From assembly GCA_034231615.1 (NCBI GenBank), contig CM067309.1, forward strand, positions 25,567,661 to 25,631,660: a DNA stretch of 64,000 nucleotides. Reading direction: 5' to 3'. The notes under the pieces were generated by a model. It saw nothing but the letters and a program-made list of their open reading frames with translations, did no database searches and was not told where the DNA came from. A program made the translations under genes and the position numbers. Of this stretch, positions 1-64,000 are shown one piece after another; position 1 is the first letter of the stretch; each line of letters opens with the position of its first letter. Origin of the DNA: Meghimatium bilineatum. Its lineage: Eukaryota; Mollusca; Gastropoda; Stylommatophora; Philomycidae.

Positions 1-59
1 AACTATAACTATTATGTGTGTCACGTTTCATCATGTGCTACACTGATATGTAAATTAAT

Positions 60-310
60 CGCAAGCATTATTAAAGGAAACAAAGATCAAGCAAATAAAA
101 TATGTTGGACATATTAAAAGACATGACAGATTGTTGAAGAGGGTACGTGAGGGTAAAGTCGAGGGGAGAGCTCAAAAGGTAGACAGAGGTACAAGAGGGA
201 GAGTAACATCACGAGATGGACAGAATACAGTCTAGCAAGTGTACCACCAAGACAAGAGTAAGGAGATGTTGGAGGTCTGTTGCTACTAACGTTCGTTGCG
301 CAGATAGCAC
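60..310 (+). pseudogene. LINE reverse-transcriptase C-terminal fragment
   Basis: Translation with frame changes gives GHIKRHDRLLKRVREGKVEG followed by an R/G-rich stretch and a tail resembling 'WRSVATNVRCAD'. This is the pattern of the C-terminal segment after the thumb of RTE/Jockey-like LINE proteins (GH..RH..LLK..LEGKVEGRR). It has no start, is frameshifted and is truncated upstream by the window edge. A related tail occurs at about 42870-42960. I am fairly sure it is LINE debris and unsure of the clade. Confidence 0.5.
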
Positions 311-339
311 TTGATGGCATTGCTATACATAAAAAAACA

Positions 340-894
340 TCGTAAGTACTTATTATGTTTGTGTGTGATGTTTAATCCAGTGCTATATTGATATACATAA
401 AAACATAATATGTAATTATCATATTTGTGTTGTGATATTTTATCTCCTCTATGTTGTTACCCACACACATACACATAAAAACATCATCTTGACCAGAGGT
501 CAGGGCCAAAGATATGTTTCCCTTAAGGATTGGTTTACCTAAATTAAAAAAGGACCATTTGTAGACGCACGTCAAATCTTCCTTTTGGTGCAAAATGTGA
601 TGACCATTTTGTGACAAATTGTTTTGGATGAGTAACTTTTAGCCCACTTGTTTCGTTAAGTTTCTAGTACTAAAAGTCATGTTCTTATGTGATAAGAGGG
701 GCGCATATGAGTTCCCCCACCATTATCTACAGACTTGCCGGAGGTGAAGAAACAATTTTTTTTTTAAACTACCGACGGGTCAAATCTGGCCCACTAGGAC
801 CGTTTACTGACACGTCAGGCTTCTTTAGAATGACTTATAGGTACTGGCCGCTGAGCTTAAAAAATAATAAATGGCAAGCTATTTACTGTTGAAT
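340..894. other. No recognisable feature
   Basis: AT-rich unique-looking sequence. The short ORFs here have no recognisable motif. I see no repeat, RNA gene or coding signal that I can support. Confidence 0.4.
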
Positions 895-1154
895 ATTATG
901 CTAAAACGCACTGGCTTCGCATATGAGTGGTCCTTTGTTCATTGCCCAGTTGAGGCGGAAGAGATTTTCAGATCGCAACGGCTCCCGGGTCGACCCAGCC
1001 TTAAATGGATACCGGATTAATCCGGGAAGTAAAGACTGCGAGGGAGAGGAGATGGCTACCGCCCTCATTTGCAGAGCCTCTGAAATGTGAGATCGCTAAC
1101 ATCTCACACCCCTACGGCATTAATAAATGCCATGAGTTACTTTACTTTACTTTA
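895..1154 (+). repeat. SINE-like interspersed element with (TTTAC)n tail
   Basis: A GC-richer block of about 260 bp in AT-rich surroundings. It ends in a short pentamer tail (ttactttactttacttta), as many SINEs do. The internal part contains 'gagatggctaccgccctc'. No second copy is visible in the window, so its interspersed nature is inferred from composition and tail. Confidence 0.4.
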
Positions 1155-2055
1155 TGATGCTAAACAGTATCAAATAACAAGATATCTTAGACAAACTGGT
1201 CAGAATAATGTTAAACATGATAAGGATGATTTTTAAGTCACATGTATAAAGTTGCTAGTTGAAAACGATGTTCGGAACAAAATATATTTCTGGAAAAGTA
1301 CCTTCCGTTATACTTTGTCAACTTCGAAGTTTCCGTGTCCACGTTGTGCAAGTTTAAGAAACCCTCTCAAATTCAGACATAAAAGTAGATTGAAATCCGA
1401 TGTCCATCAAACATTCCTAAATTTAAAACACCATCACAAGAAATTATAAAGGGATATCCTCGCCCACTCTAACGTGTCTGTGCACTGTTGATGAGATGTT
1501 TCCGCGCATGTGAAGACTGCAGCAGAAATGGTTAGTGATATCAGAGTCGAAGCGAAATGATAATTGTCTAAACATAAAAAGTGCAACGTCTAATTCTCAT
1601 GCTGTATTAGTGCAAGGTCAAGTCCAGTCACTTCCTTCTAATAACATGATAGCACACTGTTTACACACTGAATTGCATGAAAACTTTAGAACTGTCACAC
1701 AGGGTGGGTCCGGAACGCAAGGTTGCCACGTTAAAATTAAAGCAAATTACATCATAAAAATAGCCAAAAAATGTCAAGAAAATTTGATCATTTTACATAC
1801 GTGACTCACATGAGAAACCCGAGACCAAGTTTATTCTCACAGTAATTTTGCAGCTAATTTTTGTTTTCATAATTATTTTGTCTATGACTTTTTTAACATT
1901 ATGTGTTAAATTCTCTCCGAATTCGTGAAGAGGTAGACACAATATTGCATTGAGTATACAATATATAATCTGTGATAAATCGAAGGACATTTTGGGGTTT
2001 TGTGTTTTTCCTCATCTACCATTGTATTTAACATTCTATCTTATAATGATAATGT
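1155..2055. other. No recognisable feature
   Basis: AT-rich sequence with short ORFs lacking any recognisable motif. It contains no obvious tandem repeat or mobile-element end. Confidence 0.35.
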
Positions 2056-2059
2056 TGGT

Positions 2060-2425
2060 AGTGGTGGTGATATTGAAATAGTTCCTTTAGCTGTGAGCAG
2101 GTAGCTCTTGACACATGATGATGATGATGAAATAGTTCCTTTAGCTGTGAGCAGGAAGCTCTTGACACATGATGATGATGAAATAGTTCCTTTAGCTGTG
2201 AGCAGGTAGCTCTTGACACATGATGATGATGATGATGATGATGAAATAGTTCCTTTAGCTGTGAGCAGGTAGCTCTTGACACATGATGATGATGAAATAG
2301 TTCCTTTAGCTGTGAGCAGGTAGCTCTTGACACATGATGATGATGAAATAGTTCCTTTAGCTGTGAGAAGGTAGCTCTTGACACATGATGATGATGAAAT
2401 AGTTCCTTTAGCTGTGTTCAGGTAG
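2060..2425. repeat. Minisatellite with embedded (ATG)n microsatellite
   Basis: About seven copies of a unit containing 'aaatagttcctttagctgtg', 'agcaggtagctcttgacac' and a variable ATG run. Unit length changes from roughly 48 to 66 bp only through the number of ATG triplets. The minus-strand reading frames (His-rich or Ser-rich) are products of the repeat and not a gene. Confidence 0.9.
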
Positions 2426-2764
2426 TCCATATCCGTTCAAACAAAAGCACATGTTCATATCAGTTGTGTAACTGAGGTGACTCGGGCTTGTATAAGGTCT
2501 CAAAGGCATAGTTGTGTAAGGAGGGGTTTATGGATGCATGTTTAGTCCCCGAAGGAAAACACTCAAGTCGCCAGTGTTTCAGAATTACCACGACTTGCCA
2601 GGAGCACATCACAAACTTCTGTGTTAATTATATTATGATTCTTACGTCAGATTTATTGACCCATCAGCAGTGATGGAACATCGAGCATTTTCCGTCACCA
2701 ATGAGTCTGTCACAAACGGACAAAGTTGAAATGGCAACTAGTCTGTATCTGTTCGTCATTCATT

Positions 2765-2880
2765 GGGATTATTTGATAGAAGACAAAAGTCAGAAATTGA
2801 GACCAGATGTGACAATGATGATTTGATAGAAGACACAAGTCAGAAATTGAGACCAGATGTGACAATGATGATTTTTTCAC
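2765..2880. repeat. Tandem duplication, about 56 bp x 2
   Basis: The block beginning 'gatttgatagaagacaaaag' and ending 'gaccagatgtgacaatgatg' occurs twice back to back with few differences. Confidence 0.85.
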
Positions 2881-3065
2881 AGGTGACAAGTTGTCAGTCT
2901 ATCCCCCAACTTTTCTTAGTTGACTCCTACTACATGCCTGGATAGAAGGCAGTAACCTTATTCTTTGCACTCGGAACTAGAAGTCCAGGCCCAGGATTTG
3001 CCACACGGACACACGTTATGAAGCTTTCCATGTTGTTAATGGCACGTCAAAAAGCAAAAAGTAAT

Positions 3066-3071
3066 CACACT
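3066..3071. repeat. Left target-site duplication CACACT
   Basis: CACACT directly abuts the first base of the left inverted arm. The same six bases follow the last base of the right arm at 14837-14842. Confidence 0.75.
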
Positions 3072-3164
3072 AGTAGTATATGATGTTCAAGATGATACGT
3101 AGACGCCTCAATACGCCTCAAGTACGCCTCCCAAGATAATATAGCTCATATAACAAAATACTCG

Positions 3165-3600
3165 GTCTGGCGAGGTCGTGCAGAGGTCGTGCAGAGGTCG
3201 TGCAAAGGTCGTGCAGGGCGTGCAAAGGTCGTGTCATGTTACTTATCTGTACAATATGGCGAGGTCGTGCAAAGGTCGTGTCGAATGTGCCCGAATGTGC
3301 TAATATAGCTCATATAACAATATACGTGATCTGGAGAGGTCGTCCAAAGGTCGTGTCGAATGTGTCGAGTGTGCTTTATTATAGCCCATATAGCATTATA
3401 CTCGACCTGGAGAGGTCGTGTAAATGGGCGTCATGTTACGCCATGTTACATAACCGAATACTACTTAACTCATATAACAATATACTGAATACGGAGAGGT
3501 CGTGCAAAGGTGGCACCATGCCCCGTGCTGTTATATAACGGGCTTTAATATAGCCCAAATAACAATAAACGTGACATACAAAAGTCGGGTAAAGGTCGTT
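3165..3600. repeat. Arm subrepeats: 'aggtcgtgcaa' and about 90-bp units
   Basis: Short 'gaggtcgtgcagaggtcgtg' units grade into longer units that each carry 'tatagctcatataacaatat' and then 'gagaggtcgtgcaaaggtcg'. The mirror zone is 14330-14760, where one or two more short units are present. Confidence 0.85.
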
Positions 3601-3908
3601 ACCGGGTACTTATCCGCCTAATAATGAGATGTAATATAATAATGAGATGTGAATGTGTCAAGTGTGCCGCTGAATGTACTGAGTGTGCCCGCACATCCCA
3701 TATGATGGCAGTCGAAACCGGCCGAACCGACCGGCGGCGGGGTGTGGTCCGGAGCGATACCCGTTCGCTGTGGCCGAATCCGGTCAAATTGTGTATCTAA
3801 TGATGCGAATGTGTGTGGGATGGGTCTGGTATTTGGTAGTGGAATTGTCCTTTTATTTGTTTTGCTGATACAAGGAGCTAGGCTCGTGATAAAGAAAATT
3901 TCCACTGC

Positions 3909-4335
3909 GACTTCCAGTGAATGAGGTCTACATAGCCCCCATCTCTCCCCCTTGTGTCGGTGGAGGTGCGTTTGGTGAGTATTAACATGTTATGACCTTA
4001 TTTGTTTAGTGGGTATTTTGTGGTTTTTCCACTGAAATTTATTTATGGTACTATCTTTTTATATAAAACGAACCAATTTTAAACCACATGTGAAAGAGCA
4101 CGCAAAGTTCAGATCATAAAACTGCCAGATGCAATATAATTACACTCGCGGAAACTAGCCAGAACAGTGTAATTAACACATGGTCGTGTCTGGGGTGTTG
4201 TGGAGATGGTAATAAAAACCAATGCCACTTCCAGTGAATGAGGTTAGCATAACCCCACCTTCCCCCACTTATGCCGGTGGGGGTGATTTTGCTGTGTATT
4301 AACATTAACATGACCTTATTTGTTTAGTGGGTATG
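3909..4335. repeat. Direct duplication of about 125 bp inside the arm
   Basis: The blocks at 3909-4022 and 4222-4335 share 'cttccagtgaatgaggt', a C-rich stretch ending in 'cggtgg', and 'atgaccttatttgtttagtg'. They diverge moderately from each other, while each matches its mirror partner in the right arm closely. The duplication therefore predates the palindrome, or the arms are homogenised. Confidence 0.75.
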
Positions 4336-4359
4336 TTTGGGATTTCCGCTAACATTCAA

Positions 4360-4860
4360 GTGGTTCTCAAATTGTAAAATACTGACCATAACAATGTAAA
4401 CCCCCGAGACATATAGACACCACAAAAACTAATATTCTGCAAACATACTTCTGTGCCTTTGGCCAACGGTTCTCATTATTTCATACTTATATTCAAGTGG
4501 TTCACAAATTGTAAAATCTTGACCATGCAATGTAAAACCCCTGACATATAGACTCCACAAAAGCTAATATTCTGCAAGCATTCTTCTGTGCCTCTGGCCA
4601 ACGGTTCTCATTATTTTATGCTTATATTCAAGTGGTTCTCACATTGTAAAAACCTGACCATGAGAATGTAAAACTCGTAACATATTGACACAACAAAAGA
4701 AAATATTCTGCAAACATTATTCTGTGCCTTTGGCCAATAGTTCTCATTATTTTATGGTTATGTTAAAGTGGTTCTCACATTGACCAAGCCTGACCATACC
4801 AATGTAAAACCCATGCCATATATACACCACAAAAGCTAATATTCTCCAAACAGTCTTCTC
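4360..4860. repeat. Arm subrepeats, about 145 bp x 4
   Basis: Units carry 'ttcaagtggttctcaaattg', 'ctaatattctgcaaacat' and 'ctgtgcctttggccaa'. The left arm has four units, and the mirror zone in the right arm (about 12900-13540) has five. Confidence 0.85.
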
Positions 4861-5089
4861 TCAGGCCACGCTTCAGCCATGGTCGCTTGATGGTCTCTGT
4901 ATGCTCTTCAACTATGTTCTACCATATTATCATTATGGTCTCACTAACTTCTAACAGGGTCTACTTTGGGCCAATATATTCTTAGTATATTTTCGCTAGA
5001 GTCTTAAACTAGGTTCTCATGTGCAGCTTCAATTATGTTCTCTCTGTGTTTTGAGTTATTTTTCTCTACTAAAAGGTTTCTTATTAACA

Positions 5090-5760
5090 TATTTCATTAG
5101 CGCAAACGGCGTGTTTATCAGATGTCGAAATTAACAAGTCACACGAAAACACATTTCAGCCCTTTCTCACTAACAACATAGTACATTTGAGAAGTTTTAT
5201 TTGTGTAACTTAACATTTATTGGTGTTTTTTCACAACTAGATAAGCCACTTATACGGATTTTCGATGTTTTATTAGTTGTCTAAATTGTCATACGAAAAT
5301 ACATTTCAGTATTTTTGCAGTAACAACATGACAAATTTTATCGTGTTGTATTTGTGTGACTGTACCATGTACCATTTTCCACAATTAACCAATCTGCTTT
5401 TAGTGATTTTCATTATGTTTTATCATTTGTCTAAATTATCATACCACACGAAACATATTTCAGTACTTTTACACAAACATTATAACACATTTTTGTATTT
5501 GTGTAAGTACATCATTTACAATTTTTTCACAAGTAACCAACCCACTTTTACTATGTTATCATACTAAAAGAACACATTTTTCAGTACGTTGCCACTAACA
5601 ACATAACACATTTTGCCATGTTTTTATTTGTGGTCCTGCGGCATTTATCAATTTTAGTGATGTTCGTTATGTTTTATCAGTAGTTATCTAAATTAGATAC
5701 CATACAAACCCATATTTCAGTACTTTTGCACATTTAGATACAAAACACGGTTCCAATGAA
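5090..5760. repeat. Arm subrepeats around 'gttttatcattgtctaaatt'
   Basis: Diverged AT-rich units carry a 'tttcagtacttttgcacaaa' motif, then 'cataacacatttt', then 'cgttatgttttatca'. The left arm lacks a 304-bp stretch found in the right arm at 11729-12032. Confidence 0.7.
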
Positions 5761-5934
5761 CTTATTTTCATATGGTAAACTGCATGTTTTAGCTGTTTTC
5801 AAAATTATCCCATCCGAAATAACATGCCAACACTTCTCACTAACCTCATACACCATTTTGACAAACTTCTGTATATGAAACAGCATCGTTGATCACTACT
5901 CATAGACAATACCAACACATTTCACACATAGACC

Positions 5935-6250
5935 ATGTCAATATCCCGTACTGATATGCCGTGCTTATCCCCCGTGCTTATACCGCGTTCTGATATCCCG
6001 TGCTAATAGCCCGTGCTGATATCACCTGTCAAAATCCGTTGCTGATATCCGCTGTCAAGATCCGCTGCTATCGATTGTCAAAATCCGCTGCTATCATCTG
6101 GCAAGAACCGCTGTTGATATCTGCTGTCGAAATTCACTACTGATAGCCCCTGTCAAAATCCGCTGGTGATATCCGTTGTCAAAATCCGCTGCTGATATCC
6201 GCTGTCAAGAGCCGCTACTGATAGCTCTAGTCAAGAACTGATGCTGACAT
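5935..6250. repeat. Arm subrepeats 'gatatccgctgtcaa', about 26 bp
   Basis: About a dozen degenerate units such as 'ctgatatccgctgtcaagat' and 'ccgctgctgatatcc'. The mirror zone is 11215-11525. These short units resemble the small subrepeats that make up Drosophila Foldback arms. Confidence 0.8.
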
Positions 6251-6279
6251 CCCGTGTTGACAATCGACGTGTTGCATCC

Positions 6280-7430
6280 CTTTTCACAACTAGGCAAACT
6301 GCTTATAACACATTTTGCTATAATCGAAAGCATTAGGCGTTGATTTTCTAAACATACAAGGTAAATGTTTCTATTTGTATATACCAACGTCTCATATTAC
6401 ATATTTCCATATGACAAATCGCCTTTTTAGCCCTTTTAACAGCTAGGCAAGTCGCTTTTAACAAATTTACATATGATAAACTGCATGTTTTTCACTTGTC
6501 ACAGCCGCTTTTAACGCATTACCATTTGACAAACGGTATGTTTTATCAGTTATCACACATATGAAAACCTATTACAAGGCGTTTACACTAAAAACACAAC
6601 GCATTTATCCCTTTTCACAGCTAGACATCCTGCTTTTCGTAGTTTTCACAATAAGTAAAGTCACTATTTCACCCGTGTCTGGACTTACAATGACAAATTA
6701 CATTGGTTTTATGTACCAACATGTTTAATATTACATATAGCCAAATGATAGAAGTCATGTTTATCACTTTTCACAACTATGCACAGCCCTTTTAACACAT
6801 TTTGCTATAATCAAAGACATTGGGTTGGGCCTTTCTAGACTTACAATGCAATTTTCCTTATTTGTATGTACCAACAAGGTTCATATTACGTATTTCCATA
6901 GGACAACTTTCATGTTTTATCACTATTCACAACTAGGCAAACCGCTTTTAACAATTGTTGGTATTACCAAAAGCTATGTGTGGTGGTTCTCTAGACTTAC
7001 ACTGTAAATTTTCCTATTTTTATGCACCAACTGGTTTCATATGACATATTTCCAAACGACAAAGTTCACGTTTTATTACTTTTCACAGCTAACCAAAACG
7101 CTTTTTTAATTCTTTTCATATGAAAAAAACGACATGTTTTATTAGTTTTCTAAATTATCAGGTTATATGAAGCCACATTACAATACGTTTACACTAAAAA
7201 CATAACGCATTTAAGCACTTTTCATAGATGGACACACCACCTTTCGTAGTTTTCGCAATGAGCAAAGACATTATTTTGCTCGTTGCTAGACTTACAAAGG
7301 CAAATTACCATACTTTTATGTACCAACAAGGTTCATATTATATATGTCCATATGACAAGCTTCAGGTTTATCGCTTTTCACAATTAGGCAAACCACATTT
7401 CGCAAACCCCTAGCTATAACCCGGGTGATA
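6280..7430. repeat. Arm subrepeats with 'cttttcacaactaggcaaac'
   Basis: Long degenerate AT-rich units each contain 'cttttcacaactaggcaa', a 'catatgacaaa' motif and 'ctagacttaca'. They account for most of the inner half of each arm (mirror about 10033-11180). The short ORFs here appear identically in the mirror arm and have no recognisable domain. Confidence 0.7.
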
Positions 7431-7947
7431 TCACATGACATTAGCCAAGGCCGATATCCCCTGTTGATACCCATGACAATGACCTAGAACACTACACCCT
7501 GTTAATAGCTCATCCGGATATCACCCTACTAACAAACCATACTAATATAATATTCGTTATTAACACCAACACGACTAAAAAAACCCTGATACAGGACTAT
7601 CTGGCTAGGAACAACTGACACATTTCTTACAACTAAATACCGATACAATATAAGAGGCGTTGTTGTTGGTTATGGTTTGCATATATTTCCCAGTTATAGA
7701 CAAATATATACACCAAGATAAACTCGACAATATATTTTTTAAAAAGACAATCACATATTAAAAAAATACTGACAAATACAGAAAAGACATACACAGAAAA
7801 ATTTAACAACGCAGGTTGCCTCATAATGGTTTATTGAATCATTTGAACGACATACATAGCGTAGTTAGAAAGGGGCATATGTTGGTGTCAGCATTTACTA
7901 TCTATAAGAACAGCTTCAATTGGTTGTGTCGGTTGTCTAAACACTCA

Positions 7948-8016
7948 ACCCAACGGATGGTCGTTTATAAAATATAAGTCGAAAGAAGTGCCCACAATGT
8001 TCTCCAGCTGATATTT
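7948..8016 (-). pseudogene. Antisense copy of the central ORF 3' end
   Basis: These 69 bases are the reverse complement of 9447-9515, which encode the last 23 residues of the central ORF (ending DHPLG). No upstream coding sequence accompanies them here, because homology stops exactly at 8016/9447. They mark the breakpoint where the inverted copy joined. Confidence 0.85.
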
Positions 8017-8020
8017 CAAT

Positions 8021-8111
8021 CAAATTCAACCAGAGCCCCTCCTCTTATCACTATAGCCACTAACACATACAAGGTGACTAGTAATAAGAGGAGGGGATGT
8101 GGTTGAATTTG
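8021..8111. repeat. 28-bp stem hairpin beside the left arm breakpoint
   Basis: 8021-8048 and 8084-8111 are inverted repeats matching at 26 of 28 positions (caaattcaacca...cccctcctcttat), with a 35-base loop. The hairpin starts four bases inside the unique centre, right at the inner end of the left arm. Its closeness suggests a role in forming or stabilising the breakpoint, which is inference. Confidence 0.8.
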
Positions 8112-8513
8112 CTTGGTGTTATAAAAGTTCGCTTATGACTAGCTAAAAAAACTAATTCACTGGTACATAGACATATAGAATTTTTCATGCGATTATGGTT
8201 AGTGAAAATAGTAATTTGGTTCCCCAGGGCTAATAAATATCCGTGACAGTCCTTAGTGGTCTCATTAAGTCGTGTTCTTTGAACTACCAACACCCAACGT
8301 GTTTTCTAGTGTGTTACAGAGTTATAATAGATAACTGAAAAGCTAACCTCTGTTGTTGTCTAATTAGCCGTTATGGTTTCAGTTCAACCGGTACGTTGGT
8401 TGTATGTAATACCTTTGTTTTGTTATATGATGTATGTTAGTTTTTATGCTGCTTACCTCGTCGGTATGTGGCGAACTAACCACCATGCCCGTTTGTCACT
8501 GAATTAGCTCTGT
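8112..8513. other. Unique centre upstream of the ORF; possible exon 1 and intron donor
   Basis: Unique sequence not shared with either arm. At 8373 an ATG opens an 18-base stretch followed at 8391 by GTACGT, a good splice-donor match. The nearest good acceptor is a T-rich tract ending CAG at 8642-8644. Splicing would place the first zinc-finger cysteines in frame with this ATG. No other feature is supported. Confidence 0.35.
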
Positions 8514-9518
8514 GTGGTTATAATTAGTATGTATTATTGCGTATATTCTGTTATTAAACGATGTTTTTATTATGGTTTGGTTGTTACATCGACTAAAATA
8601 TATGTGTTTGTCCTATTGACATCTTTGTGTTTTATCATCACCAGGTCGCCCCGGGTAGCAAAGCCTACGGCTGTGAAACTTGTGGGAAAGAGTTTAAACG
8701 CGTATACACTGCGTAGACATTGTCAGAATTTGCACATTAAGCGTCGATATAACTGTTCTGTTTGTAAGAGTGACTATTCTGATGTTGCGTCTTTACAGCG
8801 GCACGTAAAGAAACACCAAGAACAAATGAACGGGCGTGTTGGTCATGCATCCGCGCCAGTTACACCACTAACGTTATCAGTTTCACCCCCACATATGACT
8901 GGCTCTTCGTTAGCAGCAGTTTTGGAAATTACATCGCCCTTGTCGCTGTCTGCTACCTCTGAAAACAGTGTACCTCCATTATCACCACAACCACTACTAC
9001 CAGACAATAACGGCACCATAAGTGCACTAACACCACGGGCACCTAACTCACCCCACTTCGATTTTTTAGCTGGTTTACCATTAGACATACAGCAAATATA
9101 TATCGATAATTGGTCAACTATACATACACATATCACAGTTCGTAAGTCCAGCGCGACTTATACGTTTTTTCATCCCCCAATGATACCTCATATACAAGAT
9201 TGGAATGAGGTTCTAAGACCCATGTTCACTGACCAAACTAAGAGGTTCAAAGTGAACTTTTCCAAACATTTGATATTACGGCATCGAGAGACATTAGAAC
9301 CAAGATTTTTTCACGGCTCAGTTAACAATTCGGCTGTTTTAGAGTACCCAGCGCTGATAAATAATAGACACGACTTTGACCTCTTTGTTCAGAAAGTTAA
9401 CGAAGCTGACCCTATGAATGTTGCCCAGAATACGCGGCCAAATACCAAATATCAGCTGGAGAACATTGTGGGCACTTCTTTCGACTTATATTTTATAAAC
9501 GACCATCCGTTGGGTTGA
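8514..9518 (+). CDS. Zinc-finger protein with Maverick/Polinton-like C-terminal domain (frameshifted)
   Basis: 334 codons. Residues 1-44 look like translated intron (T-rich, hydrophobic). A first C2H2 finger is split: its Cys pair (codons at 8672 and 8681) lies in another frame, continuous with an open stretch from the predicted splice acceptor at 8644, whereas its His pair (H69, H74) is in this frame, so there is an indel near 8684-8717. The second finger is intact: C81-x2-C84-x12-H97-x3-H101. A Pro/Ser/Thr-rich linker (about 105-180) precedes a domain (about 182-334) containing RPNTKYQLENI (308-318) and ending HPLG. I recall this RPN(S/T)K...HP(L/I)G domain from the region ahead of protein-primed DNA polymerase in Maverick/Polinton-type elements, but this is memory and not a search. 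Residues 312-334 lie in the right arm. It is probably inactive. Confidence 0.6.
   Translation: MVIISMYYCVYSVIKRCFYYGLVVTSTKIYVFVLLTSLCFIITRSPRVAKPTAVKLVGKSLNAYTLRRHCQNLHIKRRYNCSVCKSDYSDVASLQRHVKKHQEQMNGRVGHASAPVTPLTLSVSPPHMTGSSLAAVLEITSPLSLSATSENSVPPLSPQPLLPDNNGTISALTPRAPNSPHFDFLAGLPLDIQQIYIDNWSTIHTHITVRKSSATYTFFHPPMIPHIQDWNEVLRPMFTDQTKRFKVNFSKHLILRHRETLEPRFFHGSVNNSAVLEYPALINNRHDFDLFVQKVNEADPMNVAQNTRPNTKYQLENIVGTSFDLYFINDHPLG
8645..8718 (+). pseudogene. Frameshifted first C2H2 finger
   Basis: Read from 8645, the frame gives VAPGSKAYGCETCGKEFKR and then meets a stop after the expected position of the finger loop. The matching His half (TLRRHCQNLH) is in the next frame. The distance from the second Cys codon (8681) to the first His codon (8718) is 37 bases, not a multiple of three. 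One base too many or two too few would explain it. Confidence 0.6.
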
Positions 9519-9638
9519 GTGTTTAGACAACCGACACAACCAATTGAAGCTGTTCTTATAGATAGTAAATGCTGACACCAACATATGCCCCTTTCTAACT
9601 ACGCTATGTATGTCGTTCAAATGATTCAATAAACCATT

Positions 9639-9830
9639 ATGAGGCAACCTGCGTTGTTAAATTTTTCTGTGTATGTCTTTTCTGTATTTGTCAGTATTTT
9701 TTTAATATGTGATTGTCTTTTTAAAAAATATATTGTCGAGTTTATCTTGGTGTATATATTTGTCTATAACTGGGAAATATATGCAAACCATAACCAACAA
9801 CAACGCCTCTTATATTGTATCGGTATTTAG
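9639..9830 (+). CDS. Small hydrophobic ORF, duplicated in both arms
   Basis: 63 codons, with an identical copy on the minus strand at 7633-7824. Residues 9-48 are strongly hydrophobic with one charged break (FKK), compatible with one or two membrane segments. It sits 120 bp downstream of the zinc-finger ORF. I do not recognise it. AT-rich DNA often yields such frames by chance, and identity between arms is expected at the DNA level, so evidence for a real gene is weak. Confidence 0.15.
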   Translation: MRQPALLNFSVYVFSVFVSIFLICDCLFKKYIVEFILVYIFVYNWEIYANHNQQQRLLYCIGI

Positions 9831-11728
9831 TTGTAAGAAATGTGTCAGTTGTTCCTAGCCAGATAGTCCTGTATCAGGGTTTTTTAGTCGTGTTGGTGTT
9901 AATAACGAATATTATATTAGTATGGTTTGTTAGTAGGGTGATATCCGGATGAGCTATTAACAGGGTGTAGTGTTCTAGGTCATTGTCATGGGTATCAACA
10001 GGGGATATCGGCCTTGGCTAATGTCATGTGATATCACCCGGGTTATAGCTAGGGGTTTGCGAAATGTGGTTTGCCTAATTGTGAAAAGCGATAAACCTGA
10101 AGCTTGTCATATGGACATATATAATATGAACCTTGTTGGTACATAAAAGTATGGTAATTTGCCTTTGTAAGTCTAGCAACGAGCAAAATAATGTCTTTGC
10201 TCATTGCGAAAACTACGAAAGGTGGTGTGTCCATCTATGAAAAGTGCTTAAATGCGTTATGTTTTTAGTGTAAACGTATTGTAATGTGGCTTCATATAAC
10301 CTGATAATTTAGAAAACTAATAAAACATGTCGTTTTTTTCATATGAAAAGAATTAAAAAAGCGTTTTGGTTAGCTGTGAAAAGTAATAAAACGTGAACTT
10401 TGTCGTTTGGAAATATGTCATATGAAACCAGTTGGTGCATAAAAATAGGAAAATTTACAGTGTAAGTCTAGAGAACCACCACACATAGCTTTTGGTAATA
10501 CCAACAATTGTTAAAAGCGGTTTGCCTAGTTGTGAATAGTGATAAAACATGAAAGTTGTCCTATGGAAATACGTAATATGAACCTTGTTGGTACATACAA
10601 ATAAGGAAAATTGCATTGTAAGTCTAGAAAGGCCCAACCCAATGTCTTTGATTATAGCAAAATGTGTTAAAAGGGCTGTGCATAGTTGTGAAAAGTGATA
10701 AACATGACTTCTATCATTTGGCTATATGTAATATTAAACATGTTGGTACATAAAACCAATGTAATTTGTCATTGTAAGTCCAGACACGGGTGAAATAGTG
10801 ACTTTACTTATTGTGAAAACTACGAAAAGCAGGATGTCTAGCTGTGAAAAGGGATAAATGCGTTGTGTTTTTAGTGTAAACGCCTTGTAATAGGTTTTCA
10901 TATGTGTGATAACTGATAAAACATACCGTTTGTCAAATGGTAATGCGTTAAAAGCGGCTGTGACAAGTGAAAAACATGCAGTTTATCATATGTAAATTTG
11001 TTAAAAGCGACTTGCCTAGCTGTTAAAAGGGCTAAAAAGGCGATTTGTCATATGGAAATATGTAATATGAGACGTTGGTATATACAAATAGAAACATTTA
11101 CCTTGTATGTTTAGAAAATCAACGCCTAATGCTTTCGATTATAGCAAAAAGTGTTATAAGCAGTTTGCCTAGTTGTGAAAACGGATGCAACACGTCGATT
11201 GTCAACACGGGATGTCAGCATTAGTTCTTGACTAGAGCTATCAGTAGCGGCTCTTGACAGCGGATATCAGCAGCGGATTTTGACAACGGATATCACCAGC
11301 GGATTTTGACAGGGGCTATCAGTAGTGAATTTCGACAGCAGATATCAACAGCGGTTCTTGCCAGATGATAGCAGCGGATTTTGACAATCGATAGCAGCGG
11401 ATCTTGACAGCGGATATCAGCAGCGGATTTTGACAGGTGATATCAGCACGGGCTATTAGCACGGGATATCAGAACGCGGTATAAGCACGGGGGATAAGCA
11501 CGGCATATCAGTACGGGATATTGACATGGTCTATGTGTGAAATGTGTTGGTATTGTCTATGAGTAGTGATCAACGATGGTTTCATATACAGAAGTTTGTC
11601 AAAATGGTGTATGAGGTTAGTGAGAAGTGTTGGCATGTTATTTCGGGTGGGATAATTTTGAAAACAGCTAAAACATGCAGTTTACCATATGAAAATAAGT
11701 TCATTGGAACCGTGTTTTGTATCTAAAT

Positions 11729-12032
11729 GTCGTGAAATGCGCAACTGTAAGTATAGAAAAGAGATAAATACTGTCTGATCACACTGAAAGGCGCTACCAC
11801 CAACTTGCCTAGTTGTGAAAAAGTGATAAGTGATTATCCAACAGATAAAAACATGTCAAAAGTTGTTATGTTGTTAATGGCAATGTAAGGGAAAATAGCT
11901 TCGTATGGTATCATAACTTAGACATCTGATAAAACATAACGAAAATCACCCAATTCGGCTTGTGTAATTGCAAAAATAGTAATAACTGTTGAAAGCGAAT
12001 AAATAAAACATGGTAAATGTGTTATGATGTTT
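11729..12032. other. Segment present only in the right arm (304 bp)
   Basis: The flanking sequence 'atctaaat' and 'gtgcaaaagtactg' is contiguous in the left arm (near 5725-5740, in reverse complement) but separated by 304 bp here. The segment contains further copies of the arm subrepeat motif, so the difference looks like a deletion between repeats in the left arm with GT microhomology. Confidence 0.75.
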
Positions 12033-14836
12033 GTGCAAAAGTACTGAAATATGGGTTTGTATGGTATCTAATTTAGATAACTACTGATAAAACATAACGA
12101 ACATCACTAAAATTGATAAATGCCGCAGGCCCACAAATAAAAACATGGCAAAATGTGTTATGTTGTTAGTGGCAACGTACTGAAAAATGTGTTCTTTTAG
12201 TATGATAACATAGTAAAAGTGGGTTGGTTACTTGTGAAAAAATTGTAAATGATGTACTTACACAAATACAAAAATGTGTTATAATGTTTGTGTAAAAGTA
12301 CTGAAATATGTTTCGTGTGGTATGATAATTTAGACAAATGATAAAACATAATGAAAATCACTAAAAGCAGATTGGTTAATTGTGGAAAATGGTACATGGT
12401 ACAGTCACACAAATACAAACACGATAAAATTTGTCATGTTGTTACTGCAAAAATACTGAAATGTATTTTCGTATGACAATTTAGACAACTAATAAAACAT
12501 CGAAAATCCGTATAAGTGGCTTATCTAGTTGTGAAAAAACACCAATAAATGTTAAGTTACACAAATAAAACTTCTCAAATGTACTATGTTGTTAGTGAGA
12601 AAGGGCTGAAATGTGTTTTCGTGTGACTTGTTAATTTCGACATCTGATAAACACGCCGTTTGCGCTAATGAAATATGTTAATAAGAAACCTTTTAGTAGA
12701 GAAAAATAACTCAAAACACAGAGAGAACATAATTGAAGCTGCACATGAGAACCTAGTTTAAGACTCTAGCGAAAATATACTAAGAATATATTGGCCCAAA
12801 GTAGACCCTGTTAGAAGTTAGTGAGACCATAATGATAATATGGTAGAACATAGTTGAAGAGCATACAGAGACCATCAAGCGACCATGGCTGAAGCGTGGC
12901 CTGAGAGAAGACTGTTTGGAGAATATTAGCTTTTGTGGTGTATATATGGCATGGGTTTTACATTAGTATGGTCAGGCTTGGTCAATGTGAGAACCACTTT
13001 AACATAACCATAAAATAATGAGAACTATTGGCCAAAGGCACAGAATAATGTTTGCAGAATATTTTCTTTTGTTGTGTCAATATGTTACGAGTTTTACATT
13101 CTCATGGTCAGGTTTTTACAATGTGAGAACCACTTGAATATAAGCATAAAATAATGAGAATCATTGGCCAAAGGCACAGAAGAATGTTTGGAGAATATAG
13201 CTTTTGTTGTGTCTATATGTCACGGGGTTTACATTGTTATGGTCATGCTTTTACAATTTGACAACCACTTGAATATAAGCATAAAATAATGAGAACCGTT
13301 GGCCAGAGGCACAGAAGAATGCTTGCATCATATTAGCTTTTGTGGAGTCTATATGTCAGGGGTTTTACATTGCATGGTCAAGATTTTACAATTTGAGAAC
13401 CACTTGAATATAAGTATGAAATAATGAGAACCGTTGGCCAAAGGCACAGAAGTATGTTTGCAGAATATTAGTTTTTGTGGTGTCTATATGTCTCGGGGGT
13501 TTACATTGTTATGGTCAGTATTTTACAATTTGAGAACCACTTGAATGTTAGCGGAAATCCCAAACATACCCACTAAACAAATAAGGTCATGTTAATGTTA
13601 ATACACAGCAAAATCACCCCCACCGGCATAAGTGGGGGAAGGTGGGGTTATGCTAACCTCATTCACTGGAAGTGGCATTGGTTTTTATTACCATCTCCAC
13701 AACACCCCTGACACGACCATGTGTTAATTACACTGTTCTGGCTAGTTTCCGCGAGTGTAATTATATTGCATCTGGCAGTTTTATGATCTGAACTTTGCGT
13801 GCTCTTTCACATGTGGTTTAAAATTGGTTCGTTTTATATAAAAAGATAGTACCATAAATACATTTCAGTGGAAAAACCACAAAATACCCACTAAACAAAT
13901 AAGGTCATAACATGTTAATACTCACCAAACGCACCTCCACCGACACAAGGGGGAGAGATGGGGGCTATGTAGACCTCATTCACTGGAAATTTTCTTTATC
14001 AAGAGCCTAGCTCCTTGTATCAGCAAAACAAATAAAAGGACAATTCCACTACCAAATACCAGACCCATCCCACACACATTCGCATCATTAGATACACAAT
14101 TTGACCGGATTCGGCCACAGCGAACGGGTATCGCTCCGGACCACACCCCGCCGCCGGTCGGTTCGGCCGGTTTCGACTGCCATCATATGGGATGTGCGGG
14201 CACACTCAGTACATTCAGCGGCACACTTGACACATTCACATCTCATTTTTATATTACATCTCATTATTAGGCGGATAAGTACCCGGTGACGACCTTTACC
14301 CGACTTTTGTATGTCACGTTTATTGTTATTTGGGCTATATTAAAGCCCGTTATATAACAGCACGGGGCATGGTGCCACCTTTGCACGACCTCTCCGTATT
14401 CAGTATATTGTTATATGAGTTAAGTAGTATTCGGTTATGTAACATGGCGTAACATGACGCCCATTTACACGACCTCTCCAGGTCGAGTATAATGCTATAT
14501 GGGCTATAATAAAGCACACTGGACACATTCGACACGACCTTTGGACGACCTCTCCAGATCACGTATATTGTTATATGAGCTATATTAGCCCATTCGGGCA
14601 CATTCAACACGAACTTTGCACGACCTCGCCATATTGTACAGATAAGTAACATGACACGACCTTTGCACGCCCTGCACGACCTCTGCACGACCTTTGCACG
14701 ACCTCTACACGACCTCTGCACGACCTGCACGACCTCGCCAGACCGAGTATTTTGTTATATGAGCTATATTATCTTGGGAGGCGTACTTGAGGCGTATTGA
14801 GGCGTCTACGTATCATCTTGAACATCATATACTACT

Positions 14837-14842
14837 CACACT
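14837..14842. repeat. Right target-site duplication CACACT
   Basis: Directly follows the last inverted base (14836) and is identical to 3066-3071. Confidence 0.75.
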
Positions 14843-15075
14843 CAATACAAACATGCCATCACGCAACACTATCTATTTAGTCTCAACAACACAAACATGC
14901 CATAACACAACACAGGCCTATATCACACAGCGATATCTGCTTCATCTCAACACAAACCTGCCATTACACAACACTATCTACTCAAACAGAATACAAACCT
15001 GCCATTACACAACACTATCTACTCACATTCAGTACAAATCACAGATGACCACACTATACTTGTCAAACGTGTAGT
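14843..15075. repeat. Degenerate tandem repeat 'tgccattacacaacactatc'
   Basis: Four to five diverged units of roughly 45-55 bp carry 'acaaac(c/a)tgccat' and 'cacaacactatctactca'. It lies outside the inverted element and is not present on its left flank. Confidence 0.7.
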
Positions 15076-15179
15076 ATTTGTCACCAAAAGAATTGGTGTA
15101 AATAGTAGTCCTATTCCCAGCCTCTGGGATTAAATTCATTACACACAACTCCATCACTCTTGTACTTTAACTGTGACGG

Positions 15180-15261
15180 TGATAATGAACTTGATATTAT
15201 TGACAATGTAAAGTACTGGAAATTATTGAAAATGTAAAGTACTGTAATTTACTGACAATGT
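15180..15261. repeat. 26-bp minisatellite, left part
   Basis: Units such as 'gtaaagtactggaaattatt' with 'gaaaat' or 'gacaat'. The array resumes at 16462 after retroposon X copy 1. Confidence 0.85.
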
Positions 15262-16461
15262 GGGGTGCAAAGGAAACGCATTGCTCTAGGCGGACCCAGG
15301 GTTAGCAGATAACCAAGATCCAAATGTACCTCCACACGGTGCACCCTGGAAACAGACACACAGCAGCTCGAGCTGATTCTGGCCAAATCATTTGGGGATC
15401 GTGTCCGAGAATGTGGAGGTAGCAGATAGAAAGAGATTTGACTGCACAAGAGACAGACAATATCTCCGACACCATCAGCATCACCACATATAACGACACT
15501 GTCGACATACAGTGAAGCTAGTCAGCTCAGTCCGAACATTGGAGGGGTGGCCAATGTAAAATGCACGTAAAGGTAGATGCATGGCGAGAGACAAATAGAT
15601 TTCATACCGAGTACAATGAAACAATGAAAGGGCAGAACAGCGCTAGAGGGCAGCGCGAACTGCAAATAGAAAGTGAAAAGTCCCTAGGAAAGGGGAACTA
15701 CAAGCTTAGTCAGCTCGAGACGAGCTTCTAATTACCTGTATCCCTTACAGGCAGAGACCCAGACCCATTCATTGGCGTTTGGTAAAGCAAGAAGACCTAA
15801 TCCAACTCTAATGTCGAGCCTTCCTAAACCGGAATTATGCTCGCGAAAAGAAAGGGTTCTGTATCCGACGGGCTTAGGCAAGAAAGGGACAACGATTTAG
15901 CCCTGGCCCAACTCTACTGTCAGGTTTTCCTATACCGGAAATACACTTGAAGAGAGAAAGGGTTCAGTACCTGATGGGCTCAGGCGCTATTGGGACAAGG
16001 ACGCTCAGCTCGAGAACGCCTTGCTCTCAAACGCGTGGTGTGAGACTCGAACTTGGACAAGGGGTACACTATGTCGGTGAATGACACCTCGGCTAAGAGG
16101 GCGAAAGAGCCAGGGTTAGAGTTGGGAACCCAACTCCTCTGTTGAGTTCTTCCCCTTAAGGAACCAGGCTCACGGATGAGAAACGGTTCAGTACCCAATG
16201 GGCACAGGCACAGCACGTCCAATTACTCGAGGCAAGTTCATAGAAATGTCTGGACGAAGAGTCACCACTACGCGTGCCTGGAGACAGATATAGAGGCTGT
16301 CACAGGCTAAGGGTAGCCCACCCGAATTGTCAAGGCATGCCGAAATCGGATATGCTAGGCCTACAATGCGCATAACGGTGGCACAACGTAATCACGCCCC
16401 CGGCGGAAGTCGCACGGATATCCGTGATGGTTACAATGGAGCGAACGAAAAACAAACAAAC
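15262..16461 (+). mobile_element. Retroposon X, copy 1 (1.2 kb)
   Basis: Begins GGGGTGCAAAGG and ends gaaaaacaaacaaac. It is inserted in a 26-bp array with a 9-11 bp duplication (tgacaatgt at 15253-15261 and 16462-16470), although the host array itself makes this duplication less certain than for copies 2 and 4. Internal modules of about 105 bp carry 'agaaagggttctgta', 'gggacaacgatttagccctg' and 'ccaactctactgtca', and occur about twice. No open reading frame is conserved between copies. Target duplications near 10 bp and an A/C-rich 3' tail indicate LINE-driven retroposition. Confidence 0.8.
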
Positions 16462-16612
16462 TGACAATGTAAAGTACTGGAATTTATTGACAATGTAAAG
16501 TACTGGAAACTATTGAAAATATAAACCATTGGAAATTACTGAAAATGTAAAGTACTGAAAACTATTGAAAATATAAAATACTGGAAATTATTGAAAATAT
16601 AAAGTACTTTAA
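16462..16612. repeat. 26-bp minisatellite, right part
   Basis: Continuation of the array at 15180-15261, with units 'gtaaagtactggaaattatt' plus 'gaaaat', ending at an A-run. The unit drifts towards 'ataaaatactgg' at the right edge. Confidence 0.85.
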
Positions 16613-16784
16613 AAAAAAAAAAGATAAGTTGTGTTTACCAGAAACTATTGTTCCTTCCTTGAAATAATGGATTAAAAGTTAACATTTGTGCATATATTGG
16701 TTTTTCTTTTGTAACGTCAAGAGAAAGTCAAACTAACCAAGTAAATATTAGACGTCAAAAGCCAGACTTATAAATCTATCTTGG

Positions 16785-17115
16785 GGACGTGTCCTTTACA
16801 GAACGTTGTTCTCACTGCCACTCTGTAGTCTTTCGGTTCTGTGCAAGCTGTTTAGCTTCTTGTAGTGTCATGTTCATAATATATTTGATATCATGTGTCC
16901 ATCGTAGTCTATGTCTGTCTCTTGTTTTCTTTCCTTCTAAGTTCTGGTCTTTCAGGACATCTGCGATGGTTTGTTTTTCTGTCCATGATATTCTTACGAC
17001 CTTTCTATAGCATTTCATTTCAAATGCCGATAGTTTCTTTCCATTGTGGATGTCATTGTCCACATCTCACATTCATATATTGCTGCTGGACAAATATAGC
17101 TTCTTAAAGGTCGTA
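16785..17115 (-). pseudogene. LINE reverse-transcriptase thumb/C-terminal fragment
   Basis: A minus-strand frame (16812-17063) reads AFEMKCYRKVVRISWTEKQT and later RLRWTHDIKYIMNMTLQEAK. The first is the classic thumb motif (FEMKCYRR.LRISWT) and the second the C-terminal DIK..M..TL.EA...A.DR motif of RTE/Jockey-like LINEs. A frameshifted upstream piece continues to about 17110. It is truncated at both ends. Confidence 0.8.
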
Positions 17116-17599
17116 ACTTTTCATCTATGATGTTTCTAAAATACTGCTAAAAATAAATGAGTGTGGCAACACTGCTGCCTTGATAACCATTTTCGTTCTA
17201 ATTTCAAAGACCGCTTTACATCCAACAATATAATCTCAGTGATATCGCTATGACACGAAGCTCTACTCGTGATGACGAATATAATGCATGTCCTCATTTA
17301 AAACCAAAAACACATTTTACTTTCATATTTACAAGACGAATCCAGAACGACCATGATACACAGACTAGACTACGCCAGCACTACATGGTACACGCATCTC
17401 GCATAACTTTTCTAGGAAAACGTCACTTTCTACGTATCACACTCTAGTTATGTAGTAGGACTATGTAGTACAATGCAGGTGTGCCGTGTCCTAGCGTGTT
17501 CTAGGATCTGCCACGGATCTTTGGATACAAGGAGACACAGCGGGATTAGCACCTCTAAAAGTTCTTAAATTGTCTTTTAATAAGACCAGGGCCGGGTAC

Positions 17600-17781
<182 letters not shown>

Positions 17782-18039
17782 TACAGAACTTTTACAAGTA
17801 AAGAAGTTCTCACTGCCCAGTAGATATATATACACTCATAGATAACTTTACAATTCAAGAAGTTCTCACTGCCTGGCAGATATATTGACACGGCTCGACA
17901 TACATAAAAGGTTAAAATTCAGTTTTTGCAATAGAGACAAATACAAAGTCAACGTATTCATCATAAAATCTTTGTCAAGATAACGACACAAAAACTGGAA
18001 ATAAAACTCCATTTACAGAAAGTATTAGGTATCTGTCCG

Positions 18040-18240
18040 GCTCTGCGGCGGGGTGATACAGGGTGAGTCTGTGACGGTCAAGGTACCGAGTTCGAATCAC
18101 GTCACATACAATTGCATATCAGAGCTGTCCAGAAAGCAATGGCAAACTACTAAACGTATTTATACTGCCTAGAAAATCACTACCAACAAAAGTACTGGGT
18201 TGATGGCTGCATTTTGAATGATATTGCAACTTTTTTATTA
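18040..18240 (+). repeat. tRNA-like SINE (family S), copy 1
   Basis: Contains 'gtctgtgacggtcaaggtac' followed by GAGTTCGAATC (18088-18098), a good Pol III box B. A body with 'caatggcaaactactaaacg' and 'gttgatggctgcatt' follows. Copies at 47030 and 56765 share the same order of blocks, and one at 37955 shares only the head. Confidence 0.8.
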
Positions 18241-18319
18241 GTAATCCGTTTTTATATGAGAATCAGATGGAAACCATGCAGAATACTACAGAAATATCAT
18301 AAGCTAGAAATTGTCAAAG

Positions 18320-19400
18320 GCTTTGTTTGACATTCTTTTCACATGGTCAGGACATCTTAAATGTCTATATCTGAGAGTTTATGATAGAGTGATGGTATCA
18401 GCGCACTGCAGAACTTCCAAGTTAGTATTCTTGTCCTGTCATCTGATGTCCTTGAAATATCTTTGCTCTCTCTTCGTAGATTGAGCAAAGTGTCCATCTT
18501 TCTGGCGCATGTGATGAGCTCACATGACGGATAAATCATTATTTTGGTCTTCAATGTCAATATTGAGGTTTTCTTCCACACTCTACTTTTGTCAGTTTTC
18601 TAGAAGTTATGGATGCTTTAATAAGTATTTTCTTTCTCTTCATCCAGTGCTAGTGTACATATTACTTATCATATCCTCATCGAGTGGTAGTGTGGATGCT
18701 ACTGTGAATCTCCTCATCGAGTAGTAGTGTGAATGTTACTGTGAATCTCCTCATCGAGTGGTAGTGTGGATGTTACTGTGAATCTCCTCATCGAGTGGTA
18801 GTGTGGATGTTACTGTGAATCTCCTCATCGAGTGGTAGTGTGGATGTTACTGTGAATCTCCTCATCGAGTAGTAGTGTGAATGTTACTGTGAATCTCCTC
18901 ATCGAGTGGTAGTGGAATGTTACTGTGAATCTCCTCATCGAGTGGTAGTGTGGATGCTACTGTGAATCTCCTCATCGAGTAGTAGTGTGAATGTTACTGT
19001 GAATCTCCTCATCGAGTGGTAGTGTGGATGCTACTGTGAATCTCCTCATCGAGTGGTAGTGTGAATGTTACTGTAAATCCAAGATATTTAATATTTACAA
19101 CTTTTGAGCGTTGCATGATTTAATGACTGCTCCTGCTGGCTGAGACAGCTGATCGTGTGAGTACAACTGTCATGTCCATCTTGAGTGAGAATATATCACA
19201 AGCTCTTAATAGGTCATTGGCTATGGACTGCAAAGTCTTGATTCGTCATGTGCCACAAGATCAGCATCGTTCGCAAATAGTAAATCTCTGCTGAATTCCG
19301 TACGGTCATTTTTTATATCTGTTGTGCACACTCCTGCGATGAATTCCTTACGACCATTGTCTATTTGTTATTCACCCCTGTGATTAATTCATTTACTTCC
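18320..19400 (-). pseudogene. LINE reverse-transcriptase fragment interrupted by a minisatellite
   Basis: On the minus strand, from 19330 downward, it reads RDLLFANDADLVAHDE, a decayed palm motif (normally FADD). After about 200 bp it reads YLGFTVTFTLPLDEEI, the YLG..I...L..D.EI motif. After the minisatellite it continues with TLKTKIMIYPS and a thumb-like stretch ending IPSLYHKL. The order is that of a LINE RT palm and thumb. Frameshifts and the 37-bp array break it. Confidence 0.7.
18665..19075. repeat. 37-bp minisatellite, about 11 copies
   Basis: Unit contains 'ctcctcatcgagtggtagtg' then 'tggatgttactgtgaat'. It lies inside the LINE RT fragment, and its sequence is the RT coding segment for TFTLPLDEEI amplified. 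37 is not a multiple of three, so the expansion breaks the frame. Confidence 0.9.
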
Positions 19401-19847
19401 TTCAAAACGGAAAATCCCTGGCATAAAACACAAAATATACACTTAAATGTACCGCAGAGTTATTATATTTATTTAGTTATTAGATGCAGCTCAAATGAGC
19501 AAATTATCGTGGCCTGGAAGTCTGTGAAGTATGTAATGTATTATCAAGAGTCTGAGTTCCATACCAGAATCTTGTTGATTTATTTTTACTTTACATCTTT
19601 CTTAAATAAAAAAGTATCTTATAGTGAGTTACATGTATATCTATTGTGAAGTCCACTTTGATTATATTATCACCATCATTAGTAATGAAGTTTGTAGTTG
19701 AGGTCTCACAAAAATTATAATATGCATTTGAATCATATAACCTAGTCCCCATAGACAAAATACACCGCACGCAAATGATTTGCACATTAATATTTATGAG
19801 ATGAAGTTTATATTAAACATTTTATTCATTGTGGGGATAGTATTCCG

Positions 19848-19892
19848 GAGGGGGGGGGGGGGTTGAAAGGTTCAAGGAGGGGGGGGGGGATG
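19848..19892. repeat. Twin poly-G runs
   Basis: Two G-runs of more than ten bases are separated by 'ttgaaaggttcaagga'. They may form G-quadruplex DNA. Similar G/C-runs at 31044 and 32457 are mobile-element ends, so this may be a decayed element end. Confidence 0.6.
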
Positions 19893-19964
19893 AAGAGGCA
19901 GTCGATGATGCTTTGATGGCGTCAATATGAACCAGTGACATTACATAAGAATTAACGTTCAATC

Positions 19965-20045
19965 AACACATGAGTTACAGTTTTTCATAAACATATGGGT
20001 GCGCCTTTCAGTTCCTTAGTTGCTTTGCATGTAATATATTCAACA
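19965..20045. repeat. Partial copy of the 118-bp repeat
   Basis: Carries 'tttttcataaacatatgggt' and 'agttccttagttgc', matching the array at 20641-20965 on the far side of a LINE fragment. Confidence 0.6.
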
Positions 20046-20641
20046 TGAAGATTAATATCGAAAAGACAGAAATAATGGCAATAGCAAAGAAAGAAAGAAA
20101 TATCAGTATCTCCATCGATAATCAATACATTAAGCAGGTACAGGGGTTCAAGTACTTAGGAATATATTGAATGAAGGGGAAAACAGTAAAGAAATACAAA
20201 ACAGATGCAACAAAACATACCAGATACTAAGACAGATGACAAATACCTTTTTAATAAAAAAAAATAACATAGACACTAAAGTTGCATTATTCAAGACTAT
20301 TATTATCCCATCACTGTGCCACCAGTTCCAAACAAATGACGTGCCTACGAAGAATAGTTGGAATATCATTAAGAAACAGAGAATTAGAAATTATAACTTC
20401 AGATAGATAACCAAAACAATACCAGTATTAGAATGAAACAAGAGAAATTAGTATGCCACAAATAGCTATGACACATAGACACCACGGTTATAAAGCCAGA
20501 GGAAGACCATGTAAAAGGTGGACCGAAATCAAAGAGGCTAGGAGAACAAGCCTACAAACAGCACACAGGGAAGCCATCTCCAGAAAACTCTTCTACCCCT
20601 TACGCCGCCGTGAGGCACAAGAGTCAAGAGCGTACAGATAG
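20045..20641 (+). pseudogene. LINE RT C-terminal fragment (GYKARGRP family)
   Basis: Reads MKINIEKTEIMAIAK, then FKYLGIY, then (frameshifted) RRIVGISLRNRE, then HGYKARGRPCKRW and a tail SLQTAHREAISRKLFYPL. This is the order of the RT palm end, the YLG motif, the thumb and the Arg-rich C-terminus of a LINE. Several stops and frameshifts are present. Related tails occur at 40640-40850, 44230-44860, 52590-52870 and 56060-56449. Confidence 0.8.
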
Positions 20642-20965
20642 AAAGTTAGTTGTCACAGTTAATATGTACTAATTGCAGCATAATTTGAAGTCCAACTGGC
20701 AAAACTAGGAGCAAGGTAATGTAAAGTTTCTTATAAACATATGGGCGCGGCTTATAGTTCCTGAGTTACTTTGTCACCATTAACATGTACTCACTACAGC
20801 AAAATTGAAGTCCAACAGCCAAAACTTGGAACAATGTAATGTAAAGTTTTTCATAAACATATGGGTGCACCTTATAGTCTATTAGTTACTCTGTTCCTGA
20901 TAATACATATTCACTGCAGCCAAAATGAAATCCAACAGGACAAACTTGAAATAATAGGTAATTAA
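20641..20965. repeat. Tandem repeat of about 118 bp x 3
   Basis: Units carry 'cataaacatatggg', 'gcagcataatttgaagtcca' and 'caatgtaatgtaaagttt', and decay left to right. Confidence 0.75.
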
Positions 20966-21640
20966 GCTTTTCATTTAGCTCTGTCATTGAACGTCGATAG
21001 TGTCATTCTTACTCGTGGGGGTTTTTTTTTTATTTTTTTTTTTTTTCTGTTGTTGTGAATGTTCCGAATGTCAATGTTAAGAACACGATTTCTTTGCTAT
21101 TAGTAGTTATTATTGGATTTTTAAATGCACATATTCTTCTTCTTCTTCTTTCGTTCACTTGAAACATGTCTATATCTGTAATTCTGTCTCCTTAATAAAA
21201 CTCACTGTCTTTTGTAGTTCATATTAATTGTACTGTGAAAGTTACGAGCATTTAAAGAAAAATATAAAACCGTTGTTTACAACCGCCGACATTAGTTTCA
21301 ATTTGGTAATATTTTCCTTTCATAAAAACAGTCATGTCCTTTTCTTGTCGAGTATGAACTAAGTCTATAATGTTTGCAGTCTGACTTGAATTTTAATGGT
21401 TTTACAGTACAGAATTTGGAGAAAACATAAACAATGAATTCGCTTCATTTCGCATTCTTTTTTTTTTCGCGCGTGCGTGTGTGTGTGTGGGGGGAAGGGG
21501 GATCACTGAAATCAACATTGTATTTGTATAAAACGAATCTTGATTGAATATATATATAATGTGACCAAATATAATTTGACTGGACATTATTGACTGAATA
21601 TAATTGATATATTGATGTGATGTCATTAGTTGTGGGACGT
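20966..21640. other. Low-complexity AT-rich spacer
   Basis: Contains poly-T (21020-21048), a CTT run (21133-21147) and a GT run (21472-21489). No coding or mobile-element signal is recognisable. Confidence 0.4.
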
Positions 21641-22620
21641 GACCTTCTCATATCTGTACCCAATAATAGGGATCCCAACATCAATATCGAATATCAGTCA
21701 CTGTTCCCGAATGTACCCCGACTGCACTTTCACAATCATGCTCATCGAGTCACTGAGTATACAGGCATGTGTCGCAGTCTGTGAGCACACCAATTTCAAA
21801 GCTTTGGTTACTGCCAAAATATCCATTGTCCTGATGCTTGTCATCTGAGCGAATGCACCACATTTCTCTCTGATGTTCTTCCCACACCTCTGAGCCGTGA
21901 AGATCCAGGCACTCTTGACGTGTCTCTCAACCGACCCATCTGTATATATAATCTATCACCATCCCTGAAATTCTCACCGATCAGAGCGAGCATCTCTGAC
22001 TCCACCACTGTCGGACACAATTTCGTCTATTTTCTATTGAGTATTATTATTACTTTGACGGCTGTCGGACAATCTAAGGGCACCCGCTTCCATTCCGCAC
22101 CAGGTAGCACATCCTCATATCTGCACACACTCTGTATAATATTCTCTGCGCGCCCCATCCACGACTTTCCTCTCTTAAGTCGACTGCCTTTCACTGAGAA
22201 TTTCAGTGTGTAGAGGGTGCTCTTTATCAGCAGAAATTTGTAAGTAGTCGCGCGCCCTGCACATTTGTATTCTTTGCTCTGCAACTGGGCAATCAAGTAA
22301 GTATAGCATAGCCCGTGTCGACGTATCTCTTGTACACCCCAACATGATTCGCATTGCCTCATTCTGGATTCTATCCAATCTTTTACAGCAACAGGAATTT
22401 GCAGAGGGAGCTTGATCGTATATGGGAGCTTACAGTAATTCTGGAGCTTTTGTTAATCCATCAAAAGCATCGATAACATGGTTTTTTTCCTGAATAATCA
22501 TATAGTAAACACGTTCACGTCATCGGTTACCCTGAGAGGGAATGTCCTCGAGAAAACTAGCACAAAGATCCGCGTGGATGGTGGCACAACTTGTTAACAT
22601 TTGCCGTTAACCATTGGGGT
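21640..22620 (-). pseudogene. RNase H-type LINE fragment (same family as 58440-60560)
   Basis: Minus-strand pieces in several frames match the better copy near 59 kb. They are FVNPSKASITWFF (about 22450), RIQNEAMRIMLGCTRDTSTR (about 22320-22375), MCRARDYLQI, a segment ending AEWKRVPLDCPTAVKV (about 22060), and LSDSMSMIVKVQSG (about 21720), which is the start of the RNase H domain. It is truncated at both ends. Confidence 0.75.
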
Positions 22621-22709
22621 TGGAGCTATAGTTTATGTTCCAATACCAGATGTGTCTCCTCTGTCATCAACATATCGATGAGTACAGTATGTACTGAGCT
22701 ATCTATACT

Positions 22710-22960
22710 CCTGTTTTTTTCAAAATATCTATGATATTATCTATCCATTTCTTTCTTGATCTTCTTCTGTACCCTGATGCCGTTTTAATATACTCATTTT
22801 TAAGGAGTTGGAACTATTACATTCTCATAAGATGTTTAAACCAATATATTTTCTGTATCTCAATAAATTCATTACAGGATATAATATCTATTCTATATAT
22901 GGTGTCGCTATTTTGTAACCTGTCTAATTTGTCTTTCTGGGGCATTTCATTTCACATATT
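22710..22960 (-). pseudogene. LINE C-terminal fragment
   Basis: The minus strand reads WFKHLMRM, a gap, then GYRRRSRKKWIDNIIDILK, which fits the WFGHLMRM...RGRPRKRWIDNI motif of LINE C-termini. Confidence 0.65.
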
Positions 22961-22969
22961 GTTAATTTT

Positions 22970-23360
22970 AGGAGGATGGTGTCATATTTGTATGTTTACC
23001 TATACGTCAAGTATGTGATCATGTCAAATTTTTAGAATGATGGTTCATATTAGCATGTCTGTCTAGACGTCAAGTATGTGATCATGCTATATATTAAGAG
23101 GATGGTATCGTATGTGTATGTCTGCCTAGACATCAAGTATGTGATCATGCTATATTTTAGGAGGATTGTGTCTTATTTGTATGTCTGTCTAGACGTCAAG
23201 TATATGATCATACTATATGTTTAGAATGATGGTGTCATATTTGTATGTCTGCCTAGACGTCAAGTATATGATCATGCTATATGTTTAGAATGATGGTGTC
23301 ATATTTGTATGTCTGCCTAGACGTCAAGTATGTGACCATGCTATATTTTAGGAGGATGGT
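22970..23360. repeat. Minisatellite, about 62 bp x 6
   Basis: Units carry 'ggatggtgtcatatttgtat', 'gtctgcctagacgtcaagta' and 'tgtgatcatgctatat'. Confidence 0.9.
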
Positions 23361-24318
23361 GGATATGTTTCTTCTGTGATCCATGTCTATTTTTAATATC
23401 GCTGTTCAAGTACCAAACAGTGACGCTTAGATTTCCCAGGAAACATTCATTTGGACTTCTTTTTTCATTCTCTTAAAACATGTCTGTATCATTTGGGAAG
23501 ATGGGACAACTTAAATACCAAGACCTACACACCGGACAATGTCTCAGACTGAACACATGGCAGTACACATGACCCAACCTGCAGTTATCCCAGCTAAATA
23601 TAAGGGTCGACACGATCAGAACTATTTAGCAACATTGATATGTCCAACGGACTAAACCTGGACATAAACACGTCGTTGCTGGGTAACATTGATAAACTCA
23701 CAAGGTCAATGTTAGTAACCAGCTCAAACAGAAACGGGATGTTGAACTAGAAAATATTAGGCCAGAAGAGTTAAAACTTTGGATTACTTTCAGACTAATT
23801 ATTACTTGTATCTTTAAATTGAATTATTTCTGCATACCTAAAAAAAGAAGCTCTAAAATGAGGAAGCTGTGTGCCTTGACAAAGTACAAACGAAGAGAAG
23901 ACAACACGTTTAGTACACATACTAGCTTCGTATCGCTCGTGATAGTAGTTGGTGTTTGTTACGATATAGTGGTACCGAATATTATTATATACGAATATAA
24001 CACCTTCCTTTTAGGTAAACGTATCTACGGGCCTACTGTTACTGGAAGTAAATCTCAATTTACTGGCACAGGAAACTAGAGTGATAAACGTGTACTCTAT
24101 TTGGGGTTCTAACATGATAACTCAAAGATTGATTGATTGTGTAACAGTGTTCATATTATTGGACTAGAACATGTAATGGTTGGCATCGCTACGGTTTCCA
24201 TGTTCCACTGTGCTAATGTTAAATTAACATCGTTGATACTGAGTGAGAACACTGACCGCATATGTATGTTCGTCCATCACAAATGATGATAACCATATTT
24301 TACATCAAATTTTGAAAA
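23361..24318. other. No recognisable feature
   Basis: Mixed-composition sequence. An 86-codon plus-strand ORF at 23819 has no motif that I recognise and looks like chance. Confidence 0.35.
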
Positions 24319-24319
24319 T

Positions 24320-24560
24320 TCAGTTAGAATTATGACCATGCATAATAGTTCGTAGATGGGTAATGAGCCCTATTCGAGCTGTAAATGTTCTTGGACAGTT
24401 CGGACATGGAATGACCAGTGTAGGCGGATGTTGGTATATCCGTAACTTTCTAGATACTCTCAGCTGTTGGGCTGCAGCATTTCTCCTCTTTTCACAAGAA
24501 GATGCGCTCTTTGACTGTATACTTTTAGATGGATGGCGAAATGACAAGCAGAGAATGTAT
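24320..24560 (-). pseudogene. LINE C-terminal zinc-finger fragment
   Basis: The minus-strand frame ends CPNCPRTFTARIGLITHLRT and then MHGHNSN. The motif C-x2-C-x12-H-x4-H with 'ARIGL.(S/T)HLR' is the C-terminal finger found in many LINE-encoded proteins. Upstream residues (SFRHPSKSIQSKSASSCEKR) fit the Arg/Lys-rich segment before it. Confidence 0.75.
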
Positions 24561-25082
24561 GGGTATATCCCTTATACAGTGATACTGGTTTATGATTTTT
24601 TTTAAAAACAACTAAAAAAGGAATCAAAAATCGTAGATATTTGATTTAAGTGTTCTTGGGGTTCTCCATAGTACCGTGACCGTCTCAATGAAGTGGCACG
24701 AAAGTATGACATAGTACGTATTTTTGTAGCTTCAAATGATCATTCCCAGAGGTCTTGAAAAGATGCTCTTGTAAACAGAACGTCACGATTCGAGATGGAA
24801 CCTGTGACCCATTGAGTTAAGAACAAACGGCTTGATTCTTGATTAGAAAATGGCCTCACAGCACGTGGGGCATTCCCATAAGTGCTCCGCCCTTTGTTCC
24901 AGCAGACATCCGACTCAATGGTGTTTCGAGTCTAATGTCGCCGAAACAGACGTCGACATCAGGGCACAACTCTTGCCCTTTCGACATGTTTCTTTGTTGT
25001 TCCACCCACCCACGCCGTTCCCGTAACTAGTTCAAGCACAACGTTGGCCTGTCGGAACAACATGGTAACTATTATCGAAGGT
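24561..25082. other. No recognisable feature
   Basis: Contains a 63-codon ORF (24839) with no recognisable motif. No repeat is seen. Confidence 0.35.
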
Positions 25083-25084
25083 TA

Positions 25085-25228
25085 AGACTAAGGGCTTAAA
25101 CACTATAACAAACGGCTTAAACACTATAACAAACGGCTTAAACACTATAACAAACGGCTTAAACGCTATAACAAACGGCGTAAACACTATAACAAACGGC
25201 TTAAACACTATAACAAACGGCATAAACA
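25085..25228. repeat. 21-bp minisatellite x 7
   Basis: Unit 'gcttaaacactataacaaac' plus one g. Because 21 is a multiple of three, the minus strand reads as a heptapeptide repeat (FKPFVIV). There is no sign that it is a gene. Confidence 0.9.
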
Positions 25229-25413
25229 CAATGTCCCATAAACTGCCACTCGTGACAAAACGAACACATTTTCCGCGCGAAATGCAGGATTTATCACATA
25301 TCTGCGAAGACACAATAACGAGTTATCAAAATTCAGGGTAACTTCCAAGAATTGTCCCAGTCCTCAGATAAACAGCGTCAATTGCTGATAGCTAAACTGA
25401 GCCCTCGATAATA

Positions 25414-25623
25414 GAAGACCCCTGTATAGAATTAATTAGGACTTAATTAGTTACTTTTTGGATTACTGTCGTGTTTTTGTTGGTCACTATTTATATACTT
25501 GGAGTCGCATACCAAAAATAGCATAGACGATTCCAAGTATATAAATAGTGACCAACGAACCACACGACAGTAATAAAAAACGAATGAAATAATTAAACTA
25601 GTACAGAGGTCTTATACGTTCTG
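25414..25623. mobile_element. Palindromic MITE, family Z, copy 1
   Basis: Near-palindrome with ends AAGACCCCTGTA and TACAGAGGTCTT. Inner stems carry 'ttggtcactatttatatac' and its complement around a loop near 25520. Shorter relatives with the same core are at 52930, 53965 and 55151. Confidence 0.75.
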
Positions 25624-26450
25624 CCGAAGGTCACGGCTAAAAGGTCTAAGTAAAAATAGGTGTCAAGCATAAATCAACAAAGAGGTTGTTAAGATATCTC
25701 ACATCTGGAACGTCTCTGGGTCGATTTGTGTACCCAGTGTTTATGTGCAGCAGACGCGAGACATTGTATCGTCATGGTTGGAGAATAATATAGTTAATTT
25801 CAAATTACTTGCCGTCAAACTGCACTTTTATCTCGAAATCCCATCCTCGTTTTACACTTTTATATTATAATAATATAACCCCATAACCAGTCAGGGTTGT
25901 AGGGATGCCACACTAAACACAGCAGCACAGAAAGCTCTCCAAACAACTCTATCTTTAGCCATTCAGAGAAGTGTAGAAAAATCAAGCCTAAACCATTCCA
26001 TGATTTCCATCAAGTATTCCATCAAGTATTTTCAACCTCTTCTATTCCCCTTAGCCCCTCGACTGTTACTTACATAATAATTTTAGAAAGTGAGTTATGT
26101 CACGTTAAATGTCCAAATCAAACAAGTGTACGCCGTTTTACCACTGTCAAAAGTGATTCTTGATAATGTACAAGTTTGTTTATTTGCTGCCTGACGAATA
26201 TACTTATTTTGTGTTATATATAACAAATTCTTAACAAACGTCTGTAACACTTGTCTTCTAACTTTTGTCTAACAGAATTAATACTATTGAAAGAATGTTT
26301 TCTCACGTAGAATTAATATGTCTACTATTGAAAACACGTTAGAGACACTTTTTTCCTCAACACAGTGAAGATTATAGAGCAACCCAAAATGCATATATAG
26401 ACACATAGACCTACGTTACCTCCTGAAAAAATGGCTAATATGTGGGTAGG
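25624..26450. other. No recognisable feature
   Basis: AT-rich sequence with a short duplication 'ccatcaagtatt' near 26010. No coding or element signal is supported. Confidence 0.35.
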
Positions 26451-26454
26451 GGAA

Positions 26455-26592
26455 ATGTAGACTAGACAACCTGTCTAGAGTTGAGACATGGGAAGACACA
26501 AAGAAGACTAAAACAACCTGGTTAGAATTGATACATAGGAAGACACAAAGAAGATTAGACAATCAGGTTAGGATTGAGACACAAATATACAA
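26455..26592. repeat. Tandem repeat of about 57 bp, 2.5 copies
   Basis: Units carry 'gaagacacaaagaagact', 'aacctggttagaattga' and 'tacataggaagacac'. Confidence 0.75.
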
Positions 26593-27059
26593 CTGTAATA
26601 AAAGATACTCATACCTGAAATAGTGAACCGGGTTCCAGATGTGCTTTGATTCGATTGGACCTGTGTCCAGGCAAGGACAAAAACGGTCAACTCAAGTCCT
26701 AGGATTTATATTTGGTACAGAACCAACTCTAGCCTTAAGACGGTGATTACAAACAGAAAAGTTCTGGCACAGGTAACTAAAAACGTCCTCTAGTCTTGCA
26801 AGGGCAAGTCGTGTGTGCCTTTATATGTTAAAGATCACCTGTAGTACATAAAACAACAGAAGATAAGTCAGTCCTATCCTAGGTATAGAACTGCTTGTAC
26901 GCCGGCTAATTATTGACTGTCTTATCTCTAGAGAACTTTAGACGGCAGTCGGGCGTAACAAGCCAGGAATGTACTTAAACTTGTAGTGTGACCTAACACA
27001 CTGACGATGATACCGCTATTTCTAAATCACAATTTAAACAAACGGTTCTCAGCCTGAAT
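26593..27059. other. No recognisable feature
   Basis: Unique-looking sequence without a recognisable gene, repeat or element end. Confidence 0.35.
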
Positions 27060-27629
27060 TGATGTGACACTTGTGTGTCATTACCTGGACTGAGATGTAT
27101 CAGTATATGGGTTGATGTGTATTCATCACCTGAACTCATGTATGTCATCACCTGAACTGAAGTGTGTTATTGCTTGTACTGAAGTGTGTTATTGCCTGGA
27201 CTGAGGTGTCATTACCTGGACTATCGTATACTATTACCTGGACTGAGATGTGTTATTACCTAGTGCGAGGTGTGGCATCAGCTGGTCTCACTTTTCTGCG
27301 TCATTATCGGAGAGTTGCTGGATTTCCTGAACTTCGACCTACCTTATTTTTATTTACTAGTCTGGACTCACATTAGTGAGTAAAAGGAGCGCACCTCACC
27401 AGAATAGGTACAAATTAAATGATCATCACCTGGTCTGAAGTATGCCAACATTTGATCTGAGATGTATTATCACCGGGTCTAAAGTATGTATTCTCATAAT
27501 TTATAAGGTATATTCTCATCATTTCTGAAGTATAGTATCACCTGAACTGTGGTGTATCATTACTTGGGAGTCTGTGTGTTATCACCTAATGTTAGGTATG
27601 TTACCTCCTATGACATCACCTGAATCAAC
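27060..27629. repeat. Degenerate tandem repeat 'tattacctggactgaggtgt'
   Basis: Imperfect units of about 20-25 bp containing 'cacctgaactgaagtgtg' or 'ttacctggactgaggtgt'. They are interrupted by non-repeat DNA at 27290-27420 and ended by retroposon X copy 2. Confidence 0.7.
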
Positions 27630-28965
27630 GGGGTGCAAAGGGAACGCATTGCTCTAGGCGGACCCAGGGTTAGCAGATAACCAAGATCCCAAATGTACCT
27701 CCACGCGGTGCACCCTGGAAACAGAAATACAGCAGCTCGAGCTGATTCTGGCCAAATCATTTGGGGATCGTGTCCGAAAATGTGGAGGTAGCAGATGGAA
27801 AGAGATTTGCCTGCACACGGACAGACATATCTCCGACACCACCAGCATCACCACATATAGCGACACTGTCGACATACAGTGAAGCTAGTCAGTCCAGTCC
27901 GAACATTGGAGGGGCGGCCAATGTAAAATGCACGTAAAGGTAGATACATGGCGAGAGACATAGATTTCATACCGAGTACAATGAAACAATGAAAGGGCAG
28001 AACAGCGCTAGAGGGCAGCGCGAACTGCAAATAGAAAGTGAAAAGTCCCTAGGAAAGGGGGAGCTACAAGCTCCATCAGCTCGAGACGGGCTTCTAGTTA
28101 CCGGAGTTCCTTACAGGCAGAAACCCAGACCCATCCACTGGCGTTTGGTAAAGCAAGAAGACCTAACCCAACTCTAATGTCGAGCCTTCCTAAACCGGAA
28201 ATATGCTCGCGAAGAGAAAGGGTTCTGTACCCAATGGGCTTAGGCAAGAAAGGGACAACGATGGTAGTCCTGGCCCAACTCTACTGTCAATGTTTCCTAT
28301 ACCGGAAGTACACTTGCAGAGAGAAAGGGTTCCGTACTCGATTCGCTCAGGCACAAAAGGGACAACGATTTAGCCCTGGCCCAACTCTACTGTCAAGTTT
28401 TCCTACACCGGAAATACACTTGAAGAGAGAAAGGGTTCAGTACCTGATGGGCTCAGGCGCTATTGGGACAAGGACGCTCAGCTCGAGAACGCCTTGCTCT
28501 CAAACGCGTGGTGTGAGACTCGAACTTGGACAAGGGGTACACGATGTCGGTGAATAACACCTCGGCTAAGAGGGCGAAAGAGCCAGGGTCCAACTCCTCT
28601 GTTGAGTTCTTCCCCTTAAGGAACCAGGCTCACGGATGAGAAACGGTTCAGTACCCAATGGGCACAGGCACAGCACGTCCAATTACACGAGGCAAGTAAA
28701 TAGACAGTGGAACACCTCGTTTGAGTCAGACTAAGAGCAAGAAAATCGTCTGGGCGAAGAGTCTCCACTACGCGTGCCTGGAGACAGATATAGAGGCTGT
28801 CACAGGCTAAGGGTAGCCCACCCGAATTGTCAAGGCATGCCGAAATCGGATGTGCTAGGCCTACAAGGCGCATAACGGTGGCACAACGTAATCACGCTCC
28901 CGGCGGAAATCGCACGGATATCCGTGATGGTTACAATGGAGCGAACGAAAAACAAACAAACAAAC
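27630..28965 (+). mobile_element. Retroposon X, copy 2 (1.34 kb)
   Basis: Begins GGGGTGCAAAGG and ends aacaaacaaacaaac. It is flanked by ctgaatcaac (27620-27629 and 28966-28975), a clear 10-bp target duplication. It has three internal modules of about 105 bp (28190-28460) against about two in copy 1. Open frames in it are not shared with the other copies. It is the longest copy here. Confidence 0.9.
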
Positions 28966-28989
28966 CTGAATCAACATTTGGTATAGTTA

Positions 28990-29245
28990 AAAGTCTCACG
29001 TTTTGTATGTTTTCGAGCAGATGTATCGTACAGGTGAATGTTACAGAGCAGTTGTACGGCCACGTGTGTGTTACCGAGCAGGTGTATCGACCATGTGTAT
29101 GTTACCGAGCAGATGTATCGACCACGTTTATGTTAACGAACAGGTGTATCGACCACCTGTATGCAACCGATCAAACGTATTGATCACGTGTATGTTACTG
29201 AGCAGGTGTATCGTCCAAGTGTAAGTTAACGAGTAGGTATATCGT
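28990..29245. repeat. Minisatellite of about 31 bp x 8
   Basis: Units such as 'gtatgttaccgagcaggtgt' followed by 'atcgaccac'. Individual units diverge by several bases. Confidence 0.85.
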
Positions 29246-29259
29246 CCTAACCATTTACG

Positions 29260-29620
29260 TCTTGTAATAACCATATGTACCACCATCTGCCCCTTATTAT
29301 AACCAATTGCCGCTGTTATAACCAATTGTCTCCTATCATAACAACGTGTTAACTGACTGCTATAATCAATTGCCCCTGTTATAACTATTTGCTAACTGCT
29401 ATAACCAATTGCTCTCTGTTATGATGACGTTCTTCCGTCTTAATCGATGAAGACCAAAAAATTAACCATAATAATAATAATAACAATTAGAAAAAAAAAT
29501 GATAAGTTAATAGTGCGTTTTTAAATGACTAACAAGTCCAATACGAGCACAGCCCCCTGTTATAACCATATGCTAACTGCTATAACCAATTGATCCCTGT
29601 TATATCCGTTATCTTGTGAC
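29260..29620. repeat. Degenerate repeat 'tataaccaattgc(c/t)cctgt'
   Basis: Repeated 'ataaccaattg' and 'aactgctataacc' motifs on both sides of an AT-rich insert (29440-29545). Periodicity is loose, about 20-25 bp. Confidence 0.65.
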
Positions 29621-29714
29621 TGTTTAGTTCCTGATCGTATCTGCGGTGGTTACTTCCAATATTTTATATAAAACTCCATTTTGTATTTGAGGTCAAATCT
29701 CCCCCGGCGAAGTT

Positions 29715-29897
29715 GAATACGTCACAGTACATATTGTACTCATCATTATTTTGAACACAATACATACTGTACTCATCACTGTGTTGAATACGTCACAGTG
29801 CATACTGTATTCATCGCTATGTTGAATATCACAGTACATACTGTACTCATCGGTATGTTGAATACCTCACAGTACATACTTTACTCATCGCTATGTT
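29715..29897. repeat. Minisatellite of 36-38 bp x 5
   Basis: Units carry 'ttgaatacgtcacagtacat' and 'actgtactcatcgctatg'. Confidence 0.85.
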
Positions 29898-30764
29898 GTG
29901 GCAAACCAAACGGCTCGCTAGAAATAGAAAAGCAGCATTGGAAACATCCCGATATAAAATAGCCAGGAGAGCCAGAAAACTGTAATCCAAAGCACACATT
30001 CTACTACTGACACACGTAACAAGACTATACACATGATCTCACTCTTGGCTGGTTACGAAGTAATAACCAGCGTAACACAGAAATCAACAAAATACGCGCA
30101 CAGTCAGCCTGTTTTACGAACATGCGCACAAGGTTATAAATGTCACAGTTTTGACTGAAAACCTATGAAACAAACAAAAACAAAACAATTCGCTTTGTTT
30201 CCATTAATATTACTCTCCATATTGTTTTCCATATTCTGAAATATATAAAAATCGCTACACAAATGAAAATTGATCGGCTTAGCGCGGGCACGATGTGTCT
30301 AAATTGCGATTACATCGACTTACAGCAATAAAGAGTTAATATTGTTATTAAAATGATGCTTTTGTCGATCACTTTTATCATCGATAAACCAGTCATAGAC
30401 GTCACCATAATGGAAAGAAATCAGCATAAAATCATCAATTGTTGACAAAAAGAAGGTAGCAGCCAAAGCATGGCACCTAAACAGTTTCAATTATATTGGC
30501 TACAAGATCGATATTCTTGCAATAAATCATTAGCGAGAATCGATCTCTAAAAGGTATTTTACATCAACTAGGCAGTTAAAGCGACGAGTCTTCGTGTGTG
30601 TTTATGTACGCGAATGTGTCATTCGATTAGAGTCTGCATGGTGTTTGTGTAGAAGGAACGTTTGGCTCTTTCTAAAAAAACTGCGCGTGTGTTTGTGTAG
30701 GAGAGGAGAGGCTGGCCCACATATCGGCACATTAACTTTATGCAATTGTCTATTCTGATCTTCC
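29898..30764. other. No recognisable feature
   Basis: AT-rich, with short ORFs of no recognisable family and no element ends that I can support. Confidence 0.35.
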
Positions 30765-31039
30765 ACAATGTTAAATGTACAAACTTCTACAACATTTTAC
30801 AATACTATATGTTCAACCTTCTAAACGACTACATTCTACATTACTATACCTACAACCTTCAAAAAAGACTACAATATTCTACCAGGCAAAAGTTTTCTGC
30901 AGGGATTCAACATTCTACATGAATGTAACATTGCACAGGACAATGACATTTTACGAGTCTACAACATTCTACAGGACCATGATTATAACAATCTGCAAGA
31001 CTGCAATCGATAGGACATCTTTCTACAAGACATCATTTG
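30765..31039. repeat. 'acattctacaag' array, left part
   Basis: Loose tandem array of roughly 10-20 bp units with 'caacattctacaagac'-type motifs. It continues at 32475 on the other side of a TTAA-flanked insertion. Confidence 0.8.
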
Positions 31040-31043
31040 TTAA

Positions 31044-31340
31044 GGGGGGGGGGGGGGTTATAGCAGGGAAATGGTAGCGTTAATAAAAAAATGCATTAAA
31101 AATTCAATTTTAAAGTTATAGTTCTCACATTTGCACACAGAATGCACAAAATGTTTCATGTATATGAAAACACAAAGAATTTCTTGGATTCATGCCTACT
31201 TATGTTGAAAGAGCAATTTTAAAAATGGTATATAACAATATGCATGTAGGAATATATAGATGTCACTTCTAACAAAATTTAAAGAAAATATAGTGTCAAA
31301 TTCAACTAAATTCAACAAGTATATATATATATATATATAT

Positions 31341-31416
<76 letters not shown>

Positions 31417-32470
31417 AACATGCATGGCAGGAACTAACGCAAATAATATATCTTAAATACTTTTTTGTTCACTGCATGCTATCACACTTTTTAACTTAAA
31501 ATTTCTAAATTTGAAAGTACATAAAAAATTAAACTAATCAAGCTACGGCAATTCCTTTATTCTGTGACATGGGCAGCTATACATTAAACAAGCATAACAA
31601 ATTTCAGTCAGATTGGTTAATATTTGAACAAGTTAAGGTGTAATAAGTGCAGATATGAAGTGGTTTTTTTTTGTTTACAACATATCTTTTACAAAAAGAT
31701 TTGATGAAATCTGGTTGCATAGGATTTCAAGATCTATAATTGATTAATTCTGTAACCTTTAGATTCATTGTAGCTTCATTCTTCATTGCAGGTTGATTCT
31801 TTCAAATACGTAGACATATTTTCATCAGTAATTCCATATGTCTATCATTTTCATAGATGAAAGACTGTGAGTGGGCGTGGCATTTTGAATTGTAGCTTCC
31901 TTAGAAATTTCAAAATTCATATAACTTTTTTTTAGTAGTCCTAGTATCTAAATATTTGTCACATGTTTGAATTATTCCTAATTAAAATCGATTTTGTTAA
32001 ACGGTAAACCTGTTCTTGTGAAATTTGCGCTTCCTAGATCTAAATAAATATTTTTTATCATTGTTTACACTTTCAGAAATCACACGAACATTAGGAAAAT
32101 TATTTGTAAAAACGATTCAAAATCTACCTAGGTTAATAACCTGGGAGTTTGAATGGTGTTTACATTCTATTTTTAGCAACTACCGGTTTGGGCGCATACA
32201 TTATAAAGAACATGACGGGAGGTACCAAATGTTGTAAATGAGATAGCACAACTCTGTTTTTGTTTGAATTGATTTTTTTTTTCATAAATCAAAAAAGGGA
32301 ACATCTCAACATCTTTGAGACATAATTTCTCACTCACTAATTAATCAATTCTAAAAATATTAATGGATTTATGTAGAGAAATTATTTAAATTATACACCA
32401 TGTGTGATGTACTATTGAAGAAAAACATTTTTTTCCACTATTCCCAGCTATATCCCCCCCCCCCCCGCCC
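31044..32470. mobile_element. TTAA-flanked non-autonomous DNA transposon (1.4 kb)
   Basis: Interrupts the 'acattctacaag' array. TTAA lies at both borders (31040-31043 and 32471-32474). The ends are inverted: a G-run then ttatagcagggaaatgg on the left, and ccactattcccagctatat then a C-run on the right, so about 30-35 bp of imperfect terminal repeat start with G homopolymers. TTAA target duplication is typical of piggyBac-type elements, but those normally begin CC, so the superfamily is uncertain. The interior is AT-rich with no ORF of note and a (TA)n tract at 31319-31414. Confidence 0.75.
31319..31414. repeat. (TA)n microsatellite, about 95 bp
   Basis: Almost pure TA run inside the TTAA-flanked element. 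Confidence 0.95.
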
Positions 32471-32474
32471 TTAA

Positions 32475-33425
32475 GACAGCATTCGACAAGACAGTCTACA
32501 AGAGAACATTCTACACGAATACAACATTTTGTAAGACAAACTTCGACAAGAGAACATTCTACAAGACAAGACTCTACAAGACACCATTCTGCAACGCAAC
32601 ATTCTTCAAGAATACAACATTCTACAAAAACATTATAGAAGATAACATTCGGCAAAATAATATTCTACAAGACAACATTCTACAAGACTACTACGTTCTG
32701 CAAGATAGCAATCGTCAAGACAACATTCTTCAAGACAACATTTTGCAAGACAATATTCTACAAGACAATATCTTATAAGACAACATTTGACAAGACAACA
32801 TTCGCCAAGACAACACTCGACACTACACAATTCTGCAAAACAACATTCTATAACACTGCAACATTCGACAAGACAACATTCTACACGACAACATATTACA
32901 AGAGAACATTTGACAAGACAACAACATACAAGACACAATTCTACAAGACAAAATTCTACTAGACAAAATTCTACAAGACAATATTCTATAAAATACTATT
33001 CTGTAGGGCAACATACACGACAACATTCTACAAAACACTATCCTACAAGACAACAATATACAAGGCAAAATTCAACAAGACAACATTCTACTAAATACTA
33101 TTAAACAAGACAACATTTTACAAAACACTATTCTACAAAACAACATTGTACAAGACTACATTCTACACGACAATATTATACACGACAACATTCTACAAGA
33201 GAACACTGTACACGACAACATTCTACAAGACAACATTTCATAAGAGAACATTCTACAAGACAACACACTATACGACAACATTCTACAAGAGAACACTGTA
33301 CACGACAACATTCTACAAGACAACATTTCATAAGAGAACATTCTACAAGACAACACACTATACGACAACATTCTACAAGACAACACACTACACGACAACA
33401 TTCTACAAAACAACAATAGTACGAA
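32475..33425. repeat. 'acattctacaag' array, right part
   Basis: About 950 bp of loose units (acaacattctacaag and variants) with two larger near-identical blocks at about 33190-33275 and 33285-33365. Long reading frames on both strands (Thr/Phe/Tyr-rich or Cys/Leu-rich) follow from the repeat. Confidence 0.9.
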
Positions 33426-33429
33426 CTAA

Positions 33430-34340
33430 AGTTGCAATAATTCAGCAGCCTACAAGACTTCACACTTATCCACACAACACATGTGCCATGTCTGCTTCAC
33501 AAGACTAATAAACTTCTAGAACCTACTTAAAATACACACAGAAATGAAAGATCCTGTGTCACGCCATTGAATTCTATTGGATTCAAAAAGGTGTCTGTTT
33601 CGTGTTGTCTCTCGTACTTGAAGCTCTGTTCAATGATTATGTTTTGATTGCAAGCAACGGCATACGCATTCAATGACTCATTCACATTTGATTACCCGGT
33701 AGTATTGAGACATGAGGCTAGGTTCTTTGAGAAAAAAAGTAACAGGACACTAGTATGCTTGGAGTGTCATTAAATATATGCTAATAACAAAGTTAGTTGA
33801 GATTTTCAAAGTTGCAATTTTAGGGCGTGAAAAGAACACGTATATATATAAATAAATATATAATAGGCACGTGAATATGAATGGGGAGGATGCTAGATAT
33901 GTGTCGACTGCACAGTCATGAAATATGATTGAATACTGCGTCACTGACTTCAGACAGCAACATACTGAATGATCGGGTCGATATAAAGTGATAAGCCCAA
34001 GCAGTTGGTGGACACACTATGACTTAACAAATTGTGATCGCAACACGCACTATACAATCAGGAAACGATACGAACGTGTTCTGTCAACATTAAGGCGCAG
34101 TTATTCCCTGAATGGAAACTACTGGAGCACTAGATGACACGCTACAGGTCACGCCCCACTCACAATCAATGTCTTTTTACAGAGCTATCATAGCTTTATT
34201 TGGTAAATCACCACCACCCCCCCCCTTTCATAAAAACGCATCTACGACCCTGAGTAGATACCATTTCATTGCCAGATGCCTGCAAACAAGAATCGCAAAT
34301 CGATTTGCTGAAGAGGATGCTGCTAATCGCCAACCAGATG
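33430..34340. other. No recognisable feature
   Basis: Unique-looking AT-rich DNA. A short C-run lies at 34217-34226. No coding motif before the LINE fragment at 34350. Confidence 0.35.
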
Positions 34341-34349
34341 TACTAGAGA

Positions 34350-34520
34350 CGTACTATCAGAAGACAAGAATCAAATCAAAACCAACACAAGATAATTACC
34401 AAATTACGAGTATTAACACAGATACTTTGTTGTCATATGCCTCAAATCAGAGCACAGCCGACTCCGTAGTCATATTGACACAGAGCTCAAGATTGACAAC
34501 ACAATTTTACAGTCTATTAT
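34350..34520 (+). pseudogene. Decayed LINE 3' fragment (relative of 45250-45654)
   Basis: At DNA level 34360-34512 aligns with 45255-45393. Shared blocks include 'cacaagatgactatcacatt' against 'cacaagataattaccaaatt', and 'ccgactccgcagtcacat' against 'ccgactccgtagtcatat'. The corresponding protein motif (LRTRHNRLRSHMYTKFKI) is unreadable here because of frameshifts. The 142-codon frame at 34112 is accidental. Confidence 0.65.
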
Positions 34521-34904
34521 TGTGTAACTTATACAAATAAAATAAACTACCACCACAAGATACAGACATCAGATCGGAGACTCTACAGAATTGGTTCTCA
34601 ACCTCTTCACACTGCGACCACCGACCACATCTAAAATTGAGCAGCGAGCATTGTAACATAAGATATGTAACATTATGACACATTATTTGTTTGGGTTTGT
34701 AGAACACAGTTTGAATCGTACAAGAAACCATGATCGTTAGTGCTCGCGAGCACGAACATCATGTTATTCATCATCACATCCATAACCATTTAGGGTCATA
34801 GGGGTATCACTCTGGAAACATCAACACAAACATTCCGCTATTTTTTTCTGTTATCAGTTCTTTGTTTAAGTGTTGAGAATCTTAATCTGTCCAGTCTGTA
34901 ATAT

Positions 34905-35160
34905 TGTTAATCCATACTTTCCTCTAACCTCTCTTCATCTTCCCCCCTCAACTTTCCCTGTAAGATAGTTTTGGAAAGGAAATTATGTTTCATTCGTTTA
35001 CTAAACCACAGACGTTTGCTACGCTTCGCCACTGCCATGAGATGTTCTTGTTGACCTGAAAGAATATTTATTGTGCTTCTAACGTGACAAATGTTGGTTT
35101 TATGTTCTGTACAAAACGCATGCGCAATATTCGTCTGTAACATTTATTTTCAAAAGCCTG
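34905..35160 (-). pseudogene. LINE C-terminal fragment
   Basis: The minus-strand frame reads AKRSKRLWFSKRMKHNFLSK and then TILQGKLRGEDEERLEESMD. This fits the LINE motif KRRKL.WFGHV.RH.SL.KTILQG.LEG.RRRGR..K.WMD. The start and active site are missing. Confidence 0.75.
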
Positions 35161-35221
35161 TATTCTTCTCTCCATTTTCGGTGTAACTGTTTAACTCTCA
35201 CATCCGTACAAAAATAATAAG

Positions 35222-35328
35222 TATTATTAGATCTTTACATAGATTTACGCTGCTGTACTTATTCTTGTATTATTAGATCTTTACATAGATTTACGCTGCT
35301 GTACTTATTCTTGTATTATTACGGTAAC
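35222..35328. repeat. Tandem duplication of about 49 bp x 2
   Basis: The block 'ttattagatctttacataga' to 'cgctgctgtacttattcttg' occurs twice in a row almost unchanged. Confidence 0.85.
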
Positions 35329-35329
35329 A

Positions 35330-36164
35330 CCATCGTGCTCTCGAGCACCGATTTGAGAGCACTTGCTCAACATTATTTATCAACTTCTACTTAGATGTAA
35401 GAAAGATCACAGTACATATTGCTTTTGACTCAAGTTCTATCTTGAGGAGTCCAACATAATACAATGGAATCCCTCTATAGCGTATTAGTTTATAACGAAT
35501 TTCCCTATTTAACAACATTTTTCAAAATCTTAAATTATATTTATTATTTATTATTTATTATTTATATAGCGAATTTCTATTATTACATAACTAAGTCGTC
35601 GGTCTGGACCAAATTGTTATAGTGATATTAGATTGTATTTAAAACGATTGTGCAAATGCCGACCCAGGTACCTCACGCCGTTGGACAGTTAAACTGCATA
35701 GATTATCGCCTACGTAACGATGGCATATATGTGTGTGTGTGTGTGAGAGAAATTGTCGTTCTGACGTGTATGTGGAAGAGAAGACGTGTTCATGCTTGGC
35801 CGAGAAAGGATCTGCCAGATCTCAAATCATAACACATGCTAAGCGAAAATATAAATTGTGTTTGCGAGAAAATATTTCTCATCGATAAACAGCTGTTGAT
35901 ATCTCAGGTGAGGTCAATAACGGTAATTATATATGTAACTGTAGAGAAGGGCCATGCAGGGTAGACAGAAGGAAGGCAGCTGATCGATCAGGTGAGGGAA
36001 TCAATCACGTTACACTAGTGAAGTTGTTGATATCTGCGCTATGGAAAGATGGTTAAAGTGTAGGGTGCTGTTTAATAGTCAGGCTTGATGTTACAGCATC
36101 GATCTGGTGTGCCTAATAGCGGTCAATTTTCGCAGATTATGCAACTATGCCAGTCAAGATCTCA
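35330..36164. other. No recognisable feature
   Basis: AT-rich sequence with a TTATTTA run at 35540-35565 and a short GT run at 35730-35743. No supportable gene. Confidence 0.35.
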
Positions 36165-36435
36165 CGTAAGAAAACGTGAAGAGCTGATCTCACGTACCAA
36201 AATGTGAAGATGTGATTTCATGTAACAAAGTCTGAAAATGTGGTGTCATGTAACAAAATGTGAAGATGTGATTTCATGTAACAAAGTCTGAAAATGTGGT
36301 GTCATGTAACAAAATGTGAAGATGTGATTTCATGTAACATAGTCTGAAAATGTGGTGTCATGTAACAAAATGTGAAGATGTGATTTCATGTAACAAAGTC
36401 TGAAAATGTGGTGTCATGTAACAAAATGTGGATAC
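36165..36435. repeat. 56-bp minisatellite (two 28-bp halves) x 4
   Basis: Each unit is 'gtgaagatgtgatttcatgt' plus 'aacaaagt' followed by a related half 'ctgaaaatgtggtgtcatgt' plus 'aacaaaat'. The half-units are themselves diverged duplicates, so this is a two-level array. Confidence 0.9.
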
Positions 36436-36439
36436 ATAA

Positions 36440-37009
36440 TCTCACGTCACAAACTATCAGGATTTGGTTACCTTGGGCATGTCAAACTACTTATACTTTA
36501 ATTGTAAATGCAAGGCAGGCCCAATTTCACAAATTATTGCATTTTAAAATGTCCCAGACCATGTAATTTATATTTAGTCATGTTTTTGATCAATTTTAAA
36601 ATGTATTCATGAATGAATACAGCAGTGTACACGTGACTTCAGGTATTGATAAAAATGTTAAAAGTTTGGCCATACGACAATCTTGTAGATAGAAGAGGGG
36701 TGGGTGGTTGATCCCTTTGGAATTTAGATAACATGACTTTTAGTACTTGGAACTTAGCCAAAAGGTGGGTATCGACAGCCCTTTTAACGATTTTTTATAA
36801 AAGATCATATTTCTTATTAAAAGTTGGAATTCAACACCGGGCATGGAATTCGACATCGGGCGAATGGCCTTTTTCTTTAAATAAAACCCCATCTTTACTT
36901 GAAAACATATGGACAATCATATATATATAACAAGTAATATCATTTTGTTGGGAGACTTATTGCTCTCTTAGCTATCACAAACACACAAACGCAGAACGTA
37001 AAGTGAATC
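36440..37009. other. No recognisable feature
   Basis: AT-rich, with no motif or repeat that I can name. Confidence 0.35.
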
Positions 37010-37017
37010 TCCTAGAT

Positions 37018-37216
37018 CAGTGATTCACAGCGTGGAGCCCACTTCCAACGGGGAGGGGATGCTTGTTCAGGGGGAAATTGAAACAAGTTGTAAATAAGTT
37101 TCATTAAGGGAATAATTAAATTTTTTAATATACAAAAATATGCCTATGCTACATAGTTTTTACAATTTTGGAAAGACTTTGATGGGATATGGTACAAACA
37201 AGGTTGGGAAACACTG
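37018..37216. mobile_element. hAT-like MITE (199 bp)
   Basis: Ends CAGTGATTCACAGC and GGTTGGGAAACACTG are imperfect inverted repeats of the CAGTG.TTC.CA type seen in hAT elements. Flanks tcctagat (37010-37017) and tattagat (37217-37224) agree at six of eight positions, consistent with a decayed 8-bp duplication. There is no transposase. Confidence 0.65.
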
Positions 37217-37954
37217 TATTAGATACATTTATTACAAACTGAATTTTAAATTTAAATATTAATTCACTAAGATCAGTTAGTTTTATGTTTTGTTGAAATT
37301 GTGTTCACAATTTAGGAGTTTGACTGTCAAATCTGTACACAATTTAAGGAGTTTGAACAATATGTATACACTTTTAGAAATATTAACAATATATGTACAC
37401 AATTTATGAGTTTGATCAATATTTGGCCACTTCTTTATTTGGCCATAAGCATATCCAACTGTTTGGCAACCCTAATGCTAGGTTGAACATAATTTTACTT
37501 TTAGTCAAATGCAGAGGTAGCAACGTTTTTTTTTTTAGAGGGCCCTATAGAGAAATACACAACTGATTTCAGGTCGGACTAAAACGTTGCTAATATGAAA
37601 GCTTAATTGCATTTGTTAGTATATAAGTGAATATACACTTGAACATTTGTTTACTTGTGATATGTATATATAGTGTAAGACAACTTGATACAATTTATTA
37701 AAGTTCTGTTGTTCTATAACAGGCTGGAAACCCTTACAATAGATAGGCCTACTTCCATTATGTTTAGAAGCATTGTGGGTCAGCAGTTACGATCCCTATT
37801 TTGAGTACTGCCGGCCCGGGTAATGGGGACAGCGGCCGGGGTTCGGTTAACGGGTCGTACTCTGCAGACACACGGTCAAAGGTCATGTTCCAGTCTGATT
37901 TACACAAAAACATCTCAACAGCAACGCACGGACATAATTACATGAGCGAGTGGT
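37217..37954. other. AT-rich spacer with short repeats
   Basis: Loose repeats of 'cacaatttagagtttga' at 37300-37425. Otherwise there is no recognisable feature. Confidence 0.35.
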
Positions 37955-38070
37955 ATGTCGGTCTCTGTGGTGGAGAGATACAGAGGGCGTCTCATTCAGC
38001 TAAAGTTTCAATCCCTGTCAGACAGAAAAGCACAGATCATATAGTTGATCTAGCTTTTCCTGTAGAAACA
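37955..38070 (+). repeat. SINE family S, head fragment
   Basis: 'tctgtggtggagagatacag' followed by 'gtttcaatccctgtcaga' matches the head of the copies at 18040 and 47030. The box B-like GTTTCAATCCC is mutated. The 3' body is missing. Confidence 0.45.
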
Positions 38071-38985
38071 GGTTGTTGTTTGGTGTGCTCTCTTGTGTGA
38101 CTGTATCTTCATTTCTCCAATGTCGATTTTACGAGATATATTTCTCAGATTAATTTATTCTCTATTAGACCGCACCCACTTAGGCGTGACATTCAATTAA
38201 TACATTTTCCTGAATGCATTCATGAACGAAAAAAATAACACGGATCATGGACGAGAGAAACGTGCCAACTTCTGAAAAACGATAGGCCCTAAATACTACA
38301 TTAAAATAATATTGTTACTCTAATATAACTACCAAATAGTAAAACTCTATTGTAAAAAAGAAATAACAAGAACTTATATGTTACAGTCCAACATGGACTA
38401 TTATAAACAAATACAAACAGGACATAACCACACTATTTTTAAATTATAAATGCACAGACATGGTTTCACCAATCCATCTCCGTTCATCAGAAAAGACACA
38501 CAAAATGTGAAAAAAGGCGCAGTCATGTATATTTGGTGACTGGTAACATCGCTATGCGCCAAAACTTAACGGACTGTTGATAGATAAAAATATAAATATA
38601 ACCAGACTCAAATCCCCATTGTGGGATATCCTCTGACAATTTGGTTATTTATACCAAATCTTCCGGCTAGATTAGATGGACGACTGACAAATAGTCATTA
38701 GTTTTAGCGAGAGAAACGTGCTAAATGTCAATGCTAGATTTGATTGACAACTAGGGCCGTAGTACGTACTTTCCCAGGTGGGTTGGGGGGGGGGGTGTCC
38801 TAACATTTTCAAGTTAACAAGTAAAACATTTTTTTCGGACACATAATAATCACAAATGGTGGTAGTTGTGAAATAGAAGTCAAAAAGAGAAAGGAATGGC
38901 TAAAAGTACTTTCAATGACATGATGAAAATATTAACAACTAAATAAATTACTAAACAGCTAAAAATGAGAATTATATAATGCTAA
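38071..38985. other. No recognisable feature
   Basis: AT-rich with a G-run at 38785-38797. No gene or element is supported. Confidence 0.35.
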
Positions 38986-38989
38986 TCTA

Positions 38990-39280
38990 GGGCCTATTTT
39001 ATATTTATGTATGGCTCAGAAACATGGGCAATGAACTAACAACTGGAAGACAGAATTGATGTCTTTGGGGTATGGATAATTATATAGAAGAATGGGGAGT
39101 ACTTCGAGGTAAGAGAAGAAAACTAACAGAGGTTATAAAACAACACTTCGTATGAAAAAAAAAGAACAATTACAAAAATAGACATGGGTACGACTAGACA
39201 TGAATCAGATAAAATATTTTGGACTTATTAAAGGAAATGATACCTTGCTGAAGATCTTACGTGTCGAGAGACAACTGTTA
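38990..39280 (+). pseudogene. Heavily decayed LINE fragment
   Basis: The translation in pieces suggests FYIYVWLRNMG (from the 'Y.YGSETW' region) and later a segment like 'KYFGLIKGNDTLLKI' that resembles GHI.R...LLK. at the window start. Frames change repeatedly. Confidence 0.4.
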
Positions 39281-39374
39281 GTATGTTAAAGAATCTATTG
39301 GTCTTACCCTGTATCTGCTCTAGTTACAAATATGTCATGACCTTCAACTTCACGGTTGACACAGAATAATAAAG

Positions 39375-39425
39375 TTCACAAAACTCTTAAAGTTCACAAA
39401 ACTCTTAAAGTTCACAAAACTGCTG
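39375..39425. repeat. 20-bp tandem repeat x 2.5
   Basis: 'aaagttcacaaaactctt' repeated. Confidence 0.8.
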
Positions 39426-39624
39426 ATATTCTCAATACACTGTAATGTCATAAAATGATGTTTTGACTCATGAAATAACCCACAAAATTGTACAGAAATA
39501 GTCCTTGCATACCTTTAATTTAATTGGGTTTCATGTTCTAAATACAACTTGTTTACACCATGAACTCCTGACCTGGTTGAGTCCATTTTACAAGGGGTCA
39601 CAATAACAGATTTCTAAAAGATGT

Positions 39625-39930
39625 TTAATCTTTAGCTATTTTTAAATAAAGGGTCGCGTTTTCTTTGACAACCTCATAATTACATGACTCGAGGTTCGTT
39701 ATCAGCTTCCTCGTGAGAATTGTAAAGAAGTGTGCATGGTGCACATAAACTACAGCATTATGAAGATATATTTCTTTCATGGACGGTCTATTACGACTTG
39801 GGCGGGGCTCATGTTCAAAATATGTCATCAATGATGTGACTTTCATCTCGTGCGGCAAGTGGTATTTCACCTTTTCTTGATTCTTGATTTCACCTACATA
39901 TGTATAATTTATTATATCAATTATAGACAC
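39625..39930 (-). CDS. Unassigned ORF, about 100 codons
   Basis: Open from a stop just upstream of 39945 to the stop at 39625, with no ATG before the internal Met at about residue 29. Its composition (mixed charged and hydrophobic, for example PHEMKVTSLMTYFEHEPRPS) looks more protein-like than most frames here. I recognise no family, and it may be an exon fragment, decayed mobile-element sequence or chance. Confidence 0.15.
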   Translation of the reverse strand: MSIIDIINYTYVGEIKNQEKVKYHLPHEMKVTSLMTYFEHEPRPSRNRPSMKEIYLHNAVVYVHHAHFFTILTRKLITNLESCNYEVVKENATLYLKIAKD

Positions 39931-40194
39931 ATGTAAATATTGATTGATTTTTTTTCACCAACATATTTGATCAATGGAGAGTACATGCAGATGTGCATGG
40001 ATTTGTGTACATAGAGAGTACACAGAACTTCCAGTAAAACTTGTAACAACATGTAACACCAGTGATGTAACAACATACATTATTGTCCACGTAGAATTCT
40101 CGAATATTAAGATAAAATAAGAAATGAAAACATCAGAAAACTAACATTGCCAATCCTGGATTACAACAGATGGTAACAGATTACGTGGTTTTCA

Positions 40195-40480
40195 TATGAT
40201 TCCAGACTACCATCAGAATAGTTGGTCCTTTCGTGTCATAGGCTATGAGGCACTTAGGGCAGAAGTTTTGATTCTCCTTGCTTTGCTGTCCGCTGCCTGC
40301 CATTTTAGTTCTTGTCTTGACTTGCAGCCATTGTTTCTTCTGTAAGCATGGTGTTTTTAGAGCAGTTTTAGGTCTTGTTTTCTTTTCCTATCTGGTGTCT
40401 ACATAAGTGTTTGTTGGTACAATCTATTTTCATCTGGTCAGGATGTGTCCCATTAGTTCCATCTACATTTTCTGATTACA
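40195..40480 (-). pseudogene. Decayed LINE C-terminal fragment
   Basis: On the minus strand, pieces such as 'VIRKCRWN', 'TPDRKRKQDLKLL' and 'KWQAADSKAR' align by eye with the LINE pattern IR..RW.WIGH...(T)PDGKRK.GRPK.TWRR. It is short and frameshifted. Confidence 0.5.
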
Positions 40481-40639
40481 TTTGATAGCATACACCCATC
40501 TTGGTGTGTTTTATCTCTTAGCTTATTATTTGAGACAAAATCGCTCCATTTTATGTTCGACATTTTCCGGAGACACTTGTTTTCGAAGCTTTTTTTTATC
40601 TATTGCTTGGGTCGATTACCAACTCTTACATTCATTGAC

Positions 40640-40850
40640 CATCGATAGTGCCCCTCAAAAACGAAATCATGGCTATACAAACACTATGGATTCAAAGCAA
40701 GGGACAGATTATGCAAAAGACAAGTTGGATTACAGAAATAAATGAGTCAACGAAAACAAACATGAATCACACACAAAAAAAGGTCGTATCTCTTCTACCC
40801 CCCGATGCTGCAATTCTTAAATGGGTATAAAGCCAAAAGAAAGAAATTCA
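40640..40850 (+). pseudogene. Decayed LINE tail (GYKARGRP family)
   Basis: 'MQKTSWITEINESTKTNMNH' followed by 'VVSLLPPDAAILKW' parallels the copy at 52590 (EIKEATKTNIGLYEAQRK...LFYH). It is truncated and mutated. Confidence 0.5.
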
Positions 40851-40934
40851 TTGTAAGCGATTTCTGCAGGTCTGGTCGTCTTACGTGTAGCGTGGCAGTA
40901 TTTTATGACAAACTGACCGCATTGAACAGAGAAA

Positions 40935-42205
40935 GTTCTCGTGCGTTCGCTCTCTTGTAACCACATTGAATAGATCGTGTGATTTCCTCATGGGTTCGTA
41001 AAGTACGTTGTACTTCACGTTCCACAGTTGAACTGTGTCATTTTCACCTCGGTTGGTTCACTTTGTGACCGGGACATCCTAGGCCCAGCACATCCAATTT
41101 TTTCGTCATGCTTTTAATTCGGGTAGTAGGCTTCCCTAGCCAGTGACAGCCTGCCTATCTGTCGACCGGCGCGCGGGTGTGTAATGACTCTTCGCCGAGA
41201 CGATTTTCATTCATGTCTATCTCGCACGAGATGTTTGACCGTCAGTGAACTTGCCTTGTGTGCGTTTCAGACGTTCTATGCCTTAGCCTATAGGGTACTG
41301 AACCTTTTCTCCTCCTCGAACCTGGTTCCAGTGAAGGAAGAACTCGGCAGAAGAGTTGGACTTTGTGCTCTTTCGCCTTCTTAGTCGAGGTGTCGTTCAC
41401 CGACATCGTGAATTCCTTGTCCGAGTCTCACCACGAGTTAGGAGCAAGGCGTATTCTCGAGCTGAACGACCTTGTCTCATATTGTGCCTAGCCCATAGGG
41501 TGCTGAACCCTTTCTCTCTGCAAGCATGTTTCCGGTATAGGAAAACTCGACAGTAGAGATTGGCTAGGGCTGCCTTCGTTGTCCCGTTTGTGCCTGAGCC
41601 CATCGGGTACGAAGTCCTTTCTCTCCGCGAGCATGTTTCCGCTATAGGAAGGCTCGATATTGGAGTTGGGTCAGGTCTTCTTTCTTTGCCGTGCGCCCAT
41701 GATTGGGTATGGGTTTCTGCCCGTAAGGAGCACAGATAGCTAGAAGCTAGTCTCGAGCTAACAGAGCTTGTAGTTCTGATTTCCTTGGAACGTTTTCACT
41801 TTTTGTTTGCCGTTTGCGCTGCACTCTGGCGCTTTACTGCCCCTTCATTGTACTCAGTGTGTTGTCTTTTCGTCTCTCGCCTTGCATCAACCTTTTAATG
41901 TATTTCTCATTGTCAGCCCCTCTAATGCTTGGGCTGGACTGACTAGCGTCACTGTGTGTCGACAGTGCCACTGCATGTGTTGGCGCTGGTGGTGTCGGAG
42001 ATATTGTCTGTCTCATATGCAGTCAAATCTCTTTCCATCTGCTACCTCCACATTCACGGACACGAGCCATATGTATTATCCAGGAATACAGCAGGAGCCG
42101 CTGCATTTCTTTTACCGGGGTGCACCACGAGAAGGTGCTTTTAGGATCTTAATTACCTGCTAACCCTGAATCCGCACGAGAGCAATGCGAGACCCTCTAC
42201 ACCCC
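40935..42205 (-). mobile_element. Retroposon X, copy 3 (older)
   Basis: Minus orientation: the rc of the GGGGTG end is at 42200-42205 and the tail end is near 40935. It is clearly more diverged than copies 1, 2 and 4. A possible imperfect duplication is acagaaac (42206-42213) against acagagaaa (40926-40934). Module motifs such as 'ggtataggaaaactcgacag' are still visible. Confidence 0.75.
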
Positions 42206-42399
42206 ACAGAAACAGCATTTGTATAAGATCATACTGACCTAACTATGAAATTAAATACCCAGGTACTAGTGGCATATTCTAGAAAAACAATTTTAGAGTT
42301 TCGCTGGCATCAACTGCTTTCAACTCCCTAACCCACATTTGAAAATTAACCAAAAAAAGCAAATATACCAAACTACGACTGTTCAACTCCAATGTGATA

Positions 42400-42965
42400 T
42401 CCGTATTAACATATGGTTGTTTTGTTTTTTTAAAGATGGAACATAACAAAAGCGCTGGAGAATAAATTGAATTCATTAGAAAATAAATGTCTTAGAAAAT
42501 TCATAAATATTGGTTGGGAAACAGGCAAGTAAGTTAAGATAACAAAGAGAAATATATTTCTACAAAAAAATAAGGTGAAAACGATGGATTGATATCCGTC
42601 ATATACTTAAGAATGAATGAAAGCAGACTACACTACAAGCATTAAAATGGGGAGTACCAGAGAGCTAATGAAAATAAGAAGATAAGAGAAACTCCTCGCA
42701 GAACAACCATCAAAGAGGGTATGACTATGTATCTCAACAACGTACAAGAATTACTCACAGAAGCATCACATTCGCTCGAGATGGCGTTGAATGAACACAG
42801 ATTTATTTTTTTAAACCAACTAATATATTATAATCAAAAATGGTGGTGGCTATATTAGAGTGAAGATAGGGTGCACTGCCAAGAGAAGAGACAAGGAATG
42901 TTGGAAGCCTGTTGCAGTCAACCTTCGTTGCGGAGACGGCACTTTAATGATGAATGAAGATGGTA
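42400..42965 (+). pseudogene. Decayed LINE C-terminal region
   Basis: Pieces in changing frames read 'LENKLNSLENKCLRKF(I)NIGW', the LINE thumb (..KCLR.IL.I.W), then 'EGMTMYLNNVQELL.EA' and a tail 'RCWKPVAVNLRC.D' that matches the tail at 240-310. It is strongly degenerate. Confidence 0.55.
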
Positions 42966-43609
42966 GTGGATATAATTAAATCCTCTTTTGGTGAGCCATG
43001 AGATATGATTTTTTCAACATACGGAAGCTTATTCATCTAGGTTATATCAGAGCTTGATGTTGTTTTTTTTTTTGGTTGCTTTTTTTACAGTGATAAAGTT
43101 CAGGTCATTTTACCCACACAAAAATAGTGATAAGAATAAGACATGCAGGTTAGAACAAGTTGACATATTCTGGACATGCATCAATTTATACTGACGCTGG
43201 TTACATGCTAATATTTTGACATTGAGTCAGAACATACCAAATAAAGTACAGAAAGTTAGATTAATTGCACAGGAAGTCTTGAAACTTTCAACCTCCCTTC
43301 CCTGGCTTCCTCCTACATAACTCTTGTTCTCTCTCACCACAGATGTCTAGAAACCAGGGATGATGACAAATGCCTGTTACTGTTTGTGACGTCACCGAAC
43401 CAGTTGTTATTTTTTGCAAAAATGTGTAGTTTGTCATTTCTGGATGGCTGATGTGTTTTCTGGCATTCTTTAATTTAACACTAATTCGATATGTACGGGC
43501 TTTTTTTTACAATCACAACTTGATATTTGTTTTAAATATCTTTGTTTTTGTTCATCTGTAAATATACGTCCAAAATGCCGGTGTTTGGAATACCTAACTC
43601 CACCGAAGA
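42966..43609. other. No recognisable feature
   Basis: AT-rich sequence with T-runs near 43060 and 43500. A 64-codon minus-strand ORF ends near 43470 but has no recognisable motif and overlaps a partial Y copy. Confidence 0.35.
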
Positions 43610-43750
43610 CGAATATGTCGGACCAGTGGCGTATTTTTGCAACAACGACACAACGCATTTCCACATCTTAGAAATTTGAGAAATCATTTTAGAAATCTAG
43701 TAGGACCTACTACAAGAGAGCTTCAGCGGGAGTTTGAGAATAATCACTGA
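43610..43750 (+). repeat. Partial copy of retroposon Y
   Basis: 'gcatttccacatcttagaaa' to 'gcgggagtttgagaataatc' parallels the 3' half of Y (44560-44670) and is closest to the partial copy at 56985. Confidence 0.5.
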
Positions 43751-43789
43751 TGAGTTGATAATTATTTAGTGTTTGTGCATGATTTAATT

Positions 43790-43865
43790 ATGTATGATTG
43801 AACTAATGTATGATTGAACTAATGTATGGTTGAACTAATGTATGATTGAACTAATGTATGATTGT
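43790..43865. repeat. 16-bp tandem repeat x 5
   Basis: 'taatgtatgattgaac' repeated with one-base changes. Confidence 0.85.
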
Positions 43866-44229
43866 TGGAAGATAAGCATTCTTTATGTAAATAATACTAA
43901 TCTGTCATCATATATTTTTCCTCTGTATAAACTCACAGATTTCCAGAAGCCCATACAATTATATAATAACTTCCACTGATGTTTGTCTACCATACCAACC
44001 GATGTGCTGATGTCACAAATCTCGTGTGACACAGCCTGCTATATCTAACAAGTTGTGCTTACACTCAAACAGGGCGTGCTTGCTTCGAGATGTCATCTGA
44101 CACCACTAGTTATACTTGTGTGGGTGTACCAGTGTATGAGTTTGCTAGTGTGGCAGTGTCAAGCGGTGGCACCATTCCTTAAACATTCTCATTCCCAACA
44201 TCGATTTGTTTGAAGAACAGATATTATCC

Positions 44230-44860
44230 TCTCTTGCCGTTAAGCAAGGGTCGACTGTAGCTCGAGCTTGTGTTTCAATGCCAGATGTGTAGCCTCTGCT
44301 GTGCTATGACAGTGTTTGTTCAAGATTTCCCTGACGTTTTCTATCCATCCTATTCGTGGTCTTCCTCTGGCTTTGTATCCTGATCTCATTTGCTTATATC
44401 CCCGCCCGTGTGTTGCCGCGGCCCTAAAGGGGAGCAAAGAATAGCAACACTGTTTACCTTCCACGCATGTCGTAAAAGGCGACTAAGGAGGTTATGGCAT
44501 GGAGTTGGCTGTCCCATCCCATATAGGGTCAGTGATCCAAAGTCATGCTGAAGTCGGGTGTGTCAGGCCACAATGCGCAGATATCGCAGCAATATTGTAA
44601 ATCAAGACACTGCGCATTCCGTTCTCCGGACTACATCCTGCTAATCTGCAGGAGTTTGAGAACGAACTTAAGAAGAAGCTTATATGCCTTTACGGGCAAC
44701 TTGTCGTGCTGCATTATCAATAATGTGGCCAAACCACTTGATCTGCTGCCTTTCTATGTATTCTGCCAATGTGTTATACTTATTCTTTCCCTGAGGTCGT
44801 GCCTGGTGACCATTGTAGCTTTCCTCAAGCATTTAATCTCACATGTAGCTTAAAAGAACA
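44230..44860 (-). pseudogene. LINE C-terminal region interrupted by retroposon Y
   Basis: Two minus-strand parts flank Y. The upstream part (44860-44686) reads ...LRERISITHWQN and, after a shift, a segment ending LPVKAYK. The downstream part (44399-44240) reads QMRSGYKARGRPRIGWIENV and REILNKHCHSTAEATHLALK. Together they have the order of the GYKARGRP family copies at 56060 and 20045, so Y inserted into a pre-existing LINE copy. Confidence 0.7.
44400..44677 (+). mobile_element. Retroposon Y, copy 1 (278 bp)
   Basis: Flanked by gcttatat (44392-44399 and 44678-44685). Starts cccgcccgtgtgttgccg and ends in an AAG-rich tail (aagaagaa). The body includes 'catgtcgtaaaaggcgacta' and 'atatagggtcagtgatccaa'. 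A second full copy with an 11-bp duplication lies at 61317. The tail and variable target duplication point to a SINE or LINE-mobilised RNA. I see no box B. Confidence 0.85.
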
Positions 44861-44924
44861 GATGTTACAGATAATAAATCAGATACACTTGTCAATCTGT
44901 AGAGACAGTTACCAGACATATGCC

Positions 44925-45115
44925 AATTTGTTATCCGCGATCAAATAGAGATGTCATGTTGGTGGGAACTTTACAAGATAGATGCAAATTTGCTATCCGC
45001 GATCAAATAGAGATGTCATGTTGGTGGGAACTTTACGAGATAGATGCCAATTTGTTATCCGCGATCAAATAGAGATGTCATGTTGGTGGGAACTTTACAA
45101 GATAGATGCTAATTT
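44925..45115. repeat. 62-bp minisatellite x 3
   Basis: Unit 'ttgttatccgcgatcaaata' then 'gagatgtcatgttggtggga' then 'actttacaagatagatgcca', nearly identical in all three. Confidence 0.9.
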
Positions 45116-45249
45116 GTATAGAACGTTATGAGACAGATGTCAAGTTATAGTGATAGGTCAGAAAGATGTCAGACTGGAGAGATTGGTGACCTATTTGGCG
45201 GAATGTAGTCATAGGTCACTTAGATGTCGCCTACCATCAGAAAAAACAG

Positions 45250-45654
45250 ATGATCAAGTCAATACGAAAGCCACAGACACAAGATGACTATCACATTATG
45301 AACAGATCAGAACAAGTTATAATTTTACGCCTCAGAACAAGACACAACCGACTCCGCAGTCACATGTATACAAAGTTCAAGATTGAAAACACGGCCATGT
45401 GTACATGTGGGCATGCAGCACAGAGTGCCAAACATATACTTCAAGAGTGTTCTGAGCATAAAACGTTGAGGCTGACATATTGGCCAGAGGAAACAACACT
45501 GGAATCAAAACTCTATGGGTCAATGTATGAGCTACAAAAGACAGTTTTATTCGGGAGACAGAATTACAGAGAAATGTTTAAAGTGGATGAAAGAAGCAGA
45601 ATGACATTGATGTCGGAATGTGGAGGTAGGTCACATAGATGTTGGAATGAATAG
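45250..45654 (+). pseudogene. LINE 3'-terminal ORF fragment with Cys motif
   Basis: 134 codons, open. It reads LRTRHNRLRSHMYTKFKIEN then CTCGHAAQSAKHILQECSEH then LRLTYWPEETTLESKLYGS. This is the segment after RNase H in RNase H-bearing LINEs (RTGHNRL...C.CG...T.EHIL..C). Upstream RT and RNase H are absent and the frame ends in surrounding repeat sequence. The start codon is accidental. It is recent-looking because the frame is intact. Confidence 0.8.
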
Positions 45655-46280
45655 AAAGGTCACATAGATGTCGGAATGTAGAGATAGGTCATATTGATGT
45701 CTGAATGTAGAGATACATCTTATAGATGTAGAGATGTAGAGATAGTTCAGAACTGGACAGATAGGTCAGATGTCAGACTGAAGAGATAGGTCACATAGAT
45801 GTTAGACTGGAAAGATAGGTCACATAAATTTCAGCATGGAGATATAGGTCAGATGTCAAACTGAAGAGATAGGTCGTTACAGTACAAGTAGATGTCACCA
45901 CACGTTTAATTATTTTCCTTGTCTATGTTTGCAAATTTCAAGTTCATCATTTAATAATTGAAATATTTATGCATTTAGGGTTGGGGTTATAGTTATTTAT
46001 GTAAAACACAACTAACCCTAACCCAAATCCTAAAATAAATTAATATTTAAACTATTAAAGGATGAACATAAAATTTACAAACGTAAACAAGGGGAAAAAC
46101 TCGACTTTGTGGTGGGGACTACATGTACTGTACCAATAGGTCAAAAAGATGTCAAACTGGAGAGATAGATCAGATTGGATAGGTCAGATGTTAGGCTGGA
46201 GAGATGGGTCAGATGTCCGACTGGATAGATATGTCAGGCAGATGTCATAGAATGTCATAGAATGTGACTGGATAGAATGT
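45655..46280. repeat. Degenerate repeat 'gagataggtcacatagatgt'
   Basis: Loose units of about 25-35 bp with 'ggtca(c/g)atagatgtc' motifs lie on both sides of a palindromic MITE (45877-46134). Confidence 0.7.
45877..46134. mobile_element. Palindromic MITE with telomere-like motifs in the loop
   Basis: Outer ends ttacagtacaagtag and ctacatgtactgtac are inverted. Further inward 'gatgtcaccaca' pairs with 'tgtggtgggg', and 'tttgcaaatttcaagttcat' with 'atgaacataaaatttacaaa'. Near the loop are 'tagggttggggtt' and 'aactaaccctaaccc'. It is inserted in the 'aggtca' repeat. The superfamily is unknown. Confidence 0.7.
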
Positions 46281-46549
46281 TACTTTGAAGTATGTACAAA
46301 TGGAAGGTGTATAACGTAAACATGAAACAGAAGTGCAACATTTAGAAATGGACAGTCAGAACGAACCACGTTCAAATTTGAATCACATGTTGATTCCTTG
46401 TGAAAAATCTGGTCAACTTGTTTCAGGTACGAATATCTAGATACCAGGAGATGTTCAGAGATTTACCATGTCAAAGTAAGAGGTGGCTGTAAATACAATT
46501 GTACAAATGTTGCAATGAGTTCTTTTACACTATAGACATATTGTCTTCA
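46281..46549. other. No recognisable feature
   Basis: Unique AT-rich sequence. Confidence 0.35.
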
Positions 46550-46695
46550 TTGCGTTATAAATAAACTGCAAACTGTCTCAATGGAGTTGTAAATAAACTG
46601 CAGACAAACTGTTTCCATGGAGTTGTAAATAAGCTGCAGACAAATCTCTCCATGGAGTTGTAAATAAGCTGCAGACAAATCTCTCCATGGAGTAG
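46550..46695. repeat. Minisatellite of about 37 bp x 4
   Basis: Units 'gttgtaaataagctgcagac' then 'aaatctctccatgga'. Confidence 0.9.
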
Positions 46696-46749
46696 TAAAA
46701 AAGGTAGACAAGTTTTCTTCATTAAAACTTTCCTTCATATTCTTCTCTG

Positions 46750-46965
46750 AGGTGCAAAGTGTGCCGCACTGCTCTCGGCGAACCCAGGATTAGCAGATAA
46801 CCAAGAACTCAAAAGTACCTCCTCGTGGTGCACCCTGGAAACAAATACAGCTGCCCGTGCTGATTCTGGCTAAACATTTTGGTGATCGTGTCCGTGGAAG
46901 TGGATGTCGTAGGTGGAATGATAATTTCCAACAGAGCGATAGGAAATATCGCAGAAACCTCTACA
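46750..46965 (+). mobile_element. Retroposon X, copy 5 (5' part only)
   Basis: 'ggtgcaaagtgtgccgcac' to 'tttggtgatcgtgtccgtgg' matches the first ~200 bp of X, strongly diverged. The 3' part is missing, unlike the usual 5' truncation of retroposons. Confidence 0.7.
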
Positions 46966-46979
46966 CCATTACACAGACG

Positions 46980-47022
46980 CGCGTGCGCACACACACACAT
47001 ACATACACACACACATACATAT
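46980..47022. repeat. (CA)n microsatellite, interrupted
   Basis: 'gcacacacacacatacatac' type run. Confidence 0.9.
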
Positions 47023-47029
47023 ACCTGAC

Positions 47030-47230
47030 GTCCTACTCTGTGGCGGCGTGGTACAGAACGCGTCTGTGACGGCCAAGGTACCGAATTCAAACACCGCCAC
47101 AGTAAAGTGTGCATCCGTACAGCTCAAAGATAATGGTAAACTACTAAACGTATTTATATTGCCTAAAACACTAAAGCCATAAAATGCTGTGTTGATGGAT
47201 ACATCTTGAATAGGATATGCTACAATTTGT
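47030..47230 (+). repeat. tRNA-like SINE (family S), copy 2
   Basis: 'ctctgtggcggcgtggtaca' then 'gtctgtgacggccaaggtac' then CGAATTCAAAC (a mutated box B) then 'aaactactaaacgtatttat' and 'gttgatggatacatcttgaa'. It aligns end to end with 18040-18240. Confidence 0.8.
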
Positions 47231-47600
47231 GTTTATATAATTGACACTGGCAAGTTGTAACAACGTGCAAGTTGAAGAGCAAGAGGGGTAGGGAAGACCA
47301 AGAGAGACGATGCCTGACAACCTAGCATTGTTGCATGGAACAACATCTGTATCGAAAATAATTGACAACAGGCGAAATTGAAGTCTGTAGAAAGGAAAGA
47401 TAACCAATGACACACGGTATGGTTAATAATTAAGTCGCTGACAACTATAACTGAAAATGTCTTCACATTGGGTCTTCATGCTTATCAAATATAAATCATA
47501 TCTAATTAGCTTATTATCACAGTACGTCTATAAAATGCCTACCTACACACAAGAAATCAACGTTTAGAATAAAATACCTTTATCAAGAATACAATATAAA
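47231..47600. other. No recognisable feature
   Basis: AT-rich, unique-looking sequence between the SINE and retroposon X copy 4. Confidence 0.35.
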
Positions 47601-48853
47601 ACGCGACGAGTTTCTGTTTTGTTTGTTTTTCGTTCGCTCCAATGTAACCATCACGGATATCCGTGCGATTTCCGCAGGGAGCGTGATTACGTTGTGCCAC
47701 CGTTATGCGCCTTGTAGGCCTAGCACATCCGATTTCGGCATGCCTTGACAATTCGGATGGGCTACCCTTAGCCTGTGACAGCCTCTATATCTGTCTCCAG
47801 GCACGCGTAGTGGAGATTCTTCGCCCAGACGATTTTTTGCTCTCGTCTGACTCGCACGAGGTGTTCCACTGTCTATGAACTTGCCTCGTGTAATTGGACG
47901 TGCTGTGCCTGTGCCCATTGGGTACTGAACCGTTTCTCATCCGTGAGCCTGGTTTCTTAAAGGGAAGAACTCAACAGAGGAGTTGGACCCTGGCTCTTTC
48001 GCCCTCTTAGCCGAGGTGTCATTCACCGACATCGTGTACCCCTTGTCCAAGTTCGAGTCTCACACCACGCGTTTGAGAGCAAGGCGTTCTCGAGCTGAGC
48101 GTCATTGTCCCAATAGCGCCTGAGCCCATCAGGTACTGAACCCTTTCTCTCTTCAAGTGTATTTCCGGTATAGGAAAACCTGACAGTAGAGTTGGGCCAG
48201 GGCTAAATCGTTGTCCCTTTTGTGCCTGAGCGCATCGAGTACGGAACCCTTTCTCTTCGCGAGCATATATCCGGTTTAAGTAGGCTCGACATTAGAGTTG
48301 GATTAGGTCTTCTTGCTTTACGAAAGGCCAATGAATGGGTCTGGGTCTCTGCCTGTAAGGAACACAGGTAACTAGAAGCTCGTCTCGAGCTGACGGAGCT
48401 TTTAGTTCCCCTTTCCTAGGAACTTTTCATTTTCTATTTGCAGTTCGCGCTGCCCTCTAGCGCTGTTCTGCCCTTTCATTGTTTCATTGTACTCGGTATG
48501 AAATATATTTGTCTCTCGCCATGCATCTACCTTTACGTGCATTTTACATTGGCCGCCCCTCCAATGTTCGGACTGGACTGACTAGCTTCACTGTATGTCG
48601 ACAGTGTCGCTATATATGGTGCTGCTGGTGGTGTCGGAGATATTGTCTGTCTCTTGTGCAGTCAAATCTCTTTCCATTTGCTACCTCCACATTCTCGGAC
48701 ACGATTCCCAAATGATTTGGCCAGAATCAGCACGAGCTGCTGTATTTCTGTTTCCAGGGTGCACCGCGTGGAGGTACATTTGGGATCTTGGTTATCTGCT
48801 AACCCTGGGTCCGCCTAGAGCAATGCGTTCCCTTTGCAACCCACGCGACGAGT
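47601..48853 (-). mobile_element. Retroposon X, copy 4, with 11-bp target duplication
   Basis: The body is 47612-48842. acgcgacgagt flanks it exactly (47601-47611 and 48843-48853). The 5' end (rc of gcaaccc) is at 48842 and the tail (tttgtttttcgttcgct) is at the left. It has two 105-bp modules. It is the clearest copy for defining ends. Confidence 0.9.
48000..48062 (+). promoter_or_regulatory. Possible Pol III box A/box B pair, antisense inside X
   Basis: TTAGCCGAGGTGT (48007-48019) resembles box A and AGTTCGAGTCT (48050-48060) resembles box B, about 30 bases apart. They lie on the strand opposite to the inferred RNA sense of X. The arms of a tRNA cloverleaf do not pair well. It may be a remnant of a tRNA-like module captured in X. 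Confidence 0.3.
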
Positions 48854-48879
48854 AAAGAACGGCACTGTTTACGAGCCTA

Positions 48880-48899
48880 ACCACACCCCCCCCCCCCAT
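48880..48899. repeat. C-run followed by T-run
   Basis: About 13 C followed by T-rich sequence. Confidence 0.8.
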
Positions 48900-49009
48900 T
48901 TTTTTAAATTTGTTGCCAACTAACGTGAATAGAATCTCAATGATTTCTTAATCCAGTCTTCTTAAATCTTACGTCTCGAATCGTTTTGGCACATTCCATT
49001 AAGCTACTT

Positions 49010-49580
49010 TCCACATTGAATAGAGATTTTCTTGTGTGCTTGAAACGGCATCTATGTTGTCATTTGCAAACGTTATCCCATGACTTACTTCGAGAAAACT
49101 GGTAGTTTGCGAGTCTCTCGCAGAATAACTCTGTCAACATCTGCGCAGTATTAACCATAAATCCGAGACTCAAATTGCTGACCACTTGAACAGCACAGAC
49201 CATCTGGGTGTCTGTGATTCCCAGGTGACTGCCACTAAATTTTGCTCCTAGGATAATAACTCAATATGCGTTTAACAACCGATTTATCCACCAATGTGGT
49301 GCACTACGGCCTTTTGGTATTAACACCCGTCATTCCTATGCGTAGATATCACGTTGTGTTTTGTAACTTTTCTGTTTTATTTGTCTCTATCCTGCTAGTT
49401 TTTACATTTTTAGTCATCATTTATACTAATCCGGACTTCTGCATGTATCCCAATTATCTGTGTTTTGTGCTCGTGTACAGTGTCGCTCTTTCTCCGTCGT
49501 GTGGTTTTGTCTTGTTGATAAAGACCTTTTTGTCGAAATATCGATTTCTGTATGTGCGTTGTTTCAGTGATTAACAAAGC
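49010..49580 (+). pseudogene. Penelope-like element 3' remnant
   Basis: In changing frames it reads 'LVVCESLAE' and then 'LCQHLRSINHKSETQIADHL' and 'NSTDHLGVCDSQVTATKF', paralleling the GIY-YIG tail at 62870-63060 (RFSNRFCNHLHAI, PVATHFNSDSHHGVLGIQVT). It ends with 'ttgataaagacctttttgtc' then gaaat (49515-49539), like the end of the second copy. No reverse transcriptase is present. Confidence 0.6.
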
Positions 49581-49654
49581 TATATCACTCTGTTTTGAAT
49601 TTTTGCCTATTATCGGACTACAGTTCTGATGCAGGTATTACCTATTATTACTTA

Positions 49655-49757
49655 CACAAAAGAAATCTACACATAAGAAAACTACACACAAGAAATATAC
49701 ACACAAGAAATCTACACACAAGAAATCTACACACAAGAAATCTACACACAAGAGAGC
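49655..49757. repeat. 15-bp minisatellite x 7
   Basis: 'acacaagaaatctac' repeated. Being a multiple of three, it gives an HTRNL peptide repeat by chance. Confidence 0.9.
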
Positions 49758-49994
49758 GTGAATGTTACAGTACATCATCTACATTCGACAGATCATCTAT
49801 GATAAATAGGCTCTAAGATGACATTTGGTATCTGACACCCCGAGGACCATCTACAAAGAAAAGATTATTACAGAAACAAATCACTAGTCTGAGGATAGAC
49901 ACTACAAATATAAGGTTATAGGTGCATGGTTTAGTCCACGAAATGAGATATTAAAGTGTAACAGTATCCCATAATCTCCCGTCCTGCAAGGAGC

Positions 49995-50640
49995 GTTGCA
50001 TAAATCACGTGCTGCCAGGAGTGTATCATACATCACGTGCTGCCAGGAGTGTATCATACATCACGTGCTGCGAGGAGTGTATCATACATCATATCATGCC
50101 AGATGTGTATCATACATCACATGCTGCCAGGAGTGTATCATACATCACGTGCTGCCAGGAGTGTATCATACATCACGTGCTGCGAGGAGTGTATCATACA
50201 TCACGTGCTGCGAGGAGTGTATCATACATCATATCATGCCAGATGTGTATCATACATCACGTGCTGCCAGGAGTGTATCATACATCATATCATGCCAGAT
50301 GTGTATCATACATCACATGCTGCCAGGAGTGTATCATACATCACGTGCTGCCAGGAGTGTATCATACATCACATGCTGCGAGGAGTGTATCATACATCAC
50401 GTGCTGCGAGGAGTGTATAATGCGTCACGTCCTGCCAGGAGCGTAACATATATCACGTCCTTCAGGAAGCATAGAATACATCATGTCCTGCAGGAATAGA
50501 ATACATCACGTCCTGCAGGAATAGAATACATCACGTCCTGCAGGAAGCGTAGAATACATCACGTCCCGCGGAAGCGTAGAATACATCACGTCCTGCAGGA
50601 AGCGTAGAATACATCAAGTCCCGCGGAAGCGTAGCATACA
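49995..50640. repeat. 28-bp minisatellite, about 23 copies, open in three frames
   Basis: Unit 'gtgctgccaggagtgtatca' plus 'tacatcac'. Variants with atcatgccagatg, atgctgcc and gtgctgcg alternate, hinting at a higher-order pattern. From about 50430 the unit changes to 'gtcctgcaggaagcgtagaa' plus 'tacatcac'. All three plus frames are open for 127-167 codons because 28 is not a multiple of three and the unit lacks plus-strand stops. Confidence 0.95.
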
Positions 50641-50789
50641 CTTCTGGATCAACTAATTTATCATTTATCTATAAGATGTGGTGACCTTCTGTGTAATGGT
50701 ATAACTAGCACATGCAAAATCAAATTTTTCACAGGTGACATGTTTTTTACACTAATTTACCTTAATCACCTCCTATGATATTCATTCAT

Positions 50790-51345
50790 TCATTGGTACC
50801 ATGCCTTCCGGCGTAGGCTATCATGTCTCTCCACAGTCCTCTGTCTGTTATACATTTAAATATAGTTTCTGATGATTCTGCATCATGCCAGGCTTTCAAG
50901 CCATCCAACATTTTTCACGTTGTCTTCCCCTGTCTCTCATACCCTCGATCTTTCCAGTTGTCACGATGTTCTCCAACCCACCTCTTCTCGTGACATTACC
51001 GAAAAATTGTGATTGTCGTCTTCTAATACAGTTAATAATTTCTCTATTTGAGTTGACCAGAAGTAGAATTATAGCATTACTCTTTTTAGCTGTTCATGAT
51101 ATTTTCAACATTCTTCTATAAAACCACACCTATGTGGCCTCCAGATGTTTTCTTTCAATATTATCAATTGCCCATGATTCACTACCAGATAACAGTATGG
51201 GCTCTATGTAAAATTTTAGTATGTTCTTTCTTACTTCTATCGATAATGAATTATTACACAAGATGTTTCTCATCTTCTGGAATGCTGGTTTTGCTGTGCT
51301 GTTCGACTTTTTATATCAGTGATGCATCTAACATGTGAAGTAATA
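50790..51345 (-). pseudogene. LINE C-terminal region
   Basis: The minus strand ends with DGLKAWHDAESSETIFKCIT and then DRGLWRDMIAYAGRHGTNE, the LINE motif LDGVKEW......A.DR..WR.MIA..... GT. Upstream pieces ('KLLTVLEDDNHNFSVMSREEV') fit the preceding W.GH.MR segment after frameshifts. Confidence 0.7.
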
Positions 51346-51424
51346 ATTGTGCCCAAATATTTAAATTTGTCTACTTGCTTAAGAACTGTCCCGTTGACTG
51401 ATGATATACCTAAAAAATAATACA

Positions 51425-52372
51425 GCGACTCTATTTTTTGCGCCTCGTTCTAGAAGTCTAGGTCCTGGTTACCATATTCATTGCCCTTTAACTAGAAGTC
51501 TAGGTCCTGGTTGCTCTATTCATTGCGCATTGAACTAGAAGTCTATGTCCTGGTTACCCTATTCATTGCCCTTTAACTATAAGTCTAGGTCCTGGTTGCT
51601 CTATTCATTGCGGCTTGAACTAGAAGTCTAGGTCCTGGTTGCTCTATTCATTGCGCCTTGAACTAGAAGTCTAGGTCCTGGTTGCTCTATTCATTGCGCC
51701 TTGAACTAGAAGTCTAGGTCCTGGTTGCTCTATTCATTGCGCATTGAACTAGAAGTCTATGTCCTGGTTACCCTATTCATTGCGTCTTGAACTAGAAGTC
51801 TAGATCCTGGTTGCTCTATTAATTGTGCCTTGAACTAGAAGTCTAGGTCCTGGTTATCCTATTCATTGCTCATTGAACTAGAAGTCTAGGTCCTGGTTGC
51901 TCTATTCATTGCGCCTTGAACTAGAGGTCTAGGTCCTGGTTGCTCAACTATTTGCTTCTTGAACTAGAAGTCTAGGTCCTAGTTGCTCTATTCATTGCGC
52001 CTTGCACTAGAAGTCTAGGTCCTGGTTGCTCTATTCATTGCGCCTTGAACTAGATGTCTAGGTCCTGGTTGCCCTATTAATTGCGCCGTGAACTAGAAGT
52101 CTAGGTCCAGGTTGCTCTATTCATTGCGTCTTGAGCTAGAATGCTAGGTCCTGGTTGTTCAATTCTTTGCTTCTTGAACTAGAAGTCTAGGTCCTGGTTG
52201 CTCTATTCATTGCGTCTAGAACTAGAAGTCTAGGTCCAGGTTGCTCTATTCATTCCGCCTTTAACTAGAAGTCTAGGTACAGGTTGCTCTATTCATTCCG
52301 CCTTTAACTAGAAGTCTAAGTCCTGGTTGCTCTATTCATTGCGCCCCGAACTAGAAGTCAATGTCCCAGTTG
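51425..52372. repeat. 43-bp minisatellite, about 22 copies
   Basis: Unit 'gaactagaagtctaggtcct' then 'ggttgctctattcattgcgc' then ctt. A single related unit ('ggaactagaagtccaggccc') lies far away at 2970-2992, so the unit existed as a single copy elsewhere before amplification. Confidence 0.95.
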
Positions 52373-52589
52373 CCACACTATTGAGCTGTCTAGATAACTC
52401 ATTAAACGGAGTCTAAACAATAGCTGTCTAGATAAAACATTAAACATATCCTAGAAAACAGCTGTATAGATAAAGAATTTCCCTCCTCCTGTTACTGCAT
52501 TCGATATCATATTTCTTTTCAGAATGTGATAGATTAGAACACGGTTCAATCATTCTGAGACTCTGAAACAACACTGTGACTGGTCTAGC

Positions 52590-52870
52590 AAACCCACAGT
52601 GTAGAAGTGTAGAACTAAAATGCTTGTATGAAACATTGAGAGTTCTGATGGATACAAATCCGGGGGCAGACCATATAAAAGATAGATCCCAGAAATAAAA
52701 GAAGCAACGAAAACAAACATAGGCCTATATGAAGCACAGAGAAAATGCCGTTTCTAGAGAACTCTTCTAGCCATGTCATTGCAAGGCATAAACGCTGCCT
52801 CCGGAGAACTCTTCTACCACTGATACTGCAATGCATAAAGGGAATAAAGCGCAAAGAAAAGTTATCATAC
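52590..52870 (+). pseudogene. LINE tail (GYKARGRP family)
   Basis: Reads SDGYKSGGRPYKR, then EIKEATKTNIGLYEAQRK, then LFY-like stretches, partly duplicated ('gagaactcttctagcc' and 'gagaactcttctacca'). Same family as 20453-20641. Confidence 0.65.
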
Positions 52871-52929
52871 TTCTGCTGTTTTCAGGCAGATTATGTCATG
52901 GTTTATAACTGCTACCGTCGGCGGTGTAG

Positions 52930-53110
52930 GAGACCTGTTCGCTAAAACGTAAACATGAACTAGTCCCCGATTTGCGTGGAATCTATTGGTTGGCCTTAGC
53001 TATTTAAGGCATGCGACTCCAAGTATGTAAATAGCGACCAATTAAACGTCAAACAATAATCAAAACGTAACAAACGGTGGTCCAAATTAATTCAACTAGG
53101 AGGTTTGTAT
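52930..53110. mobile_element. MITE family Z, copy 2
   Basis: Ends agacctgttcgctaaa and aactaggaggtttgt are weak inverted repeats. The core 'gcgactccaagtatgtaaat' is shared with 25414-25623. Confidence 0.55.
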
Positions 53111-53944
53111 GATCGTTATTTGCTCCATTGTACCTGATGTCCGCTTCATCATTGCTCTTGGGTCACTTTAGCCTCTTGAATGAGACACCATTAACACCAT
53201 TAACGACTCAGAAACTCCTCATTCGTCTTTTACGACGTGAATGTCAAGTCACGGGTGTGCTTTTTTTTTAAATGTAAAAAAAACAACAATTATATTTTTG
53301 TAATTAATTTTTTTTAAATATTTTTTTTCTGTGTCGGTCAAGCAACACATGGGTATGTGTGTGTGTGTCGGTCAAGCAACACATGGGTGTCATAGAAGTG
53401 ATGCGAAAGAAAGATACTCAAAAAGTTTGTTTTACAAAGAAATATTGACATGACGTACTTACATTTTGAACTGGAAGCGCCCATCGAAAAGTGTCGTTTG
53501 ACAACAGTTGATGAGCGTCAATATCTCTAATAACTTGGAACCTGAGAACACATCACTGTATGGCCAATTGGTCTGAACTCCGATCTCAAAATCTTGATGA
53601 AACGGGTTTAATAACACTGTCAGATTTTGTTTTTTATTTCTCGGTGGTAAATTTAAAAATAAACTAAATGTGCACGACGTGACAAAGCTTTATTTCTATA
53701 TGCACACGTTCTGGCTACTGATATGGCAAATCTGTCCTTATTGCTACACGTACATAAAAATAAACTCAACTATGTATTTCTTACAAAGAAAACAGCCAGA
53801 AACGAAAGTAGATCACATCAAACAATAATTCTGAAAAGTCCTCTATCTTATCAGACTTATCTTATTGTCAAGATTTCAGCGCGACCAATCGCCAAATAAG
53901 ACATAACAGCATAATCAAAACAAATCAGAATTAGCCTTTTTACG
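53111..53944. other. AT-rich spacer
   Basis: Contains A/T runs near 53275-53330 and a 29-bp duplication of 'gtgtcggtcaagcaacacat' (53331 and 53368). No gene is supported. 'cgtcttttacgacgtga' at 53223 resembles a scrap of retroposon Y. Confidence 0.35.
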
Positions 53945-53959
53945 CGGGATGTTTTCGAT

Positions 53960-54025
53960 TTTGCAGTGTTTTCGTTAGTCACTTTTTATATACTTTGTGA
54001 CGGGTGTCGCCTGCTAACGCCAACC
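53960..54025. mobile_element. MITE family Z, partial copy 3
   Basis: 'cgttagtcactttttatata' and 'tgtgacgggtgtcgcctg' parallel the Z core. The ends are not identifiable. Confidence 0.4.
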
Positions 54026-54845
54026 AACAAAATTCACAGTACTTTTCGCGTGAAAACATAAGGCGTAAATTTAATTCTATGGGTAATTTATCGGTAATTT
54101 ATTGGTAATTTATGTCGTAATTTATTGGCGTAAATTTTGAAAAGTAACTTTTTGATTAATTCATTACTTTATTATAAATGTTTCCATCAAGAATTTAATC
54201 TTAAATTGTGTTTGGCTTCTGTGTGTAGCACTATTTTTAATTAATTATTGAACTAGTACAGTAACATTAAATTTATTTCTGCCCATAGAAAAGTTTGCAA
54301 CTATTAACGAAACAAATATTCATATTCTGACCAGTGGCGTGCCAGTTTTAATACAGGTTTCACATTGTATCAACATTTCTACAGTTACATGCTAAAGTCA
54401 CTTATTGCAATCAGGCTCGACAATACATATCCTGGTGTAATATATTAATTTATTTCCCTGGGAAAAGCACACATTCGTAGTTGAGTTTTTGGTCACTGAT
54501 ATTGGGCATGTTTGTCAGCTATCGATATTTGTCTTAGTGTTATATTAAATGTTCGTTTGGTCTAACCAGATGTCGAGTCGAAACATTTCTCTGGTAGGTT
54601 TTCACGACCTTGCCTGTAACTGGTATCAGGAGGTGAGAGCTGTGGTGAGCGATATTTCCTGTTGTTTCACATTGACTGGCGCGCAAGAACTCCCAAACAA
54701 AAGGAAGAAGTTGAATGACTCGCGGAATTAGATAGTAAATAAGCATAGTTACAAAATGTGTAAAATAAACTCATTCTTCACTTTTGTTAAAGAAACCGGT
54801 TTCAGTTTCCTAATTTAAAATTGAGGTACACAAATTAAATAACTA
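54026..54845. other. No recognisable feature
   Basis: AT-rich sequence with a short 'ggtaatttat' repeat at 54085-54125. The short ORFs near 54550 are overlapping frames on both strands with no motif. Confidence 0.35.
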
Positions 54846-54847
54846 CG

Positions 54848-55050
54848 AGAGATCTTCTTGGTGGTTAAGATGTCTGTGTAACGACGGGAGATCTTCTTTG
54901 TGGTTAAGATGTCTGTGTAACGATGGAAGATCTTCTTGGTGGTTAAGATGTCTGTGTAACGACGGGAGATCTTCTTGGTGGTTAAGATGTCTGTGTAACG
55001 ATGGGAGATATTCTTGGTGGTTAAGATGTCTGTGTAACGACGGGAGATCA
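54848..55050. repeat. 39-bp minisatellite x 5
   Basis: Unit 'gatcttcttggtggttaaga' then 'tgtctgtgtaacgacggga'. As 39 is a multiple of three, two minus frames read as 13-residue peptide repeats. A gene is unlikely. Confidence 0.95.
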
Positions 55051-55149
55051 AACGAATGAAGAAGAAGGACCTCCCTCATTCTCACATAGTGGTAGCAGAC
55101 TGACATCGCTTATAAGTGATGATATGTATCGTGACCGTCGACTATATAA

Positions 55150-55285
55150 AAGACCTGTTCGCTGAATTAGGACCACATTTGTGACGCTTTTTTATTATTG
55201 TTGGGATGTCGATTGGGCACTATTTATATACTTGGAGTCACATGTCAAAATAGCTAAGGCCGAACACTAGATTGCAAGGAAATTG
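55150..55285. mobile_element. MITE family Z, copy 4
   Basis: Starts agacctgttcgctgaatt and contains 'ggcactatttatatacttgg'. The right end is unclear. Confidence 0.5.
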
Positions 55286-55374
55286 GCCCCCTAGGTCATG
55301 TTTTCAGTCTTTATTGGAGAATGTGGTGCATGTATCCTACAAAATTAGCAGTAGTAGACACTATCAAGAATATT

Positions 55375-56055
55375 AGATATCATCAGCCGCTCATGTGTTG
55401 TTGGATAGCGCCATAAGACAACATCAGAATATCATCAGCCGCTCATGTGGTGTTGGATAGCGCCATAAGACAACATCAGAATATCATCAGCCGCTCATGT
55501 GTTGTTGGATAGCGCCATAAGACAACATCAGAATATCATCAGCCGCTCATGTGTTGTTGGATAGCGCCATAAGACAACATCAGAATATCATCAGCCGCTC
55601 ATGTGTTGTTGGATAGCGCCATAAGACAACATCAGAATATCATCAACCGCTCATGTGTTGTTGGATAGCGCCATAAGACAACATCAGAATATCATCAACC
55701 GCTCATGTGTTGTTGGATAGCGCCATAAGACAACATCAGAATATCATCAACCGCTCATGTGTTGTTGGATAGCGCCATAAGACAACATCAGAATATCATC
55801 AGCCGCTCATGTGTTGTTGGATAGCGCCATAAGACAACATCAGAATATCATCAACCGCTCATGTGTTGTTGGATAGCGCCATAAGACAACATCAGAATAT
55901 CATCAGCCGCTCATGTGTTGTTGGATAGCGTCAGAAGACAGCATCAGAATATTATCAACCGCTCATGTGTTGTTGGATAGCACCATAATACAACATCAGA
56001 ATATTATCAACCGCTCATGTGTTGCTGGATAGCGCCATAAGATAACATCAGCATA
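55375..56055. repeat. 52-bp minisatellite x 13
   Basis: Unit 'atcatcagccgctcatgtgt' then 'tgttggatagcgccataaga' then caacatcagaat. Copies are almost identical, with an agcc/aacc variant alternating, and the last three copies decay. Confidence 0.95.
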
Positions 56056-56059
56056 TCAG

Positions 56060-56449
56060 ATACCATGAGTCTCCCTAGTCTATCTATACGCTGTGTCCCT
56101 TGTTTGCCTTGCAGAGTCAGGGGTGGAAGAGTTCTCTGGAGATGTCCTTCTTGTGCGCTGTTTGTAAGCTTGTTCCTGTGGCTTATTTGATTTCTGTGAT
56201 CCATCTTTTACATGGTCTGCCTCTGGCTTTATAACCGTTATGTCTATGTGTCATGGCCATCTGTGGCATGCTATATGTCGGTACTCTGGAAGCGTGTGAA
56301 AACCACTTGATCTGCTGTCTTTTGATGTGTTCCAATACTGGTATTGTTTTGGTTATCTGTCTGATGTTATCGTTTCTAATTCTATCTCTTAATGACACCC
56401 CGAGTATATATGTGTTGAATTGTGTTATGTTGTGTTCTTGATAATGCAT
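56060..56449 (-). pseudogene. LINE C-terminal region (GYKARGRP family)
   Basis: 88-codon minus frame: LGVSLRDRIRNDNIRQITKT, then IKRQQIKWFSHASRVPTYSM, then HRHNGYKARGRPCKRWITEI. It is followed in another frame by a tail matching 20530-20641. It is the cleanest copy of this family here and lacks the RT catalytic part. Confidence 0.85.
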
Positions 56450-56759
56450 CTTGGTTGAAAGGTCGATTTGTTTGTGTTATCCCGCGTTCCGGTGATCATC
56501 AAAACGTAATGGCGTTATTTCTAAGTTTCGCCTGTCGAAATACAGTTTTGCTGCAGTTCTATTATCGATTTATTAGCATTTATAAAATCCTTCGTTTATT
56601 CTCTAATATGGACTATATGCTATTATCTATAGCTAATTTGGGATATTATATAAATATTTTCACTCTGGAACAATTTATAAGGGACTCTACCGTGGATAGT
56701 TGTCAGAAAATTGTCTCTAAAGTTGTCTAAAATAAATAACTTGTGCAGAATTAATCCAT
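56450..56759. other. No recognisable feature
   Basis: AT-rich. A 102-codon plus frame overlaps without any recognisable motif. Confidence 0.3.
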
Positions 56760-56761
56760 GG

Positions 56762-56945
56762 ATATAACCGCGTCTGTGACGGCCAAGGTACTGAGTTCGA
56801 TCCCCGCCACAGACAATTGTGCATCCGGACCGTTCAGGAAGCAATGACAAACTACTGACGTATTTATTGCCTAGAAAATCACCACAGCCAACAAACGCTG
56901 GGTTGATAGCTAAGTCCTGTAAAGGATATGCTACTATTTTATTTT
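56762..56945 (+). repeat. tRNA-like SINE (family S), copy 3
   Basis: 'gtctgtgacggccaaggtac' then TGAGTTCGATCCC (box B intact) then 'gcaatgacaaactactgacg' and 'gttgatagctaagtcctgta'. It lacks the first ~25 bp of the family. Confidence 0.8.
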
Positions 56946-56984
56946 CTGTCTTTCTATTTTTATATATGTCCATTACGCCGTAGG

Positions 56985-57130
56985 CGGATGTGTCAGACCA
57001 ATAGCGGAAAAAATGATGACAAAACGCATTTCAATTTTCTGGACTACATAGCCCACATCCTGCTGGAAATCTAGTAGGGCCAATGTCCTGCTACAAAAGA
57101 AATCCAGCGAGAGTTTGATAATGAACGCTG
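56985..57130 (+). repeat. Partial copy of retroposon Y
   Basis: 'cggatgtgtcagaccaatag' to 'cagcgagagtttgataatga' parallels the 3' half of Y at 44555-44670. Confidence 0.55.
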
Positions 57131-57139
57131 AAAATTAAG

Positions 57140-57490
57140 AATATCTCTGTCTATTTATCTATCTATTGTCTTTTCTCTGCTTTTGCTGTAAGGAGTCGCA
57201 GGATTGAATGACAATCGGTTTTCGTCTCTTGATATGCAGTAATATTTCTTCAATCCACCTTCTTCTTGGTCTTTCTCTGCATTTTGATGTGTCCATTTTC
57301 ATGTTGTATGCTCTTATCGCTGGCTAATAACGGATTCATTCTCATTAAGTGGCCGAACTATTTCCAGCTCTGTTTTTTTTTTCAATATATTTGGCCACAG
57401 GTATGGGTTATTGTATTCTCTTTATTCTGCACATGTTCTCTTCTTGTTCTGTTTGCTGCTTTTATTAGACATCTCATTTGACACTATCTT
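57140..57490 (-). pseudogene. Decayed LINE C-terminal fragment
   Basis: The minus strand gives 'GHLMRMNPLLAS' and 'IKMQRKTKKKVD', consistent with WFGHLMRM...GR.RRGRPKK.W. It is short and frameshifted. Confidence 0.5.
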
Positions 57491-57699
57491 TTTAAATATA
57501 AAGGCTCGTACTATTTTTCAAGTCATCGCTGACAACGCGGATCCCCAGACGTGAAATAACCACAGTTCTAAAATACGTTGAACTAGAGTATGGCACTAAA
57601 GTTGAGAAAACAATAGACAATATGTACACCATTTTCACATGTTTCTCAAATTCATGAAATGCCATCTTCTCATTGAAAGTTGACTGCAACGGATCTCAG

Positions 57700-58060
57700 T
57701 ATCATCTGTTTCTTGTCTTGGTGATGCACTCTGATACACTATATCCTGCCAATCTCGTGATGTTTCCCTTCCACTTGTGTTTTTGCCTACATCTAGCTCG
57801 CCTTTTCCTCAACCATACCCTCAAGTAAGATCTTCAACAAGGACTTTTAATATGTTCCGCATATTTTATTTGTTGTTTTTGTCTTCTCTTTCTATAACGT
57901 TTTCCTTAGTTTTCACATCTCAAAGACATCTATTCTATCTTCTGTTTGTTCCCAAAGTTAGTTCATTAATTTTTTTTATATATCGACATCTCAAAGACAT
58001 CTATTCTATTTTTTGTTCTCCTAATTTAGATCATTAAATTTCCCACCACAACGAAGTGAA
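57700..58060. repeat. Imperfect duplication 'tctcaaagacatctattcta'
   Basis: The block at 57916-57965 recurs at 57988-58037 with changes. A possible LINE tail ('KWKGNITRLAGYSVSE' on the minus strand, about 57700-57790) is not certain. Confidence 0.5.
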
Positions 58061-58439
58061 TCGATTTTTTTATAGTTAAATGCCCCTTATCAAAATCATA
58101 TCTACGGCTCTGTATTCGCATATCAGTTCCCCCAGTAACACTGGACTTCAACAAAACTCTCCCATCTTTTGTCCTTAGCTAATCCTTCAAGAGGTTTCGC
58201 CGTCATTACAATATCTAAGTAGCTTGGTTCATAAAATCGAATTCCCAGCTAAGCGTAAAGTGATTTGTACGACACAGGTATAGGCCTAAATCAATGAGGG
58301 CGCTCATTGAAGATCGATTTCCTAGGTGCAGAGATATATCTGGACGCGTATAGTTAGCTAGTTAGTCGTCGGATCATCATCACTGCAAACTGCATACGTC
58401 TATAGTTGCTCAGATTTTCTACCTGAGTGTATCCGCCAT

Positions 58440-60560
58440 TACACTTCTGTTCACAGTACAGGTCATATGCTAGTTGACAATCATTCTTCTCCGCTATCCA
58501 AAATATTCACATCTAGCAACACCGCATTTCAAACCCAGATCTTTAATACTTACCATTGAATAGGAATCATCATCCACACTAGTCTCACTCTCGCATGATA
58601 TATCTCTTAAGAAGTTTAAAACGTCAGCTCCATCCATTGCCCGATCGCACTGTCCCACAATCGCGCATGACGCTAGTTGGTCTGCTCTTTTATTGCCTCG
58701 AATACCCACATGTCCCGGTACGAAAATAAATGTAACCACTTTCAGCCTCGCCTTTCTCAGGGCCTCAATCCACTGTTCGCGAACGAGACCCAATTGTACC
58801 TTCCTAATCATACTCATAGAATCACTCAAGATGCAGAACTACGTTACCTTCTGTGTGCATACCCACTCAAATGCCCTGGTCATCGCCATAGTTTCCATGG
58901 TCATGCTACTCGTAGTAACCGCACAGGCACAACTCTCCTCCCTGATCGTTTTACCTGCGCACTGAGTCGTGAAGGACCAAACACTGCGAATATGTCTAAT
59001 CACAGATCCATCAGTATAAGGCCTATATAATCACATTCCCCTCTTTGATATTCTCACTGGCCAAATCTTGCACTTCTTTCAACACAGTTGTGGTGCACCA
59101 TTCTCTGCATTCCCTGATAAGTGATATTACTACTCTTAAACAAGTTTCGAAATCTGTGTGTAGACTTATCCATTCCGCACCTGCTTCCACATCTTGCAAT
59201 CTGTACACGCTTTGTATGATATCCTCAGTACTTCCCATCCACAAATTCCTCTCTGGTGGTAGTCTGCTGCATTTAACCTTCTGTATTTCGGAATGCAATA
59301 TATGTTCCTTATCGGCATATGTATTTGAAGGTACGCCCGTGCACGGCAATACTGTAATCTGTGCTCTGCTGCTGGACAGTCAGGTAGGTGTCGCATAGCT
59401 CTTGTCGATGTGTCTATTGGGCACCAAAGTAGAATAAGTATTGCTGCATTCTGGATTCTATCCAGTCTTTCGATCTGAGTTTGGCTAAGAGTCAGAATTG
59501 CCAGTGTATATTTCACCATCAAACCCTGGTACAAAAGAAATAACAACCTCTGCTCACACTGCGCAGCAACTATAACCTTCATTGCTGCTAAGTCTTTACC
59601 TGCCCTTTTGATAACGTGGTCAATATGTTCACTGAAGTTCATACTTATGTCAAAGAAACACACCCAGATATATCATTGCGCTGGTTCGTTCTAAACTTTT
59701 CCCCGACAACGAAACATGTGACATGGGTGTCTTTACCATGTGATTGTTCAAGGAAATCCACGTCACGAATGTCTTAGAAGGATTTACCACTACTCCCGTA
59801 TCTCGACACCAATTCGTCAGTCTGTCCAGTTCATCCTGTAGTTCCACGGCGCACTCTGTCCTGCCTATACACTATAATAATTAATCATAATTCTGTAACG
59901 TTGTTAAGAAATAATCCACTCATGTAAAATATGAAGCCTATACGTTCAGTAGTTACGGGGGGGAATAGACAATATCGGTGGACAACTATTTATGAACGCA
60001 CTATGTGATGTCATCGGCGTACGACATCGTTCTGTCATCACCTGTGATTTGATTGCTAGTGATATGTACTGTGTAAACATTGAAAATCACAGGTGATAGA
60101 TGCGATCACGGCTAGTAACCGTTGGTGCCGATACCCAGTTACCACATTTAAGAACTACTATCCTGTGCATTAGGGTCACACCAATCTACCGCATGACAAA
60201 AGTATTTACTGGACGATTTAACAGTTGGTCCATCAAGACATTTACGGACACCTTATTGTAAGCATTCTCAAGATCTATTGCAACCGCACATGTCTCCATG
60301 CGCGAATCGAACTCCTCAAAAATATTCAGCGCAAATAGTGTTGCATTCTGCCATGTCTTCTTTTCTGGGTGATACCCCCCTAACAGCGTTGGTAAACACT
60401 TATTTCTCTCAAGATGACATGATACCTTCCAAGTCGCAATGTTTTCCACAACCTTGCATATCGTATTCTGCATTGTTATTATTCTGTAGCCTGGTGTGAT
60501 CCTTCCCAGGTTTGGGTAGTGGAACTAAATAGTCGTGTAACCAGTCTTCTTTCACTGTGC
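58440..60560 (-). pseudogene. RNase H-bearing LINE (I/CR1-like), RT to RNase H
   Basis: The best-preserved retrotransposon here. Minus-strand order is DWLHDYLVPLPKPGKDHT (RT fingers, about 60493-60550), CAVAIDLENAYNKV (motif A, about 60240-60290), LSPVIFNVYTVHIT (about 60075-60110), MSYADDIT (catalytic YADD, 60010-60027), WCRDTGVVVNPSKTFVTW (about 59770-59820), RLDRIQNAAILILLWCPIDT (thumb, about 59420-59475), CRARAYLQI, then FVPGHVGIRGNKRADQLAS (RNase H, about 58665-58725). Frameshifts and stops separate the parts. The endonuclease and ORF1 are absent. The RT clade is judged from motifs only. Confidence 0.85.
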
Positions 60561-60594
60561 CCTTTAAATGATTATTATTGAACGTATCTTCATT

Positions 60595-60990
60595 CTATCT
60601 TTCTATTTGTTCTAGTGATCCCCCATTCCTAGCCAGGAGATCAGCTTTTTCATTTCCAGGTATGCCACAGTGACCAGGGATCCACTTGGCAAAGGATTGA
60701 CTGGTTGCAATGTTTTCAAACATACCGGAAACAGTGTTTCTTTGGATTACTATTTCTTTGGATTGAACGTATGAACGGTTATTATTGAACGCGTATGAAA
60801 TGGCTATATTATGTGTTCGTTGTGACAAGCATACATCCAGCAACTCTGGTGAGAGGACAATAGCTTGGCATACAGGCATATTCTTAATTGAGTATGCAGT
60901 GGACAAATGAATTTGCGTTTCCGATTCTCTGCAACTGTTTACGATGTGTTTGAAAACATTGCAACCAGTCAATCCTTTGCCAATTTGAGA
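60595..60990 (-). pseudogene. Second RNase H fragment upstream of the LINE RT
   Basis: The minus frame (60972-60595) contains SFAKWIPGHCGIPGNEKADL then LARNGG, the RNase H C-terminal motif. It precedes the RT of the neighbouring LINE, which is the wrong order for one element, so it derives from another copy. It contains a 37-bp inverted duplication. Confidence 0.75.
60686..60983. repeat. 37-bp perfect inverted repeat
   Basis: 60686-60722 (ttggcaaaggattgactg...) is the exact reverse complement of 60947-60983, with 224 bp between. One arm is part of the RNase H coding sequence and the other lies at the start of the same frame. Confidence 0.85.
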
Positions 60991-61305
60991 CAGCTTCCAA
61001 CAGACGATTTAAATTTTCATAACATAGACCATATATTATGCAGAAATCAGATGTGCTGAGTAGAAAGAGGCAGGCAAATACTGCAGCCCCGATGTAAATC
61101 TAGCAGAACTTCACCCTCACCGGCTCAAATCACAAGACCACATAGGCGTGTAAGGGAAAAAATAAGACACCACAGAATTATATAGGTGCCAATTCAGACT
61201 GACTCATTTATTTATAAGCCTACATCTCATAGTATGGTCAGATGGAATTTGTTTACATAAAGAAGCAATGTATGGGCATATGCCTATGTGGCGAAGTTTA
61301 TAACC
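60991..61305. other. No recognisable feature
   Basis: Unique AT-rich sequence before retroposon Y copy 2. Confidence 0.35.
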
Positions 61306-61604
61306 AAATAGTATTCTTCTTCTTCTGCGTTCTTTCTCAAACTCCTGCAGATTAGCAGGATGCAGTCCGGAGAACGGAATGCGCTGTGTCATAGTTTACA
61401 GCACTGCTGCGATATCTGCGCCTTTCGGCCGGACACATCCGACTTCAGCATGGCTTTGGGTCACTGACCCTATATGGAATGGGACAGCCAACTCCATCCC
61501 ATAACCTCCTTAGTCGCCTTTTACGACATGCGTGGAAGGTAAACAGTGTTGCTATTCTTTGCTCCCCTTTCGGGCCCCGGCAACACAAGGGCGAAATAGT
61601 ATTC
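61306..61604 (-). mobile_element. Retroposon Y, copy 2, with 11-bp target duplication
   Basis: The body is 61317-61593. aaatagtattc flanks it (61306-61316 and 61594-61604). On the minus strand it starts near cttgtgttgccggggccc and ends with an AAG-rich tail (agaagaagaa). It aligns over its full length with 44400-44677. Confidence 0.9.
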
Positions 61605-61639
61605 ATTAGGCTATGTCCAAGTTTATTCTGCCCTATGTG

Positions 61640-61830
61640 ACCTGAGGACTGGAAAAAATACAGTACTTAAACGACTTTCGAAGAATGACAACTTGGAATT
61701 GCACAAATTACAGAACAATTTCACTGATCAATCATGCAAGCAAGATGCTTCTCAAGATAATCAAGGAAATGGTACAGCAACACATGGATAGAGAAATCAA
61801 TATAGTCCAGGCAGACTTCGGCCCCACCAC
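61640..61830 (+). pseudogene. LINE reverse-transcriptase fingers fragment
   Basis: Reads NYRTISLINHASKMLLKIIK then 'DREINIVQADFG', the RT finger motifs (NYR.ISL..H..K...KII......D......QAGF). The sequence then runs directly into a triplet repeat. Confidence 0.75.
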
Positions 61831-62325
61831 CAAAACAATATTAGCCCCAACAGCAACATCAGCCCAACCAATACCAACCTCAACACCACTAGCAACATCA
61901 GCCAAATCAACACCACCAAAAAAACATCATCAGCAGAACGACCATCACCGCGAACAAAATCACAGCCACCACCATCACCCCTAACAAAATCAGCTTCACT
62001 ACCACCACCAGCAACAATAGACCTAACATCAGGCCCACCTCCTACCTCCACATCACAATAACATTAGCTCCACTAATACCGCCACCAGCACCACCACTAA
62101 CAACATCAACCCCCACTACTACCAGCAACAATATCAGCCCTACTAGCAACAACATCAGTGCCACCACCACCAGAAACAATATCAGCCCTACCACCACCAG
62201 CAAAGACATCAGCACAAATACTACCAGCAGCAATATCAGTCCCACCAACAACAACAACAGCCCCACAACTACCAGCAGCAACAACATCTGTCCCATCACT
62301 ACCACTACCAACAACAAGAGTTGAA
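61830..62325. repeat. Cryptic ACC/AAC/ATC triplet tract
   Basis: About 500 bp of Thr/Ser/Pro/Asn-type triplets on the plus strand (accaccagcaacaatatcag and variants). The minus strand reads as Leu/Val-rich frames. It is repeat-driven and lacks any domain. Confidence 0.85.
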
Positions 62326-62559
62326 ACCCCCTAGAATGTAGTATGATATCAGTGACAGGCTGACTACTGACTAGGCAACAGAAAATTAGATGAAAAATAA
62401 AATGAGAAAGATAAAAACCTCTGAGATGATTTGAGTTCTTTCGCAGATGCTCGTTCCTCGACAGCATCCCTTCATTGGCTTGGCTCCGTGTACGCCAGTT
62501 ATCTTGTCTCAATACCTTGACTAATTCCCAGGGTCCTTCCTCCTCCTCTGATAGAGTTA

Positions 62560-63410
62560 AACTTGTTCTTACCTTTCATTCCCATAGCTTCACTGTCTGA
62601 CTCATCCTGCTTAAACATTATTCCCTTCTCCAGTCTGATCCCAACACCTGTGCAACTTTCCAGGACTTGCCTCTGGTTGTCTATAGGTGCAACAAACTTC
62701 TGAAGGGCATCTTGGTCCACAGCCACCTTAAGTCTTCTGTTCCCGACCATTTCGATACTGTTCATTGCTCACACGGTCATTGCTACACATGTCTTTATGT
62801 GGTTCAGATGTGCTCCATCTCATTTCCCAAGGCCACTTTCTCCATCGATGAGGCCTTTACATGTGAACCCCGCAATGTTATTTACATGATCATATGTAAA
62901 TGCTGCTGCAAGCAGTACACCAGGGAAACCGGCTTAAGATTTAGCAACCGCTTCTGTAACCATCTTCATGCCATAACACACAAGACACCTACTCCTGTTG
63001 CCACACACTTCAACAGTGACAGCCACCATGGTGTTCTTGGTATTCAGGTCACTGCCATCTGATCCTGCATTACCGATGATAGATTTAGAAAATCAACACT
63101 CTAGAAAATCATCTTATTTTTTAGTTGGGTACTATCAAGCCATTTGGACTCAATTCAGACCGCTCTTTTGTCTGCTTCTCGGTCAGTGTGGTCTTTGTCT
63201 TAATTCATTTTGTTTCGTCATTTATGTCATCTTTTTGTTCATTTCGTTTCCACCTATATTTACAATTTTTATGTACTTCCTGTTCCTATCTTTGAGGCAT
63301 CTCACATCCATATTTCACTTGGACACATTTGTGTGGTAATTTCTACTTGTCGTTTTTTGTTATGTGCTTATATTGATAAAGGTCTTTTGGTCGAAATGTC
63401 GATTATGTCC
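62560..63410 (+). pseudogene. Penelope-like element GIY-YIG endonuclease tail
   Basis: The 131-codon frame (62667-63062) has CEPRNVIYMIICKCCCKQYT then RETGLRFSNRFCNHL and PVATHFNSDSHHGV. This fits the Penelope GIY-YIG module (C....VIY.I.C..C...Y.GET...L..R...H......PVA.HF...H). The usual YVGETG appears as YTRETG. Conserved upstream Cys/His positions (HCSHGHCYTC) are visible. No reverse transcriptase lies upstream within the window. The 3' non-coding part ends in a possible ribozyme relic. Confidence 0.75.
63373..63404 (+). ncRNA. Possible decayed hammerhead ribozyme
   Basis: 'ttgataaaggtcttttggtc' is followed by gaaatgtc. The order (cuGAuGA-like box, short stem-loop, GAAA) recalls the hammerhead known in Penelope-like elements. 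Compared with the CUGANGA core, the C and the second G are changed, so it should be inactive. The same motif is at 49515-49546. Confidence 0.3.
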
Positions 63411-63499
63411 TGTGTATTGTTATTTGTATGATTATATCCTGTGTTTTGTTGTGTGTATTATTTCACATGAGCATCTGACTGATAATGTGTTAGTCATCA

Positions 63500-63745
63500 T
63501 TCATTAAGACTTCATTACCTGTTTCCTAGATAAGTACTATTAAAAGAAAACTACTAAACTCATTATTGCTTATGTGTTGGTATTTAAATTCTGTGTCACT
63601 TTTATTGATTGTGTCAAGATTATCAATCACAATATTTGTATTAGAGGCAATTGACAAGCATTTCTGTCAGTCCCAATATTGACATTTCTCATACAAATCC
63701 AACATTTAAAGACATATTATCACAGATAAATCACAACTTTCATAA
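63500..63745. other. No recognisable feature
   Basis: AT-rich sequence after the Penelope remnant. Confidence 0.35.
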
Positions 63746-63960
63746 ATAACATGTCATATTATTTGTGTCATACTAACATGTCATATTATTATGTGTTAAC
63801 AGAAACATGTGGAGTGTCATAATGGGAGATGTGTAATAGAAACATGTGAACTGTCATAATCAGAGATGTGATAACTGAAACAAGTGAATTGTCATAAATG
63901 GATATGTATTACAGAAATTTGTGGAGATCATAATGGGAGATATGTTACAGACAAATTGAG
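63746..63960. repeat. Degenerate repeat of about 36-40 bp x 5
   Basis: Units with 'agaaacatgtggagtgtcat' and 'aatgggagatgtgt'. The array is probably near its end at the window edge. Confidence 0.75.
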
Positions 63961-64000
63961 TCCAATATGTCCATGTATCACTCTTTAATCATCATCATCA

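Follow-up and report, generated by a model that had tools for sequence, protein, structure and literature searches.

A palindromic, Maverick-like element family in the genome of Meghimatium bilineatum

A stretch of 64,000 nucleotides from the gastropod Meghimatium bilineatum (contig CM067309.1, positions 25,567,661 to 25,631,660; hereafter the window) carries a giant inverted repeat at positions 3072-14836. This locus raises two questions: to which class of mobile element it belongs, and how its two nearly identical arms came into being. An earlier note, made from the sequence alone, had described two ~5 kb arms around a 1.43-kb centre and proposed a non-autonomous lineage combining Polinton-type ends with Foldback-type arms.

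Structure of the window element

The element is a genuine inverted repeat, with arms that are 99.57% identical over 4930 aligned bases, a likeness far beyond chance, and the innermost ~1.65 kb of the matched arms reaches 100% identity. It begins with AGTAGT (3072-3077, forward strand), ends with ACTACT (14831-14836, forward strand) and is flanked by an exact 6-bp target-site duplication (TSD), CACACT, at 3066-3071 and 14837-14842. The inverted arms, the AG...CT ends and the flanking repeat of the original description are all confirmed. The left arm spans 3072-8016 (forward strand, 4945 bp), and the complete right arm runs from the centre to the right end at 8079-14836 (reverse strand, 6758 bp). 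Between them lies a central hairpin at 8017-8115, formed by a 37-nt stem (8017-8053/8079-8115, 89% complementary) and a 25-nt loop, with a DNA fold z of -7.6. Its sequence is the palindrome centre in four other copies of the same type (type A) that were read through.

The part of the right arm that has a left-arm match is 9447-14836 (5390 bp), and 1430 bp separates the matched arms because the left arm has deleted ~1.33 kb next to the hairpin (counterpart ~8116-9446). The supposed 1.43-kb centre is no spacer: it comprises the right arm's inner core and the true central hairpin. A picture of two 5-kb arms around a centre overlooks the form of the other copies, a near-perfect palindrome with two arms of 6-7 kb. 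The reading of this interval as a snap-back loop was dropped, the true centre being seen in other copies.

Arm-against-arm alignment revealed indels of 20, 12, 135, 1, 304, 2 and 1 bp, some of which fall in tandem arrays. The 304-bp segment is found only in the right arm (11731-12034, forward strand) and is missing from the left arm at 5730. Tandem arrays of the left arm (forward strand) include subterminal arrays of 11-bp and 76-bp units (3172-3419), a 136-bp array (4354-4859) mirrored at 12906-13546 with one more unit there, and arrays of 13, 26, 53 and 156-bp units (5941-7105), also mirrored in the right arm. Tandem arrays do not fill the whole arm: on the left they cover 1576 of 4945 bp (32%), and the other 68% is non-tandem. 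When the element was compared at low stringency with the remaining window, a single 42-bp match appeared (E 0.008). Scanning the window for tRNAs and Rfam families gave no hit.

Coding capacity and class assignment

The coding part of the element (8645-9515, forward strand; stop at 9516-9518) contains two C2H2 fingers and a PolB N-terminal domain of Maverick type, with a putative splice acceptor CAG upstream at 8642-8644. The first finger of the window copy is broken by a frameshift, and the second (RRYNCSVC...HVKKH; 8742-8816, forward strand) is a weak Pfam match below the cut-off. The PolB domain lies at 9054-9515 (forward strand), and a mirror copy of its last 23 codons lies at the left arm's inner end (7948-8016, reverse strand). 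Both the inner left-arm loss and the finger frameshift are probably post-insertion damage. A 307-aa frame is open in seven of eight arms from four other type A copies. Type A pairs give dN/dS values of 0.22-0.59, derived from 8-18 differences per pair without a significance test, and type B pairs give 0.68-1.37 from just 5-7 differences. The proteins of the two types share a two-finger module (46% over 54 aa).

The ORF from 8622, used as query in a plain protein search, returned no match at E 1e-3. Pfam scans identified no integrase in the element's ORF or ten further ORFs (82-134 aa), no packaging ATPase, capsid or protease in the element's ORFs, and no transposase in the window ORFs that were scanned. 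Scans of viral contigs for relatives were unproductive: the sole locus (L001) matched just positions 19-136 of P0002, which is the finger region.

Mavericks, also called Polintons, are virus-like transposons of animals. Vertebrate Mavericks have (AGT)2//(ACT)2 ends and 6-bp TSDs, with terminal inverted repeats (TIRs) of 46-1447 bp in intact elements (PMC8097293), and group I Mavericks carry a Vsr-like insertion in PolB (PMC10328495). The palindrome family resembles group I Mavericks/Polintons in its end motif and 6-bp TSDs, and its PolB relatives bear both C2H2 fingers and a Vsr-like insertion. It differs in being a palindrome with two 5-7 kb arms, where intact vertebrate elements have TIRs of the length given above, in that the window copy encodes only a PolB N-terminus, and in that genes are doubled in mirror image. 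The assignment of the window element as a non-autonomous Maverick/Polinton derivative is supported by these sequence features. The Polinton half of the original proposal is thus borne out by AGTAGT ends, mostly 6-bp duplications, the PolB N-terminus and the longer Vsr-bearing relatives.

The long inverted arms bearing tandem subrepeats could instead indicate a cut-and-paste element of the Foldback/Galileo type, with the Maverick likeness confined to the ends. FB and Galileo have TSDs of 9 or 7 bp and a P-type transposase. The family does resemble such elements (FB, Galileo and Tetris, PMC4079207) in its tandem arrays and the great length of its inverted arms, but it differs from them in its ends, TSD length and encoded protein, and two-thirds of the left arm is non-tandem. 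Given the 6-bp TSDs, the (AGT)2//(ACT)2 motif and the PolB N-terminal coding sequence, this explanation is very improbable. Foldback membership was rejected on the 6-bp TSD and on Pfam scans of window ORFs, in which no transposase was matched; that half of the proposal finds no support beyond the long inverted arms, and no Foldback-type protein was seen.

Copies of the family and the origin of their arms

At least 14 further paired copies with the same AGTAGT ends were found in the same 1.61-Gb genome, as the earlier note had suggested searching for, and the window element is one damaged, decayed member of this family. Ten of these further copies were read through, and each is a near-perfect palindrome, 12-14 kb long with arms of 6-7 kb. 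Every one of the 15 paired copies carries the AGTAGT motif at each end (30/30 ends), and a motif of this type occurs at 8/10 unpaired ends. Exact 6-bp target duplications flank 13 of the 15 paired copies, C1b being counted with one extra terminal AGT; the duplication of C23a is imperfect (5/6 bp) and C21 has none. The findings that the earlier note named as refuting its reading, no other copy with these ends or copies with another duplication or other termini, were thus mostly not seen; the exceptions are C21, C23a and the terminal sequence past the first 6 bp, which differs between copies.

Fold-back reads with missed adapters resemble near-identical palindromes with zero or tiny spacers, and the centre of one PolB palindrome (C12) is 100.0% identical over 4346 bp, as an assembly artefact of this kind would produce. 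Such a read would also double the flank, yet the two flanks differ while sharing the exact TSD in those 13 copies, and substitutions and indels separate the arms, which makes an artefact scarcely credible.

Despite one centre per type (shared by the window element and four type A copies, and by six type B copies), an arm usually has its nearest relative in the other arm of its own copy. In trees of three arm segments, the arms of one copy form a sister pair in 8/8, 8/10 and 8/9 copies, with low support (0.33-0.86) at several sister-arm nodes; the arms of C14 and C2 intermix in one tree, and those of C16 in another. Arm divergence is 0-1.27% within copies and 0.14-6.6% between them. The contrast is clearest in type A (0-0.7% within copies, nearest between-copy values mostly 0.7-6.6%), whereas in type B the ranges overlap, with 0.14-0.23% between C14 and C2 against 0.46-1.27% within C21.

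Sister arms within copies despite a common centre per type suggest birth by snap-back and re-copying from one strand. Viruses are known to form snap-back or panhandle defective genomes, in which one genome end is duplicated in inverted form, and protein-primed replication of Mavericks has been deduced from their genes. The explanation that we favour, with better than even but far from full confidence, is a palindromic, non-autonomous Maverick family that originated by snap-back and is re-copied from one strand in each cycle. Each type would have been founded when, during replication of a linear Maverick, the newly made strand folded back at the central hairpin and copied itself to its own end, the inverted copy replacing the other genome end. 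The palindrome could spread because a Maverick origin and integration site would be retained at both ends, with PolB, terminal protein and integrase supplied by other elements. During replication the displaced single strand would fold into a hairpin, and both arms of each new copy would therefore descend from one strand. The element's own two-finger/PolB-N-terminal protein may contribute, perhaps as an end- or arm-binding factor. As in defective virus genomes, one end would be doubled in inverted form by template switching; unlike them, the palindromes are found inserted at many places, and the reading frame is still open in most type A arms.

The main rival of snap-back re-copying is double-stranded copying followed by gene conversion that homogenises the inverted arms after insertion, as occurs in Y-chromosome palindromes. 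Conversion works well on long inverted arms separated by tiny spacers, the window arm indels lie partly in tandem arrays, and some type B copies lie closer to one another than the two arms of certain copies do. Arm divergence also varies among the eight copies measured (substitutions of 0.015-0.075% in C14, C3b, C18 and C3a, 0.135% in C16, 0.209% in C2, 0.559% in C20b and 0.785% in C21), but this range fits unequal insertion ages equally well. Between the window arms, differences of 135 bp, 304 bp and ~1.33 kb persist unrepaired. Gene conversion is judged unlikely, though by no means negligible.

If snap-back birth and one-strand re-copying are correct, the palindromes would be a genomic fossil record of Maverick replication, arm divergence would serve as a clock set to zero at insertion, as for LTRs, and a new route to large non-autonomous elements and giant palindromes in animal genomes would be defined. 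No description of palindromic Mavericks was found among the titles and abstract openings listed from an open-licence library.

PolB and ATPase relatives

Other palindromes hold a different finger protein or a near-full-length PolB in each arm. Elsewhere in the genome, among 3699 candidates, 29 scored places match 83-93% of P0002, and 26 of these are without stops. Of four long PolB relatives, P0004 alone passed the Pfam PolB cut-off, the others being PolB by alignment. A profile of P0002, P0004 and P0005 matched Vsr in the PDB (E 1.2e-4), pointing to a Vsr-like insertion; the truncated window gene ends before this region. The PolB palindromes share the family end motif and have the target duplications GATACT and GGCGTC, with 6-bp duplications at those on C25 and C4. 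Their arms have no detectable DNA in common with the window arms. A C3 element with the family termini and the duplication CAAGTG carries inverted packaging-ATPase genes near both ends, a further likeness to Mavericks/Polintons.

The presence of differing Maverick-type genes on separate palindromes or inverted-gene elements with matching end motifs, and of a two-finger module in both type A and type B proteins, would fit a multipartite Maverick whose PolB, ATPase and two-finger proteins reside on separate co-moving palindromic segments. This arrangement is nevertheless improbable: a conventional C1 PolB element with 497-bp TIRs and a 6-bp target duplication is present, and PolB and ATPase places on C1 lie just 11 kb apart (119.384 and 119.395 Mb; positions only), as in a conventional Maverick. 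A broader conception, in which these Mavericks would lack an ordinary linear form and exist as hairpin-replicating palindromes, each with one or a few genes in two mirror copies, jointly constituting a multipartite self-templating genome, is improbable. The copy at C8:57775400 is rearranged, and an ATPase is a candidate part of it.

Maverick termini and target duplications across copies

The inverted-repeat element at 3072-14836 consists of a left arm (3072-8016) and a right arm (9447-14836) that are 99.57% identical over 4930 aligned bases. Its termini read AGTAGT...ACTACT and CACACT flanks it on both sides, so that arm alignment, ends and 6-bp repeat all agree with the large inverted-repeat element described in an earlier note. 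Tandem arrays are present in both arms; in the left one they take up 1576 of its 4945 bp.

A search of the genome (1,612,235,226 bp, 32 contigs) with the outer 200 bp of the window arm gave at least 108 matches, a lower bound set by the 40 of 284 candidates scored. By position, these matches form 15 inverted pairs, including the window, and 10 unpaired ends. Besides the window, 10 pairs were read whole and the other four at their ends alone; copies are named here by contig (C) with a letter or position. AGTAGT stands at both ends of every paired copy (15/15), and the terminal sequence beyond it differs between copies. Target-site duplications (TSDs) are exact in 13 of the 15, counting C1b with one extra terminal AGT. 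Besides CACACT in the window, a plain reading gives AATGAC, GACGCC, TCCGAT, CGTGTC, GACGCA, TACAGG, CTTGTG, ATCGTT, CACATC, CCCGTA and GGCGTT. At C1b, counting the extra right-end AGT as part of the element gives AGCGCG on either side, and a plain reading matches at 1 of 6 positions; C23a is inexact (CTCCAG/GTCCAG), and at C21, read at both ends, no TSD was found. Eight of the 10 unpaired ends carry AGTAGT, and two of these, C7 and C9, hold inverted core copies, so their second end simply went unscored.

Palindromic form and arm relationships

In all 10 copies read whole, the palindrome continues through the centre, with a length of 11,979-14,055 bp, arms of about 6-7 kb and arm identity of 98.5-99.99% in the main aligned blocks. 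The spacer is 25-63 nt in C20a, C14, C3b and C3c, and in the remaining six copies the larger computed spacers correspond to sequence in which pairing continues but is imperfect. The termini are those of Mavericks; for intact vertebrate Mavericks, PMC8097293 gives terminal inverted repeats (TIRs) of 46-1447 bp. No description of palindromic Mavericks was found in the accessible portions of the literature searched.

Two core types were distinguished, each with a single centre in the copies read. Type A contains an outward-pointing gene for the N-terminal part of a Maverick/Polinton-type DNA polymerase (PolB) and comprises the window, C20a, C20b, C3a and C3c, which have the hairpin of window 8017-8115 in common, together with C1b, C23a and C8:64484585 by core match. 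Type B, which shares the outer ~5 kb with type A, encodes a different, inward-pointing two-finger protein; it comprises C18, C14, C2, C16, C21 and C3b, all with one centre, and, by core match, C1a, C23b, C20:24879042, C9 and C7. Over 54 aa the fingers of the two proteins show 46% identity. Of 23 places examined (the window and the 10 copies read whole, plus 12 checked for core sequence, with two unpaired ends outside the set), 8 are type A, 11 are type B and 4 have neither core at the place viewed. C8:64484585 and C20:24879042 have the core in one orientation only, and the C3a and C3c arms are unlike other copies in their middle part. Of the eight arms of four type A copies, seven have an open 307-aa frame; for type B, 8/12 arms carry the frame at full length. 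Compared with type A, the window right arm is complete from hairpin to end (8079-14836); the left arm lacks counterparts of about 8116-9446 and of 11731-12034, and the exon tail is accordingly mirrored at 7948-8016.

Three arm segments were aligned for trees (16, 20 and 19 sequences), dropping rows that covered less than 85% of the segment. The dropped rows were those of C20a, C3a and C3c for segment 1, of C20a for segment 2, and of C3a plus a single C3c arm for segment 3. The two arms of a copy are neighbours in 8/8, 8/10 and 8/9 copies, respectively, with low support at some sister-arm nodes; the arms of C14 and of C2 fail to pair in segment 2, as do those of C16 in segment 3. Divergence is 0-1.27% within and 0.14-6.6% between copies. 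Within type B, C14 and C2 differ by 0.14-0.23%, less than the arms of C21 (0.46-1.27%) or, in one segment, of C2 (0.56%); type B alone is therefore not decisive, and the contrast comes from type A copies. Whole-arm substitutions per ~6.6-7.0 kb, measured in 8/10 copies, number 1 in C14, 2 in C3b, 3 in C18, 5 in C3a, 9 in C16, 14 in C2, 39 in C20b and 52 in C21. Since copies of one type have one common centre, the palindrome probably predates the individual copies. The near-identical arms of each copy either both derive from one strand at copying or were converted afterwards. Palindromes of this kind are inferred to have originated by snap-back, with the first duplication in either direction, and to be re-copied through the hairpin.

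Encoded proteins

A 334-aa ORF (8514-9518) spans much of the window element's centre, and its last 69 coding bases lie within the right arm. Pfam returned a weak C2H2 finger alone, below cut-off, and ten further ORFs of the element (82-134 aa) gave at best a DUF (E 0.0089, below its cut-off). A padded search reached protein P0001 (51% identity, six C2H2 fingers), and repeating it with P0001 added reached P0002, P0003, P0004 and P0005. P0002 (1597 aa), the one relative with a named source, is labelled Bradybaena similaris, a land snail, which makes a mollusc the probable host. Among P0002-P0005, only P0004 passes the DNA_pol_B_2 cut-off (E 8e-15); P0002 and P0005 align with it over their length, including the PolB-type DTDS motif, and P0003 (679 aa) over its first part. 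The window ORF and P0001 stop where the longer relatives go on, and by alignment the former corresponds to the finger region and N-terminal domain of a PolB-type protein like P0002, P0004 or P0005. In the window copy, a frameshift splits the first finger; the region is open in other copies. The element may supply its own finger protein, perhaps one that binds its ends or arms. A profile of P0002, P0004 and P0005 matched Vsr endonuclease (E 1.2e-4; P0004 alone, E 0.28), and group I Mavericks carry a Vsr-like insertion in PolB, according to PMC10328495.

Related elements and surroundings

Helper functions would be supplied by other Mavericks. A genome search for PolB, with 29 places scored out of 3699 candidates, showed 26 of the 29 to be free of stop codons; 18 of the 29 form nine divergent pairs, four form two direct pairs and seven are single. 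Three pairs were inspected. The pair on C12 has a self-inverted centre (100.0% over 4346 bp, outer end not reached). The other two, at C25 87516572-87531218 (TSD GATACT) and C4 19309229-19323870 (TSD GGCGTC), have AGTAGT ends and are palindromic in the regions read, namely 2.3 kb at the outside and ~2.5 kb in the centre. A conventional element on C1 has 497-bp TIRs, a PolB place, a PC4-like ORF and TSD AATGTA. ATPase matches number at least 150 (150 of 558 candidates scored), and six convergent pairs with members 10-14 kb apart were seen by eye among those listed. One of these pairs, at C3:13594960-13608100, read at its ends only, has inverted ends 99.7% identical over at least 1005 bp, TSD CAAGTG and first 24 bases identical to C16. 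In Pfam, the ATPase protein scores just over cut-off for Adeno_IVa2 and below it for Pox_A32.

Several minor features were seen in the same assembly (G000). Beside the C12 PolB palindrome, locus L063 (G000:C12:11326100-11333100) holds another, partial PolB together with a long array of repeats in which multiple frames are open, with no element end reached within 7 kb. Loci L072 and L057 (G000:C8:57775701-57783500) show an AGTAGT left end, a rearranged arm and an adjoining ATPase ORF; nesting or recombination of a Maverick could account for this copy. At G000:C22:51.80-52.20 Mb, numerous ATPase matches, some inverted, recur by eye at a spacing of about 53-59 kb, as would follow from tandem amplification of a block containing them. 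The window itself is minisatellite-rich (93 array rows, overlapping ones included), with arrays at 2074-2425, 18635-19079, 32473-33415, 49980-50616, 51429-52373 and 55377-56058. Translations of 28042-28554 (+) and 41400-41795 (-) have common motifs by eye and possibly represent one repeat family in the flanks, and stretches that resemble non-LTR retrotransposon RNase H (for example IPGHCGIPGNEKADLLARNGG) were recognized by eye at 58497-58838 (-) and 60598-61008 (-).
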